A DNA stretch of 64,000 nucleotides, taken from positions 16,059,547 to 16,123,546 of the forward strand of contig NC_049983.1 of assembly GCF_000003815.2 (NCBI RefSeq), given 5' to 3'. Source of the stretch: Branchiostoma floridae (taxonomy: Eukaryota; Chordata; Leptocardii; Amphioxiformes; Branchiostomatidae). A program made the translations under genes and the position numbers. Shown here in pieces: positions 1 to 64,000 of this stretch. Numbering within the stretch: position 1 is the first letter of the stretch; every line of letters begins with the position of its first letter. The notes under the pieces were generated by a model. It ran no database searches. It was not told the origin of the DNA and was given only the letters and a program-made list of their open reading frames with translations.

Positions 1-157
1 CTTTAAGGATTTGATAGCTTGTAACTAAGTTTTATTATTAGGCTATTACTTAAATTTATATTAATTAAGTGGTGCACCTAAAAAAATTTTGGTGCACCCA
101 ATTTTTTAAGCTGGGTGCACCAGTGCACCTAATCCCAAAAATGAATTTTGAGCCCTG
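1..157 (+). mobile_element. Partial CAGGGCT-type MITE (GGTGCACC-rich family)
   Basis: Ends in TTTTGAGCCCTG at 157 and contains GGTGCACC repeats like the complete element at 62332-62657. The left end is outside the window or degraded. Confidence 0.6.
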
Positions 158-2772
158 TATTGTATTGTTTCAGGTATTGACTATTTCTCAGAAGCGATAT
201 AATGTGGATCAAACTTCCAAGTGCTTATTCCAACCCTGCTAACAATCACCATTCCAAGGACTGTGTGTCTCAGAGCTAGACGGAACTCTTGCCGATATAT
301 TTTAGGAAAGTATTCAAATTGCCAATCATCCTTGTATTAATGGACTCCAGACTATTCTACTGGGAAGCAATTAGAGGGGTGTAAAGAATAGGATGAATTC
401 CAGGGTATCAATTACCAACAGTGACACTCACAATTATCACAGTTATAATAGAGTAGATTCATTCCTCATGCTACCGACATCTTGCACACTGCAGTCGTCC
501 CTCAGAAGGACATCTGGAGCCGCAGAGTTCAAGTTTTAGACTTCTATTCAGCCTGTCGGCCATAAAGTTCCTATACGGGGAACATGTGGGTCCAGCGTCT
601 CTTCTGAAGATGTGACGTAAGTGTGTACGGTTGGCTTGAGGTTGTCCTTTCCCACATACTCTACTCAAAATTATCACAGTTACTGCATTCTGGCAGCTTG
701 AAGGTTTGTGGACTTAGGCATATTTTAAACTCTGCATCAACAAATCACACTAAAGTCTAATGTATTCCTCCCGGAAGCTGGAATAAGTGGTTATGTTATG
801 GGAGGTGGGAATGGTTGCTGAAGGGGAGGATTTTTGTGGCCACTGGGGAAGATTATTATCTGTGAAATCACAGATAACAGATGTTGCATTTTACTGTGTG
901 GCCTGGAGGCATACAGAGGACTTGCTACTTGCTAAACTTTACAACAAAATAACCTGCCTACATTTGAGGTTTCTGTTTGAGCTTGAGTTAGCTTTTAAAC
1001 AGCGCCTACAGTTAGATGTGCAAAGGTTAGGTGTGACTCGGGGTTGTCTCCTGGACCCATCCCTACATCCTGGGATGGAAATTTATTTCTTTGAATGGAG
1101 GAAAGTTTCACCTCATCAGTCCAAAAAATCTTTACTTCATGAGATGAAATTGATGAAAATGTATTACAGTTGTGTATTACAATTTAACATTGACCATCAA
1201 CAACATAGCCTCCCAAAAAATAATTGAGATGGAAAAGAATCTGAAGCCAGAGACAGCCCAGGTGTGACAGGATGTCAGGTGTAATATAACCAGCTGCTGC
1301 TGCACCGCGTGCCAGGGAAGCTGGTGTGTTATGCCGAGGGGCACTTATTCTGCCTACATAGATACACGTTCAGATACAGATGGAGACAATACTGTTTAAA
1401 AAGATACTGAATTTTGAAATGTTTTGGGAGATTATATACGGTGCCATCATATCTCAACAGCTGCCTTTGCACCAGGAAAAGGCTTTCCATCATGTAATCA
1501 CAGCTATGCTACGGATTCAAACCTGTCAGAGATAGATACAGAAACAACGGTTACTCCCATCTGTTCCAATACCCGCTACTGTAAATGCATTTAAGCTCGC
1601 GAGGATTTAATTTCGCGGAAGCGGGAAAAAGAACTTTTCGCGGTGGTTTTAAGTTCGCGGTAGCAACATGCACTGTAGTCGCTTACTGCTATAGAATGAT
1701 GTTGGCGGTGGATTTAAATTCACCGTGAAGCGGCCACCGCGAAAACTGCGAACATTAATCCACCGCGAAAGTTTCTGCATTTACAGTAACCCCAACCTTA
1801 ACATAGGTGTGTATTGGAATGTTGGCATGTAGGGACTGAGAGGGGCTTGTCTCTGAACCACAGATATAGATATACATGTAGATAGATTAACCATATCTCT
1901 ATTTTCAGCACCAAGGACAAGGCAATGCATTTTTTCAACCACTATATCAAACATGGCCCAAGCCTACTTTCTCCTCCTACCACAAAATGAAGACTTGGCA
2001 AAAACAATTACATGTGCAGCAATTGTTATTTACACAGAAGGCTTCCGAGAGAAAGTCGTTCACTGGAAAAAAAGGTTGCTGGAAACTTGTGTTCCTTTAA
2101 AAGGAATGAAAAAGACACTGTGTCCTCAAAGATTACATTGTTCTTTGACACACCCCTACTGCAAAGCTAGATTTGGTACACCCTAGTAGGACAAGCATGG
2201 TTTCCTTATTAAGCTGATAATGGAATGTTATCAGCTGTTCTGATCAGCAATAGTTACCGCTGAAGTCTGCAGTCCTCAGAAGTTCCCCAGCGATCAACTG
2301 CTGACAAACGATTAAGAGCTTTAGTTCTGCAACTTCTGTGCAGGATGCCTAATATAGATAGGAAAGGAAATTACAGTTTTTATAGATCTGCCATGCATAG
2401 ATTTATTTTGATTAGCCTTTCTCTATATCTTTCATTTATCAAAAGTTCAGTAGCCCAACGTCATACCATTGTGCCAGCCTTTTATTTAGCAATGAGCCAT
2501 TTTTGTGTATTGAATTTTTGAATCTTACTTTACAATGATGATCACTATTTAGAAATAATGAAACAACATTACTGTTTAATGTAGTCTGTGATTTTAAATT
2601 ATACTGAGTTACTCTGATTTTTTTTGCTTACCAATTTAGACCGATTTTAATTTTTTTTGTCCAAATTTCTAATTGAAATTGACACCATGCACTAGGTCTA
2701 GGTTGTAGGCCTGAGTAAAAACATCAGCTATGAGTTAATATTTTGCATTTATTGTTTCTCTCCTATCTTTAG
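158..2772 (+). other. Intron upstream of first visible CACNA2D exon
   Basis: No exon matching the family was found. A dispersed repeat at about 1261-1330 (CCAGCTGCTGC-rich) recurs near 30680-30750. A MITE lies at 1577-1788. Confidence 0.5.
1577..1788. mobile_element. MITE with TACTGTAAATGCA termini
   Basis: Inverted ends TACTGTAAATGCA and TGCATTTACAGTA surround internal palindromic CGCGAA and CCACCGCG blocks. A second copy lies at 43017-43225. Confidence 0.85.
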
Positions 2773-2832
2773 AGTCTGTCTGAAGCGGCAGAAGCTGCAG
2801 TTGCCAACCACAACTACAACCAGAGCATCAAG
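2773..2832 (+). CDS. CACNA2D: CACNA2D exon 1 in window (helix before VWA_N)
   Basis: Acceptor after TTTAG, donor GTAATA, 60 nt, phase 0 to 0. Encodes SLSEAAEAAVANHNYNQ followed by SIK, matching the helical segment (LALEAEKVQAAHQW-type) that precedes the YYNAKD region of vertebrate alpha2delta. Earlier exons must lie upstream of the window; I found none in 1-2772. Confidence 0.8.
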
Positions 2833-5800
2833 GTAATAAATAGAAAAAATTTAATGTATACTTTATTACTATGGCCTGTTTTATTTTGATTGATGGATAT
2901 TAGAAGAAGCCAGGAACATTTTCAGGTCAGCCTGTGACTCTAATCACCTTTGTATAATGTTATCCAGTTGACGGTCCCAAATTGTAGGATTGGAACAATA
3001 AAAAAGCAATGTTTTTCTCCTTTCTTTACAAAATATGATTCCTACAGTCTTTAAATGTGTACAGGTGTGATGTGTGTTCTGAACTTCGGATGCGTGTTTA
3101 CAAATTAGCAGCTTTGTTTTTGTTCAGACTAGCTCAACATTCTAGTATACTGCTCTGCCTGCCTTTTTTATAGAAGAATGTGATTGAATAACAAACATCA
3201 TGTTCTTTCATTAAAACAGAGATAATTTTTTTAGTTTTATCGCCAAAATCCAGGATTGTCTGTGGGGGCTTTTAGTCCTTTTGCTTTGAAAGACTCTTTT
3301 GACTCCCTATGAATTTAGATTGCAATTTTGAAGAAAAAGTCTTATTTGTTCGTCATTTTTTCATTGAGCTACGCTCAAGGAGTTTTAAGTCCTGCAAAAT
3401 AAGGCATATAAATTATAATTTGTCATTAGTGAGCAATTCCAGCATTAATCACATGTAGATGGGTCGAGGTGTGCCAACTGACCCAGGAAATCCAATTTCT
3501 ACTTCCCCCCGTCTAAAAATGCTGACAGACAGAGGACTGGAAACTCTCCAACTTTCTAATCATACCATATGTAATCATGCTTTTGGCTCTGTGCTATTTA
3601 TAGCATGTGAATCACCAAGACAAAGGCATCTGATTTTTGCCATCTGTTATTATCCATCCAGAGTGGTAATCAAATTACTGCGATGAATTCTTCTTCCTGA
3701 ATTAGGCCGGATTGGCACTTAATTAGAATTGATGGTGCCGTGATCCTTGAGCAGATTAGTGTGACTGTCGTTTCATCAATTATTCCCTCCAATGGCTGCT
3801 GCCGGTGTGCGATAGCGTTAGGAAAGTGTTCTAAATACTTGCACAGGGCTCGAAATAACACCTGCATATGCAGGTTTGTGCAGGTAAAATTGGACCTGTG
3901 CAGGTATTTTGGGTGTCTACCTGCACCTAACCTGTACTGGTCCATGTACTGGGTTTTAGACATAAATGCCCTATGATGTAGGTGTATGTGGATTGTTATA
4001 AGTTGCATTGACTGTTACCACCTATAAAATATAAAAGAAAAAATAGCAATGGCTCCTGAACAATTTTAGTATAATCCATGCTTCCTAAATTCAGAGTGAT
4101 ACAGGTAAAATTTGTCTGGTGCAGGTAATTTTCAATGTTACCTGCACCAGTGCAGGCATGCAGAAAAGTATTTCGAGCCCTGATCAATTATTCCCTCCAA
4201 TGGCTGCTGCCGGTGTGCGATAGCGTTAGGAAAGTGTTCTAATTACTTGCAAAATGTGCTGAAGCCCAGGGTTGCGGAATAATTTCTCAGTAGCAGGGCT
4301 CGAAATACTTTTTTCTGCATACCTGCACTGATGCAGGTAACATTGAAAATTACCTGCACCAGACAAATTTTACCTGCACCACTCTAAACTTAAGACTTAT
4401 GAATCATACTAAAACTGTTCAGGAACCATGCATTGCTTTTTTTCTTTCATACTTTATCAATGCAGCTAGTAACAATCCATACACACCTACATCATAGAAC
4501 TTTTATGTATAAAACCAAGTACATGAGCCAGTGCAGATTTAGGTGCAGGTACACATCAGAAATACCTGCACAGCTCCAATATGCATATGCAGGTGGTATT
4601 TCGAGCCCTGTTGCAAAATGTGCTTAAGCCCAGGGTTGCGGAATAATTTCCCTGTAGTGTGGTGTCAGCGGGTTATCTGTGAGCCTAACAAGTTTTGACA
4701 TCAACTTTTACCCATGATTTACAATGTACAGTGCACCTAACAGAAAATCATTAAAACACATTTATGAAAAGTATCTTAATATTAGCATTTTAATATTTTT
4801 GTTTGAAATAATACTAATCACTTGGAAATAAAGATCAAAGACATAAAGTATTTTGAAAAGATTCATAGATAATCGCCAAAAATAGAGAATGAGAAAAAAA
4901 TACAAAATCTGAAAATAAATGAGAGCTTCTGCATGGTACTAATTTACTTATGGCATACATAATATAATCATCAGACTGTTCTGTAACATATGTTAGTATT
5001 GACATTGTGCTTATAAAAAGGTCAATTAATCATCAATGTTGACAAAGGTGAAAGCTGCTCCAAGCTGATGACATAGCTGAAAACTAATGTCATTTCCTCT
5101 GTGACAAATGAAATTCCTCTGAGTCAGCATTTGTCCAAAATGCTGACAATCATGAAAAATCTGAAAATATGGTGATCAAAAAGAACTTTGAAATGTGAGA
5201 TCCTCAAATAACATTTGAAGACTCGGTTCTAGATGACTGTAATGTAGAATATCAAGTGTAATGTTTGCTAACTGCCCTCGCAGCAAATTTCAGGTCACTT
5301 CTCGGGTCTGATTGATTCTAATATTAGTATTTTAGTATTTTTATTATTATAAAACACTCTTGAAAACTGGACTGAGTTCTATATGTCTGTTATGAAGCAT
5401 ATGAAGTATAACGTTTGCTAACTGCCCTCGCAGCAAGTTTCCAGTCGCTCCTCGTGTCTGATTAATTTTCTCCCTCCCAGCCCCGGAGGTCGGAACAATC
5501 TTGTAATTTTCTAGGGATTAGGTTTAAAGGCGGAGAGAAGAAGGCCCCGGGACAGAGCTGTGGGAATGAACACCCTGTGTGCAGGGATAAACTGGGGAGT
5601 CAACTTTCCGATTCCTTCTGAAGTCCTGAAGACATGGATCAGCACCATGGACAGTGCCTTTTTTGCCTGTTGTTTTCTTTCTTGATTTTTCTTCTAAAAG
5701 TTAATTATGAAAGACCCCAAAACAAGAAAAGATTCAAATGGACCTTTTTCATGGTGGACATTGATTGCTTTTTAATGCCACACCAATGCATTTTGCTTTT

Positions 5801-8800
5801 TCTTTTTCTTAGGCCACACCAATTTTTCTTGGGAGTCAACTTTCCAATTCCTTTCAAAGTCCTGAAGGCATGGATCAGCACCATGGACAGGGCTGTTTTT
5901 TCGACTGTTGTTTTCTTTCTTGATTTTACTTTGAAAAGTCAATTGTAACAGACCTGAAATCAAGAAGTTGAGTAAGATGAGCATTTCATGGTGAAAATTG
6001 ATTGCTTTCCAAGGGCAAACTTATTTGTTAACCTGCTTCTTATTTTGAAACTAGAAGTAAAATTTGAGAAAGAGAGTGAAGATAAAGTTAAAATGTACAA
6101 GCAATCTATTCTAAACTACAAAGTAAAGAATGTTTGGCCAAATTTTGCAGAACTGCCTTAAATTTAGCCTGATTTGTAGTCAAATGCGGTGCCCTTGAAT
6201 TTAGCGTAAAGCATTTTGGGACCCCCCATGCACATCCTCTAAAAATTGCTGACAACATCTTTGCATAATCCACTATCTGAAACAACATGCATATACAGCA
6301 TGTTATTAGCAAGGTACAGCATTCCTTAATTAGAATTTCCATGTAGATCTTCTAATCCAAGTAACGTATTTCAATCCGGGAGCCAACCAAATCAATCGGC
6401 GCGGCCCAGTATTGATTGATTGACATCTGGAAATCAATGTAATTACTTCCACAGTACACTTTCAAAGCCACAAGGCAGTCCTTGAGTCCCCGTAATTGGA
6501 GAGGTTGTAAAATCAATGATAGCCCTAAGCACTATGTGACACATGAATCGAGCTGCAAATTGCAGATCTAAATCATGACAATGTAATGTGATTTGCAAGT
6601 GTTATGAATTGCGCCCGGGGTGCCAGCAGTGGATTATGCTCATCGAAGGCATTGTTTGGTGCCTATTTATTTTAATGAAGAAAGATGAGACTTGTCCGGG
6701 CATGAGTGTGTGTCTGTTTTCCCCTGTGTATAGGAAGTAGAGGCCATGGTGGGTTTGCTTGGATGTGAAATAACAAAACAGGACCTAAAAGCAAAATAAT
6801 GCAAAATAGCTTTTGGCTCGCCTGACATTTTGTTTACCAGAATATGGCCACTGTTCCTTTAACCACTGCACTATTTTTTGAGATTAGTAGATGTTCAGAG
6901 GTCACTGAGCCCCATCAAGTAATGATTTGGTGATAATGAATTTGTTGATCTGATGATCAAGAACAAATTTGACCAAAGGTCCTTGGACAGTGTAGTAAAA
7001 GAATAATGCATTTTACTCAATGATTACCATGAGCAGTCGTAGGCGTATTTAAGAGTGGTTTACTTTGTACGTAGTGTATTGTACTGTTGTCTTGTATTGC
7101 ATTTCTTTGTGTTGTGTTAATATTGTTTTGTTGTGTGCTACACGTATTGCAAAATGCTTTGTTGTATTGCACTATCATTTCATTATAGTGTATTTTGATG
7201 TGCTGTAATATGTTTTAAATATTTCATTGTATTTGTTATTTGCTTTGTAGAACTACATGTAGAAGACACCAACAGCAGGCAGCTATTGGCAAACAAGCCC
7301 TTTAAAATTAAATTGAACTCCAGACTTTCGATCAATAATAAGTTATAACTTTAAGTTTTTTTGTCAACTGACTGAGCAGTATCCATATTGTACATTAATG
7401 ACTACTGTTGTATTCATTAGTTCCTTTGCACAGAGTTGTAGACTCTATGGACTGACAGTAGTAGTAGTAGTAGTTTATTTAAAGACCGGCTCTAACATCT
7501 TCACACATCCACCCCCTCAGGTTGCAGATGTACCGTACTACAGTGCCATGGACGGCATCCCTGAACACAGGCTGCCTGGGCTGGCTGATGACAAGTGGCT
7601 GGGGGGACAGACTAACCGCACAAACAGCTCTATACACATCCCTGTCAACATCTATGAACAAGGTAGAATTAAAAGACATTTTGATGAATTTTATGATGTT
7701 AATGCACTAGAGAGAATACAGGCTGCAAGAAGTTACTGCTTTGCTCTGTATCTCATTCAGCTTGGAACCCATCTTTTAAAAATATCACCGAATTTTGCAC
7801 TCATGACCCAATTGTCCAGGACACATGACTGTATTGTGTGACATCAACAATGGCTCAAAGGTTGATAGAAGTCAATTCCACCCCTGTGACGGTTGAGAGA
7901 AGGTTCATGCTCTTTGTTTTGCCTTTTTCAATTTGTGTTTTTCCCCTACTAGATGCACACGTGCTGAACGTGATTGCCTGGTCCTCCCACCTGGACTCAG
8001 TGTTTATAGACAACTGGCAGCAGAACCAGGAGACTCTGCCCTGGCAGGCCTTCGCCAGCCAGACTGGAGTGTTCCGCATGTACCCCGCCAGACCCATGCA
8101 GCCTCACAGATTCGGCAGCAGTAAGAGCTTCACTCTACTTTTGTTTTATTTTCATAATTATCATGTTAGTCGTTGCTTGTGTGTTGTAACCAGAGCTGTC
8201 TCGAGGACCATACTTTCCATCTCAGGATGTAAAGTTACTTATTGGGACCAGGAAAAATCGCCTGTCCCATATATCTTCATGATACAAAAATGTTGTCTTC
8301 ATAAAAAAGACATAATATTTCAATATAACATTTAATGTGTTTTTCTAAGATAAATATGACAGATTTCAAAACACTATAAATCAACAGCATGAGCTCCCAA
8401 ACAATAAGTTGGTCTACTGTCTAGTCTCATAAGAAATCGACAGCTAGAAACAGCCCTGATTCAATGTAAATATATACTCACCTGAGATTACAACAGTAGT
8501 AGCAGTTATAGTTTCCCAGCATCATTTCTAAAGTTAACTGAAAACCACTGAATAGCTATCTTAAAGTGTATTAATATTATAAAGACAACATTTTCGCAAA
8601 ATGTGGAATATGTCTCTTCCAGTAATTTGCCTGAAACTAACACAGATTTTAATCTGTAGGTTTGCTATAAATATAATCACAAACCTATAATTACAAGAAG
8701 AGGTTGTGCTGTTGCAAACCTGTTACAAAGCAGATTTTGCTATTGCAAAGATGTAATTGTTAATATTTGCTAGAACAGCTAATATTTTGCTCATATTTGC

Positions 8801-11800
8801 TGAGACCCTACCATGTGATGCCATCAGTAGTTCTAAGCTCTGATTGGTTCATGGCAGAAGAAAAGGAAGATGAAGAAGAAAGGAGAAAGCAAAAACAATA
8901 TGTTTCCCCTTTGAGAAACATTACTTTCAACCATTGACTAATAGGATTTCGTAAGACTAGTTTCAACTAAAGCTTCAGGATGAAGTATAGAGGACCATTT
9001 TAATTGCGCACAACTATTTATGAGCCAATTTACAAGGCAATTAGTTGCTTAGGAAATTTACAACCTTTATAGTAATTACTGAGCAAACTATTATTCAACA
9101 TGGGTATATCCTCTATCAGGTGAGATGATCCTTATGTTGCTAATTACAAAATAACAGTAACGTTGTAATGAATTAAAAGATCAGGGGGATTCACAAACCC
9201 AGTAATACAATATAATACAAAAGCAATTTCAACTAGTCTTAGGGAAAGTGACAACTCTGCACAAAGAAGGATCATTCTTTAGAAATGTAAGAGGTGAATA
9301 GTTGAAAAAAGCTGACGAAACTGTGAAGTGTCTCTATATGCTGCAAGGGATATGTAGAAATTCAGTCATCATCTAAAACAAAACAAAAAGAAAGAAATAA
9401 TCATAGAACTACAGATCTAGAAAAACATGTACCATATTCATAATACAGGTTATTGCAGGCAAAACTAGAGCTAGTAGTTGATAGTTAAACTATGGTTTCT
9501 CGGCTAGTAGATAGGGAAAAAAAGTAGCTTTTGTAAGCTTTAAGTCAGCAATTATTTCTGGGCATATATAAGGAGTGATGTATGTGGTGAGAGAATAAGT
9601 TTGATGGCAGGATGTTTTCAATCCTTAATCTCATAATTTAACTTCTCCCAGAAAAAGTAACTTAGCTATTATTTCTGAACATACAAAGTGATGTATGTAG
9701 CAACAGAATAAGTTTGATGGTAGGATATTTCAATCCTCCTTCTCATAATTGCTTCTCCCAGATTCTTTTCTGCCGGGAACTCGCTGCGCGGTACCCACAC
9801 CAACTCGAGTCATATTTCACTCGGTACGCACTCAATACTATAGAAAATACATCTCGCCTTTCATCAGATAGCCGCATGTCCCATTACTGGATGAAATAAC
9901 TAAAGCTCTGCTGTGGGAACAGTTTTATGAATATAAATGCCTCTCCACATTGACTCATATCGATGGCGAGAGATTGCCTTAATTGGAAATGTTGTAGTTA
10001 TGGAAGCCAGCTGGTGTCGGGAGGATTTGGGTTCTAAGTCGTCGGAGATTGGATGTTTTGGTAGCGATGTATCAAGGGATCTAGTTTCTTTGGTTGTGTT
10101 TGGCTGCTGATCATTGTTAAAGCCCTATTTTCTTGTCAAGGATTAATGTGCCAGCTGCACAGTCAAGGACGATCACTTCTGAGATAGTGGCTAAGAGAGA
10201 GGAGCTGTGTTGGGGAAGCAGCTAAGAGGATTCTGTTAAACTATTGAACATCAACATAACTTCAAAGTTTCATGATTTTGCTGGGCACTCTATGACAGCC
10301 AATCGGCAGAGTGTTGGGCTCAGGCTAAAGAGGTCCTGAGTTCAAATCCTGCCGTGTCACGGATCTTGTGCCCTTGGAAAGGCTCTTATGATGACTTTTC
10401 TTACCTAACTCAGATGTAAATGAGTACATATAGTTGGGGCTAGTGGCAGTGACAGGCCTTTGTGGCATGTTCAGGCACGACATTAAGAAATTGGAGAACT
10501 ATACTAACAGTGACAAGTAATTTACTTAAGTGCAGCATCAGAAATCCCCAAAGATATCCAGCTGTCTAGAAAAAGATCTTGTTAACAATTTGTGCTAGTC
10601 GCAGTTGACACCTGAGGGTACCAAGCGGAAGTATGAACGTTACTGATAAGTCTGAGTCAGTGTTGTTTAGCCAGTAACAACCAGTGTCTAGGGAAACAAT
10701 TTACTGTCATAAGAAAAACAATGACAGATTGGTAAAATGTTACAGTAGTTCTCTTCTTCGCAAGCTCCAAAGAGAACTAAATTTTCCGTCTATTTCACAG
10801 ACAGACAAGTACTTAGCCGTTACGGTAGTGAGCTCACTGGAGAGATGGATGAAAGGTCAGAGGGTAAATGAGGTCAGAGGGATCAGCATCAGGGTAGGCG
10901 GTCACCTGACCGCTCTGCTCAGCTGATGTAAAACGTGACTGCTAAGACATTGTTGCAGTACCAATTACATAATTATATACACTTACTTTCTATTTGAAGA
11001 TAGACAGTCAAGCTCTGAGATTTCTAAGGAAAAATCCTTTTGACCGAGGACTGGCATTACAATTGAGCTACTTAATACTATTTAGATGAATAAAGTAGCC
11101 ATTACAACCTGTGGCTTAAAAGAGGGAATCTAAATGATATAATGGTGTCTTTAGAAAGTTTTATGTATTTTTTCATCTTCCAAATCATATTTTTGCATAC
11201 CAGTATTAGTTTAATCAATAATTCTTAGTTCATACTAACGATAAATTAAATCCATAGTGGAAAGGGGGCCTAAAGAATAATTTAAACTCAGAATGTACAA
11301 AAGAAGTCCTCAAAAAGATTCTTAAAGTACATCTATGTGTCTCAGCTGGTGCTATTGATCTGTACGGTGCAGAGGTCAGTCTGACAGTATGAAAAACTGC
11401 CTTCCCTGGAACTTTGCAGGTTACGCTCTGTGGTTTTAAATTGAATCTCGGATGAAAAATTCATTCAACACTCTCATGTTATGGATCGGATACATGGCAT
11501 GGTGTCCACAAGCTTAAGAGTGAAAAAGTTGACTTCTTTTTTAGCAAAATGCTTTCTTTTCAAAATTAAAGATTGTTGCATTGGAGTGGCATAATGGTTA
11601 GTTACAGTTGTGTAAAACATTGGACTCAAAACCAATTGGTCCCGGCTTTGAATCTTGCCATGCCCCAATGTTGCCGTCTTGGGATAGGCAGCAAGTTTTT
11701 CAATACTTCTTTCCCTAATGATGGACTGACACCCCTGGACAACTCTGTCCACGCAAAGGGTGCCAAAAAACACAGTCACGCAGATCTGGTGCAACAAATA

Positions 11801-14800
11801 TCTGCACATTCACCACTAAGAACTGTAGAGAAAATGTTATTAAGATTTGCATAATACAAGGAGGGACTAGCTTCGAAGAAAACTAATAATCTGAGAAGTG
11901 TGTGATTGTGTGATTTGATGTGCATTTTTGCAATAATATTAATAATTCCCTCTGTCCCAATTAAACAAGTATATTAAGTCTGCACCAATGAAAATAAAAA
12001 GTTTTAGGACAAAAGCTAATTTTGTCTTTTTAAACTAATATACACTTAGTCTACTACTGGTATAATTCTAAACCTGCAGTAGAAACATCTACATTAAAAT
12101 CTAATATCTACCATAAACATTCAGATGATCAGTTACAGTCGCACATTTAATGTGTTCTAGATTCTTTATTGCACATACAATTGGGATGTTTAAGATTCTG
12201 CAAGTCATGGTGAATGAGAATATAGCATGGTTAATGTGCTGTTGACTCTTAGTTTTACATTTAGTTCTAATTTACTTCATTGTTTGTCTGTCAATGATGT
12301 AATTTGTTTGCTTTCTGTTAGTCTATTACAGCTATTAGACAGTATGATATTACTGTTGCAGTGAACCTTACTCATTTATAATAATAGATCACTACCTACT
12401 TCATGTTTCTTGTAATTACCATTCATACAATTCTGGTTTCAAAAAGATCGTGCACAAGACTTGAAATATGTTTTTCTGCAATATCTGACTCATGATAACC
12501 AGTCAGTATTTTAGAATTATTCAATACAAAATTGTTTGTCAATTCTGGTTCAAGTTTTTTCATTGCCCTATATGTTTTCGTCCTCTTGACGTCCTCTTGC
12601 TGAATTTTCAAGAAGAAGGGAAATAAATTCATGTGACTGTCAATGCTTCCCCCAGAATGTAGCAAATAGTCATGTGGTGATTTGAAGTAAACAGTGCCTA
12701 ATGTATGTGTTAACATAATTTATTTACAACACTAACACATTAACCCCTCCCCATGTCCCTCCCCTGTACTGTATCCCACTAGGAACTCTAACAATTGCTG
12801 ATGTCCCGCGAAGGTTTGATGAGTTTGATGCCCGTATGACTCAGTGGTAAGTAATGTGGAGCCCACACTCGTATGTGACTTTTGGGTTGTCTCAAAGTTA
12901 CATGTATATAAATTCAACAGCATTACATAGAAAATTAAAGGAATGTATGCCTTTTTGTTCAGTGAAAAGGTAAACAAAAAATTCTTGATATTTCTAAACC
13001 ATGTTTGGACAAAATGTCTCTGAATGGAAGGAAGAAGATTTTGAGACAACCTTCTTGTCACAGTAGTACACATAGGGGCTTGTTCATTAGTTTTGATTGA
13101 GAGGATGCTGGGTTGAGCATAGTTTGAAAAAAGATACATCAGTTCATCAACACTGAGTCAGGAACTGTTTGTGGTGTTAATCGCTTGCTACTTCCAACCT
13201 GTACATTGCTCCAAATTTCATTTGGAGTGATTCCAATTTTTTTCTTCATTTTTATGCAGCCAGCCTCCTCTTTATACTACTTGAAACATAATGATCTGTC
13301 CCCTACGTGTATGCATACTTACCTGCTACTGCACAGCTGCATTCCTTTCCTACAGGTGGCCACCTGGTGAACCTGCAGTAGCTGTAATATTCCTGCGCTA
13401 ATCAACTGAACCACAGCACCACCAAGGCTGGATACCATCCGGATAGTAGTTCGCTCCGGCATTTATAGATTTAGTCGCTTCTCTGCTATTCCATCTGCTA
13501 GTGGGAACTTTGACATATCTAACGTCTAGATTAGTCCAAATTTTGGACGAGGGTGTTGATTGGTCCTTACACATCAGCAAATAAAAGAATGGGTTCAAGT
13601 GCTTGCTTGAACAGGTGTTTCAACGCCCAAAATGCCCCTTCCACTTGCGGGAGGCCTGTTGTCATTGAACGAGTGCTCTAGAAGGTGTTCCTTAATTTAC
13701 TCATTAGCTAAGATCACCATCTAAGGTTTGAATGTGCAAGTTTCCAGATAGGTAGCAAAAGCAAACATACGAGCAAACTACTACCCGCATGGTACCCAGG
13801 CTAAGCACCAACACAGTTGTCACATATTAGCTCACTGGGTTCTATAATCATGTTTTGCTTGTCTGTAGTGTCATTCACTGCTGACAGAAGACAGTTCGCC
13901 AGCTATGACCCACGTATCTCGCAGTGGTAAGAAAATCAAAGGCACATTTCCTCTTGAGGGTAATACTAACAAGAGGAGTAGCTAAAAATGGACAAACAAT
14001 TGGTGAGGGGAAGAATAACCACAGACGTGAACTCTGAACTAAAATTAAACTTGTCTTTGGAGAAAGGGAAAATGTCATTTATAATACAGTTAAGTGTACT
14101 AATGTTTTTCTTACGATAATTTATTGGGCCATAATTTCATTTCTGAATGAAGCAGAAAAGGTAAATCTTTAATTTGAAAGTGTAAAATTGAAAGTGAATG
14201 ATCGATTTCTGGATATTGAAAACTTGAGGCTATTGTTGAAACCCTTTGAAATTTTATCATTTTTGGAATCCACACATTCACTTTAACCACAGATATTCTC
14301 ACACACCTACATAACTGTGCACATCTGAATTCTGGTTTATCCCAACCTTCTTGTAACAGGAAGAGCGTCTTTGCTTTGCTTTATTAACTTCTACAAAGAC
14401 TTAACTTTAATTTGAAAAATTATTTTTTTACCTTACACTTTCATTGCTTCTTTAGCTGGTGTTGGTACAAAGGTGGTGGTTATAAGTTTTTATTAATAAA
14501 GAAACTGCACATCCTAATTTGCAGTACTGTCGTTTCTTTTTGTGCAATGTTGCAACAGTATCAAATTTTACAGTGCCACTTTTGTTCCATTTAGCTTGTC
14601 AATGATTGATTGATGAGTGATTTGAATTTGCAGGTACCAACAGACCATCAGTTCCCCAAAGGACATGCTCATCCTTCTAGACACGTAAGTGAATCCTGAT
14701 AGTTGAGCATATAATATGTTGATGTATCCATACATAGATATCCATATATATGTGTTTAGTTGTACTGTAAGTAGTTGTTATACATGTAGACCTTACGAAA

Positions 14801-17800
14801 GTCGCTGTACTTTTGTCGTGTCAATAAAGATTGCCTATAATAATTATATTAATATATACTATTTAAGTAGGTATTGCCAATAGCCTTTTTGAGGCTGTAG
14901 AAGCAGTGGGTTTATATTAGGCAGGGCTTGAAATACTTTTTTCTGAATACCTGCACTGGTGCAGATAACATTGAACTACCTGCACCAGACAAATTTTACC
15001 TGCACCACTCTGAAATTAGGTAGTATGGATCATACTAAAATTGTTGAGGAACCATTGCTCTTTTTTCTTTTATACTTAAAAGGTGATAACGTTCAATGCA
15101 GCTGATAACAATCCACATACACCTACATCATAGGACATTTATGTATAAAACCCAGTACATGGACCAGTGCAGGCTAGGTGCAGGTAGACACCAGAAATAC
15201 ATTGTACCTGCACAGCTCCAATTTTATCGCACTAACCTGCATATGCAGGTGGTATTTCGACCCTGTTAGGGCACGGTATTGGAAGGCGTAGCCTATCCCT
15301 CCCCTCCCACTGCCTCTTACCTCTCTAACTGAAGTCAGGTTCCAATTTTTACACCTGGGTGGAGTCTGTGACAAGTGCTTATTTCCCAAAGGCACGAGAT
15401 TGGTGGCATGACAGGATCCAAACTCAGGACCTCTGCGTTCTGGGTCAGACACTCTGCACACATTGTGCAGAATTGATGATCTTTTCAAATGTTTCTGAAA
15501 AGGAAGCCAAATTCCCTCACTGAACTTGACCTAGTAACAATCATTCATCAATATTGTGGTACAAATAAAGATAACCCAGATGAGAAAAGACAACAGAATT
15601 AATGCACATTGTTTTGCACTTACTCTATAGTTACTATAGGTGGAAATGAAAAAAAAATTCTATTATCTTAAAATAGTACAAAAAAATTATAAACTGGTAT
15701 AGATGAATTCAAAGACATACTTTGACAAATGCATTTGTTTTCTCAGTCTTGATGATACACATGGACACCTGTGGTGCACTAAATGACTAATGGTTGAAAG
15801 TACTTTGAGTTTCTAATCTCTAATGCTGTACGCCTGAGAAACCTATTTGTGCAATGTTTGTATCACTCATAAACTGTGACACTTTAAGGCTGGATTAATA
15901 TCATGTCTCCAGTCAATCCTTTGAGAAAAGAAAGCGCAGACACTTCCTTACCTACTTTCTGTCCTTGACAATCCTTGGAGAATGACTGTAGACTTCTGGA
16001 GCCAGAGTCTTAGACATACAATGTAATGAAGACAGCGTGGGGTTTTAGAAACCAATCTTCCTTTAGAAAGCAATCAGGGAATGCAACATTTCCATGGCCA
16101 TTAGGCGTGTGGAAGGAGTGTTTACACAGAATGGTAATGACCTTAATGGAAAATCTGGCTAGATTTATTTTCCGTTGAGCCTGTCTATGTCAGTCTCCCA
16201 TTAATGATCTTGCAGGAGATGAACTGCTCTCGATTACAAATCTTGGAATTTCTTTAAGGTGGAAATTCTTTATTCTATTATAGGCTAGCATTCTTTTAAC
16301 ATAACATTTTACATGCAAGAGGCATGTGATATCTGAACTCTCATAATAATTCAATATCAGAAATCTCATTTTAAAAATTCTGCCAGTTATATGTACCCCA
16401 AGACTGCCACCTTTAAAAAAATAGTGCAAATACATTTTACATTTAGAGGATCTTGTTTAACACACTAAAGCCTTTCCAATGTTTAATAATGTCCTTGAAG
16501 ACACAGCGCTGTAATGATGTCACTCTGGGAAATCAGATGGTTTGGCTGATGGGCCCTTTTGAACCATTAAGCACCGCTGGTTTCACTTAAAACAGGATGG
16601 ATGTGAATCACTGTGCTTTTTCTTGTACTACTTCTTGCAATTTGGCAACTTTTCTGAGAAAAACGCATCATTTATGGGGCATCAGAGAAATCCCCATCTC
16701 TAAGAGGCTTGGAAAGAGATATTTTTCGGTGTTAAGGGATTGAGAGGTAGAGTCGAGGTAACCCGTTAGCGGCTTAAAGAGTGTGCCTAAAATCCCCCAG
16801 CTCTGCCATCACCATTATGTCTGCAAACTGAGCGTGAAGCACTCGTTTGTCTGAATTGTAGAACCATTCAATTTTAACGGTTGATATCAATATGCATTAG
16901 GTGAAGTGTGCTAGAATGTGTGAGATAGCATGTAATGAAATGTAACTTTTTAGGGCATCTGTTATAAGTCTTGTTTTGCACTGCACAGCTTAAGAACCAC
17001 CTGCAATAATACATGTTTGTGCTGGTAGAATTTCAGTTTTGCTGGTATTTCTATAACAACCTGCCAGACACATGTACCACTCCAAATCTGACCTCCTTCA
17101 AGAAACTCTTGAAGTAAAAGAAATGACCAAACAGCTATGGACTATGAACCCTGAGCTTTTGCTACTAAATTTTTTGTACCATAAAAATTATATATGTAAA
17201 TTTATGTTGATAGATTAAATTGATAGATAATCTGTATCTCTTATTTTCTATCTGACCCTTACCTCCCTCATTACCTCAATGAAAAGCGGCCTGCAGGACG
17301 GTTTGAGCTTCACATGAATAAATAAAGGTTGACACAAATAAAACCTTCTTACAAAGGTAAATATAATACTTCCCATGTTGTCTCCCCTATGTTAGGAGTG
17401 GGAGTGTAGAAGGGCGCTCACTCAGCCTGATGAAGCACACCACCTGGTTCCTCCTGGACAGGCTGACTGAGGACGATTACGTGGCCACCGGATACGTGAG
17501 TTCTTCTTCCTTCCATGACCAATTCATTTCTCCACAAGTCATCAATGTGTGTCATGTGCCTGGTTTGTCACATTATTCTTGCCTCTCTCATGACCTTTTT
17601 GGAAAGCAGCTTGTAGGCCCATTTGAGCTTTTCATGAATAAATGAATGTTCACACAAACAAACGAACAAACCTATAGACAGCAGTCGCGGTCCGTGCAGT
17701 TTGTGTAGGCACCACTAGGAGGCACTACTAAACAGTACGTGTAACTGCACAGAGGGATGGATATACAGTAAGGACAGTACTTTGGGGCTGCTGAGATGTT

Positions 17801-20800
17801 TAAGCTATATAATCTCATATCAAATTGTGCAATCTCGTTGCACTTAATTAACCAGCCTAAGGTCATTGATTTGAGATCTTACATATCTGAAAATCCGTAT
17901 CTGAGAAAAAGTAGGTTATATAGATATCCTGATTTGATGTAAGTTCTGATGGCTCATAGATAATCGTTTCCTCTTGCAGTTCAATGCCTATGCCCAGGCT
18001 GTCAGCTGTCTGAGCAGTTTTGTGCAGGCAACCACTCACAACAAGGAGGTGAGAACCTGTGGATCTGAATCTAAATTATATATTATTCATTTATCGTTGA
18101 CTGATCAACACATCTTACTGCATGAATTGAGTTGTTGTAGAAAATTTTGATGTTTCATATCATTGGACAAGTCCTGTTTTATCATAAGTTAGACTTGTTT
18201 CTGCCATTTGGAGAGTTGTTAGAACAGAATAGACGCTACGTGTATAGAGTGTATATATGTATAGAGTTTTACTCATTATATTAACAGTTCTAGTACTCTC
18301 GTTATGTATACAACAAGAAATCATGGAACATTTTAGTAATTTGCTTTATGTGAAAGAGTATGAATGTTAGACACCTACCATTATCAGTAGATTAGCCCCT
18401 TGCTATAGGGGTCCAATGGCATTGTTCTATGCACCAGCAAGTTTTGGAAGGATTTGAACTAGCTATTGGCAAAAAAAGAAGCACTAAATCAGAGATGTTA
18501 AAGTTGAGAGTTTGCCATCACCACCCTCAGGTGATCCACAAGTCCCTGGACAACCTGGAGGCAGCTGACCAGGCCAACTACTACGCAGGCCTGGAGTATG
18601 CCTTCAAGATCTTCAACAACGTGAGTGGCAAACATTACATAGCATTTGGTTTGAAATATAGCTTGTGAGTAGGACACTCTTGTTGTTTTTATTCTTTTTA
18701 TTTTTTCTAATAATTACTACCTGTAGGCCACTCCAAAGTCACGAGTTACAATGTAACAGCTTTTGTAGCAGCAGCATCTAATTCTCCTTAAGTCAGAAAC
18801 ATAATGATTGAGACAAGCTCTATCACTCACTATGAGTGAGTATTAACCCAGTACTGGCCCAATAATGTTATTTTGCTGAATTGGTACATTGCCTTCATGT
18901 GTAAACAAGCTTTGTACTGTAACTACATACTGTGTAAGACTGGACTGTTAGATTTAAGAGTCACTCACACCAGGGTAGAACCCTAGTATTTGTGTCATGT
19001 TTGTTAACATACTCAAGTTGTGGCTGTTTTATGAATAGGAGCCCTTTGCTTGTACATGTATGCCCCATCTGAAAGGATGTCCCCAACCAAAGATAAGCAG
19101 GGCTCAGTTTTGCTTGTGTGAGAATATAGGTGTAAATGTAAAGTGCCTTTCTCAAGGGCACAACATTGGAGCCTGCTATAGATTCATACCCAGAACCTTT
19201 CTAGTCAACAACCCTCACCACAAGTTTACTTTCCCACCATTGATACATGACTTTTGTACGTACAGTTTGAAATGGAGGATCGGTTTGAGAACCAAGGGGC
19301 AGAATGCAACAAGGTCATCGTCCTGGTAACGGAGAATGCTGAGCTGTACCCTGAGGCTGTGTTCCGCAAGTACAACCCAGACAGAAATGTAAGAAAAATG
19401 AAATTGATAATAATTGTAGATATTTTGATATGTCAAATAGTGTAGCTTAATTTAACTTGGCGTTGCTGACCCGTACTCACAGACTGAGGTGCAATCAAAC
19501 TTTTTAAGACTTTTTAGATGTTCTGCAGCCTTGTTCAATATTGTACATAGGCATGTAAATCGATCAGAAGCTTTTGTTAAATCGTAACTATCATTTCTCA
19601 TCCTCTTTCAAGTACATGCTTGTGAGTTTGTTGCTCATACTTGACACACCTGGTCAAAAGTTACAGGGGGTTTGTAGCACATGCATGCATGCTCTTAAAA
19701 ATAGATTTTGGTGAATTTTTTTAGTAACTGACTATACCACTTGACTCATCTGTTGAACTATGTTTCTCACATGTTGTACTGTAGATCCGTGTGTTTGTCA
19801 TCGTTGTGGGAGAACCTATCCATGACTGGAGCGTGCTGCAAAAAATGGCATGTGACAACAGAGGTCAGTACATAATTTCATTCATCATTCATTCATTCAC
19901 AAAAAATTGAGATGTTTTTTTTTGGTGTGTCTGATTGTGCTTCCAGATATTTGTAGTCAGCATAATGCAAGAAGCCCTTGAATCGGATTTTGATGATATG
20001 TAGGTACCGGTAGGTGTTGGTATGTGGGTAGTTGTTGTTAAGCCTGGTTACTGCCTATCACTAATTTGCACCAAAACATGATTATAACAGACTATGAGTA
20101 AAACTGGATATGATTGTGATAACTCTGTTCATTACAGAAATGTTTTATGGCTTCATTCATATACTATTACTTGTAATAAGTTTTTGCTGCTAATCTGAAT
20201 ATGCAACGTAACTGTGACTAATACAATGTGTTACTGTAACAGTGTGCATGGATTAGATATCTGCATTCAAAAGCAGAGCCAATAACAATGCCTTGAACTA
20301 TCAATTGATGTGTTTGTTTGTTTGTTTGTTTGTTTGTTGTTGACAGGGTACTTCTCAACTGTCAGGAGCGACGGTGCAGCCAGGGAGGCATCAGGGGTAA
20401 GAACATCAATCATAAATAAAACAGAAACCTTTTTATTAGATTCAAACTGAAATATCCATTGGATTCAAACAAGAAAGCCATTGGAAAATCCACAATAACT
20501 GTATGGTACAGTCAAAAATAATTTCATCAGAGGTTGTTAGGTCATATAGAATAGAATGGGATTGTGTTCTTGTTGCAAAAGCGCCACCTACATCGGCTAC
20601 ATATAGCGGCAAGAAGCACAACTCCAGTTAAAAGCTCTGAGGATGTTGTCTGATAGGCATCAAAACATCAGCAAGTAATATTAACTGCTTGTGTAAGAGA
20701 AAACTCCACTATCATGTACGTTGCGGTATAATTATCAATGCTAACATATCATTCTATTGGATCAATGGAAATATGAATGAGCTGAGTGGTCATGGAAATA

Positions 20801-23800
20801 AATGAAGCATAACATACACTCTAATAGGTTAAGATGATCACCCCGTATGATATGACAAATCTCTCTACGATACTGTTGAACTTTCACCTTTCAACTTTCA
20901 CATCCGAAACACAGGTGGTGGGGACTCATGACTAAGGACACACAGGTGTGGTGGTTAAGGTGTGCTTAAGGTGTGCTATCTCAGGTATACATGTAACTAA
21001 TCTCAGAAACTGATGTACTAACAACTCTCTACTCTGTCCCTATGGTAATGTTGATGGCTGATTGTTTTCTTCCACCTGTCTTGCTACTGAACTCTTTGAT
21101 TATCCTTTCCTGTAGATACATACATTGCCTTTAACCAGACAACACATGCCACAAGATAATTAGCACCTCTACTAGGATGGTACTGTATTTGGAGCTGACA
21201 TTAGTTCAGTCCAGTACAAACACTTCTACCTGATACTTCTACCCTACACTAACAGTTTCAGTACCATGGACAGTACTTTATGAAAATAACAGTAAAACAT
21301 AAGGGATTCAAAAACGTCCAGCTAAAATCAGTCAAGTCTAGTTCAAACACTTGCATTCCATGCAGAATCTGACAAATTTACCCTTCACCAACAGTTTCAG
21401 TACCATGGGCAGTGCTTTAAGAAAATAAACAGTATAAGGTTTCAAAGTAGTCAAGTCAAGCTCAAACTCTTTTTTTCATGCATTTCATGCAGTATCTGAT
21501 ACTTCTACTCTACACAAACAGTTTCAGTAACAGCACTTGTTGAAAATAAACAATAGATAAATCATAGATCATGCAGCAGGTAAAAAAAAAACCTTTTGTG
21601 ACATTGTGACTGTGTCATTTTAGGTGCACTGTTTGTGGTACAGTGGCTTGAAGCTTGAAATTTTTGTTCCATACAAAATCCTGGAGATGGAATATGATAT
21701 CACAGTGTGTTTAATAAATCTTGAGCATTTCAATCACTTGCAGTAGATTCAAAATTCTTCTTCCTGGCTTTGACCAATTTTCCTGAAATAGTTACTAGAT
21801 CTAACAGTTTGAATTGCTTTGATTCTCTTTCAAGGATGATCTGTACCTATTGTAATGACTTTGGCTCACTAACTTGTTTCATTTACTAACTTTGCTCTTT
21901 TCTTCACACTGTTACTTTCTTTGCAGCTTTATTAGTATTACACAGTCAATGATTGCTACCAGCAAAAAAATTCATGTGACCATGTTCTATTATCATCATA
22001 ATACACTTTTAACTCCAGCTTTCAATATTAAGGTTACAAACAAGGGCTGTCTCCAGCTTTGATGTTATCTTCCTACTCTTGTTTAGGAGTTAATGTTATA
22101 GAACTGTTAGGGACAGAATCCTGCCCATCTTGACAAAGATAGAAACAACTGCATCTGAGTCTCTTCTTGCTGGAACTGTTATAGAACTGTTTAAATCAAC
22201 TTTTTCCAGGACTTTGGCCAGGTCTTGAGTCGACCAGTCGCCCTGGAGAATTCTAAAGAGGTCACCTTCTCCAAGATCTTCATGAGTGAAAAAGTAAGTG
22301 TTTGCCACCTAGTTCTGTGCTGGTGAAAATGCTACCACAAAAATTGTGCAAAGAAAGTCACTTATTATATCATTTTTTCTCAAATGAAACAGTTACTTAT
22401 TGTACATTATTTTGTAGTGTTTTACAAATGTCTGATGCACTGTTGGTAACCATATATATCTGTTGCCAGGGCGACGACTTTGAGGTGTACGTCAGCTACC
22501 CAGTCATCAACACTACCATGGTATGGATAACTTGTCTTACTTTGCTAGTTAAGACAATCTGTTTCAATGGGCATGACAGGCACATGGCATAGCTACATGA
22601 TAGTACATGTTTACAAGATGAGGATCTTGTTTTGAAGATGTGAAAAATTGCTGGTCTGCTCTTGAGAAATGATGGTCAGGAAATATTGCATATATAAAGA
22701 AACCATTGAAAGGTTACCACTATAGTGAGGATAGGTTGGCAGTGCTGTAGGGGTGTGCCTATGCTATAGTAGACTAGTGACTCTATTTTCTTGCCATATG
22801 GATCAAATTCTGTGGACTCAGATGTCAGAAGTTTGCATCCAGAACACTGACTAGCTCATTGCTTGGAGGGCCCAGAGGTCCACATGTTTTGGGGAAGCGT
22901 CAAACAAAATAAAGAACCCATTGCATTTGTTGGCTTGAGGGACAACATCAATTAGCACTAGCCAAACTGGTTGGCCATCATTTTGACCAATAAAGACTGT
23001 CTCATATTTAGAAAAGTGTCTAAGGTTTGTATGCAATATTTCAAAAAAGGTTTATTAGGTCAAACCAGGACGGAAAAAGAGCATAGGTTTACATGGAGAC
23101 AAAGTTAAGTCTCATTGATAAGAAAAAAATGCCTATTGAGTCACCAGTATATTGTTTCTTTTTCCCCAGGATAATCCGCCCTATATTGCAAATGACGGCT
23201 CATGTAAACTTGATGATAGTGCTTGTGCTGTAAGTACTGTGTATGAGCCTCACGCCGCCTGGCATCACCATGGTGATAAACATGTACTAATATGGGCATA
23301 TGTGGGTGGGTTCTGTAGGGTAACCATCATGGTAATGTAGCTGACATGTCAATCATGGTGAATGGTACTAAATTTGATCTCTATATGGGTGTGGCCTCTA
23401 TGTTGTGATGGTGATTGGAAACAGCATTGCTTCCAGGGTCTTTTTCTCTATGTTGCACCAAGACTTTTGTTTATGCAGATACAAATCATCTAGTAGGTTA
23501 TTTCCTTTACAAAGGTAAGAAAGAAGTCAAGATGCACAATATCTAAAAGCAATTCAATGTCTACAATCGATTGAACTCTAGTGACACGTAAGAAGAGTGA
23601 TGAATGTCATGCAAACGTTTGGAACTGAATATCCAATTTCTGTCCTGTTGTAGAGATTGCATTACATTTAAACATCTAGACGAATGTTTGATAATATTTA
23701 GTACATGTACATTAATGGTTAATCCTGACTTTTTTTTTTCTTTTTTGCTTTTGGACAGATGAGGAGCACTCAAGTTAGTAACTTATATTAACAGTGTCAC

Positions 23801-26800
23801 ATACACAGTAGACTTTTCCTTTTCCCTCCCCGACCGAAGTCAGGTACCCATTTTTACACCAGGGTGAAGTGAGGAAGGTCATGTCAAGGGCCTTTCCCAA
23901 GGGCACAACGTCGGGGGAATGGTGAGCATTGAACTTGGGACCTCTAGATTCCAAGCCGAACACTGACGTTTTCTGTCTGTTTTGTCTCCCAGAACCAGGC
24001 AGTGCTCGGAGTTGTGTCTGTGCCATGGCCTGTGAAAGAAATGAGGAAGTCACTTCCATTGAGAGAGGTAATTTGGGGTGATACCTTTCTTTATATCCTT
24101 CCAACATACAGGTATATTTGCTTGAGCTGAACATTGAAGAACTTACCCAGTTAAAGTGACTGTATCATTTGTTTATTTAATAATATGTAGGAATATTTAT
24201 TTATATTATATTTTATGGTAGTCCCTAAATCAGTTATACAACTGATTTTCAAAGGACTCATAAAGAGTGAGGTTGAAGTAACTGTTCCCAAACAGTGCCA
24301 TCTATCAAGACCATGACTGCCCTTTAAGTTTTTGCATTTTTAAAAACCAGGAACATTTCCTGCTTGTAAACCAGAGGACAACCCTGTATTTAAACATGGG
24401 TGCACGTCAATGTAAAATTAAGTGATGCTGTTGTATGTAAACTCATTAATTGAAATATAACACAATTACATTACTTGACTTGACTTATGTCGGGTGTCGC
24501 TCCTCCCCTGCCACCCAAACCAATGTAGCAGCATCAAACTGCAGTTTTGATATTTGGATGAATTGGCAGAACTATATTGTAAAATGTATCGAAAATATCC
24601 AGTACCCTTTACACAGAAAATGATTCCTCTCTTTACTCTCTCTCCCTCTCTCTCTCTCTCTCTTGCTCCCTACACCCTTCTTCCTATACAACATGGCAAG
24701 CAGCGGGTAAATATCAGCAACTTTCTTTTCATTTTTCTCTCTTGGTTCTGTCTCTTTAGTCAGCACCAGTCCATTATTTTTTGCACTGCCATGCCTCTTC
24801 ACTATCCTTTGGCACCTCCATCCAACATCTGTCTACAGGCACATTACATACAGTCAAACCTGTCTGTAGCGGCCACTCAAGGGACCGAACAAATTTGGCC
24901 ACTATAGACAGGTGGCCTCTGTATAGAGGTGGTAACTTGTAGATAGAATACCGACAAAAAGTGGCCACTATGGACAGGTGGCCCCTCTGTAGAGGTGGCC
25001 CCTAATACAGGTTTGACTGTACTACTTTCCTTGCAAAACCTGTCTGCCTCTTTTTAGGGCATATCAGGCTTCTATTCTTTGTCACCTCCTGATGCACATT
25101 AATCCACAAGCACTTGGTGTACTACTTTCCATCAGTGTTTGTGGTCACATTTTTAGTGCACTGTTAAAGGACACCTTGAAGCTTGTACTCTCCAGAGGTA
25201 CTCCCTACAACAAGCACGCCACATATCCCTTGTCCAGCACATACCTGTGGGCGTGTTCCTCATTTCTTTGCAGAACTGTTTTCAGATCTCTGCAGTAAAA
25301 ACATTAAGAGATGTCAATGTATATTCTTTGCACTACATCAATTGAATGAAATTTAAATTGAAGCTATATTGATATTTTATAGTCCAGAACTATGCCACTT
25401 CTGTTAGTTATCATTGATCTGATTTGACTCCAACTGGCCGGAGTCTATTATATAGGGCTAGTCCTAGTAACTGGACAATGTACAGTCAACAGTATAAAAG
25501 GTTACATTGTGTTCACCGAAACATGAGGTTCGGCTATACAGTAGGTTATACAGACAATGCAATCATTTATGAGATGATTATCAAATCTTGATGTCTAATT
25601 CTGTTTTGTTTTCTGTTTTTGCCCTCATTTCCAGCTTGGCCATGGAGGTTATGCCTTCATCATCAACAACAATGGCTTTGTTGTTCTACATCCTCATCTC
25701 ACACCTGAAGTAAGTCTGGGATTTCTGTCAGTGCTCTACACCTTAAGGACAACTGAGTCTTCTGTATAAGGACTGAGGAGTCAGACAACACCTTTAACTT
25801 GATTTTTGAGGCATAGTCCTTGAACCTTGAACGTGGACATCAGGGGTACCATCATGGGTCGCAATGGATCCTTCTTCTCCACTCAGCCTTGTCCTCCATA
25901 AAGGAGCGAAGCTCTGCTGTGGTTACTGATTTGTTTGTAAAAAATGGTGAAAAAACTTAAGTAATGAATCTATTGAGACTGTACAATTTAGTTTTGTTGA
26001 ATCTTAAGCACTATAATTGTATCTTTCCTTTTTCTTTCTTAGTGACAGTGCTTCAAATCTTTAATCATGATTATGATTATGTGCTAAAATACATTTACCA
26101 AGAATCAAACTTTTAAACAACCTTGCGCTTAGGGTAGATCAAACATTGCCATAAAATTGTGATTCAGATGTAAAACAAAATTGGTATGTTATCAAAATAA
26201 TGTATTATATATACGAAATTTAAACCCCAATATTGTGCGTCTTACATTCTGCATTTCTGTTATTCTTCCAATAGGATGCCTTCTATTCCAAGCCCCCCAC
26301 CATCGACCTTCTGGACATTGAGTTCACGAACCCAGACAAGGAGGCCATGAGGAACAAGATGGTGAAACTGGAAACTGGCCGGGATGTCATCAACACTCTC
26401 CACAAGACACATGACCATGTGAGAACCAATCAGAGAGAAGATTAGTTTTAACATCATGATATCACAACCAATCACAGCACAGATTTCAGTCATGGCCAAC
26501 TTTGAACCAATTAGAGTAAAGAGTATGAAAACGTTTTTACTGTGTATGTGAACCAATCAGGGGACAGAATGATTCACCTATTTCCTAAGAACCTCTTACT
26601 TCTCAGGGTTAGACAAGTTTTCTAAAATTCACTTGTCCTATTGGGCAAGTACATAAAAAATCTACTTGCCCGAACCAACTTTTCACTTGCCCGTAATTAG
26701 AATGACAGATTTTCTATGTATTTTCACTTTCAGCAATTGAATTCTTTTATCATTGGCTCTATTTTTCTGTGTTGACCAATGCTTGATGCAATGACTATGA

Positions 26801-29800
26801 AAAGTAACAAGTATGAACAGAAAAATAGAAAAATCTTACTTTCCCGATCGGGCAAGTGGGGTCGGACATTTGCTTGCCATATCTGCACTTTCCCTTGCTC
26901 AGGACAACCAGGCTAGTGGACTTGTCCAACCCTGGTTTTACCTTGTGAAACCCCAATCAAAGAACAGATTTGTTTGACCATCATGGTGTCAGAACCAATC
27001 GAAGAACAGATTACTTCTGAGTCCCCAAAGTCAAGTCTACAATGTCATGCACACCTGCAGATGGGGTATTGGAGTCACAACCCCAATTTTAAGGTCATCC
27101 TCTCTTGGCCTGCCTGTTCTGACCCACAGTTGAGGACAGCAAATTACTCTATGGATTTTGTGCTTATAGTGTGAAGAGTCTTATTTCTTGGGTGATGCCA
27201 GGTTGTAAAAAAAGTGAAGCTGGTCATGTGATGCAGCTTACAAAATTTTAAGGTCATGCTTTCTTGGCTTGCCTGCTTTGACCCATAGTTGTGGGCAGCA
27301 AATTACTTTATGGATTTTGTGCTTATAGTGTGCAGAGTTGTATTTCTTGGGTGATACCAGGTTGTAAAAAGAGGAAAGTTGGTCTTGTAATGCAGCTTAC
27401 AAAACTTAGGCTATTAACACCCTGCAAATGTTTGTCAGTCAAAGTGTACTTGTGTGTCCATCTAATTTATTACTGCCAAGCAGATTAAGTTCTATCCGAG
27501 CATATTCAACAAAAAAGCTGAATATGAACCTTTAAAGTCTCAAAAACACTTTTAAGATCATTACTGTGCAGAAAGTGCTTTATTGCTGGCCATACATAAA
27601 ATGTTGTGAGATAAGAAAAAAAACTTTCCATATATGCCATTCCTGATATGGGTGGTAAAACCAAGTCTCATATTATTTTCCTAAACCTTTTTAATGACAT
27701 TTTCAGAACTACATTGATGAGGTTCAGATGACTTACCACTATGGACCAGTCAAGGGTACAGGATTCAGGTACATTGTATATGATCATAGAAATAACAATG
27801 AATGCAGTTAAAAATGAAATGAATACAAATTATGATATGACAATTTACTAATATCATTACTAAAGGATAAAGAGATAGACTTTTTTCTTGAAAATAGTTG
27901 CAATAACGTCCCTGGGATTTTACAATTATTAATAGAATAATATTTCAAAGTACTCAAAAAGCTAAATGTCTACAGATATCACACAGCCACTTACTTTCTT
28001 ATGCAAAATGTTACTAAGGACATATTCAAGGTTTCAGGATCGGCTAAATTGGCATTTTGACCTTCCATTGTTTTCTCATTAATGAATTAAGAAAGAATGG
28101 AACCCTAACCAATTTTGATACATGGGCATAAAAGAATTCTAAATCTGATTTTTTGGGGCCATATGGATGATGTCATCAGGTTTTATTGCCCTTGATATTA
28201 TTTTTTTCTATGAGAAAATACAGCAGTTTGGTCCATACATGTACCACTGGAATGAAGCTATGTTTTTCATGTGCATAATGATGAAAGCTACAAACTCATG
28301 TTAGCGCCAATTGATATCTGCTAATGATCTGTAATTATTAGAAAATGATTTTTTTGATTAGATGAAAACAATTATTTTCTAATAACTACAGTACTGTTCA
28401 TTAACCGATATCAATTGGCGCTAAAATTCTTAAAAATTTCTTCAACTGAATCTGACATATCTATGTGTGACATGTTTTGGCCATTCATTTCCAAATAAAA
28501 TGTAATTGGCTTAGAAATCATAGTAATCACACATTGTTTTAACCGTCTGCATTAGTTAAAAATAATTTACATAATATTATGTACATCACAGTCATGGAAA
28601 ACCTGACATTTCTTGTTCCAGCATGGGCTTGGGTATTCCACAGTACCACCCTGGATCCCTGGATGTGTCGGGGGTCTCATACCAGGAAGGTTGGTCTCAT
28701 CACGATGTTCTTCACTTCAGGGATCTCGCACTGTAGTTTTGACAACTTTTTACAGAATTGAAAATGCATGAAAAAGGAGTCTCTTCTAGGACTCTTAAAA
28801 ATCAAGATGCCATGATTACTGCAATGATCTTTGTTTGTATTGTATACTCTGTAAACAGGCTTGTAGCATAACCCTGGGGACCTCTAGCCTTTAAGCTACA
28901 CATGGATGTAAACATGGCTAGTGCTAATTTTTGTTTTGTGCTGCCACAAAGATAACATTAACAATATCAATTTTCTGTACTTTGATATACTGCATGCTTA
29001 TTATTATATTATGAAATTCAATGTGCAATTTGCAAATATTGTGTAGTTTCATAGTGCATGTACCAATTGTAGCTACAACCTGATGGTTTTCACTGTTTCG
29101 CAGGGTTCCGGGCCTTTGAAAGCAACTCAGCTGGGAAGTTGGTTCTGACACCACTGTAAGTCTGAAGTTCTCTGAACTTAGTGGCTGACAGTAAAAATTT
29201 GATTGCTTAAGATTTGTAAACCCATTTGGTGATATGACTCTCAAACATGTAACTATCGAGTAAGAAACTTCTTATTCTGTTTACATTGTTAATGTTGTAA
29301 ATGTAAACTGCATGTAAACAGTGTACAGTAACCACAATAAATATTTTAGCCACTGCAGAAAAACATCTTAGCAACTTGATAGAAGTCAAAAGTTCTTGTT
29401 CTGCAAAAACAAAACGACGAATTTCTTTATTTTTTCCTCAGATTTTACTGCTCTAATTACTCGTCCAGTCCACACAACTGTCAGGACAACCTGCGCTGTA
29501 AGGTGAGGGAGAAGATAGCAGATGCACATCACCTGGGGCAGAACGCACCTGAACACTGTAAGTACACCTGGTCAGTGTTCTCACACTGTAAGTACACCTG
29601 GTCAGTGTTCTCACACTGTAAGTACACCTGGCCAGTGTTCTCACACTGTAAGTACACCTGGTCAGTGTTCTCACACTGTAAGTACACATGTACACCTGGT
29701 CAGTGTTCTCACACTGTAAGTACACCTGGTCAGTGTTCTCACACTGTAAGTACACCTGGTCAGTGTTCTCACACTGTAAGTACACCTGGTCAGTGTTCTC

Positions 29801-32800
29801 ACACTGTAAGTACACCTGGTCAGTGTTCTCACACTGTAAGTACACCTGGTCAGTGTTCTCACACTGTAAGTACACCTGGTCAGTGCTCTCACCAGGATCT
29901 TTTTACAGCATAGGCCATACATCTTAGTCCAGCAAAGCCACATAAGCGATGCAGATGTGAGTATTGTATTGGTCAGTGGGGGACTCCTCCCATGAAAATT
30001 ATTAATTTATAACCCTCAGAAACACTATTTTTCAGGCCACATTTAATGAAAAAAAGGCAACATTTCTTTTAGCTTTCTTAGTACAAAACAGAAAAACTTT
30101 GGAAGTAATTTCCATTATGCAGTATGCTGATTGAAACACAGCATCGGGGCCCAAATCACAGCGTAGGGGATACAAATCACAGCATAGGAGCCCGCTATGC
30201 TGAAAAGCTCTGGTGAGAACACTGATGGTAGGCACTGTTGTGTGTTGAGTGGAAACCCCCCACTAGTATGTGGAATGGTAGGACCCAGAGGGGTCAGAGA
30301 GAGAAGGAATCAGGTCAGACAGGAGTCTGGAGGGGAGATCTAGAGAGGCGAGGGGCACTCCTGGAGGGAGTCCAGGGGTTGTGTGCCATGTGCGACAAGA
30401 GATGAAGAATAAAATAGTCTATATCTAGATTGTGTGTCCTTGAACTTGACTGAGAACCTCATAATTAAGATAAACTGGCAGATGTACCAACTATCAAGTA
30501 TCTAATACCAGCTCAGACAATAAGAAGCAGTCATGTCTTCAAGTACCAAAGTTTTCAATCAAAGGTTGTAATGCTTTCTTAGAACTAATGATTGTAGAGT
30601 GAAACTTTTTGCCATCAAGTATAGTAGGAGCACCCCCACTAGTTAGCTTTGAACAACATTTGCAGTCAGAAGTGCAAAGGTGTTACAGGTTGTTGACTGT
30701 AACATAACCAGCTGCTGACGCACTGTGTGTCTGGAAAGTTGGCATATTATGCAAAAGAGTGTTTATAAACTAGCTACATTGTATATGCAATGTAGATACA
30801 AAAATAATACAAAAAGAGCAAGTAGTCATCATCATCATCTGTTGATGTGCCCAGGTGATGAGAAGATGATACAGCATGTGATGCTTGATGCTGTCGTCAC
30901 CGCCAGCCACGCAACCAACCAATGGCAGAGCCTTGCTCCGCAGTTTCAGAGGTTTGTCTTTCTCTGTTTTTATCCTTCCTCTTTTGTGTGATTGCAATTG
31001 AGTAGTCAAGTTCTTTTCTTGTGACTGAATATTAATAATTTCCTGTTTTTTCACAGTCAGGGAATCGACTCCTTGTTTATCAGTGGAGCATCCGGACTGA
31101 CAAGGGTACTTCATGATGGGTAAGGATATTCTCCTTAGTGTGTGCCTGTTTAAATCTGGAGGCTTAGTAGCTTGGCCATTACTTGGTTTAGAGATAAGTC
31201 ATCTGTAAAGGTCTCCCAGATCATAAGAATACAACATGAGTAAAAAGATGTGGCAAGAAAGATCAACAATGATACCCTTATTGTACGCCAAAAAGTAGAG
31301 ACGAACTAGATATGATTTTGGAAAGAGTCAGACGTTTTAGACAGCCGTCTGGTGTCTTCCATCAGTCACAGATAGGGCTGGGTACCGGTACAGCGTACCA
31401 GTACAAAACCGTTTTTTCTTAGTGGACTGGTCCAGAAAAACCAGACCTGAAAAAATTCCGAGAACCGGATGTTGGACCTATTGGAAAGTGAACAGATTAT
31501 ATGATCAGTCATTCACACGTTTTGGAGCTTACCGGTCAAGGGAAATAACAAGAGCGAAGTAGATAAGCGTTTATAATCATTTCTACCAACTTTCAGTCAA
31601 TATTCCAGAGAAAGTTAGCCTTGTAGGACTTTAAAACACAAGTGAGAGTTGAATACTCCACAAAACTGATTTCTTTCTGGCAAAATGGACCATTGTTTTC
31701 AGTATCGTCCATTCACAACTTGTCACATACTGAATCAGGTCCAGGTTCAGGTCCTCACCTGGACCTGATCCTCTGGACCTGAACTGGACCTGGACCTGAA
31801 TTTTCTGTACTGGTACCCACCACTAGTCACAGATTCTGGAGAAATCTCAAAACAAGATTTCTACCGTGTCACTGACAAAAGACACTGGATGGCTGCCTGA
31901 AATGTCTGACCATTTCCAAAATCATGTCCAGTTGCTTGAGTAAATGCTTTTGGGTGTATATTATTTCCTGGATGTCTAACCTTCATCGACGTCCTCTTGT
32001 TGTCTGTCCTTTATTCATACCAAGTATCTTCAAGTTCAGTTGTGTCCTGGTTAGCTTAATTTAACCTGATTGCCCCTTATACTAACTAACATCATCACTG
32101 TCTTTTCTTAATCTTGTCCAGACTGACAAGGATATTTCGTGATCGGTATGGACATTCTGCTTTGTAACATTTTTGTCCAATTTTGTGTAATACTATGTAG
32201 CTGACTGTATTGGCTCACAACTACAGTCCTCTGAGGCTTTCTGCAAGGGTCTTGTAGATCGCAACAATATTATATAATTCAGTAGTGGTAGTAGGGTTCT
32301 GAAGCCACAAATTTGTCCAGCTGGTGGATTTTAACTCTGAATCTAAAAAATCCAGGGGCCTGGATGGGCCCAAAAATAACCCACAGGGCCACTTAAGGGT
32401 CTTGCACAAACGTTAACTCCTTGTTTTGCAACTGTTACTGTAGCATTACTAATACCATTAATGTCTCGTCTTCTAGGGAAACCCCCTTCCACCATGGAGA
32501 CAGCTTCACGGCCACCTACTTCACTCGTTCCCTCAGCAACAAGGATGTGTACATGTTCCACACCCCACGGGAGGAAGGTGGGTTTTTAGAGGTCAAATTC
32601 TGTGTAGCCTGAAAGTGGGTGTTTGATCCCACTTCAGGAATTGCATCCATCGATTCAGATGGCTGTGTGTATTGGGCTCCTTCAGGCAATGGTCTTCAGC
32701 ATGAAAACTTTTGCTTGTAAAAGAGCCTGAAAGACCTAAAGTGGTTGTTACACTGCAGCCACAATATGTACTGGTTAGGGACGCTTTAAGAATTACTGGA

Positions 32801-35800
32801 CGTGCAATAATAACTTTACACTTTATTGAGAAGTGTAGAGTTTACTCCAAAGCACTCGGGTACAACGTATATATAAAATCATTCTTTATTCGGAAAATAA
32901 AGGAAAGTGACATTGATCCCAGGTCATGCCGGTCTTTGCAGATCAAACATGCAGGGAGACATGGACAAATTGACATACAACATTACAATAATGATATCAA
33001 ACACTTTAGTTCAGTATCGTCTTAAAATCATTCGTCTTAAAATCATTCTATTGCACAGTATTCCCAGTGTGGCTCATGTCGAGCTCTCCATATCGCATAG
33101 GAGGACAATAATGACATTCGACTAATGTCTCTGAAGAGCTTCTTTGGTACTTTTGCCTTAACAGTCTTGAACAGCGTTCTGAGTCTATTCTTGTTATCTG
33201 GGGTGATGAGCCCCCTTGATCCAACCTCAACACAAGTAAGAGTAACTGAAATGCCTGTTTTGCTCAAGTCTGACACAAGGGAAGTATATTTGTTAACCTT
33301 ACGCTCATGACTGGCTTTAATGTTCTGTTCAAAAGGTACAGTTAGTTCTTGTATATGGATGGTGTTTTCTCTAGGCAGGAATATGACTAAGTCCGGCTTC
33401 TGTGCTGTAGGTATGGTTTGAACAGGAATAGTACCGCCGTCAGTTGTATACCCTTGCAAGTCTGCGTAGACACGGACGTCTATCTGCGAGTGATCAATGT
33501 TCTCCTGAAGGGTATCCACTATGTGTTTAAGTATGGAATTGTGCCGGAACGTATATCGTCCTTGCTGAAGGGAGACGCCACAGTTATTAAGAACATGATG
33601 TAGAGTTTCCCTATTACCGCACAGTTTGCATTTGTCATTGGTACGCTTGCCCCAAGTGGCTAGATTACAGAATGTCGGCAGAGCGTCTATCGATGCACGT
33701 ACCGCGAAGCTGAGAATACCCTTTGGGAGGTCATACATCACTGACTTCCAGGTGAGATCACATTTCTCTTCTTCGATAAGCTGTAGCATGTGTCCTTGTT
33801 GTTGTAGGTTCTTTTGATGTTCAGACCAAGTTTCGTGACGCATATTTGTAACTTGATGTTTGATTTGTTTTCGGACCGAAGGCCAACATGTGTCTGTTGT
33901 CGCATTCATAGCTTGTTGGTGGATTGAGTGGCATTTTCCAAGGCCCCATCTCTTCATCTTCCGTGACCACTGTGACTCTCTATCTAGTTTGGCCTGGAGA
34001 GCATGTTTCACCTTGTCGTCAGCCTTGACAGCCGATCTGCTGTAGGCCAATGTGTGGGCCTCGAGATACAGGTCTGAAATGGTTTTGTAGTTTAGTCCTA
34101 CTGTGTTGTACAGGATAGCGTTAGTGGCACTAGCCTGCACTTTGAGCCATGACTTAATTGCTTTAGTATGGATTGCATCGAGTTTTTGTAGTTGAGTGTC
34201 GGTCAAGTCATGCACCATTAGGAGGTACCTCCATGACGGAAAAGCATGTTCCATGTAGACCCTGAGTTTGTACTCGTTTCTTATAGCCGATTTGTTTATG
34301 TTTTCAACTGCTGTTTGTATTGTCTTCGCCACAATGTCATATGTCTCTTTTGTCTTACCCGAGAAAGTTATGTACCCACCCAGGAACTTCTCTGGAGCAT
34401 CTTTAGTTGTCTTGACAGGTTTTCCATCAATAGTGAAAGTAGTCTCTGTTGGTTTACCACTTGTAATGGACATGGATTTGCACTTGCGCGGCTTCAGTGA
34501 AAGGTTCATTGACTTGGTGTTCGAAGAAATTTCACTGATTAGTTTCTGGTGTTGTTTCTTGTTCGTAGTTATCAGGCAGAAGTCGTCCGCGAAAGGCAGT
34601 GTGATGTAGCGTTGTCCATTAAGGTCGTAGCCGTATTGTTGTTCCACAGCCTTAAGGTCCTGTAGCAAGGGTTGGAACACAGTCAGGAAAATGATAGGTG
34701 ACAGGTTGTCTCCTTGAAATACACCCCTACCAAACGAAAATGGATTGGATTCCCAGCCGGGACCTTTAACTTTCCCTTCGAGGCGTGAGTACAAGTTTTT
34801 GACATATTCCATGATGATGGGGGGGAACTTGTTCCTTGACATTTGATAGTAGATCAAGTTGTGTTCAACGGATCCGAATGCATCTGCAAGGTCGAACCAG
34901 GTTATATGGACTGTCCGCCGATTCTTTTTTGCATGGGCCAAGATTTCCCTCATGACTTGGATGTGTTCCACACAGCCGTTGATACCCGTTAGGAAAGCTT
35001 TTTGCGTTTCAGGGTCAATCAACTTATTGTCGGTCATGTATTTCGTCCACCTTTCGGACAAGATTTGGTGAAAGATTTTAGAAACACAAGACGTCAGGCA
35101 AATCATCCGGAAGTTTCCGGGATCCTCAGGGGAGCCCTCTTTGTGGAGTAGTGCCACAGTACAGGATGACCATGACGTGGGTGGGTCTCCGGACTCAAGC
35201 AGCTTGGAAAACAAAGTGCTGAGGAACAGGTGGCATGCAGGTAGGCGCTTGAGGTGACCGTACATGATCCCATCAGGGCCAGGTGCAGATGTGGCACATC
35301 GTTTGGATAGGACTGCTTTGATGTCTTTGGGCCTGACAGGTGACATGTTAAACGGATTATCCGGCGCATGATCCTCCACGGGTAGGTGGGGGAACCAGAA
35401 CAATTTGTTGAAGTCAATTGGAGTCGGGGTGGAGTATTTGTTATGGTAATACTCGTTGGCATAGTTCAAAGAGAAAGCCGGTTTCACAGGGGGAGTGTCA
35501 AGTTGCCCTTTTGCACATTTTCCTGCAAATTTCCAAAAATTTTTGTGGTATTCTTTCTCTTGATGTGCTGCTGATTTTGACATTTCTTTTCGTTTCTGTT
35601 GTCGTTTCATGAAAGAGTATGTTTTGATTGCGTCTCGGAATGCTTTGCGATCCTCAGATGTTGCATTGGCTTGGAATGCCTTTTTACGCAGTTTATTTTT
35701 CAGGCGTTTAACTTGTGTAAGGGACGATGGTTCGTGGCTAACATAACCAGATGAGTGCCCTTCTTCTTTGTCGTGGTAGAATTCCGGCTTACTGGCCATA

Positions 35801-38800
35801 AAATCGCTCATGGTGTCGCTAAATCCTTCACCGGCTAATTTGGGAGATATCTCGTTTGTCGAGAGTGCGTGGTGAAGTGGGCCTAACATGGCTTTTACAT
35901 CATTGTTGTGTTCAGTCCAGATATCACTAGGCAATGATGGCAGTTTGAAAGACAAGAAGGCCTCTGTACCTGTAGTAGAGATAAGTGTCAGCAGGATCAG
36001 TAGCGTCCAAGTGTTGCAGGGATCAGAATGTACACGGAACGCCATCTTGGACGTGGGGAGGGCGACGCTGAAGATATTCCAAAGTGGCTAAATCTGTGTT
36101 AAACCATCAAAAGATCCCTAGAAATGTGCCGAACAGTTGCTGTAAGTATTCAACAGTATGTCCTCTAGGAAATTGGGTGATCCAGCTCCGTAGGGATGCC
36201 CTGAGTGCAGTATTTGCGGAGACAAGAGCTGTCGCGGGCGTCCCGTCTGCTGGTCACGTCGTGTCAATTTGCAAAGCACTCGGGTACAACGTAACTGTAA
36301 GCTGAATAGCAAAGCCACATTACACTACCAGCTATTGGAAAATCATTAAACATCATCAAGTATTGTATTTTGACTTCCATGGAAAATAAAAAATAATAGT
36401 GACATAATCAACATTAAAAGTGCTCTTTTAAATGTGTTTTACCAATTTAATTTCTTGGTTCACGGATTTTTTAGAATAAACATATTAAAGAATAAAAAGT
36501 TTTCAGCTTGAAAAAAGTACAAAAACACTATTACTGTACAGTAACAGCACCTGTTCGTTGAAAATTACAAAAGTAGTGTCAGTTTTTATGTTTGTCCCAT
36601 TCTTCATGAATAAAGAATATAACTGGAATAATAATACCCACATTTTAAGGAGCTTGTAATATAAAGGCCAATTTGCTAACACCAGCAAGTTGGTGAATGG
36701 TTTCGTTAATGGTGAAAATTTGCTGAGTGGTAATTTTTATGAGCGACTCTGTGAACCAATCAATTAAATTGGTATGGCCTTATCTTTACATAGTTTTTCA
36801 CTAACATCATACCCAATGGCATGTATTTTTTTTCAGATATGGAGCCATCAGACCCACTGAACATTGTTGGAGCTAAAGCTGTGAAAGTGCCTGTACAGGG
36901 ACAGGATGTTCTACCAGCAGGTAAGCTGATGTATGGACATTGTAATGCAGGGCTTGAAATACTTATTTCTGCAAACCTGCACTGGTGCAGGTAACATTGA
37001 AAATTACCTGCACCAAACAAATTTTACCTGCACCACTCCAAATTTAGGAACATAGGATCATACTAAAATTGTTCAGGAACCAATGCTACTTTTTCTTTTA
37101 TACATTGTAGGTGGTAACATTTATGCAGCTAATAACACTCCATACACAGTACATGGCCAGTGCAGGTTAGGTGCAGGTAGACATCAGAAATACCTGCACA
37201 GCCCCAATTTTACCTGCACTAACCTGCATATGCAGGTGGTATTTTGAGCCCTGTAATGAATAGGAGGAAATAGATTTTATCTATCTATAGGTCTTTCCAG
37301 ATTTTAAACAAATGTTAGGAGGGCTAACAAATTGCAGTTACCAGGTAGCAGAGGCCAAAAAGACTTGGTTGAATGGAGTGTATCAGAATAACATTTAGAT
37401 GTGCTACCTAACCAGTGTGGACTAGCCGACTGATGCTCATGTATGCCAGGTACATCTGCAGCAGTATAATCAAATGACGGATACTACTATTCCTCCATGA
37501 GGCCGTCTCTTCAAATTCAGTACAAATAAAAGAAATACAAGCAAAACCAAATATATGACTAATACTAGCACCCAAAACATTAGATGATGATAAGAATTTA
37601 AAAAATAAAGAACTTTGTCGCTGTTCTAGCCCATCATTGACATTAACAGTGTAAAATGACATGCTCACAAATGTTGCTCTCCTTGGTACTGAAAATTGCA
37701 TAGTGATTGTGCAAAGCATTTTCCATTGAAAATTTCACATGTTTAACCCTTAAAATGCCAGAGTTCCAGCCCTATAAAATGCTATTAGTTCCAGGGTTGG
37801 CCGCTGACCTCTGAAAAGAGACCCCCGAACAAGGTCGAAGTCCCTAACTTCCGGGGTTCGTGCGCTACACGCGTGCAAAGCTGCTACTTTGGGGGAATAC
37901 GCTATCCCGGTTATAACCGGGCATGGCACACAGGGCATGTATATGTGTGCCAGATATATCCGGGTTTGGCAGTTTAAGGGTTGAACTGTGAAATTTACTT
38001 TTTTTACGCTTACAATGTTATTCACATCATGCTGCCCCAATTGTCAATCCACTCTGATGAATATTTAGTGTTTGCATTATGATAATATCCGCATGACCAA
38101 TAGTTATTGATATGTTCATAGTTGAGATGTATACCTAAACATAACATCATGTGTTAGTATCCTGTGTTGTTCCATAGATAACAGAACTTGAATATACAGT
38201 TAACAGAATGTTTATTTAAATTTCAAGTGTTAAGGCAGAGGATCTCAAATCAATCAATTGTGCTGATTTTACCAATTACATGTATGCAATGTTCTAATTT
38301 TTCCCTAGTGCAAAATTTAGTGCCAAAGTGCATCCACATTTTGTAGATACTATATTTAGTGCTTTTGCACCTCTTTTCTAATAGCACAGCCATGATATGT
38401 GGTCCTTTCTCTGTACAGTTGCAGGGGCAAACATCAACGCAGATAAAGTCTCTGACAAAATGAAGGATATTTCAGAAATCGTGAGTAAATTTGTCCTTTT
38501 TCTGTCATTTTGGCATATTCTTCAAGTCATTTTAAACTGTTCAACAGGTTCAATACATGGATGCTATGATTTGTTTTCTTGCTGACTTTACAATTGTTGT
38601 TTTTTGTCTTGTTAATTTACAGAAGGGATGTCGAACATACACACCAACATCCTGTATGACCTGTGCAGATATGGTAAGTGTTCAATGTGAAAACACACTA
38701 GAATCAATTCTAGAGGGGAAAATCTAAAAATAAGAATGTATGATCAGTTTTTGAGGTGCTAAAAACTTGTGTTTTTTTACTGAATATTTGTTTGTATCAT

Positions 38801-41800
38801 TTGTTTGATATTTACACATTTAGACAGTAAAAAGCCATATATTTCTGTGAAGGCATAATTTTTGGATAGGAAAGAAACAGGGCTTTTGCAGTCTTTTAGG
38901 TTTCTTGTTGATGTATCAGTGTATGTAACAACAGACTGATTTATTTGTGACATGAAACAACAGTGGATGTATCCTAGGGTTATATTCCCCTATGACATGT
39001 AAGTTCAGGTTGGTGAGTATATTCTTCTCCCAATGTCTGTACTGTAGGATGCAGAATGTTTCCTGTTGGATGATGGAGGTTTTGTCATCGCCACCACTAG
39101 AGATGACAGCCAGGATGTGGTATGTCTGCTTTGTCACACTCACACACTCACTGTCCATTGTTTTATTTTACTGCTGCTGGGGTCCCTGATGCAGGGGTAG
39201 ACAGCAGTCGGCTAGTCTTCACACCCCGCTTCCATGCGGCTCTGTCCAGTGGGTCGACCCCTGTTAGTCTGCATACCTTCATGTCCATCCTAACAAACTC
39301 CATCCAGGTTTTTCTTGGTCAACCACAACCCCTGTTGCCAGACACTTTCAGTTTGGTGATGGTGACAACCTTTTGTTTTACTGACGATATGTATATATAT
39401 ATCGTGGTGCCATTGGTCAGGTGTATGGTGCAGCAGGATGTTTGTCCCAGAATCCAGATGTACTGGGTTTGAATCCCCTAACATGCTTCAATGTCTTTTT
39501 AGAAGGGTTTACTTATGTCATTGAGTGACATAAGTAGCAGCAACATACTGTAGCAACCCACTTTAACTGAGCTGCAGTATGCTTTACAATTTAAAGATGA
39601 ACAGCCTTAAACATACATGCATAATCTAAACATTAAAATCTTAACATACTTCTTTTGACATACTTACTTAGATGTTTTACTATGGTATGTACAATCTATA
39701 TGTCTTCAGGAGGTTGTTGTTTTTCCTGCAGATCGGGACATTTTTAGGAGACAGGGATGGTTCCCTGATGATGTCACTTCTGCAGCATGAAGTTTATGAG
39801 AGGTAAATTTTATTTCTTCTGATGTAACAGTTATTCTATTCAACAATTTGGTAGAGTAATCATTGGCATTTCAATGTTGACCTGAAAAATAAGGACAGTT
39901 TTAAGTCACATGGTCCTTGTAACAACATGGTAAAAGGGTTTGAACAAGTATTTGGAAGTTTAATCCCAGCTATGTTGCAGCAGGAAAATGTTTGATTCCA
40001 TATATGATGCAGTACATCATACAACTTAGTACCAAAACTAATTCAACAGAGACAGGGACCAATTTCTTTGTAGAGAGGTGATCAAAGGAACAAACTACAG
40101 CTAGAGTATTTCTATTTGATGTGTTGGAAATGGAATCAGTCAAGACAGCTCTGGTATTCTTATGACTGACCCACAAAAATACTTTCAAATGCACAACTAG
40201 AATACAAAACCTACAATAAGATGAAAAACAATTATTGTTACAATGCACATAAAGAATAGGGTGGACACCAGGCTAGTACATGTAATGTTCTGTAGACCTG
40301 TACTTATACATTTCATTTCTTTCTTTCCTGCTAGGGTGGAGTCATATGACTTTGCCCACCCTGTGGNNNNNNNNNNNNNNNNNNNNNNNNNNNNNNNNNN
40401 NNNNNNNNNNNNNNNNNNNNNNNNNNNNNNNNNNNNNNNNNNNNNNNNNNNNNNNNNNNNNNNNNNNNNNNNNNNNNNNNNNNNNNNNNNNNNNNNNNNN
40501 NNNNNNNNNNNNNNNNNNNNNNNNNNNNNNNNNNNNNNNNNNNNNNNNNNNNNNNNNNNNNNNNNNNNNNNNNNNNNNNNNNNNNNNNNNNNNNNNNNNN
40601 NNNNNNNNNNNNNNNNNNNNNNNNNNNNNNNNNNNNNNNNNNTCACAGAGTGACATACTTTCTTTGATCTCTTCTAGCCAATTGCGGAATGCTAAGGTTA
40701 GGCTGGTGGACCACCTCCGTGGCCTGGTAAGTTGTTTACACTATTTAAAGGCCCATGATTTAATGATAATTTATTAACATTTCCTGACATTTCTTTACAT
40801 GCTAAGTGAGATCAACACTGTAGATTTGCATATCAATACATGGGGGGGGGGGAGAGGTTACAATCATTATACCATACAGACATGTTTACAAACTGTGGTC
40901 TTTCAAATCAGTGTTCAAAGTACAATATTAAAAGGCAACTTTTCTTTTGCCGTTTTGGTCGAACTTTTTTTCATTTGCACGCTCATATCAGTTTTTGTGT
41001 TCCCAGTGGATTCAAAAAGCTAACTGATTATATTTTCACAGGGGTTACCTGAGGTACTATGTGTATGGGTGAGTACATGTACAATTATGCTTTTATTGCA
41101 TATCTTGTGCTTTGTTGTGTTGTGTTATACTTAATACAGTTCATGAAAATTGTGTTACGGCATAAATATGCATGGCAGAATTGGAATGACAACAGAATAA
41201 CATAAGTCTAGTTTGAAGGTTAGGTGATACTCCATAGCCTGCATTACAATATGCACATGTGTTGCTCCATTTTGAATTTGTTTATTTTCGTCACATTCCT
41301 TTTGCTTTATTCCTGTGCTTTCTACAGATCCTTGATGTCAGCGTGGCTGAGTGTTGGTAAGTTTTGCTGCAGCAGTTTGAGCAATTTTCACAAGTATGAC
41401 AAAACGTTGATATGTTCAAGAAACAAACATTTGATAGATTAGTGGATGTTTGATTTGAATTGGCATTTCTTCATATTTTAGATGTATCATATATGAAATG
41501 TATCTAGTATTGTATTAATCCCTTACCCCTGTTTCAGTTTAGTCAAGTGTCATAATTATGACCAAAGATCATTTGATTTAATCGGTTGATGAATGTTAGA
41601 TATCAGTATATTAACTTATGATAGCCAAATACACTGTTACAGTTGTAGCAGTTACTCATGTAAGCACAATTTACTGATGGTTTCCAAATCTAGTTGCGTG
41701 AGTAATTGCTGTTTGCAAACATTACTTGGTTCAAGAAACAAGCTATCAGTAGATCTGTTTAATGGGCATTTTTCCATGATCCTAATGTAACATATAGGGC

Positions 41801-43549
41801 ATGAATGTGCAATAAAGGCATTATAATATATCCCTTGCCCCCTCCCCTTTCAGCTGGTGCTCAGAACGTCCCCACCCCCACACCGACTACCATATACACA
41901 GAGGACCCAGATGAGCTGCGCCATCACTGTGTAGCCCAGCAGACGCAGTATCGATTCTTTGGCGACTTTGCTACGAATGACGGGTTTAGGCCATGGTCGT
42001 CTTNNNNNNNNNNNNNNNNNNNNNNNNNNNNNNNNNNNNNNNNNNNNNNNNNNNNNNNNNNNNNNNNNNNNNNNNNNNNNNNNNNNNNNNNNNNNNNNNN
42101 NNNCGCTTTGATGAAAGGCAATAAAACTAATCCGCTCATTTTCTGCAGGTTGCGTACTGTTCCCTGGCCGGCTATACTCCTCTGGCCGGCTTACTCCTCT
42201 ATTTGTTCCATTTCTACGGTTTTCCAGTGACCCGGAGTCTGGTAGAGACTATAGTATAGTATTTGCACAATTAATGTTGTGTGGCCCAAGGCTACAGAAA
42301 CAGAGATGGACCCTGCCCCTTGCACCATCTGGTACTGGAAAGACTTTAATAACTAACTTTAATCTCTGGTCTGTCTCCACAGTGAGTTTGCAGCCGTGCG
42401 TCTGCCCGACACCAACCTGCTGTTTGTCATTGCTGACGAGAACTGTGGGTTATGCAACACCACCAGACTGGCTCAGAGCCAGTTCTTTGATATCCTTTTG
42501 ATGATCTAGTCCTGTCCACTTGATTCTTGTGTTCACCTCAGAGTTCTACAGGCCTTCATTGTACATTCGATGTACTCTATGTTCATTCTATACGAAAAGC
42601 AATTAAAGAATAAACTTTGATGATCAAATAGTTGATTTCAGTCATAGATGTGGTTTGAAAATTAGAAACAGCTTGAATTACAAACTGTATAGACATTTCA
42701 CATCAATGCTGCACATATTGTGTCTTAGATTTATGAAACTGTTTTTTTTATTGCGTTTTCAAATAAAAATATAGAGACTTGGGGAAGCATTCAACAGAAT
42801 GATCATAAAGGTACAAATTAGATACCTTCCAGAAATAAATAACCAATATCTAAACAGTGTTTGTAAGTTGACATTCAGAAGAACATGACCTTGACCCCCC
42901 TCCCCACATGTGGGTCCTGACCTCTGTGCCTACCAGCCCCGCTTCAGGAGACGGCCCAAAAGGTCGTGTCACAAACAACATCAGCAGGTAAGTACAACTC
43001 ACCATAGTCAGCGAAGTACTGTAAATGCAGAAATGTTTGTGGTGGATTAATGTTTGCGGTTTTCGCGGTGACTTCACCGTGAATTTAAATCCACCGCGGC
43101 CATTTTTCTATTATGGTATTAGATTGCAGTCTATGGTGTTACCGCGAACTTAAAACCACCGCGAAAAGTCCTTTTTCCCCGTTACCATGAAATTAAATCC
43201 TCACGAACTTAAATGCATTTCAGTATCAGCCTCGCATCTTTATTTTCTGAAGAACAAATTTTAATCTAAAGTATACAAACCCTTTTCTACTTGAAGCAGA
43301 TGAGATTCTAAGAAAAAGGACCATCATTTCGTCATTTGTCATAGTGCTGATCTTACAGCTGTTGTAATAATCCCACTTTCTGGTTGATGCCTTGTTCTGT
43401 ACCATGTTGTCTGACCTCCCTATCATTAACAGGAGGACACCACACAATGTATGTCTGGTTCCCCGATGCTCTACATCAGTACCGGCCTGCTAGCTGTGGT
43501 GCTGACTCTACAAATGCTGAACTACAGATTCCAAGCAACCATCATGTAG
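2773..43549 (+). CDS. CACNA2D: Calcium channel alpha2delta subunit gene, 5' end outside the window
   Basis: Extracellular, membrane-anchored auxiliary subunit that promotes trafficking and current of high-voltage-activated calcium channels. About 38 exons, roughly 995 visible codons (the family is about 1,100), splice together with consistent phase. Domain order is VWA_N (2773-8120), the linker that carries the gabapentin-site arginines in vertebrates (exons 4a/4b), the VWA domain beginning SPKDMLILLDTSGS, Cache-like region (HGGYAFIINNNGF), VGCC_alpha2 region (CFLLDDGGFVIA, then LRLGWWTTSVAW), and a C-terminal cysteine-rich tail ending in a hydrophobic stretch. VFIDN and GYAF motifs resemble alpha2delta-3/4 more than -1/2, but orthology is not settled. 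The signal peptide and first exons are missing, and two N-gaps hide part of the delta region. Oddities are a degenerate MIDAS, mutually exclusive exons, a splice-donor array, an AT-AC intron and an antisense retrotransposon in one intron. Introns not listed separately look unremarkable. Confidence 0.95.
3775..3843 (+). repeat. Flank repeat X1
   Basis: 69 bp that recurs at 4183-4251 with one mismatch. Ends in TTGCA directly before MITE A. Confidence 0.9.
3844..4182 (-). mobile_element. CAGGGCTCGAAATA MITE copy A (inverted relative to B)
   Basis: Termini CAGGGCTCGAAATA and TATTTCGAGCCCTG, rich in ACCTGCAC / GTGCAGGT motifs. The same family occurs at 4294, 14922 and 36948. 'CAGGG' ends with 5-bp target duplications at other copies suggest a hAT-like non-autonomous element. 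Confidence 0.88.
4183..4293 (+). repeat. Intact empty-site copy X2-TTGCA-Y1 between the two MITEs
   Basis: Contains X2 (4183-4251) and Y1 (4247-4293) overlapping by TTGCA, i.e. the target sequence without an insertion. Confidence 0.85.
4294..4610 (+). mobile_element. CAGGGCTCGAAATA MITE copy B
   Basis: Complete ends, opposite orientation to copy A. Followed by Y2 at 4611-4657, a near copy of Y1, beginning TTGCA. Confidence 0.88.
5596..5940 (+). repeat. Imperfect tandem duplication, period about 233 bp
   Basis: GGAGTCAACTTTCC, CATGGATCAGCACCATGGAC and TGTTGTTTTCTTTCTTGATT recur in the same order in both halves. Confidence 0.8.
7521..7662 (+). CDS. CACNA2D: CACNA2D exon 2 (VWA_N domain)
   Basis: Acceptor CCCCCTCAG, donor GTAGAA, 142 nt, phase 0 to 1. 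Begins VADVPYYSAMDG and ends IHIPVNIYEQ, matching the family's VVYYNAKD and VHIPTDIYE motifs. Contains an N-glycosylation sequon, NRT. Confidence 0.9.
7953..8120 (+). CDS. CACNA2D: CACNA2D exon 3 (VWA_N core)
   Basis: Acceptor CTACTAG, donor GTAAGA, 168 nt, phase 1 to 1. Encodes LDSVFIDNWQQN, LPWQAFASQTGVFRMYPA and PHRFGS. The VFIDN and GVFRMYP motifs match the family pattern VFVDN / GFFRQYP of alpha2delta-3. Confidence 0.95.
10281..10400 (+). mobile_element. tRNA-derived SINE-like sequence
   Basis: Box-B-like GGTCCTGAGTTCAAATCC at about 10332-10349, followed by the shared body motif TTGTGCCCTTGGAAAGGC seen in other SINEs of this window. Confidence 0.6.
11583..11790 (+). mobile_element. tRNA-derived SINE-like sequence
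   Basis: Box-A-like GTGGCATAATGGTTAG and box-B-like GGTCCCGGCTTTGAATC. Confidence 0.5.
12783..12846 (+). CDS. CACNA2D: CACNA2D exon 4a (mutually exclusive alternative)
   Basis: Acceptor CACTAG, donor GTAAGT, 64 nt, phase 1 to 2. Encodes TLTIADVPRRFDEFDARMTQ and completes a shared W with the next exon. It is homologous to exon 4b at 13869-13926 (shared pattern RR-F---D-R--QW). Because 64 leaves remainder 1 on division by 3, using both exons or neither shifts the frame; joining 4a to 4b gives an early TGA. It occupies the position of the vertebrate DVRRRPWY gabapentin-binding motif. Confidence 0.85.
13869..13926 (+). CDS. CACNA2D: CACNA2D exon 4b (mutually exclusive alternative)
   Basis: Acceptor TCTGTAG, donor GTAAGA, 58 nt, phase 1 to 2, the same phases as exon 4a. 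Encodes MSFTADRRQFASYDPRISQ and then the shared W. Two residues shorter than 4a. A coding role is supported by intact splice sites, an open frame and residue-level similarity to 4a despite divergent nucleotides. Confidence 0.85.
14634..14684 (+). CDS. CACNA2D: CACNA2D exon 5 (start of VWA domain)
   Basis: Acceptor TTGCAG, donor GTAAGT, 51 nt, phase 2 to 2. Encodes YQQTISSPKDMLILLDT, matching the family's YIQGAASPKDMLILVDV. Contributes the first Asp of the MIDAS motif. Confidence 0.95.
14922..15265 (+). mobile_element. CAGGGCT MITE copy C
   Basis: Same family as copies A and B, flanked by the 5-bp duplication TTAGG (14917-14921 and 15266-15270). Confidence 0.9.
15290..15470 (-). mobile_element. 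tRNA-derived SINE
   Basis: Minus-strand box B AGGTCCTGAGTTTGGATCC, then a body containing CGTGCCTTTGGGAAATAAG. Confidence 0.6.
17396..17495 (+). CDS. CACNA2D: CACNA2D exon 6 (VWA, MIDAS DxSGS)
   Basis: Acceptor GTTAG, donor GTGAGT, 100 nt, phase 2 to 0. Completes DTSGSVEG, the MIDAS DxSxS motif, then encodes LLDRLTEDDYVATGY, equivalent to LSDDDFVNVASF in alpha2delta-1. Confidence 0.95.
17980..18048 (+). CDS. CACNA2D: CACNA2D exon 7 (VWA)
   Basis: Acceptor CTTGCAG, donor GTGAGA, 69 nt, phase 0 to 0. Encodes FNAYAQAVSCLSSFVQAT then THNKE, matching FNSNAQDVSCFQHLVQAN of alpha2delta-1. Confidence 0.95.
18531..18620 (+). CDS. CACNA2D: CACNA2D exon 8 (VWA, second MIDAS loop)
   Basis: Acceptor CCCTCAG, donor GTGAGT, 90 nt, phase 0 to 0. 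Encodes LEAADQANYYAGLEYAF. The alpha2delta-1 MIDAS threonine (GITDY) aligns with Ala here (DQANY). Confidence 0.95.
19266..19388 (+). CDS. CACNA2D: CACNA2D exon 9 (VWA, third MIDAS loop)
   Basis: Acceptor TACAG, donor GTAAGA, 123 nt, phase 0 to 0. Encodes CNKVIVLVTENAELYPEA and FRKYNPDRN. Family members read LFTDGGEE or LITDGAVD; the third MIDAS Asp is Glu here. Confidence 0.95.
19785..19863 (+). CDS. CACNA2D: CACNA2D exon 10 (VWA)
   Basis: Acceptor CTGTAG, donor GTCAGT, 79 nt, phase 0 to 1. Encodes IRVFVIVVGEPIHDW and KMACDNR, matching VRVFTFSVGQHNYD and WMACENKG. Confidence 0.95.
20309..20338 (+). repeat. (TGTT)n microsatellite abutting a splice acceptor
   Basis: About seven TGTT units end 8 nt before the acceptor of exon 11 and replace an ordinary pyrimidine tract. 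Confidence 0.9.
20347..20396 (+). CDS. CACNA2D: CACNA2D exon 11 (end of VWA)
   Basis: Acceptor TTGACAG preceded by a (TGTT)n microsatellite, donor GTAAGA, 50 nt, phase 1 to 0. Encodes GYFSTVRSDGAAREASG, matching the GYYYEIPSIGAIR region. Confidence 0.9.
20397..22209 (+). other. CACNA2D intron with tandem repeats
   Basis: Three imperfect repeats at about 21205-21555 share CTAACAGTTTCAGTACCATG-like cores and GAAAATAA. Nothing else was recognised. Confidence 0.6.
22210..22293 (+). CDS. CACNA2D: CACNA2D exon 12
   Basis: Acceptor TTCCAG, donor GTAAGT, 84 nt, phase 0 to 0. Encodes DFGQVLSRPVALENS then FSKIFMSEK, matching YLDVLGRPMVLAGD and TNVYLDA. Confidence 0.92.
22470..22520 (+). CDS. CACNA2D: CACNA2D exon 13
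   Basis: Acceptor TTGCCAG, donor GTATGG, 51 nt, phase 0 to 0. Encodes DDFEVYVSYPVINTTM, which aligns with the TLPVFNITG / AMPVFSKQN region. Contains an NTT sequon. Confidence 0.9.
23170..23229 (+). CDS. CACNA2D: CACNA2D exon 14, phase-0 cassette candidate
   Basis: Acceptor TTCCCCAG, donor GTAAGT, 60 nt, phase 0 to 0. Encodes DNPPYIANDGSCKL then DDSACA, with two cysteines. It has no obvious counterpart in alpha2delta-3 and lies where mammalian alpha2delta genes are known to be alternatively spliced. Skipping would preserve the frame. Confidence 0.75.
23759..23773 (+). CDS. CACNA2D: CACNA2D microexon 15 (5 codons)
   Basis: Fifteen nucleotides encoding MRSTQ, after a strong T/C tract and ACAG acceptor at 23758, with donor GTTAGT. 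Phase 0 to 0. It fits between exons 14 and 16, where RSTQNQAVLGVV aligns with NLKNQLILGVM of alpha2delta-1. Optional inclusion is possible. Confidence 0.65.
23800..23992 (-). mobile_element. tRNA-derived SINE ending at an acceptor
   Basis: Minus-strand box B AGGTCCCAAGTTCAATGC and body GTGCCCTTGGGAAAGGCC. The plus-strand intron acceptor of exon 16 lies at its edge. Confidence 0.6.
23993..24067 (+). CDS. CACNA2D: CACNA2D exon 16
   Basis: Acceptor CTCCCAG, donor GTAATT, 75 nt, phase 0 to 0. Encodes NQAVLGVVSVPWPVKEMRKS, matching LLGVVGTDVPVKELLK of alpha2delta-3. Confidence 0.93.
24068..25634 (+). other. CACNA2D intron
   Basis: Contains a CT microsatellite at about 24640-24665 and a MITE at 24849-25021. 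The rest is unremarkable. Confidence 0.5.
24849..25021. mobile_element. MITE with TACAGTCAAACCTGT termini
   Basis: Inverted ends TACAGTCAAACCTGT and ACAGGTTTGACTGTA, with internal repeated GGCCACTAT and GACAGGTGGCC. Confidence 0.85.
25635..25709 (+). CDS. CACNA2D: CACNA2D exon 17 (Cache-like core)
   Basis: Acceptor TTTCCAG, donor GTAAGT, 75 nt, phase 0 to 0. Encodes GHGGYAFIINNNGFVVLHPH, the hallmark GY-F-I--NG---HP motif of the alpha2delta Cache region. Confidence 0.96.
26275..26418 (+). CDS. CACNA2D: CACNA2D exon 18
   Basis: Acceptor CAATAG, donor GTGAGA, 144 nt, phase 0 to 0. Encodes TIDLLDIEFTNPDKEAMRNK and VKLETGRD, matching [22 protein letters not shown] of alpha2delta-1. Confidence 0.95.
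26604..26934. mobile_element. CAGGGTT MITE-like element
   Basis: Begins CAGGGTTAGACAAG, ends CTTGTCCAACCCTG, with inner GGGCAAGT/ACTTGCCC motifs. No clear target duplication. A degraded relative lies near 51950-52080. Confidence 0.7.
27085..27410 (+). repeat. Two-copy tandem duplication, about 162 bp
   Basis: TATGGATTTTGTGCTTATAG, TTTCTTGGGTGAT and GCAGCTTACAAAA recur in order in both halves. Confidence 0.9.
27707..27768 (+). CDS. CACNA2D: CACNA2D exon 19
   Basis: Acceptor TTTTCAG, donor GTACAT, 62 nt, phase 0 to 2. Encodes NYIDEVQMTYHYGPVKGTGF, matching [20 protein letters not shown]. Confidence 0.92.
28301..28424. repeat. Near-perfect 124-bp palindrome
   Basis: Arms begin TTAGCGCCAATTGATATC and end with its reverse complement. 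Inner arms also pair (TTATTAGAAAAT with ATTTTCTAATAA) around a T/A-rich loop. Likely a fold-back MITE; a transcribed hairpin is possible. Confidence 0.9.
28622..28689 (+). CDS. CACNA2D: CACNA2D exon 20
   Basis: Acceptor TGTTCCAG, donor GTTGGT, 68 nt, phase 2 to 1. Encodes MGLGIPQYHPGSLDVSGVSY, equivalent to the SLALVLPTYSFYY strand region. Confidence 0.88.
29104..29155 (+). CDS. CACNA2D: CACNA2D exon 21
   Basis: Acceptor TTTCGCAG, donor GTAAGT, 52 nt, phase 1 to 2. Encodes GFRAFESNSAGKLVLTP, joining to the LFYCSNY of the next exon. Confidence 0.85.
29442..29557 (+). CDS. CACNA2D: CACNA2D exon 22, ends at a repeated splice donor
   Basis: Acceptor TTCCTCAG, first donor CACT|GTAAGT, 116 nt, phase 2 to 1. 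Encodes FYCSNYSSSPHNCQDNLRC and KIADAHHLGQNAPEH, matching the APRDYCNDLK / LLNFNEF region. The donor falls in the first unit of a 30-bp tandem array, so at least ten further copies of the same donor follow. Confidence 0.88.
29553..29890 (+). repeat. 30-bp minisatellite carrying 11 copies of a 5' splice site
   Basis: The unit is about 30 bp and contains CACTGTAAGT and CACCTGGTCAGTGTTCTC. Donor GT dinucleotides fall at 29558, 29588, 29618, 29648, 29678, 29716, 29746, 29776, 29806, 29836 and 29866. Spacing is 30 bp except one 38-bp step after the fifth, caused by an 8-bp insertion (ACATGTAC-like). The exon frame stays open through the whole array. Donors 1-5 preserve phase to the next exon, adding ten codons each (CKYTWSVFSH); donors 6-11 would shift it. 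Confidence 0.95.
30855..30951 (+). CDS. CACNA2D: CACNA2D exon 23
   Basis: Acceptor GCCCAG, donor GTTTGT, 97 nt, phase 1 to 2. Encodes DEKMIQHVMLDAVVTASHAT and WQSLAPQF, matching ELIQEVLFDAVVSAPIEAYW of alpha2delta-3. Confidence 0.95.
31057..31119 (+). CDS. CACNA2D: CACNA2D exon 24
   Basis: Acceptor TTTCACAG, donor GTAAGG, 63 nt, phase 2 to 2. Encodes QGIDSLFISGASGLTRVLHD, matching VKARFVVTDGGITRVYP. Confidence 0.93.
31270..31971. mobile_element. Older element interrupted by a nested hAT MITE
   Basis: Flanks carry CCAAAAAGTAGAGAC and GATATGATTTTGGAAA-like ends and, inverted, CCAAAATCATGTCCAGTTGC. The same family is at 50358-50463 and 63751-63870. The hAT copy at 31373-31825 sits inside. Confidence 0.7.
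31373..31825. mobile_element. hAT-type MITE, copy 1 (TAGGGCTGGGTACCGG)
   Basis: Begins TAGGGCTGGGTACCGGTAC and ends GGTACCCACCACTA (a diverged end). Flanked by the 8-bp duplication GTCACAGA (31365-31372 and 31826-31833). The interior has repeated GGTCCAGG motifs. Confidence 0.9.
32122..32145 (+). CDS. CACNA2D: Candidate 24-nt microexon resembling the end of exon 24
   Basis: Follows the tract TTTTCTTAATCTTGTCCAG, ends at donor GTATGG, and is 24 nt in phase 2 to 2, so inclusion keeps the frame. It would insert LTRIFRDR, closely resembling LTRVLHDG at the end of exon 24 about 1 kb upstream. It may be a partial exon duplication used as an optional microexon, or a non-functional relic. Confidence 0.5.
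32477..32577 (+). CDS. CACNA2D: CACNA2D exon 25
   Basis: Acceptor CTTCTAG, donor GTGGGT, 101 nt, phase 2 to 1. Encodes TPFHHGDSFTATYFTRSLSN and KDVYMFHTP, matching [20 protein letters not shown]. Confidence 0.94.
32848..32869 (+). repeat. Left copy of 22-bp target-site duplication
   Basis: Matches 36272-36293 exactly (begins CAAAGCACTCGG). The pair brackets the RLE retrotransposon. Confidence 0.9.
32870..36271 (-). mobile_element. RLE-type non-LTR retrotransposon (R2/HERO-like), apparently complete
   Basis: About 3.4 kb between perfect 22-bp direct repeats, antisense to CACNA2D inside the intron between exons 25 and 26. It has a 226-bp 5' leader, one intact ORF, and a short 3' UTR ending in an AT-rich tail (TTTTATATA) without a long poly-A, as in many R2-group elements. 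Identical flanking repeats and an unbroken ORF suggest a young insertion. Confidence 0.9.
33043..36045 (-). CDS. Retrotransposon polyprotein: reverse transcriptase plus restriction-like endonuclease
   Basis: 1000 codons. Reverse transcriptase spans about residues 250-560: APGPDGIMYGHLK at about 254, FDLADAFGSV at about 384, GVFQGDNLSP at about 441, and catalytic FADD at about 485. A C-terminal zinc knuckle follows (C806, C809, H816/817, C822; CKLCGNRETLHH). The restriction-like endonuclease has RHN at about 834, KPDLVIF at about 883 and the E of IQELTVPFE at about 900. This order is that of single-ORF R2/R4/NeSL/HERO elements, which nick target DNA and prime reverse transcription there. No N-terminal zinc finger or Myb motif is visible. 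Instead residues 12-29 form a signal-peptide-like hydrophobic stretch (TWTLLILLTLISTTGTEA), which is odd for this class. The start is the first in-frame ATG, in good context (CCAAGATGG). Confidence 0.93.
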   Translation of the reverse strand: MAFRVHSDPCNTWTLLILLTLISTTGTEAFLSFKLPSLPSDIWTEHNNDVKAMLGPLHHALSTNEISPKLAGEGFSDTMSDFMASKPEFYHDKEEGHSSGYVSHEPSSLTQVKRLKNKLRKKAFQANATSEDRKAFRDAIKTYSFMKRQQKRKEMSKSAAHQEKEYHKNFWKFAGKCAKGQLDTPPVKPAFSLNYANEYYHNKYSTPTPIDFNKLFWFPHLPVEDHAPDNPFNMSPVRPKDIKAVLSKRCATSAPGPDGIMYGHLKRLPACHLFLSTLFSKLLESGDPPTSWSSCTVALLHKEGSPEDPGNFRMICLTSCVSKIFHQILSERWTKYMTDNKLIDPETQKAFLTGINGCVEHIQVMREILAHAKKNRRTVHITWFDLADAFGSVEHNLIYYQMSRNKFPPIIMEYVKNLYSRLEGKVKGPGWESNPFSFGRGVFQGDNLSPIIFLTVFQPLLQDLKAVEQQYGYDLNGQRYITLPFADDFCLITTNKKQHQKLISEISSNTKSMNLSLKPRKCKSMSITSGKPTETTFTIDGKPVKTTKDAPEKFLGGYITFSGKTKETYDIVAKTIQTAVENINKSAIRNEYKLRVYMEHAFPSWRYLLMVHDLTDTQLQKLDAIHTKAIKSWLKVQASATNAILYNTVGLNYKTISDLYLEAHTLAYSRSAVKADDKVKHALQAKLDRESQWSRKMKRWGLGKCHSIHQQAMNATTDTCWPSVRKQIKHQVTNMRHETWSEHQKNLQQQGHMLQLIEEEKCDLTWKSVMYDLPKGILSFAVRASIDALPTFCNLATWGKRTNDKCKLCGNRETLHHVLNNCGVSLQQGRYTFRHNSILKHIVDTLQENIDHSQIDVRVYADLQGYTTDGGTIPVQTIPTAQKPDLVIFLPRENTIHIQELTVPFEQNIKASHERKVNKYTSLVSDLSKTGISVTLTCVEVGSRGLITPDNKNRLRTLFKTVKAKVPKKLFRDISRMSLLSSYAIWRARHEPHWEYCAIE
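36272..36293 (+). repeat. Right copy of 22-bp target-site duplication
   Basis: Identical to 32848-32869; flanks the 5' end of the minus-strand retrotransposon. Confidence 0.9.
36294..36836 (+). other. Intron remainder before exon 26
   Basis: AT-rich; contains the small palindrome TACTGTACAGTA at about 36533. Nothing else seen. Confidence 0.5.
36837..36920 (+). CDS. CACNA2D: CACNA2D exon 26
   Basis: Acceptor TTTTTCAG, donor GTAAGC, 84 nt, phase 1 to 1. Encodes MEPSDPLNIVGAKAVKVPVQ and GQDVLPA, matching SKAVEIYIQGKLLKPA. A MITE begins 27 bp after the donor. Confidence 0.9.
36948..37253 (+). mobile_element. CAGGGCT MITE copy D
   Basis: Flanked by the 5-bp duplication TAATG (36943-36947 and 37254-37258). 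Begins only 27 bp downstream of the exon 26 donor. Confidence 0.92.
37747..37980. mobile_element. piggyBac-like MITE
   Basis: Ends CCCTTAAAATGCCA and TGGCAGTTTAAGGG are inverted and flanked by TTAA on the left (37743-37746) and TTGA on the right. CCCTT ends at TTAA sites are the piggyBac signature. Confidence 0.75.
38419..38480 (+). CDS. CACNA2D: CACNA2D exon 27
   Basis: Acceptor TGTACAG, donor GTGAGT, 62 nt, phase 1 to 0. Encodes VAGANINADKVSDKMKDISE, matching VVGIKIDVNSWIENF. Confidence 0.9.
38623..38673 (+). CDS. CACNA2D: CACNA2D exon 28 (cysteine-rich)
   Basis: Acceptor TTTACAG, donor GTAAGT, 51 nt, phase 0 to 0. Encodes KGCRTYTPTSCMTCADM; the three cysteines match the DPCAGPVCDC motif of alpha2delta-1. 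Confidence 0.9.
39048..39119 (+). CDS. CACNA2D: CACNA2D exon 29
   Basis: Acceptor ACTGTAG, donor GTATGT, 72 nt, phase 0 to 0. Encodes AECFLLDDGGFVIATTRDD, matching MDCVILDDGGFLLMANHDD. Confidence 0.96.
39400..39485 (+). mobile_element. tRNA-like SINE fragment
   Basis: Box-B-like CTGGGTTTGAATCCCC with an upstream GGTCAGGTGTATGG segment. Confidence 0.45.
39732..39802 (+). CDS. CACNA2D: CACNA2D exon 30
   Basis: Acceptor CCTGCAG, donor GTAAAT, 71 nt, phase 0 to 2. Encodes IGTFLGDRDGSLMMSLLQH, matching IGRFFGEIDPSLMRHLV. Confidence 0.95.
40335..40366 (+). CDS. CACNA2D: CACNA2D exon 31, cut by an assembly gap
   Basis: Acceptor TGCTAG, phase 2 in. Encodes RVESYDFAHPV, matching FNKSYDYQSVC, then runs into N. 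The donor and any following residues are not visible. Confidence 0.85.
40367..40642. other. Assembly gap (276 N)
   Basis: Unresolved bases interrupt exon 31 and may hide the short segment that precedes exon 32. Confidence 1.
40678..40726 (+). CDS. CACNA2D: CACNA2D exon 32
   Basis: Acceptor CTTCTAG, donor GTAAGT, 49 nt, phase 1 to 2. Encodes NCGMLRLGWWTTSVAW, matching LQIGWWATAAAW of alpha2delta-1. The other open frame (QLRNAKVRLVDH) does not match the family and breaks phase downstream. Confidence 0.9.
41042..41068 (+). CDS. CACNA2D: CACNA2D exon 33 (27 nt)
   Basis: Acceptor TTTCACAG, donor GTGAGT, phase 2 to 2. Encodes GYLRYYVYG across the junctions, in the hydrophobic stretch equivalent to SILQQFLLSL. 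Confidence 0.82.
41328..41356 (+). CDS. CACNA2D: CACNA2D exon 34 (29 nt)
   Basis: Acceptor TTCTACAG, donor GTAAGT, phase 2 to 1. Encodes SLMSAWLSV, joining AGAQNVP of the next exon. Confidence 0.82.
41854..42003 (+). CDS. CACNA2D: CACNA2D exon 35, 3' end uncertain at gap
   Basis: Acceptor CCTTTCAG, phase 1 in. Encodes GAQNVPTPTPTTIYTEDPDE, CVAQQTQYRFFGDFA and then FRPWSS before the gap. The CVAQQTQY-FF pattern matches CITEQTQYFFDND. No convincing donor is seen before the N run, so the last residues may already be intron. Confidence 0.85.
42004..42103. other. Assembly gap (100 N)
   Basis: Exactly 100 N, a typical placeholder of unknown true size. It probably hides the exon coding for the conserved DCGNCS-type motif. 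Confidence 1.
42104..42382 (+). other. Intronic sequence after the gap
   Basis: Contains CCGGCTATACTCCTCTGGCC, a fragment of a dispersed repeat also seen near 45020-45090 and 63150-63220. I see no exon that fits both the phase and the family. Confidence 0.5.
42383..42489 (+). CDS. CACNA2D: CACNA2D exon 36, ends at a U12-type AT-AC donor
   Basis: Acceptor CTCCACAG, 107 nt, phase 2 to 1. Encodes EFAAVRLPDTNLLFVIADEN then CGLCNTTRLAQSQFF, matching KLMNTNLIFIMVES and CPCDTRLLIQAEQ. No GT donor fits the frame, but the exon runs to TTTG|ATATCCTTT, a perfect minor-spliceosome donor. Confidence 0.9.
42490..42907 (+). promoter_or_regulatory. CACNA2D: U12-type AT-AC intron
   Basis: The donor ATATCCTTTT at 42490 matches the U12 AT-AC consensus. 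The branch-site-like GACCTTGAC at 42887-42895 (consensus TCCTTRAY) sits 12-13 nt before the acceptor CCCCAC ending at 42907. Splicing gives a phase-1 junction that reads SQFFD-VGPDLCAYQPRFRR, which aligns with the family through [15 protein letters not shown]. Minor introns are known in voltage-gated ion-channel genes; conservation at this position in other CACNA2D genes is untested here. Confidence 0.88.
42908..42987 (+). CDS. CACNA2D: CACNA2D exon 37
   Basis: Begins after the AC acceptor, ends at donor GTAAGT, 80 nt, phase 1 to 0. Encodes VGPDLCAYQPRFRRRPKRSC then HKQHQQ, equivalent to [20 protein letters not shown]. Confidence 0.9.
43017..43225. mobile_element. MITE with TACTGTAAATGCA termini, second copy
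   Basis: Same internal CCACCGCG blocks as 1577-1788. The right end is slightly diverged (TGCATTTCAGTA). It lies in the last CACNA2D intron. Confidence 0.85.
43433..43549 (+). CDS. CACNA2D: CACNA2D last exon, hydrophobic C-terminus and stop
   Basis: Acceptor ATTAACAG, phase 0, stop TAG at 43547-43549. Encodes EDTTQCMSGSPMLYISTGLL and AVVLTLQMLNYRF, then ATIM. EDTTQC matches EDYTDC of alpha2delta-1. The hydrophobic run plus an upstream small-residue SGS resembles a GPI-attachment signal. However, about ten polar residues follow it, so a transmembrane anchor is also possible. Confidence 0.92.
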   Translation, partial: EDTTQCMSGSPMLYISTGLLAVVLTLQMLNYRFQATIM

Positions 43550-45860
43550 TCTCAGTCACAGGCTTCCTGCAGCTGTGCTGCAGTTCTTCACAAAACTGCT
43601 AGATGTCACTGTGCCACCTGACAGAAAAAACCCTCCGTGGGTTATTCCATTTCTGCACTTGGAATTTCTAATACATTTACAAATTTAGAAATACAGAAGA
43701 AATACCATTTACCTGCTAAAGGTTGGAAAGATGAAGTTGATACTATAATTTTGTATGTCACCCATTTGAGGATTATTTGAATGGAATAGTCAACAGCAAT
43801 TGACAGGTGTTATACATATTTCATAACGGTAGTAGGGTTTTTCTACCATTTCATAAAAGCCTCCTCAAGTAATATTTCTTGTATAGGAATAGGAATAGAA
43901 CAGCTAGTGAAGCTGATTTGGGACACAAGCTAAGGGCTGGTTAGAGAAAACTAGTATATAGTTTAAATGGTATCATCTCCTTGTCCTTGCAGTCCTGCCC
44001 CCTATCATATTTTTGTGGAACAGCCCTCAGTTGTTATCACATTTGACTTAGCAATGTACAACATGACTAATTGTGCCATTTTAACTATTGCCATCGGCAC
44101 ATGGGACTTCTGTACATAAGAAAAATGTCTACACAAGTTTGTGTTTCTATACTTCAAATTGGTGACGGTAACAAAACTGATCTTTAATGTTTAATGTTTA
44201 ATATGTAACTATGCTGCAGATAAGAAAAGGATGAATTTTTTTACTATAAAGCGAGGATAAAGAGTATTTCCAAACGATTTTGTAGGGTTAGATGTAGGGT
44301 TAGTGGTTTACGTGCTGGAAGAGACAGGTAGAGGTGACGTTTTTGGAGTTTCTGGTGATTGAATTTTGTTTTATCGAGTCAAAGATTTATAGATACAATG
44401 TATCATGGTGGGAGAAAGAAGAATGATTATTATACTTATACATACTCAGAAAGTATCACTTGTTAAAAACAATTAAATGCTACGCAAGGGATAGAAAATC
44501 AGCATAGTGGATAAGTTTATAGATATCACTTATGTTCTACAAATCAAAGACTGATGCACATAGACATCAAAGGCAACGAACCATAATGATTACAGTTTGT
44601 AGATTGACAATACATGTATAGGCAAATACCATATCAACTTGATAAACATATCAGATTAATAACCAGCATATCAAATATTTAGGAGTGTCATATCAAAGTA
44701 CTGAATATCTTTGATACTTCAGATTTGAGGCAGAAGTTGTACATTTTACTACTTGTACTGCACGTCTTTGTCAAGCCAAGGGGTAAGGGGGTATGCAGGC
44801 TAGAGGAATGCTACAAGCTTACTCGTCCTGCAAGCAATTTCTATTTGATTAAACATGTTCAGCTTCTCCCACCCCAATGACCTGGAGGTCAAGGGAAAAG
44901 GTAGATAGGTAGGTAATCTCGAAGCAGATCCTACAGCATCATAATATAGTATCAAAAGCTACCAGAGGAGTGAAGCCGGCCTAGGAGTGTGTTTGGCTAC
45001 CGGAGGCTGATGACTCCCTTTGGTAAGCTGTACTCCTTGGCCAGCTTTGACACTATCTTATGCCACTGGTAAATCTGCCTGGAAATTAGTAGGTAGGTAG
45101 ATTTAGAGAACAAAAGTCATCTAATTAACAGGTTTCCGGCCTTGATGCTATGGAACCAATACAACCCCCTGCCCCTCCATGCTTGACCTGGACACTTGCA
45201 GATGCAGATGTCTCAAGAGTTTATGTCTGAGAAGGAAAGTTCCTTACAAACAGCCATAATGCCTTAAAGGTACAGGCATGTCATCAAGACACCCAAGACT
45301 TCACTCATCAATTGTTTTCTGTGTGTGTATTTAATGGATGTATACATCATGTATAACTACTGGTTCAGAATTCTTCAAGTACGGTATAGTTCATCATATG
45401 GAGACCTCTTAGACCAAGACCATTTCGTGTTTAAGAGATTGTTCTTTATACCTACCATTGTACCTAATTCCATATTGTCTACTACTACAGTAGCAGTGTC
45501 TTACAGCAGTTGAAATAGAATCTGATCAGCATTATGATTTTAGTTTTAAGCTGGGTCACAATGGGTATGGTAAATCATAGAAAGTATGTGCCATTTCTAG
45601 AAGTGTCCTATTTGACATCACAATGAAATCTTTAGTAAATGACATTTTCCGTGTATCCTAATGCAGTTTTTGTCAACTGCTTATAATCTTTCAAGACAAT
45701 TTTGTTGATTGAACATTTATCCATGACGATAAAGAAATCTCACAAGGCTGACAACCAGACAATAGCACTGGAAACGCCTGATGTGTCTTTTTACAGTATT
45801 CAGACAAATCTGACATGTACTTCTTCAAATGTAAATAAATAAGGAACACAGAAAATGGTG
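43550..45860 (+). other. CACNA2D: Probable CACNA2D 3' UTR
   Basis: No ORF of note. The region is AT-rich and the first clear AATAAA I found is at 45834-45839. It includes a dispersed-repeat fragment near 44985-45095. The exact end is inferred only from the signal. Confidence 0.5.
45834..45839 (+). terminator. CACNA2D: Candidate polyadenylation signal of CACNA2D
   Basis: AATAAA in GTAAATAAATAAGG, 2.3 kb after the stop codon. Other weaker signals may be used. Confidence 0.45.
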
Positions 45861-46481
45861 ACATTGATACATTTTGAAAAGCTGGTGTCCAATGACTTCC
45901 TTGGGTATCTGTTTCCAGTGTCAGTGACTTGTGAGTCTGGATGGAGTGGTTTTTGGTTTACAGTTGTCAATAACGAGAGAGAGAATTTGAGAGTGTACGT
46001 ATGACCTGAATGATACTTGGACATTCAATTTGCAGGCACAAAAAAAATGCATTATGTGATGAACCATTTGAACTACATGACTTTTTTTGTGAATATCCTC
46101 TACAAAATTGCATATTAATATTCTCCAAGCAGAGGTTGATTCGTGGAGATATAGTTGTAGTGGTCAGGAAATTTACCGGAGCATGCCGCGACTCATCCCC
46201 TGCTCGGAGAATAGCATATTAAAACATTACTGAAGTAAGGGATTTGAGAAGCAGTTAAGAGAGTCCACTAATGATCTGTTTATAAAGTGTAAGATGACTC
46301 ACCTAAATTTAATTTATCAGCAGAGACAATCGGCTTACATGTACAAATCAAGCACGTAGCCTTATAATCATATGTGGGCTGCTGAACTAATTGTTGAAAA
46401 ATGATAATTGTTGACTTCCACTATCTATAGCTGTCTATTTCAGGACACAGATAAACAAACACCCATGAACTCATAATTCTC

Positions 46482-46487
46482 TTTATT
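46482..46487 (-). terminator. LEMD3: Candidate polyadenylation signal of LEMD3
   Basis: TTTATT on the plus strand is AATAAA on the minus strand, about 3.65 kb after the LEMD3 stop. It faces the CACNA2D signal 640 bp away. Confidence 0.45.
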
Positions 46488-49400
46488 GTGTGATTACCAA
46501 GCTGCGGAGATACACTTTATCAAAAGAGTACATACAAATGGTTGGTGTCGGCACAAAAAACATTAAAAGCAGGAATTATTACAAAATATTGTCATCTGTG
46601 TGCCTCTGGTGGATAACCAGTAGCTAGCTAACCTCTTTTTTTGTGTCCGACTAACAGCATTATAAACAATTCCTGGATATCTGAGCCTCGGTCTCATCTC
46701 ACCACAGTTAACATTGTTTTGCTTCCTTATATCTGAAACTGCAACTTCTGCATCATCGGGTTTATAGTTTGAAGTATTTCTCACCAACTTCTCTTTTTAG
46801 AATTAGAAACTTACACTTAGAGTGATAGAAAAGGGGGGCTATCAGATGTCACATTCACCTTTCACCTGCCAACAATTTGAGTCTTACAACTATAGTCATC
46901 AGGACAAGGGTTAAACATGACTTTAGGAAGAAGACATTAAGAGAAAAGTTTGGAGACAGATTGTTGACAAAGTTTGGACAGGACTTGTAGTATGTTAAAC
47001 TGCTGGTGAGAAGAGACAGCGACTTCCCTAACGTAGCCTCGGACATCCCAGAAAACACTTGTGCGCAGGAACCTTTCGTCAACCCTCTCTCAAACCCGTA
47101 TGAGAACAGGAACCATCCATATAATGTACACAGGGGGTCCATATGAAAGTGGTACTGTGGAAATCTCCAACAGATTTTAGGGGGCAAAATTGTTTTTCCT
47201 GCTCTTTAATACAATGTTGGAGTTATGAAAACAAATCCATTTTGCCACCTAACATCTGCTTAATGACTAGTTCTGTCGGGAAGGCTGCCCAAGAGAACAT
47301 ACCACACCACCATCTTTACATCAGGGCTGGACCAATTTGCTTAAAAGGGGTGTTTTTAAAATACCCACATTGTATAGTCCTCGCAATAGACCAATTCAGA
47401 CTCACGACAACTGGCAACATCATGGGGTGGGTGGGTGTTATTTCCTCACCACTCAAGCATGCTATGTCACCCTAAAATATGGTACATGTTATCTCTAAGC
47501 AGACACAGGGAGGATAATTATTACCTGTTCCAAGCTGCCAATTCCTGTTAAAAACTGTCCCTAACTTCTGCAGAAAGACACACTGACCAGGCTCTTAATA
47601 AAAGGACAGATCTTTTCTGAAACCGTTTGCTTGTCCTTGAGGGCTATTTAGTATTAACGTCAATGTGAAAACCAACAAACTGATAGTTTTACATCTAAAG
47701 ACAAGCTGATGAAAAGCTTGATCAATGTGTCTATGTGCAGAAGAAGTTTGTACATAAATAGGCATCTAGGAAACTGTAACAAATTTCCTACAAAAACTTC
47801 TGCTTTGAATGATAAGGATGATGCGAGCTGTTCCTTTTTTATGTCAGAATTTGTCTATCGTAGATCTCTGGTCCAACCCTGACATAGGGACCCCTCAATC
47901 CAAACCTCTTATACATAAAGTCAAATTCTTTCTCATTACAACTGTTAGTATAGAACGTCTGGCCCGACGTGTTGCCATGACAACAGTCGGAAACAACTGT
48001 CGGCAACACTTACCTCTAAACGACTACATAAGGCTGGCCAGCATTATGGAACAGCACACGGGCAGGGGGTCTGGGCTAGTCCACTGTCAAGTCGGTAGAG
48101 GGGTGGGCAAAACTTGTCAAAACAAAGGTGAGGGGCATAATAATTGAGAAAGCAATAAAGGACGCAAACAAGTTGCTCAGGAATAATTTGAAAATGGGTA
48201 ATACAAGGACATTGTTATCAAAAAGGAGGTTTAAGTTTAGCTTTTCACCCCTACTCAAGCTTGTCAGATGGACCAATCTTCCTGCCCCCCTCCCCCATAC
48301 CTACTGAGAGTACGGTGTTTACCATCCCATTACAAATAACTCCAATTGGAACCTATCTACAATATACATTACTGTAGCCTTACTGCTCCAAAATACCTGC
48401 AACGGTCTGAAATGGCTGAGGAAAAAACTTGGTGGTGGAACACTTTCTGATCAATTTTTTTTTCTCTCACAAATTCAAACTTGACAAGGACGTATGGATT
48501 CAAGATAATAATCTATGTGTGTTGCTATTCCACCCAAGTTTTGGTTCTGCCATTTTGAAGAAAACCTTTGCTCCATTTACAGAGTACACTGACTGAGTGA
48601 TGCTTAAAGCTGTGATTTGGCCATTTCTGTACAGCAATAATATCACGTTCTGTGAACGCAGCAGTAACGCCTCCGAGGCAGTTGTAGTTATGGACAGCGG
48701 CAAAGCAAATATTTACATTGTACATTTACAGGAGTAGGCCGCTGTACGTTGTACAGATCGGTACTGTCCCTACGCACCCAACCGCTACGACTCTGAACAT
48801 TGACATAGGACAACATGTCACCCAACTGTGGATCCTCACTTGGAACCAATGGGCACTGTGTATGGGACATCAACATAACAAAATTCAAATTTTCTTAACC
48901 AATCGGAAGGCCTGATTCAGGACAGAAGCAAGCTCATTGGTCAGACATGGTCCTATGCCAATGCCACCTAGAGGGTAGTCAGTTTGGGTGCAGGGCTTCT
49001 TTAATAGTTTCACAATAAACAACGCTTTGGCCAACTTTTAAGTTTACAAAGCCACCATACATACATCATAAGTCAAATGAGCAGGAAACTCCTCACCATA
49101 CAAAAGGGCATTGCTTTCTATCTTGCTTCTACTTGAAGGAAGCAGAAATATTCAGATACCAAAATGATACAAAGTGTGTGAGACAAACAATGATATAAAG
49201 CACCCAAGCACCAATATTATAGACATGTAGGTTGTCATCTCAACCCAGCCCCACCTAGTTACATGTACAGTCAGGGGTTATTTCCCAATTCCTGTGGCGG
49301 TCTCCAAAGTTTTTTAATTTCCCAGACAAAATTTTTGTGGGCTATCATGTGTTTAACAGTTTTTGTGACAGTGACAAAAATGTGGGACGGACGTAATCTG

Positions 49401-50135
49401 AAATTGTTTCGCTCATAGAAAAGGAAATCTACTGACAGGATCAATTGGCAGTGGTGGTCTATTAACAGAAGAAGATGGTCCAAAATCAAGAGAAAGGGGT
49501 ACCAGAATAACATTCTTTCAAATCTTAAGAAATTTATCTCCTTACCACCTTTTGACTAAGAACATATGGAAGACCCCATTTCAGTTGTGTGCCCCCCACC
49601 CCCATGACTGCACAAGACTGTTTGCATTATACTTGCATGTCCATACATGTTCAATGTGATAACATGGATGAAGGCATCAGCCACTGTTGGTTCCCCCCCC
49701 ACCCCCCCACCCCCCCCCGCCCCAAACCAACAGTCCCTACCCAACACAGGTACAGAGGTAGTAGAAACATAACCTTACACAGAAACAGTCTCAGAGGTAC
49801 AGTGTGCAACAGGACATGTTTGTGTTTTTGGTTGTGGACACTTATGACATTTGTCCATCACACTGTCTCGTTTTTAAGAAAGCAGACAACTTTTATCAAA
49901 ATCATCTCTGCACCGATCAAGGCCTTGTCGACTCAACACCATGCATTCTGTACCCCTTCAAGAAATGACGTACTTGGGTTTGAAACCTTGACTGTTACTG
50001 ATTGAACATAAGAAACGGTTTGCTTTGAAACTGTACAACGCGAACACGGTGCATGTTGTCTACTACCTCCGTACCCTTAACACATAAACAACCCCCCCCT
50101 CCCTACACAACCCCCCTCCTACAAGCCCCCTGGAT
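46488..50135 (-). other. LEMD3: Probable LEMD3 3' UTR
   Basis: No gene recognised on either strand. Contains a C-rich run at about 49690-49727 and otherwise mostly unique-looking sequence. Part may be intergenic if a nearer signal is used. Confidence 0.4.
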
Positions 50136-50290
50136 TTACAGCAGGTGGTCCTCCACTTCCACCTTGTCGAGGTGCATGAGGGAGGTTTTGAGGGGGTTGG
50201 AGGGCCGCAGGGGGCCGGCAGCGTGCAGTGCGTCTGGGAACCTCTGGTGGTACCGATCTAACCACAGGTACTTCACTGTCACCAGCTTAC
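50136..50290 (-). CDS. LEMD3: LEMD3 last exon and stop
   Basis: Acceptor CCCCCAG, phase 1 in, stop TAA at 50136-50138. Encodes [20 protein letters not shown] and [19 protein letters not shown], then EDHLL, matching [20 protein letters not shown]. Confidence 0.97.
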
Positions 50291-53200
50291 CTGGGGGGAA
50301 ATGGGAGAAACATCAGTATCAGTATTGTGATTTAAAAACGTTGAAGAAGGTTAGACAATCAGGTAATAAGGTATGCCAAAAAGCAATTACAAACTGGATA
50401 TGATTTTTGAAATTAAAATCATATCCAGTTGCTCGAGTAACTGTTTTTGGTGTATTGTATCTTAAAATGTTGCTCCTTTTGGAAGTAAAGCAGACCTAGA
50501 GAAAAGAACTTTACAAAATAAAGTAAACTTTACAAAATAAAGGTAACAAGCCGAGCCAGCTTACATATGTGCCCTACATGGCAGAGACTCTCATTCTCGT
50601 ATAGGACTGTTTAGCACGAGCCAAAGCTGTAGGGCTGATATCTATTGGGACTTTACCTTGATCCATACTTACCATCGAACCATGATCCATGGAGGGCTCT
50701 GAATGCCTTTCCTGCTGCATCATGGGAGCTGCACTTCAGGTACACACAACCCTGAGGTAAGAAGGTAACAACATCAAAAAGTGTCCTTGTACTTGTAAGG
50801 TCACACCAGTTTCTTTTCTCGCTTGTCTGGTGAAAAAACAGCAATCAGACATCATAAAACTAGAGGGCAGGGAGCAAAGTTTGAATATGACTGTTTTCAC
50901 TCCATAAATCTGAGTGTGCCAAGGCATAAACCTTGGTCCTCAATCTTTTATTTTTCACTGTGATTTTCAGTTATTTGCAAAATTTGCATATTATGTCATT
51001 TGCATATTTGCAAAAATCCGAGAGGCAACAAATCAACTCCATTCTGTTTTGTTGGACAGGAACATGTGATGATCCTGATGTAACCTTTCTGAGGATGAAC
51101 TGAACTGAGCTGAACTAGATTGGATTGGATGTAAATGATAACTCCCTGTCCAAAGTCTATCGTGCGATAGATTGAAGTTACAGCACAGAATCTAACAATT
51201 AGCACAGGGAAGACTTACTTCTCTGGAGGACTTGTCCACAGCTATGTGCACGATGCCGTTGTTGTCTCCACACTTCTCTAGGATGGCATCTTGGATATGG
51301 ACGTGCCAGTCTTCACCAGTCTCTCTAGATACAGGGCACACAGAAACTCATGATTTCATTATTCAGCAGACGACTTACATATATAAGCCATTTCACAGTT
51401 TACACTGCACATGTGCAGAGTGATGCATTGTGGCTAACATGTCAAAAGTTGAAGGCCTCTGATGAGACATAAACAAAACATGTGTGTAGATCTACAAATG
51501 CATGAAGCATGGTCTAAATAAGAACTGATTTCAAGCTAGAAAATATATTTTCCTGGGCTTGAAATGACTGATTTAACATTATAGCAAACAAGATGAGCTC
51601 CCAAACAATGAGAGGGACAGAAAAAAAAAGTAAAGCTTGACACAGCCCTGTGCACATGTTAAAGACATTCATTTTGATTGTAAGAGGGTCCCCGTAAGCC
51701 TTTCTTTTGAGGTGCTAGCATTAGGGTACTCTGAGTGGTGAGTGTTTAAGTTATGTCTCCTATACTCACATGTCAGGATCAAACATGTTCCTGATCTTCA
51801 GACATGGGGTCGGGCTGTACGGACGGGAGTTCACTGACGAGTCCACGTCAAATGCTGCGGGTAAAAAAACAAATACACATCAGTTATCATACAACCCTCA
51901 GATACCCAAACATTATCTATAATGTTACTGAAGGCTGCTACATCATCCAGAATAGGACAATTTTCTAAAATTCACTTTTCCACATAAAAAATTCACTTGC
52001 CTGAAATTTAAATGACTTTTTTCTATGCATTTTCACTTCTACTTCTATCATGCATTTTCTAAGTTGACCAATGCATGACGCCGTGACTGTGAAAGGTTAC
52101 TCTCTTTACGCTGCTGTCATGTAGGCTACTAACTATTAAGTAAATGACAGCATATACATGTATAGTCAGACAATAGGGCTGGGTACCGGTACAGAAACTT
52201 CAGGTCCAGGTCCGGTTCAGGTCCAGAGGATTAGGTCCAGGTCCGGACCTGAACCTGGACCTGATTCAGTATGACTCATACCAATGGTCCATTTCACTAC
52301 AAAGAAATCTGTTTGGTGGAGTATTAGACTTACACTGACGTTTTAAAATCCTACAACGCTAACTGCACCTGTACGATTGACGGTAAAACTTGGTAGAAAT
52401 GACTATAAACTCTACTCTACTTCACTCTTGTTATTTTCTTCCACCTGCAAGCGTCCAAACGTGTGAATGCCTGATAAAATAATTTGTTAATTTTCTAATC
52501 GGTCCAACATCCGGTCCACCTAATTTTTTCAGGTCCGGTTTTTCTTTACCGGTCCAATAAGAAAAACCGGTTTTGTACCGGTACGCTGTACCGATACCCA
52601 GCCCTATCAGACAACATGTGACAAACCAAACCATTACCCACCTTCCCCTTGCCAGGCTTTTACTCTGCCCGTCTGCAACAAACAGGAAAGAAGAGTTAGT
52701 TCTCTATCTACACAACAGGAGTAATGTCATATGATTACCTAACATGGGCACTGACCATTCCAACCCTGCCCTTATAATGGCTGTATTCTCTTTCTAATCA
52801 ACCGTTTTCCTAATATAGACAATGACAGTTGCAATTCTGTCCTAACTAGTAATAGGGGTTCATTAGGAATTCATTTTTTCTAACCAATCCTCTCCTATTA
52901 TGGGCAATGGGAGTTTCTCAATCTTGTTATTATATGGTTGATTAAGTTCTCCCTGGGGCAATTCCTACCCTTATACAAAACGGTAAATGTGTAACGTTGC
53001 CTCTCTCCAGTCTTAACATGGACAATGTGACAATCTGAATAGGAGCTTTGTATTGTCAATAAAAAGTTTGCAGAGTAGACATCATCGATGACCAAAAGTC
53101 ATACTGGACATTTAAAATTTACCAAATGGAAACCTCATTTTCAACAGGAGGAGCAATTCTAACCATAATTTATACCACAGTTTTTACGAAGATGTTAAAC

Positions 53201-56200
53201 ATGGTGTGCATGTTTAGTTGTTAAAAACACAAATTCTCAAAGTTCAGGACAATAACAGTTGACAAGATTAAAAATGGTGAGAATTTGTTGTAGCCATGGC
53301 AGCGGTTGCCATGGCACGGACCAATAGGACTACTAACCCTGGGTGCCCCGAGAAGGAACTGTGGCAGACCAGACGCTGCCTCATGATCGGGGTTTGTATG
53401 ATTCTGAGACTGCAGTAACACAGGAGGGGGTTAAAAACACTTCACATGTGCAAAATCTCACCGGTAAAATCTGTGCCCCCCTCCCCACTTCTCTTTAACA
53501 AACACATGGCAATAAAATTGGTAAAAAAACACTTCAAATGTACAAAATCTCACCGATAAAAACTGTGCCCCCCTCCCCACTTCTCTTATACAAACACTAA
53601 AGATGATATATTGGTAAAAAAAATGGTAATAGCTCAGACCAACTTTTGTTTGTCTAACTTTCTCTACTTAAACTATTATTTTACCACAATTACCTTTAAT
53701 GTGCAATTAATTAACACACTTAATAGCATTGATAATCATGTCTATTGACCACATAGACAAGATTTTATTGATCTCTGTTTAGTCTTCTTGGGCAATTTCA
53801 ACTGTATACATTTTCTCAGTAAACAAATACTAGATACGAGCCTCTGGATTTGGCTGGTTGGAATAATGGTAAACTATTCTTCACTGTGATTTGCCAATGG
53901 TCACCTGATCTCTGACCAACGACAGGTGCAGAAAGCAACCATGAGTCTCATTGGCAGTTTTGACTGTACACATTTTTCAGTAAACAAATACTAGATTCAA
54001 GCCTCTGGATCTGGTTCACTAGATTGATGGTAAACTAGTCATCATTGCTGTGATTTGCCAACGGTCACCTGATCTCTGACCAATGACAGGCGCAGAAAGC
54101 AACCATGAGTCTCATTGGCAGTTTTGACTGTACACATTTTTCAGTAAACAAATACTAGATTCAAGCCTCTGGATCTGGCTGTCTAGGATAATGGTAAACT
54201 AGTCTGTGATTTGCCAATGGTCACCTGACCTCTGACCAATGACAGGTGCAGAAAGCAACCACGAGTGTAACGCACCAGCTCGTTGATTGGTGGGTAGAGT
54301 CTGTTGTTGGGCGTGTCCACGTTGATCCATCTCCAGACCGTGAAGGGCTCCCCGGAGATCTGCTGGCTCTCTACGCGGATCCGCGACTCGTTGGCAGACA
54401 GAAACTTCACGGCCCTGTCCCAAACCTGGCCCAGCTTCTTCCTGTGGGAACAGGGTGAAAGGTCAAACGGTCAGGAGTAGCTGTTAGGAATAGCAGAGAT
54501 TTTTCTAGGAAAAAATTGCAAGGGGGCCTTGCGAACGAGTGGAGCACAGAAGCCAGGGATTGTGTGGAAGATCTACAGGGGCTTCCCACTTTCCACAGTG
54601 TGGAGCTTGAGAGAACCTTAATATGGAAGGAACATTCTAAAATTACTGTCAGACAGGTCACTGTTAAAGACTGGTGTTCTGGAAACTGTAGACGATTAGA
54701 ACTAGCTTACATTATGTGCAAATACTTGTAAGTTTGGGAATTGCATCCATAAGCAGCGACACATGTGAAAGGAAAGACAACAAAATGCCATTTGAATAAA
54801 TCAGTTTATTGTATACAAAGAATTTTGATTGACAAGTTCAAATGGTGTAGAAGGAGGGATGGTTCACTAACCTCTCCTGGGGAGGGATGAGCATGTCCCT
54901 GACGTGGGGAATGGCCAGGTACGGCTGCAGGTCTGTGTTGTGCCTGCAGGCCTCCGCATGCTTCTTCAGTGCATCTGGAAACAGAGTAACATGGTCAATA
55001 CATATCTGCAGACTAGCCATGCCAGTTGAGCCAAAATCATCCAAACTCATACAAGCCCATCAGCTTCAGCAGAAAACTGTTACTAACAGTCATCTTTCCC
55101 AGGATCATTGCATCATTGCATCATTAAAAAAAAACACAAATTAGTCGTGAGACTGGGTGGGCGTCACTCCACCGTCATGGGGGCAGGGGCATGGCGAGTA
55201 TCGAACTCAGGACCTACTGATTCTGATTCCAACACTCTAGCCATTGCGCCACACAGACACCCTAGGTCATTGCATCGTTGAGTACATCAGACAGTAAAAT
55301 CCAAAAAGGTACTTTTATATGTAGAAATACGTTCACACCATGAAAATCAGACTGCTACAGGTTAAATTTATCATCTGTGTGTTTATGGCTAGCTCATTTG
55401 CAGCAAGTTCATTAACTTAATTGTTTGTTATTTTTCTTTCTGTACCTACCTAGAATGCGCTCGATCATGTTATACATGAGTCTGTTGTCCTCCTCTTGTC
55501 TTCTCCATCTGTACCGCATCAGTTCCACCCCTCCCCACACCAGGGCTACACCTGATACATGGTAAACACAACACATCAGTTCCACCCCTCCCCACACCAG
55601 GGCCACACCTGATACACAACAAACACAACACATCAGTTCCACCCCTCCCCACACCAGGGCCACACCTGATACACAACAAACACAACACATCAGTTCCACC
55701 CCTCCCCACACCAGGGCTACACCTGATACATGGTAAACACAACACATCAGTTCCACCCCTCCCCACACCATGGCAACACCTGTTACATGCAAATGCAACA
55801 ACATTTTGCTTAGTGCAACTTTATAACCAAGGTAGCACAGCACGGAATGTGAAATTTTGCAGTTGGAACACCTTTTCCCCCACCTAACACATTCATAAGC
55901 TTTTGTATTTATTTCTTGGTAAGATAAGACATAAGTAGTTACATGTAACTGAAAGAACTTGGAAGTGGGGCAACCTGTAATTTGATGGCGCAAAATGGCT
56001 TTTGACTCAGATTGTTACCTGAGCAACTGTTAAATCCCAGATGGCCGTCCATCCCAAAGGCGCTTCTGGGATGGAAGCGCATCTGGGATAGGTCTGCATC
56101 CCAGATATGCATATCTGGGATAGGCTAAAAACCTGGCTGAAAAAAGTATTTCCACCACTGAATCATCTCCTCACTACATCATAGCTCTGCGTCAGGAGTC

Positions 56201-59200
56201 TTCAACCACATGAAGTTCAGGGCTCGAAATGCCCACTTGCCCACTTGAAAATGGAACTTGATTTTGCTTGGCGCAACTTAATTTTACACCCAGGTTGCAC
56301 ACTACACAACCTGAAATTTTGCAGTTGGAACACTGCTTTTCCCCCACCTACGTGCATAAGCTTTTGTATTTATTTCTTGATAACATAAAACATATTACAT
56401 AGTTACATGTAACTGGAAGAAAAGATAAGGGATAAGTAGCTGATTTGAAGAAAGTAACAACTTGAAAGTGGGGCAACCTGAAATGTTGATGGCGCAACCT
56501 GGTTTTTGACTCAGGTTGCCACTTGGACAACCTGGCTGAAAAAAGTATTTCGAGCACTGAAGTTGGACACGTGTACGTGTATGGAAGAGAAAGAAGACAG
56601 TACTCACAGGCGAGCACGGCTAGTATCCTGAGGAACACAATGGAGAAAGCACGTTGGAGACGGCACAACAGCGGCATGTCGGGCTGCGTGGACTCAAGCC
56701 AGCGCACCGCGTCCACTTCTGTCGTGTCTTCACCTTCAGATGTCATCAGCCTGAAGAAGACCAGTCTCAGTATTCATAATACTGCTTGATTGCAGGCTAA
56801 TCTTTTTATATCATTACATTTAAGTCTTAACCAAAATATGGAAAGTTGAACTTGAAGACAGTCATCACCACTAACCCCGTGCTGTATTCTTTGAACAGCA
56901 AGGTGGCAAAAGGGCTATAGGAATGAGATGGTTGCTGCCAAAACACCATACAGTGTGGGATGGAGTTTAACTTTTGATTTAACATTTCAAACAGAACAGA
57001 AGTTGATCCTTAAAAACATGCTACTTTGGTTATCTGACTACTTTAACAAACTGGAAGTCTCATCCTAAAAATAATGCTTTTCTGGCATTTTTAATGTTTT
57101 TCATTTTCTAAGACAAGTTGGATAAAAATCGAGTATATGTTAAGTTATAAATCTAAAGAAAAATTGTAATTATAAGAATAAGGGCTTCATCAAGGACTTA
57201 CCTGACCCCCCAGTGAGGGTTCTCCGTGATCAGTCTCAGGGCACGCTCAAATACAGACTCGGAACAGTGCTATAGTGACACAACAGACAGGTGGGTCATA
57301 ATGCTGATATTCAAATGGCGCATTCTAAAACTTCAGATGTTTACTGGAGCTTTATTCCTTTGAGCATTTTTGCCCTCTCCACTAGGGCTGGGTACCGGTA
57401 CAGAAAATTCAGGTCCAGGTCCGGTTCAGGTCCAGAGGATCAGTTCCAGGTCCGGACCTGAACCTGGACCTAATTCAGTATGACTCATACCAATGGTACA
57501 TTTTACAACAAAGAAATCTGTTTGGTGGAGTATTAGACTTACGCTGGCGTTTTAAAATCCTACAACGCTAACTGCACCTGTGCGATTGGCTGTAAAACTT
57601 AGTAGAAATTACTACAAACTCTACTCTACTTCACTGTTGTTATTTTCTTCCACCTGCAAGCGCCAAAACGTGTGAATGCCTGATAAAATAATCTGTTAAT
57701 TTTCCAATCGGTCCAACATCCGGTCCAACTAATTTTTTCAGGTCCGGTTTTTCTGGACCGGTCCAATAAGAAAAACCGGTTTTGTACCGGTACGCTGTAC
57801 CGATACCCAGCCCTACTCTCCACTACCAAATCAATACACCAAAAATATTATGAAAATGTGTCACCATTCCACTTTTAACTTAAAACACTATTAAAAATGC
57901 CCTTGAAAAACCTCTATGCAATTGTGTTCCGGCAAAAGTATGAGTACTGAATTCACAGCAGGTGGAAGTTAAGTTGAAGACTTATTGTATTGAAAGCTGG
58001 AAAGACATTTGATCTGAAATTTGTAACATTCCTAAAAATCACTATGCATTTGATCTAAAAAGGAATACAAAACAGTGATGAAAGTTGCCTGTTTTCTATA
58101 CAAATATGATATCAAGAGTAGTGTCAAAACTAAGTAATCCGAGGAAAAAGGACACGTACAAGGAACTGGACTGCATCACTTCTGGACATGTTACTACTCA
58201 AGCCGAAATCCTGGTCCCCGCACAGGTATTCACCTGGAAAAGGAGGGAGGGGGCGTTAGTCATGTACAACTACAAGTGACACAGACTAGACTGTACTGGT
58301 CCTCACACAAGTTTGTTTGTTTGTTTGTTTATTTTGATCTCCAATTAGAGTTACAATTATTATCATAACTCTATTCTTCCTGGAGTCGTCCATCAACATT
58401 ACAAATTAAAACAATCAAATAACATAAAGTCAACAAAAGTACATTGTACATGTAAACAGTATGACACGAGAAGAACTGAGGTAAACTGATTGCAAAAATG
58501 TAACATAAACTCAGTAAACGGAAGTAATGAGGAGGGGTCAGAGGTCAAAGGCTATAACATAAATAACAAAACATCAATCGTTGTAACAATAAATAAAATA
58601 ACCAAGTGGGTGTAATTAACAAAGAAATTATCCACAAACACAATTAATAGTTGATTTGCAGCTACATTGTATCAAGAAACAGATTCGTCTACCACCAATC
58701 CTGCAAGGGTTTGTTTGTGCTGATTTTAGTCCGGATCCAATTCACAATGTGTGTTTTGAAAATGGCAGGTGAAGTTGCTTTCATTTGTGGTGGGAAGGTG
58801 TTATACGACTTGGTGCATCTATACAAGAAGGTCCTCGTCAAGGCTGCAGATTTTGGCTTAGATAATCTAAAACCACCACTTGTCGCAAGACGAGTGCTGT
58901 GCTCATGTGTGCTACTTATGTTTTCTAATCTGCTACACATAGCTCTAGGTTCCTTAGATACTAATAGCTTGTTGAACATAGAAAGAGTGGCTGTGTACAA
59001 TCTTTCTTTAACTGTTGGCCATTGTAGTTTACTATGCATATAATCAATGTTTTCATTATAGCGTGCATTTAGAACAAGTCTGGCTGCCCTATTTTGCAGA
59101 ATCTGTAGCTTGTTCAAAGTGCTCACAAGAACAGTTAAGGGAGCATTAGACACTGGTTTCGATACAAGTACATTTGTATACACCTTGGAAAAGGGTGAGG

Positions 59201-62200
59201 GAGGTTCATCTAGAAAAAGTGAGGGGGGCATTAGATACTACTAGAATTTCATTGATTTCTTACTCAATTTTATCTTCATTTGTCAAAGTTTTAATCCAGG
59301 AGGCACCAAAACTTTTTAAAATCAGTTTAAGCTTTTAATAACTTTTTTAATGTTTGAACTTTAACGTCTCATGCATTTTCATGAAGGTAGAAAATCTTGT
59401 CCACAATACAAAGTTACATGATGTATCCAAACGCACAACAAAACAAAAGAGTTCTGATCAATTGCTATTACATCCAAATCTCTTCCATCTCCAAGATGCT
59501 AACTAATGGTAACGTCTCTCTGCTGGGCAATCAATTTCCTGTGCGTTACCTCGGATGGTTGCTAAGCAACGGACATGACAGACAATTACAACTGTCTAGA
59601 CGGGTATTAGAGTCTGTGAGATTCCAGTACAGGGATCGGGATGATAACATAGCTTGGCTTTCTTTTAATACAGAGTCCGATCCTTAGGAATGGCTTTGCT
59701 CGGGACCTAATGGTGTTTGAATGATGAGATAGATGATTTCAGCTTCTGGCCTCCCGTCTCTGATGCATCAGATGGGAATAAGATGGGAGAAAGCCTTTAA
59801 AAGGTCACCGGAATGACCAGTATCTATGGTTAAGATTGCAACACTGACAGTCAGATCTGTCACCGAGGATTCAGTAACACCTACATTCTGAGACTTGCCA
59901 AGACACAAAATTCAAATAGCACCTAATTTAGTAAAGTAAGGTTGCAGTTTTTCCTTCATCTGCTAGGTGGCTCCTCATCAACAAACAGGATGTCAAAGTC
60001 TCAAACATTTCATTGCATACATAATCCTTCATAACAAATCTGTTTCCTGTACTTTCAACTAATCAGGTGAGCTAGTAATATAAGGGTTCTTGCCAGTGTA
60101 GGACTGAGGGTCTCCTATGCTGTGATTTGGGCCCCTACACCATGATTTGGGTCCTTATGCTGTGTTTCAACCAGCGTGAGAAGCTTTTCAGTTCATTTGG
60201 AACAAAGGTACATGTAACTTATTGATAACTGTTGGCTTTTTTTAATTCATAAAATTCGGTAATCAAAAATGCAGGAAATAGTTACAAATCTAAACATTTT
60301 CAGGGGAGGATGCCCCCCAGCCCTTCTACAAGACTCACTCCTGTACAGCTTGCAACATGGCTTCAAAGTACAAAGATGCCCCCTACCCTGAGAAAAAAAT
60401 GGTGACAAGCCTAAATCCTGAGGTTACGTACCTGCCAGCTCTGACAGCTTGTGATGGAGGTGATGTACCATCTCTAAGGCTTCTGCCACCTCGTCCTTAT
60501 CTTTGTAACAGCCCTGCAACAAACAACACAACATCACAACGTTTACAAAGTGTTCCCAAGAAATCATTAACAATAGCAATTGTGCTAGTATCAATAGCAG
60601 AGACATGTTTCTATTGTAGTGAAAACAAGTTATAGGTAACAAGTTACCATGACAACAAATGTGTGTCTAGTATGGTAAAATTAAATGATTTCATTACCCG
60701 CTGAGTTAAGAGTTTTTCCTAGCATACCAAATAGATCTGTAAAATAGTCCAAGGCAAGAGTTAGACCTTTAACTTTAGTTTAAGCCTCAACTGAGCATTC
60801 TGGCTGTACTGAGGTCAGCTACAGCACTATGAATGAAGCAGACTGATACAATGTATATGATCCGCCTCAGTAAAATCCTACTACCTAAATACTACTGTGG
60901 CTTTAGCCTTTAGATATGGTTCTGTATCTGTTAAACACATTAATCCACAACTGCAGAACACAAACAACACTGTGAGACCCTTTGGTTTTTTTGGCCTCAA
61001 CTGGGCAGTCTGGTTGTACGGAGGTCAGCTATAGCACCCTGTCAATAACTGGAGAAGACAAACTTAACCAGCACCCTGTTAAAAATCAAAATATCATTCT
61101 GTCAATATTGAGTGGGTCCTTATCAATTGGGAACTTGCATAATTAGTCTGTTATTTCCTATACTTTTGGCCTTGTTAGACATTATGTTATATGTCTACCC
61201 CCACCCCCCACCCCCCCAGCATAATGAAAAGCACAACTCTGGTAAAACACAGAAAGGAAAATAAAGACACACGCCAATACAACACAAATGGTGGCTTCAT
61301 AAATCATCACACCTTGACTGAGAAAATGCCACAAAAGCTCCCGTTAATCCTGAATGCGACATTTTCCCCCATCAATCCACACTCCTGTCTATTTAGGACC
61401 CTCCTCACACCCTACCTGCACTAGTCTCCAGACACTGGGCAGTCTGCCAGGGCCATCAGTCACCCGGGATCCACTCCTGACAGGACTGGCAACTATTTCT
61501 GCCCCTGATAGGCCGCCTGTCCAATTTGGTGTCTCTACAAGCCAGCTGATGGCTCCGAGGAGTTCATCAGGACCCCGATGGCTCAGTCAAGTGATGGAAC
61601 CGAGCGACCTAATCACTTCTTACTTGACTTCTTTTGGGTGGGAGTTTGAAGGGCTGAGATTTGGGGCCCTGAAGGAGGCATTTTGACCGAGCTTTTAATT
61701 ATTATGTCTGTTTTACTTCTATTATTCCACCATCGTCTTTGAAATAATTTGCTCCATTCAGAGCAGGGTCACCAACATGCTATTTTCTATTTGCCATCTG
61801 GTCATTTTTTGGTAATCTCAATTTTCAGCTTTTATTTTCAGTTTGAGCATCACTGCACATGCAAATTGTCATCCAACGTACATTGTGCCTGTTTAGTTAC
61901 AATTATTGCGAAATTATGTTCTCTGAAGTTGAAAAGAAGCCACCAGTGAAAATGTAAGAAAACCCTGCCTGTTGAAACACAAGATATACACATGTACTTA
62001 CAGCGTGCAAAATACCCACTTGCACACTTGCACATTGCAACCACTTTTTTGTACACTGTACTTATGTCTTTACAGTTGTATAAACCTCACCAGATACAAC
62101 TTTTACCAGTTCAATGTGTCACTTCTGTTAACCTAGTAACCTTTGCCCAAGAGGATTATATCATGTTTTTGTCAGCTTTTTTTCTCTTGTTTATGTTTGT

Positions 62201-62926
62201 GTGTCTGTATGTCTGTGTCTGTGTTAAGCCAGAGAATGCCTAGGTGGATTCTCTTGATAGACTGTAGGAGGTGTTGATGAGACCTTCAAATGATTAGATT
62301 TAACTTTCTATGATACTACTTGATACTGCAGCAGGGCTTGAGCTTAAAAAATTGGGTGCACCAAAAAACTTTTGGGTGCACCACTTAAATTTAAGAAGAA
62401 TGTCAGAAAAACCTGATATCAAAACCTAGTTACATACTATCAAATTCTTAAACAAGTACCATGACAGACATTCTTATTATCTTTCTAACACTTAGATGTC
62501 AAGAATTTGATGTATACAAGTATACTTTGATATCTTTATGTACATAAACCCAAGAAAATATTTGGGTGCACCCTGTGCACCCACAGAAAATAATTGGGTA
62601 CACAGCTCCAATTTTGGGTGCACCTGGGTGCACATGCACCCAGTATTTCGAGCCCTGTGCAGTGAAACTTTAACTTTGGATCTCATGTTCTGGCTATGGT
62701 TACAATTTTCGGTTGATAGATATAGCTCTCGTTTTGTGTAAAATTGCTCACTAACTAATAAAGCATTTCTGAAATGTCCATGCATGTCAAATTTCGGTAA
62801 AAAAGAGTATGATTAATATAATGAGACCAACAGTGCCAAGAGGTCGCTAGAAGAAAGTTATCACTTGACCATACTTACTTCTTCAACATGTGTAAACTGT
62901 GAGAAATCACACTTCACCAACTTGTC
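50136..62926 (-). CDS. LEMD3: LEMD3/MAN1 inner nuclear membrane protein, C-terminal half
   Basis: In vertebrates MAN1 anchors in the inner nuclear membrane and binds phosphorylated R-SMADs through its C-terminal domain, damping TGF-beta/BMP signalling. Thirteen minus-strand exons (about 413 codons) splice in phase. They give a luminal cysteine-bearing segment, transmembrane helix 2 ([20 protein letters not shown]), then [10 protein letters not shown] and the MSC domain ([47 protein letters not shown]). A C-terminal RRM/UHM follows ([56 protein letters not shown]). The RRM separates it from LEMD2. The LEM domain and first transmembrane helix lie beyond position 64000. The gene is convergent with CACNA2D. 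Confidence 0.95.
50358..50463. mobile_element. Short fold-back element
   Basis: AACTGGATATGATTTT and AAAATCATATCCAGTT form the core of an inverted repeat. Outer parts match the family at 31270 and 63751. Confidence 0.75.
50673..50751 (-). CDS. LEMD3: LEMD3 exon, RRM/UHM core
   Basis: Acceptor TTACCTCAG, donor GTAAGT, 79 nt, phase 0 to 1. Encodes [20 protein letters not shown] and HGSWFDG, matching EGCVYVKC and [15 protein letters not shown]. Confidence 0.97.
51219..51324 (-). CDS. LEMD3: LEMD3 exon, start of RRM/UHM
   Basis: Acceptor TATCTAG, donor GTAAGT, 106 nt, phase 2 to 0. Encodes [20 protein letters not shown] then [15 protein letters not shown], matching [20 protein letters not shown]. 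Confidence 0.96.
51770..51854 (-). CDS. LEMD3: LEMD3 exon between MSC and RRM
   Basis: Acceptor CCCGCAG, donor GTGAGT, 85 nt, phase 1 to 2. Encodes [20 protein letters not shown] then IRNMFDPD, matching [16 protein letters not shown]. Confidence 0.95.
52174..52606. mobile_element. hAT-type MITE, copy 2
   Basis: 433 bp, ends TAGGGCTGGGTACCGG and ATACCCAGCCCTA, flanked by the 8-bp duplication TCAGACAA (52166-52173 and 52607-52614). Confidence 0.95.
52642..52672 (-). CDS. LEMD3: LEMD3 small exon (31 nt)
   Basis: Acceptor GTTGCAG, donor GTGGGT, phase 0 to 1. Encodes [10 protein letters not shown], matching SKVWQGQ of MAN1. Confidence 0.9.
53431..53598 (+). repeat. Two-copy tandem repeat, about 91 bp
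   Basis: Both halves share ACTTCA-ATGT-CAAAATCTC and TGTGCCCCCCTCCCCACTTC. Confidence 0.9.
53795..54262 (+). repeat. Three imperfect repeats of about 145 bp next to a LEMD3 donor
   Basis: AGTAAACAAATACTAGAT, TGTGATTTGCCAA and GCAGAAAGCAACCA recur three times. The last copy ends about 14 bp from the donor of the exon at 54276-54441. Confidence 0.9.
54276..54441 (-). CDS. LEMD3: LEMD3 exon, MSC domain core
   Basis: Acceptor CCCACAG, donor GTGCGT, 166 nt, phase 2 to 0. Encodes [39 protein letters not shown] and [10 protein letters not shown]. Three imperfect 145-bp repeats begin immediately beyond its donor. Confidence 0.96.
54872..54974 (-). CDS. LEMD3: LEMD3 exon, start of MSC domain
   Basis: Acceptor TTTCCAG, donor GTTAGT, 103 nt, phase 1 to 2. 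Encodes [20 protein letters not shown] then [13 protein letters not shown], a near match to MAN1 [20 protein letters not shown]. Confidence 0.96.
55145..55262 (-). mobile_element. tRNA-derived SINE head
   Basis: Minus strand has box A (TGTGGCGCAATGGCTAG) and box B (GGTCCTGAGTTCGATACTC) at tRNA-like spacing. Confidence 0.8.
55450..55551 (-). CDS. LEMD3: LEMD3 exon, second half of TM2, with repeated acceptor
   Basis: Acceptor TGTATCAG, donor GTAGGT, 102 nt, phase 1 to 1. Encodes [20 protein letters not shown] and [13 protein letters not shown], matching IYWGLRYMKYRWTKEEEE and RQMYDMV of human MAN1. The acceptor and first 36 nt of the exon are the innermost unit of a five-copy 57-bp tandem repeat. 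Confidence 0.92.
55513..55790 (-). repeat. 57-bp minisatellite carrying five copies of a 3' splice site and TM-exon start
   Basis: Five units with candidate exon starts at 55551, 55608, 55665, 55722 and 55779, exactly 57 bp apart. Each has an ATCAG or AACAG acceptor followed by GTGTAGCCCTGGTGTGGGG or a near-identical sequence. Because 57 is divisible by 3, every acceptor is in the same phase and the frame is open through all units ([19 protein letters not shown] variants). Use of outer acceptors would lengthen the transmembrane segment by 19 residues per unit. Confidence 0.95.
55797..56160. mobile_element. Degraded relative of the CAGGGCT element at 56218, with an internal palindromic insert
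   Basis: Shares AAATTTTGCAGTTGGAACA, TTTGTATTTATTTCTTG and GGCTGAAAAAAGTATTTC with 56218-56559. An insert at about 56033-56129 is built of TCCCAGAT / ATCTGGGA inverted motifs. Confidence 0.65.
56218..56559. mobile_element. CAGGGCT element, second family
   Basis: Ends CAGGGCTCGAAAT and TATTTCGAGCACTG, flanked by the 5-bp duplication AAGTT (56213-56217 and 56560-56564). Confidence 0.88.
56608..56750 (-). CDS. LEMD3: LEMD3 exon, luminal end and first half of TM2
   Basis: Acceptor TCTTCAG, donor GTGAGT, 143 nt, phase 2 to 1. Encodes [20 protein letters not shown] and [25 protein letters not shown] matches MAN1. TM2 is split across this junction. Confidence 0.95.
57202..57269 (-). CDS. LEMD3: LEMD3 exon, luminal segment
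   Basis: Acceptor CACTATAG, donor GTAAGT, 68 nt, phase 0 to 2. Encodes [20 protein letters not shown] then GV, the ALRLI-ENPHWG motif typical of LEMD2/LEMD3. Confidence 0.92.
57383..57815. mobile_element. hAT-type MITE, copy 3
   Basis: 433 bp, nearly identical to copy 2, flanked by the 8-bp duplication CTCTCCAC (57375-57382 and 57816-57823). Confidence 0.95.
58160..58233 (-). CDS. LEMD3: LEMD3 exon, luminal segment
   Basis: Acceptor TTTCCAG, donor GTACGT, 74 nt, phase 1 to 0. Encodes [20 protein letters not shown] then VQFL; the ECG-like motif fits the MAN1 luminal region. Confidence 0.85.
58311..59231 (-). mobile_element. 5'-truncated CR1/L2-like non-LTR retrotransposon
   Basis: The minus strand carries the C-terminal part of an ORF followed by about 380 bp of 3' UTR and an AAAC-type microsatellite tail (GTTTG repeats at 58311-58335 on the plus strand). 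Short microsatellite tails are typical of CR1/L2 elements. The 5' limit is approximate. Confidence 0.8.
58689..59231 (-). pseudogene. C-terminal fragment of a non-LTR reverse transcriptase ORF
   Basis: [20 protein letters not shown] and [20 protein letters not shown] match the conserved region after the RT domain in CR1/L2/Jockey-type ORF2 proteins, and the ORF ends [14 protein letters not shown]. The catalytic RT and endonuclease domains are absent, so it is a dead 5'-truncated copy despite the open frame. Confidence 0.85.
59232..60431 (-). other. LEMD3: LEMD3 intron remainder
   Basis: A unique-looking block at 59500-59840 includes GTTGCTAAGCAAC. A dispersed repeat at 60090-60200 (GTGATTTGGGCCCC) recurs inverted near 30140-30240. 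Confidence 0.5.
60432..60513 (-). CDS. LEMD3: LEMD3 exon, luminal helix
   Basis: Acceptor GTTGCAG, donor GTACGT, 82 nt, phase 0 to 1. Encodes [20 protein letters not shown] then HKLSELA, continuing into [10 protein letters not shown]. Confidence 0.85.
60514..62878 (-). other. LEMD3: LEMD3 intron
   Basis: Contains the MITE at 62332-62657 and unique-looking sequence at 61260-61690. No exon recognised. Confidence 0.5.
62332..62657. mobile_element. CAGGGCT element, GGTGCACC-rich family
   Basis: Begins CAGGGCTTGAGC, ends TATTTCGAGCCCTG, flanked by the 5-bp duplication TGCAG (62327-62331 and 62658-62662). Confidence 0.92.
62879..62926 (-). CDS. LEMD3: LEMD3 exon, luminal segment (weak acceptor)
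   Basis: Donor GTAAGT is strong and the phase-0 junction to the next exon fits. Encodes [16 protein letters not shown]. The only usable acceptor is ATGAAG with a poor pyrimidine tract, so the 5' boundary is uncertain. Confidence 0.55.
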
Positions 62927-64000
62927 CTTCATTTCCAGACAAATGTTATTTCAAGCTTGCTTTACACATCCATTCCTTTATCAGTGGGAATTTGGATTTT
63001 GGAATTTGTTTGTCTTTCAGGCCAGGCAATCTTTGCCTTGCATCGGACGTCGAGAAATCTTTCATGGTTTTGGCTAATCTCCAACCAGATCCACGGTGCA
63101 TAATGTATACTAGTAGTATCAAACTTCCCGTAGCCCCATTTGACTCCGTTTGGCCGGCTATACTCCTTGGCCAGCTTTGATACTATCTTATGGCACCATA
63201 GGATCTGCTTGGAGATTAGGTTTTGGCACCCAGGCCTGACTCTGCTCTGTAAGGCCGTGGCGCGTCTGGGTGTACCGTACAGCACACATTCTTGTGGTTA
63301 ATGGCCCAGCTGTCCTATTTAATCCTGCAGCTTTTTATGTGGTTTAACGGCTGCGAGTAATCCCTGCCCTTCAGAGCAGGGTGATGTGTGGTTTTTAACG
63401 GCATACAGTATAAACCGCAGGCATTCCAACCGTACACATTTGTAGGGACATACTTTACAAGTGTTTTGGGGTGTGTGAAATTTTAGCCACACCATCACAC
63501 ATAAACGTGCATGTGGGCCACCCAATTATTTCGAATATATATATAAATATAAATAAAATCAACAAGAAAATTTATATACTGCGAATGGAAAGTATGTACC
63601 TTGGACAACAAGTTTCTCTGTTCACAACCAACATACTTACAACAACAATGTTTACCGGACCATCTGTCACAAATCCTGACGGAAACATCAGCTGTTATTT
63701 ACATTGTGCCAACCTGATGAAACTACATGTATGTCAATGTAGGTTAGACATCCAGGTAATAAGATACACCAAAAAGTAGTTACTCAAGCAACTGGATATG
63801 GTTTTGGAAACGGTCAGACGTTTCGGATAGAGTCCACTATCCTTCGTCAGTGACACTGAAGTGATCTGGAAGAAACAGGTCTTTTATACTCTAAGTTTCT
63901 AACTATGAATGAAGACAATTTCAGAAACTACATGTACTCACAGAGGTTTCGACCCTGCTGTACACAGTATCTGTGAGTGACTGTAGGCAGATTCAAGTTT
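62927..64000 (-). other. Sequence upstream of the last visible LEMD3 exon
   Basis: Dispersed repeat at about 63120-63260 (GGCCAGCTTTGATACTATCT), AT-rich run at 63536-63570, and an element end at 63751-63870. No LEM-domain coding sequence is visible, so the first exon lies outside. Confidence 0.5.

Follow-up and report, generated by a model that had tools for sequence, protein, structure and literature searches.

How does an exon come to be followed by eleven identical copies of a 5' splice site, and which of them is used? The locus lies in the window, by which we mean the whole 64,000-nucleotide stretch of Branchiostoma floridae DNA analysed here, and all positions refer to it.

The gene and the array

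Judged by its protein homology, the array-bearing gene is CACNA2D (alpha2delta), a calcium-channel gene. The exon that ends at the array (29442..29557, plus strand, phase 1) has as its final base the T that opens a conserved Cys codon, which is finished by GT, the first two bases of the next exon (DEKMIQHVMLDAVVTASHATNQWQSLAPQFQ, 30855..30951, plus strand); both exons have Pfam and PDB matches, as has the following one (QGIDSLFISGASGLTRVLHDG, 31057..31119, plus strand). The preceding exon (FRAFESNSAGKLVLTPL, 29104..29155, plus strand), part of the spliced peptide that matches VGCC_alpha2, shares its last codon with the array-bearing exon, and its own donor is also CACT/GTAAGT (29152-29161). 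The spliced exons score 22 bits against Pfam VGCC_alpha2 (E=8.7e-5; cut-off 22), and all eight of their PDB matches, weak ones (best E=0.03), are alpha2delta-1. Further plus-strand exon pieces found by tblastn (39054-39107, 39729-39797, 40689-40727, 41919-41984 and 42387-42482) are collinear with human alpha2delta-1; these are five of the 14 rows listed, each weak alone (E 0.037 to 6.6). The exons of the window were not among the rows of a genome-wide six-frame search for the VGCC_alpha2 family.

Tandem Repeats Finder places the array at 29553..29892 (plus strand; period 30, 11.1 copies), beginning 5 nt inside the exon, which ends at 29557. By exact matching, eleven head-to-tail copies of CACTGTAAGT occupy 29554-29871, with starts at 29554, 29584, 29614, 29644, 29674, 29712, 29742, 29772, 29802, 29832 and 29862; the spacing is 30 bp throughout but for a single 38-bp step, copy 5 of the unit ACACTGTAAGTACACCTGGTCAGTGTTCTC being 38 bp long. 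The first-pass annotation had described eleven repeated 5' splice sites with just this spacing, running on from the end of an alpha2delta exon, and was right on both counts; absent from its list was an additional CACTGTAAGT copy at 29152, which serves the preceding exon as its donor, and it made no mention of the transposon end in the unit. Each unit joins 5 nt of exon to 15 nt of intron and 10 nt of the end of a MITE-like element, and GTAAGT is present in 11/11 units. Allowing at most one mismatch, CACTGTAAGT has 17 matches, a count reached by 0/100 shuffles, and the exact 30-mer has eight matches in the 513-Mb assembly (513,431,437 bp, 431 contigs), all within this array. The two substitutions in the array both fall outside the donor 10-mer, a number too small to be informative, and the last copy carries CAGTGCTCTC instead of CAGTGTTCTC. 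A hairpin, CAGTGT-TCTC-ACACTG, is possible between nearly every unit and the next one. A search of Rfam gave no match, and a second full-length copy of the intron flank was not present among the best 40 of 1065 candidates in one assembly. GTRAGT repeats were found in no other array of the window, 12 of the 16 Tandem Repeats Finder rows having been checked with their flanks (three simple or short ones and one sub-row were left out).

The element itself (29881..30224, plus strand, 344 bp; 5' end CAGTGCTCTCACCAGG, 3' end CTGGTGAGAACACTG; flanks CTGGT and ATGGT) is positioned 15 nt past the donor. Besides the window copy, 8 of at least 56 matches cover the query from position 1 to 343 or 344 (best 40 of 386 candidates scored); the matches are spread over many contigs, and 344 bp is too short for a coding transposase. 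Eleven relatives were fetched, eight complete and three partial. Terminal inverted repeats CAGTGTTCTCACCAG / CTGGYGAGAACACTG are present, with small changes, in the eight complete relatives, five of which start with CAGTGTTCTC, the same as in the array, while three (L033, L035, L037) differ by one base. Among the nine complete copies including that of the window, 5-bp target duplications show 11 summed mismatches against 31.3 expected when the 3' flanks are permuted, and 0/20,000 permutations were as good; this length was first spotted by eye and then permutation-tested, and in the same nine copies there was no signal at lengths 2-4 or 6-9. The CAGTG termini are reminiscent of hAT, but target duplications of 5 bp fit few transposon groups. 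Downstream lie an interspersed repeat with many copies, 75-92% identical where the match covers most of its length (30236..30465, no strand assigned), and a further one whose copies are 69-74% identical (30470..30750, no strand assigned).

Origin of the array

We consider the array to be an amphioxus-type 'mirage' minisatellite that formed after a MITE-like insertion beside the alpha2delta donor, with the first donor kept, and give this reading a probability of roughly 0.77. Since the unit includes 10 nt of the element's end, the array most likely postdates the insertion. The element would have entered an old alpha2delta intron, 15 nt past its 5' splice site. A tandem duplication may then have taken in the last 5 nt of the exon, the 15 nt of intron and the first 10 nt of the element, with AC as a 2-nt microhomology at the join, and later slippage or unequal exchange could have multiplied the unit to 11 copies. 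Through each duplication the original donor would stay beside its own exon, so that the protein would be unchanged while that donor is used, and arrays of this kind would be tolerated and persist. The intron probably predates the array, because in the paralogue on contig C5 the next exon begins in the same phase; gain of the intron via the array is rejected on the same ground, although the upstream exon of the paralogue could not be found. No array occurs within the 4.9 kb read before that exon of the paralogue.

Donor arrays elsewhere in the genome

The genome is rich in minisatellites, and one of them might have come to include a donor by its location alone, with no tie to splicing. We hold this to be possible, if doubtful, and not exclusive of a mirage formed after insertion, which needs tolerance only. 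Genome-wide, GTAAGT triplets spaced 20-50 bp apart do not outnumber the reversed pattern (4130 vs 10038 matches), nor does AGGTAAGT (70 matches vs 86 reversed), as location by chance would have it; because these are counts of matches and not of arrays, the enrichment test carries little weight either way. Of 67 arrays in a 251-kb sample taking in the window, one is of the donor kind, namely the alpha2delta array, which fits the same reading. (Two further flags in this sample were a 246-bp repeat and a CA-rich run.) Against it, the array begins at an exon end, and likewise 4/12 consecutive GTAAGT arrays on contig C1 adjoin exons matched in Pfam or PDB (two of dynein, one each of SRP54 and TALPID3, the Pfam scores being under the cut-off for one dynein exon and TALPID3); the comparison covered GTAAGT arrays. 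Outside the C1 sample, exon-end arrays are also present in THOC7, DNA-PKcs and a fibrinogen-domain gene.

Transposon ends can be set aside as a general seed of such arrays: the element was found at 0/16 other donor-array loci (L044-L059; between 113 and 2201 bases readable at each, for the most part on one flank of the array), from which we conclude that transposon seeding is not general. In the transposon-seed search the 10-mer occurred in two arrays (17 matches; control 0), the second being the fibrinogen-domain mirage, away from the element.

A further proposal deals with how the alpha2delta array was duplicated: the exon end would have acted as a false transposon end, and the repeats would be the product of aberrant transposition or of hairpin slippage. 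It concerns the duplication mechanism only and is compatible with a mirage formed after insertion, and we think it improbable. The exon end GAACACTG (29551-29558) matches the element end CAGTGTTC, 14 nt away, over 8 bp in inverted orientation, where the 40 nt upstream of eight other copies offer at most 6, but 1341/200,000 random 40-mers contain such a match, and the test was chosen after the match had been seen. The array as single-stranded DNA folds better than 100/100 shuffles (z -4.7), although any repeat that contains an inverted repeat would be expected to fold well. At ends of the element family no further array was found, the sole other array with the 10-mer not adjoining the element.

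Reading frame and donor choice

Donor 1, the GT of GTAAGT at 29558 (plus strand), is the one that fits the conserved protein. Donors 2-5 (29588..29678, plus strand; GT at 29588, 29618, 29648 and 29678) remain in frame and append CKYTWSVFSH units, such that donors 1-5 would add 0, 10, 20, 30 or 40 residues if used. Donors 6-11 (29716..29866, plus strand; GT at 29716, 29746, 29776, 29806, 29836 and 29866) are +2 out of frame, which turns the fifth codon of the next exon into a stop. This computation agrees with the earlier account of five in-frame donors followed by phase-shifted ones. That account had also noted a frame open throughout: the frame does span 29383 to a stop at 29911-29913, but the unit is open in 4/6 frames, so an open frame is expected by chance and is no evidence for use.

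Use of the first donor is most likely, in line with published mirages and with protein homology. Published mirages of this lineage are reported to leave splicing undisturbed, and the VGCC_alpha2 score falls from 22 to 15.4 bits once two units are included, a drop that fits the first donor. Donor strength cannot favour donor 1, because all eleven share one identical 10-mer; U1 pairing energy is -6.8 for donor 1 and -6.8 for donor 2. Sequestration of donors 2-11 in RNA was tried and rejected: local accessibility is similar for donors 1-4 (55/200 shuffled-linker arrays match the advantage of donor 1), and as RNA the array folds ordinarily (z 0.20; 57/100 shuffles equally good).

The first-pass annotation had proposed that copy number could tune isoform choice, a suggestion that finds no support. 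On this view the array might instead be a ladder of alternative donors, 1-5 adding loops of 0-40 residues and 6-11 making targets of nonsense-mediated decay, with copy number setting the ratio. What this reading can draw on is the succession of five in-frame and six stop-producing donors, their identical 10-mers and, in solved alpha2delta-1 chains, an 8-His insert, presumably a tag, that sits a few residues ahead of the conserved Cys. It is nevertheless quite unlikely, given the chance-expected open frame, the loss of homology score with the insert, the splicing neutrality reported for mirages, and donors 6-11, which would produce a premature stop and no isoform series. Overlap with a known variable region was also rejected: region C of vertebrate alpha2delta (SKKGKMK, PMC3988960) sits 54 residues upstream of the junction. 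Very improbable, too, is a length-tunable switch in which donors 1-5 would place Cys- and aromatic-rich 10-residue loops beside the conserved cysteine, donors 6-11 would send transcripts to nonsense-mediated decay, and gains or losses of units, perhaps somatic as reported for Adh3, would shift the ratio between individuals or cells.

The array has a wider meaning. By combining a transposon end with a splice donor, the unit itself records part of how it arose, and the relative order of events is thereby checkable in other lancelets. Recurrence of such arrays in two dynein heavy chain exons, SRP54, TALPID3, THOC7, DNA-PKcs and a fibrinogen-domain gene points to broad tolerance of repeated splice sites, which makes the genome a natural test bed for the cell's choice among identical neighbouring donors.

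Comparison with known systems

Amphioxus mirages are tandem repeats of exon-intron boundaries, many with a repeated splice signal, according to PMC3087553 and PMC3902484; the former describes them in Adh3 and the globins BflGb6 and BflGb9 and calls the mechanism of their formation unclear, and the latter describes one in PGBD5 and cites troponin C. Like these, the alpha2delta repeats span an exon-intron boundary and a splice signal, and their unit length falls inside the 10-72 bp given for Adh3. They differ in belonging to a new gene, in a unit that holds a transposable-element end, and in an exon part of only 5 nt. The open-licence papers searched describe neither a mirage in CACNA2D nor one that contains a transposon end.

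Intron gain through tandemly duplicated AGGT sites, a process treated in PMC3087553, likewise multiplies splice signals by tandem duplication; in contrast, no new intron is evident at alpha2delta, as its intron probably predates the array. Minisatellites and satellites arising from transposon terminal inverted repeats are known (review PMC9659126), and here too a MITE terminus supplies part of the unit, whereas two thirds of the alpha2delta unit is host exon and intron with a 5' splice site. The array belongs to the published mirage class, and what is new is the transposon tip inside every repeat.

Structure of the array and composition of its unit

The array occupies 29553-29892 as a tandem repeat with a period of 30 bp and 11.1 copies, at the place given by the first-pass annotation; a motif search of the window returned the repeated donor CACTGTAAGT eleven times, the annotated number, from 29554 to 29871, and the single 38-bp step has its source in an 8-bp insertion in copy 5. 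The ten 30-bp copies differ by two substitutions (29632 and 29886), neither inside the 10-bp donor; with two changes in all, the donor's freedom from substitution is uninformative on selection. The same 10-mer (CACT/GTAAGT, 29152-29161) also marks the end of the gene's preceding exon, 402 bp upstream of the first copy. Two other repeats in the window lack donor hexamers: a 159-bp tandem duplication upstream of the array (27085-27404), and a 57-bp repeat in five copies (55517-55800) with open frames on both strands.

A search with the intron sequence found the intron behind the array to be mostly repeats, and the last array copy contains the start of a 344-bp MITE-like element (29881-30224). 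Eleven relatives of this element were fetched, eight complete and three partial. Across nine complete copies, the window's included, 5-bp target duplications (a length first spotted by eye) show 11 mismatches in total versus 31.3 for permuted flanks, with none of 20,000 permutations as good as observed; lengths of 2-4 and 6-9 bp gave no comparable signal in these nine copies. The duplication is perfect in two copies (TGGCT, GTTGA) and imperfect in the window's element (CTGGT/ATGGT). A short repeat of ~20 bp inside the element (30137-30193) seems to vary in number between copies.

The origin of the array is readable from its own repeat unit, which joins ACACT from the exon, GTAAGTACACCTGGT from the intron and CAGTGTTCTC from the element end. 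The intron part extends through the duplicated target, inclusive, and the unit joint, TTCTC/AC/ACTG, has a 2-nt microhomology. Because internal copies contain the element's end, we infer that the insertion came before the array. At the exon end, GAACACTG forms an 8-bp inverted match to the end of the element. This match may have helped array formation, but 1341 of 200,000 random 40-mers of the window contain one like it.

The host gene and donor choice

The assignment of the array's exon to alpha2delta holds: a peptide spliced from four exons (29104-29155, 29442-29557, 30855-30951 and 31057-31119) matches Pfam VGCC_alpha2 at 22 bits (cut-off 22), and its PDB matches, weak as they are (best E=0.03), are alpha2delta-1 in all eight cases listed. 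A tblastn search of the window with human alpha2delta-1 gave 14 rows, five of them collinear pieces downstream (39054-42482), each weak singly, whose order supports the assignment. The matches listed from a genome-wide six-frame search with the alpha2delta family include a paralogue (C5:13263170-13267692, on the same contig as the window's gene) and none of the window's own exons. The 5' part of the gene may be represented by an exon near 7495 that resembles VWA_N (E=0.017, short of the cut-off for that family). A LINE-like element lies between alpha2delta exons (33043-36084, minus strand; unbroken 1013-aa reverse transcriptase frame, RVT_1 2.1e-27), and N runs fall within the gene at 40367-40642 and 42004-42103.

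Donor 1, directly at the exon end, splits a Cys codon as T/GT, and Cys occupies this position in the three aligned PDB chains shown. The paralogue's next exon starts GT GAT GAG, in the same phase as in the window's gene; a search of the 6 kb read there did not find the paralogue's upstream exon. Splicing at donors 2-5 would keep the frame and add CKYTWSVFSH units, and donors 6-11 would all lead into a stop, the next exon's fifth codon, in agreement with the annotated in-frame donors and later phase change. The open frame through the array is uninformative, since four of the six frames of the unit lack stops; inclusion of two array units lowers the VGCC_alpha2 score to 15.4 bits. The 10-mer is identical in all donors, so a preference for the first, if there is one, has to stem from exon context or position. 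The proposed tuning of isoforms by array copy number is possible but unsupported, and folding and accessibility of the array RNA gave no support to RNA structure as an explanation of donor choice.

Donor arrays elsewhere in the assembly

In the whole assembly (513,431,437 bp, 431 contigs), three GTAAGT at 20-50 bp spacing give 4130 matches, below the 10038 of the reversed pattern, and AGGTAAGT gives 70 versus 86; thus donors in arrays are not over-represented by this crude test.

The first listed GTAAGT-triplet matches group by eye into twelve arrays, all within the opening 3.03 Mb of contig C1, and each was read on its upstream side. In this sample, confined to arrays of the GTAAGT hexamer, four start at exons that match a family or a structure: a dynein heavy chain exon at 222 kb (best PDB match 1.7e-5; no Pfam match), a dynein AAA_9 exon at 254 kb (PDB 8e-4; Pfam 1.4e-5, below cut-off), an SRP54 exon at 297 kb (Pfam 1.9e-11, PDB 3.4e-24) and a TALPID3 exon at 415 kb (Pfam 1.3e-4, below cut-off). 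The array at 588 kb has an open frame with no family match, no exon was seen by eye upstream of four (211, 1324, 1464 and 3026 kb), and the upstream side of three reaches N (61, 746 and 1821 kb). A dynein-like exon (L052, G000:C1:253640-253990) has repeats at both ends, with four copies of TTTCCATAG/GAACGACCTGACC on the acceptor side and a donor array behind.

Three further loci were chosen by eye: a THOC7 exon ending at a donor array of ~37-bp units (L045, G000:C5:29357300-29358300; Pfam 1.3e-9, PDB 2e-9), a DNA-PKcs exon followed by 46-bp units (L049, G000:C13:21739500-21740500, minus strand), and L046, whose array has no clear exon. A fourth, met through another search, is a fibrinogen-domain gene in which a 37-bp unit is repeated ~23 times at a donor (L044, G000:C5:29351500-29353700, minus strand); that unit is mostly exon sequence, and the domain match covers Pfam positions 39-112 before the array and 116-220 after it. 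The element was seen at none of these 16 other donor-array loci (the twelve on C1 and these four) in the 113 to 2201 readable bases of each, mostly from one side of the array.

Comparison with known systems

The B. floridae assembly is described as 19 chromosomes from Sanger reads with merged haplotypes (PMC7269912), and this merging would explain the single allele seen. The splice-variable region C described for vertebrate alpha2delta-1 (PMC3988960) lies elsewhere than the array's junction. Tandem repeats derived from transposon ends are a known theme (PMC9659126). Mirages, the amphioxus minisatellites that repeat exon-intron boundaries, are reported in globin genes and Adh3, with six units in one haplotype and three in another; their origin is there called unclear, and regular splicing is suggested to be undisturbed (PMC3087553). 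Undisturbed splicing was likewise inferred for a PGBD5 mirage, in a report that cites Adh and troponin C (PMC3902484). The array is of this already known kind, and the alpha2delta gene provides a new case of it.
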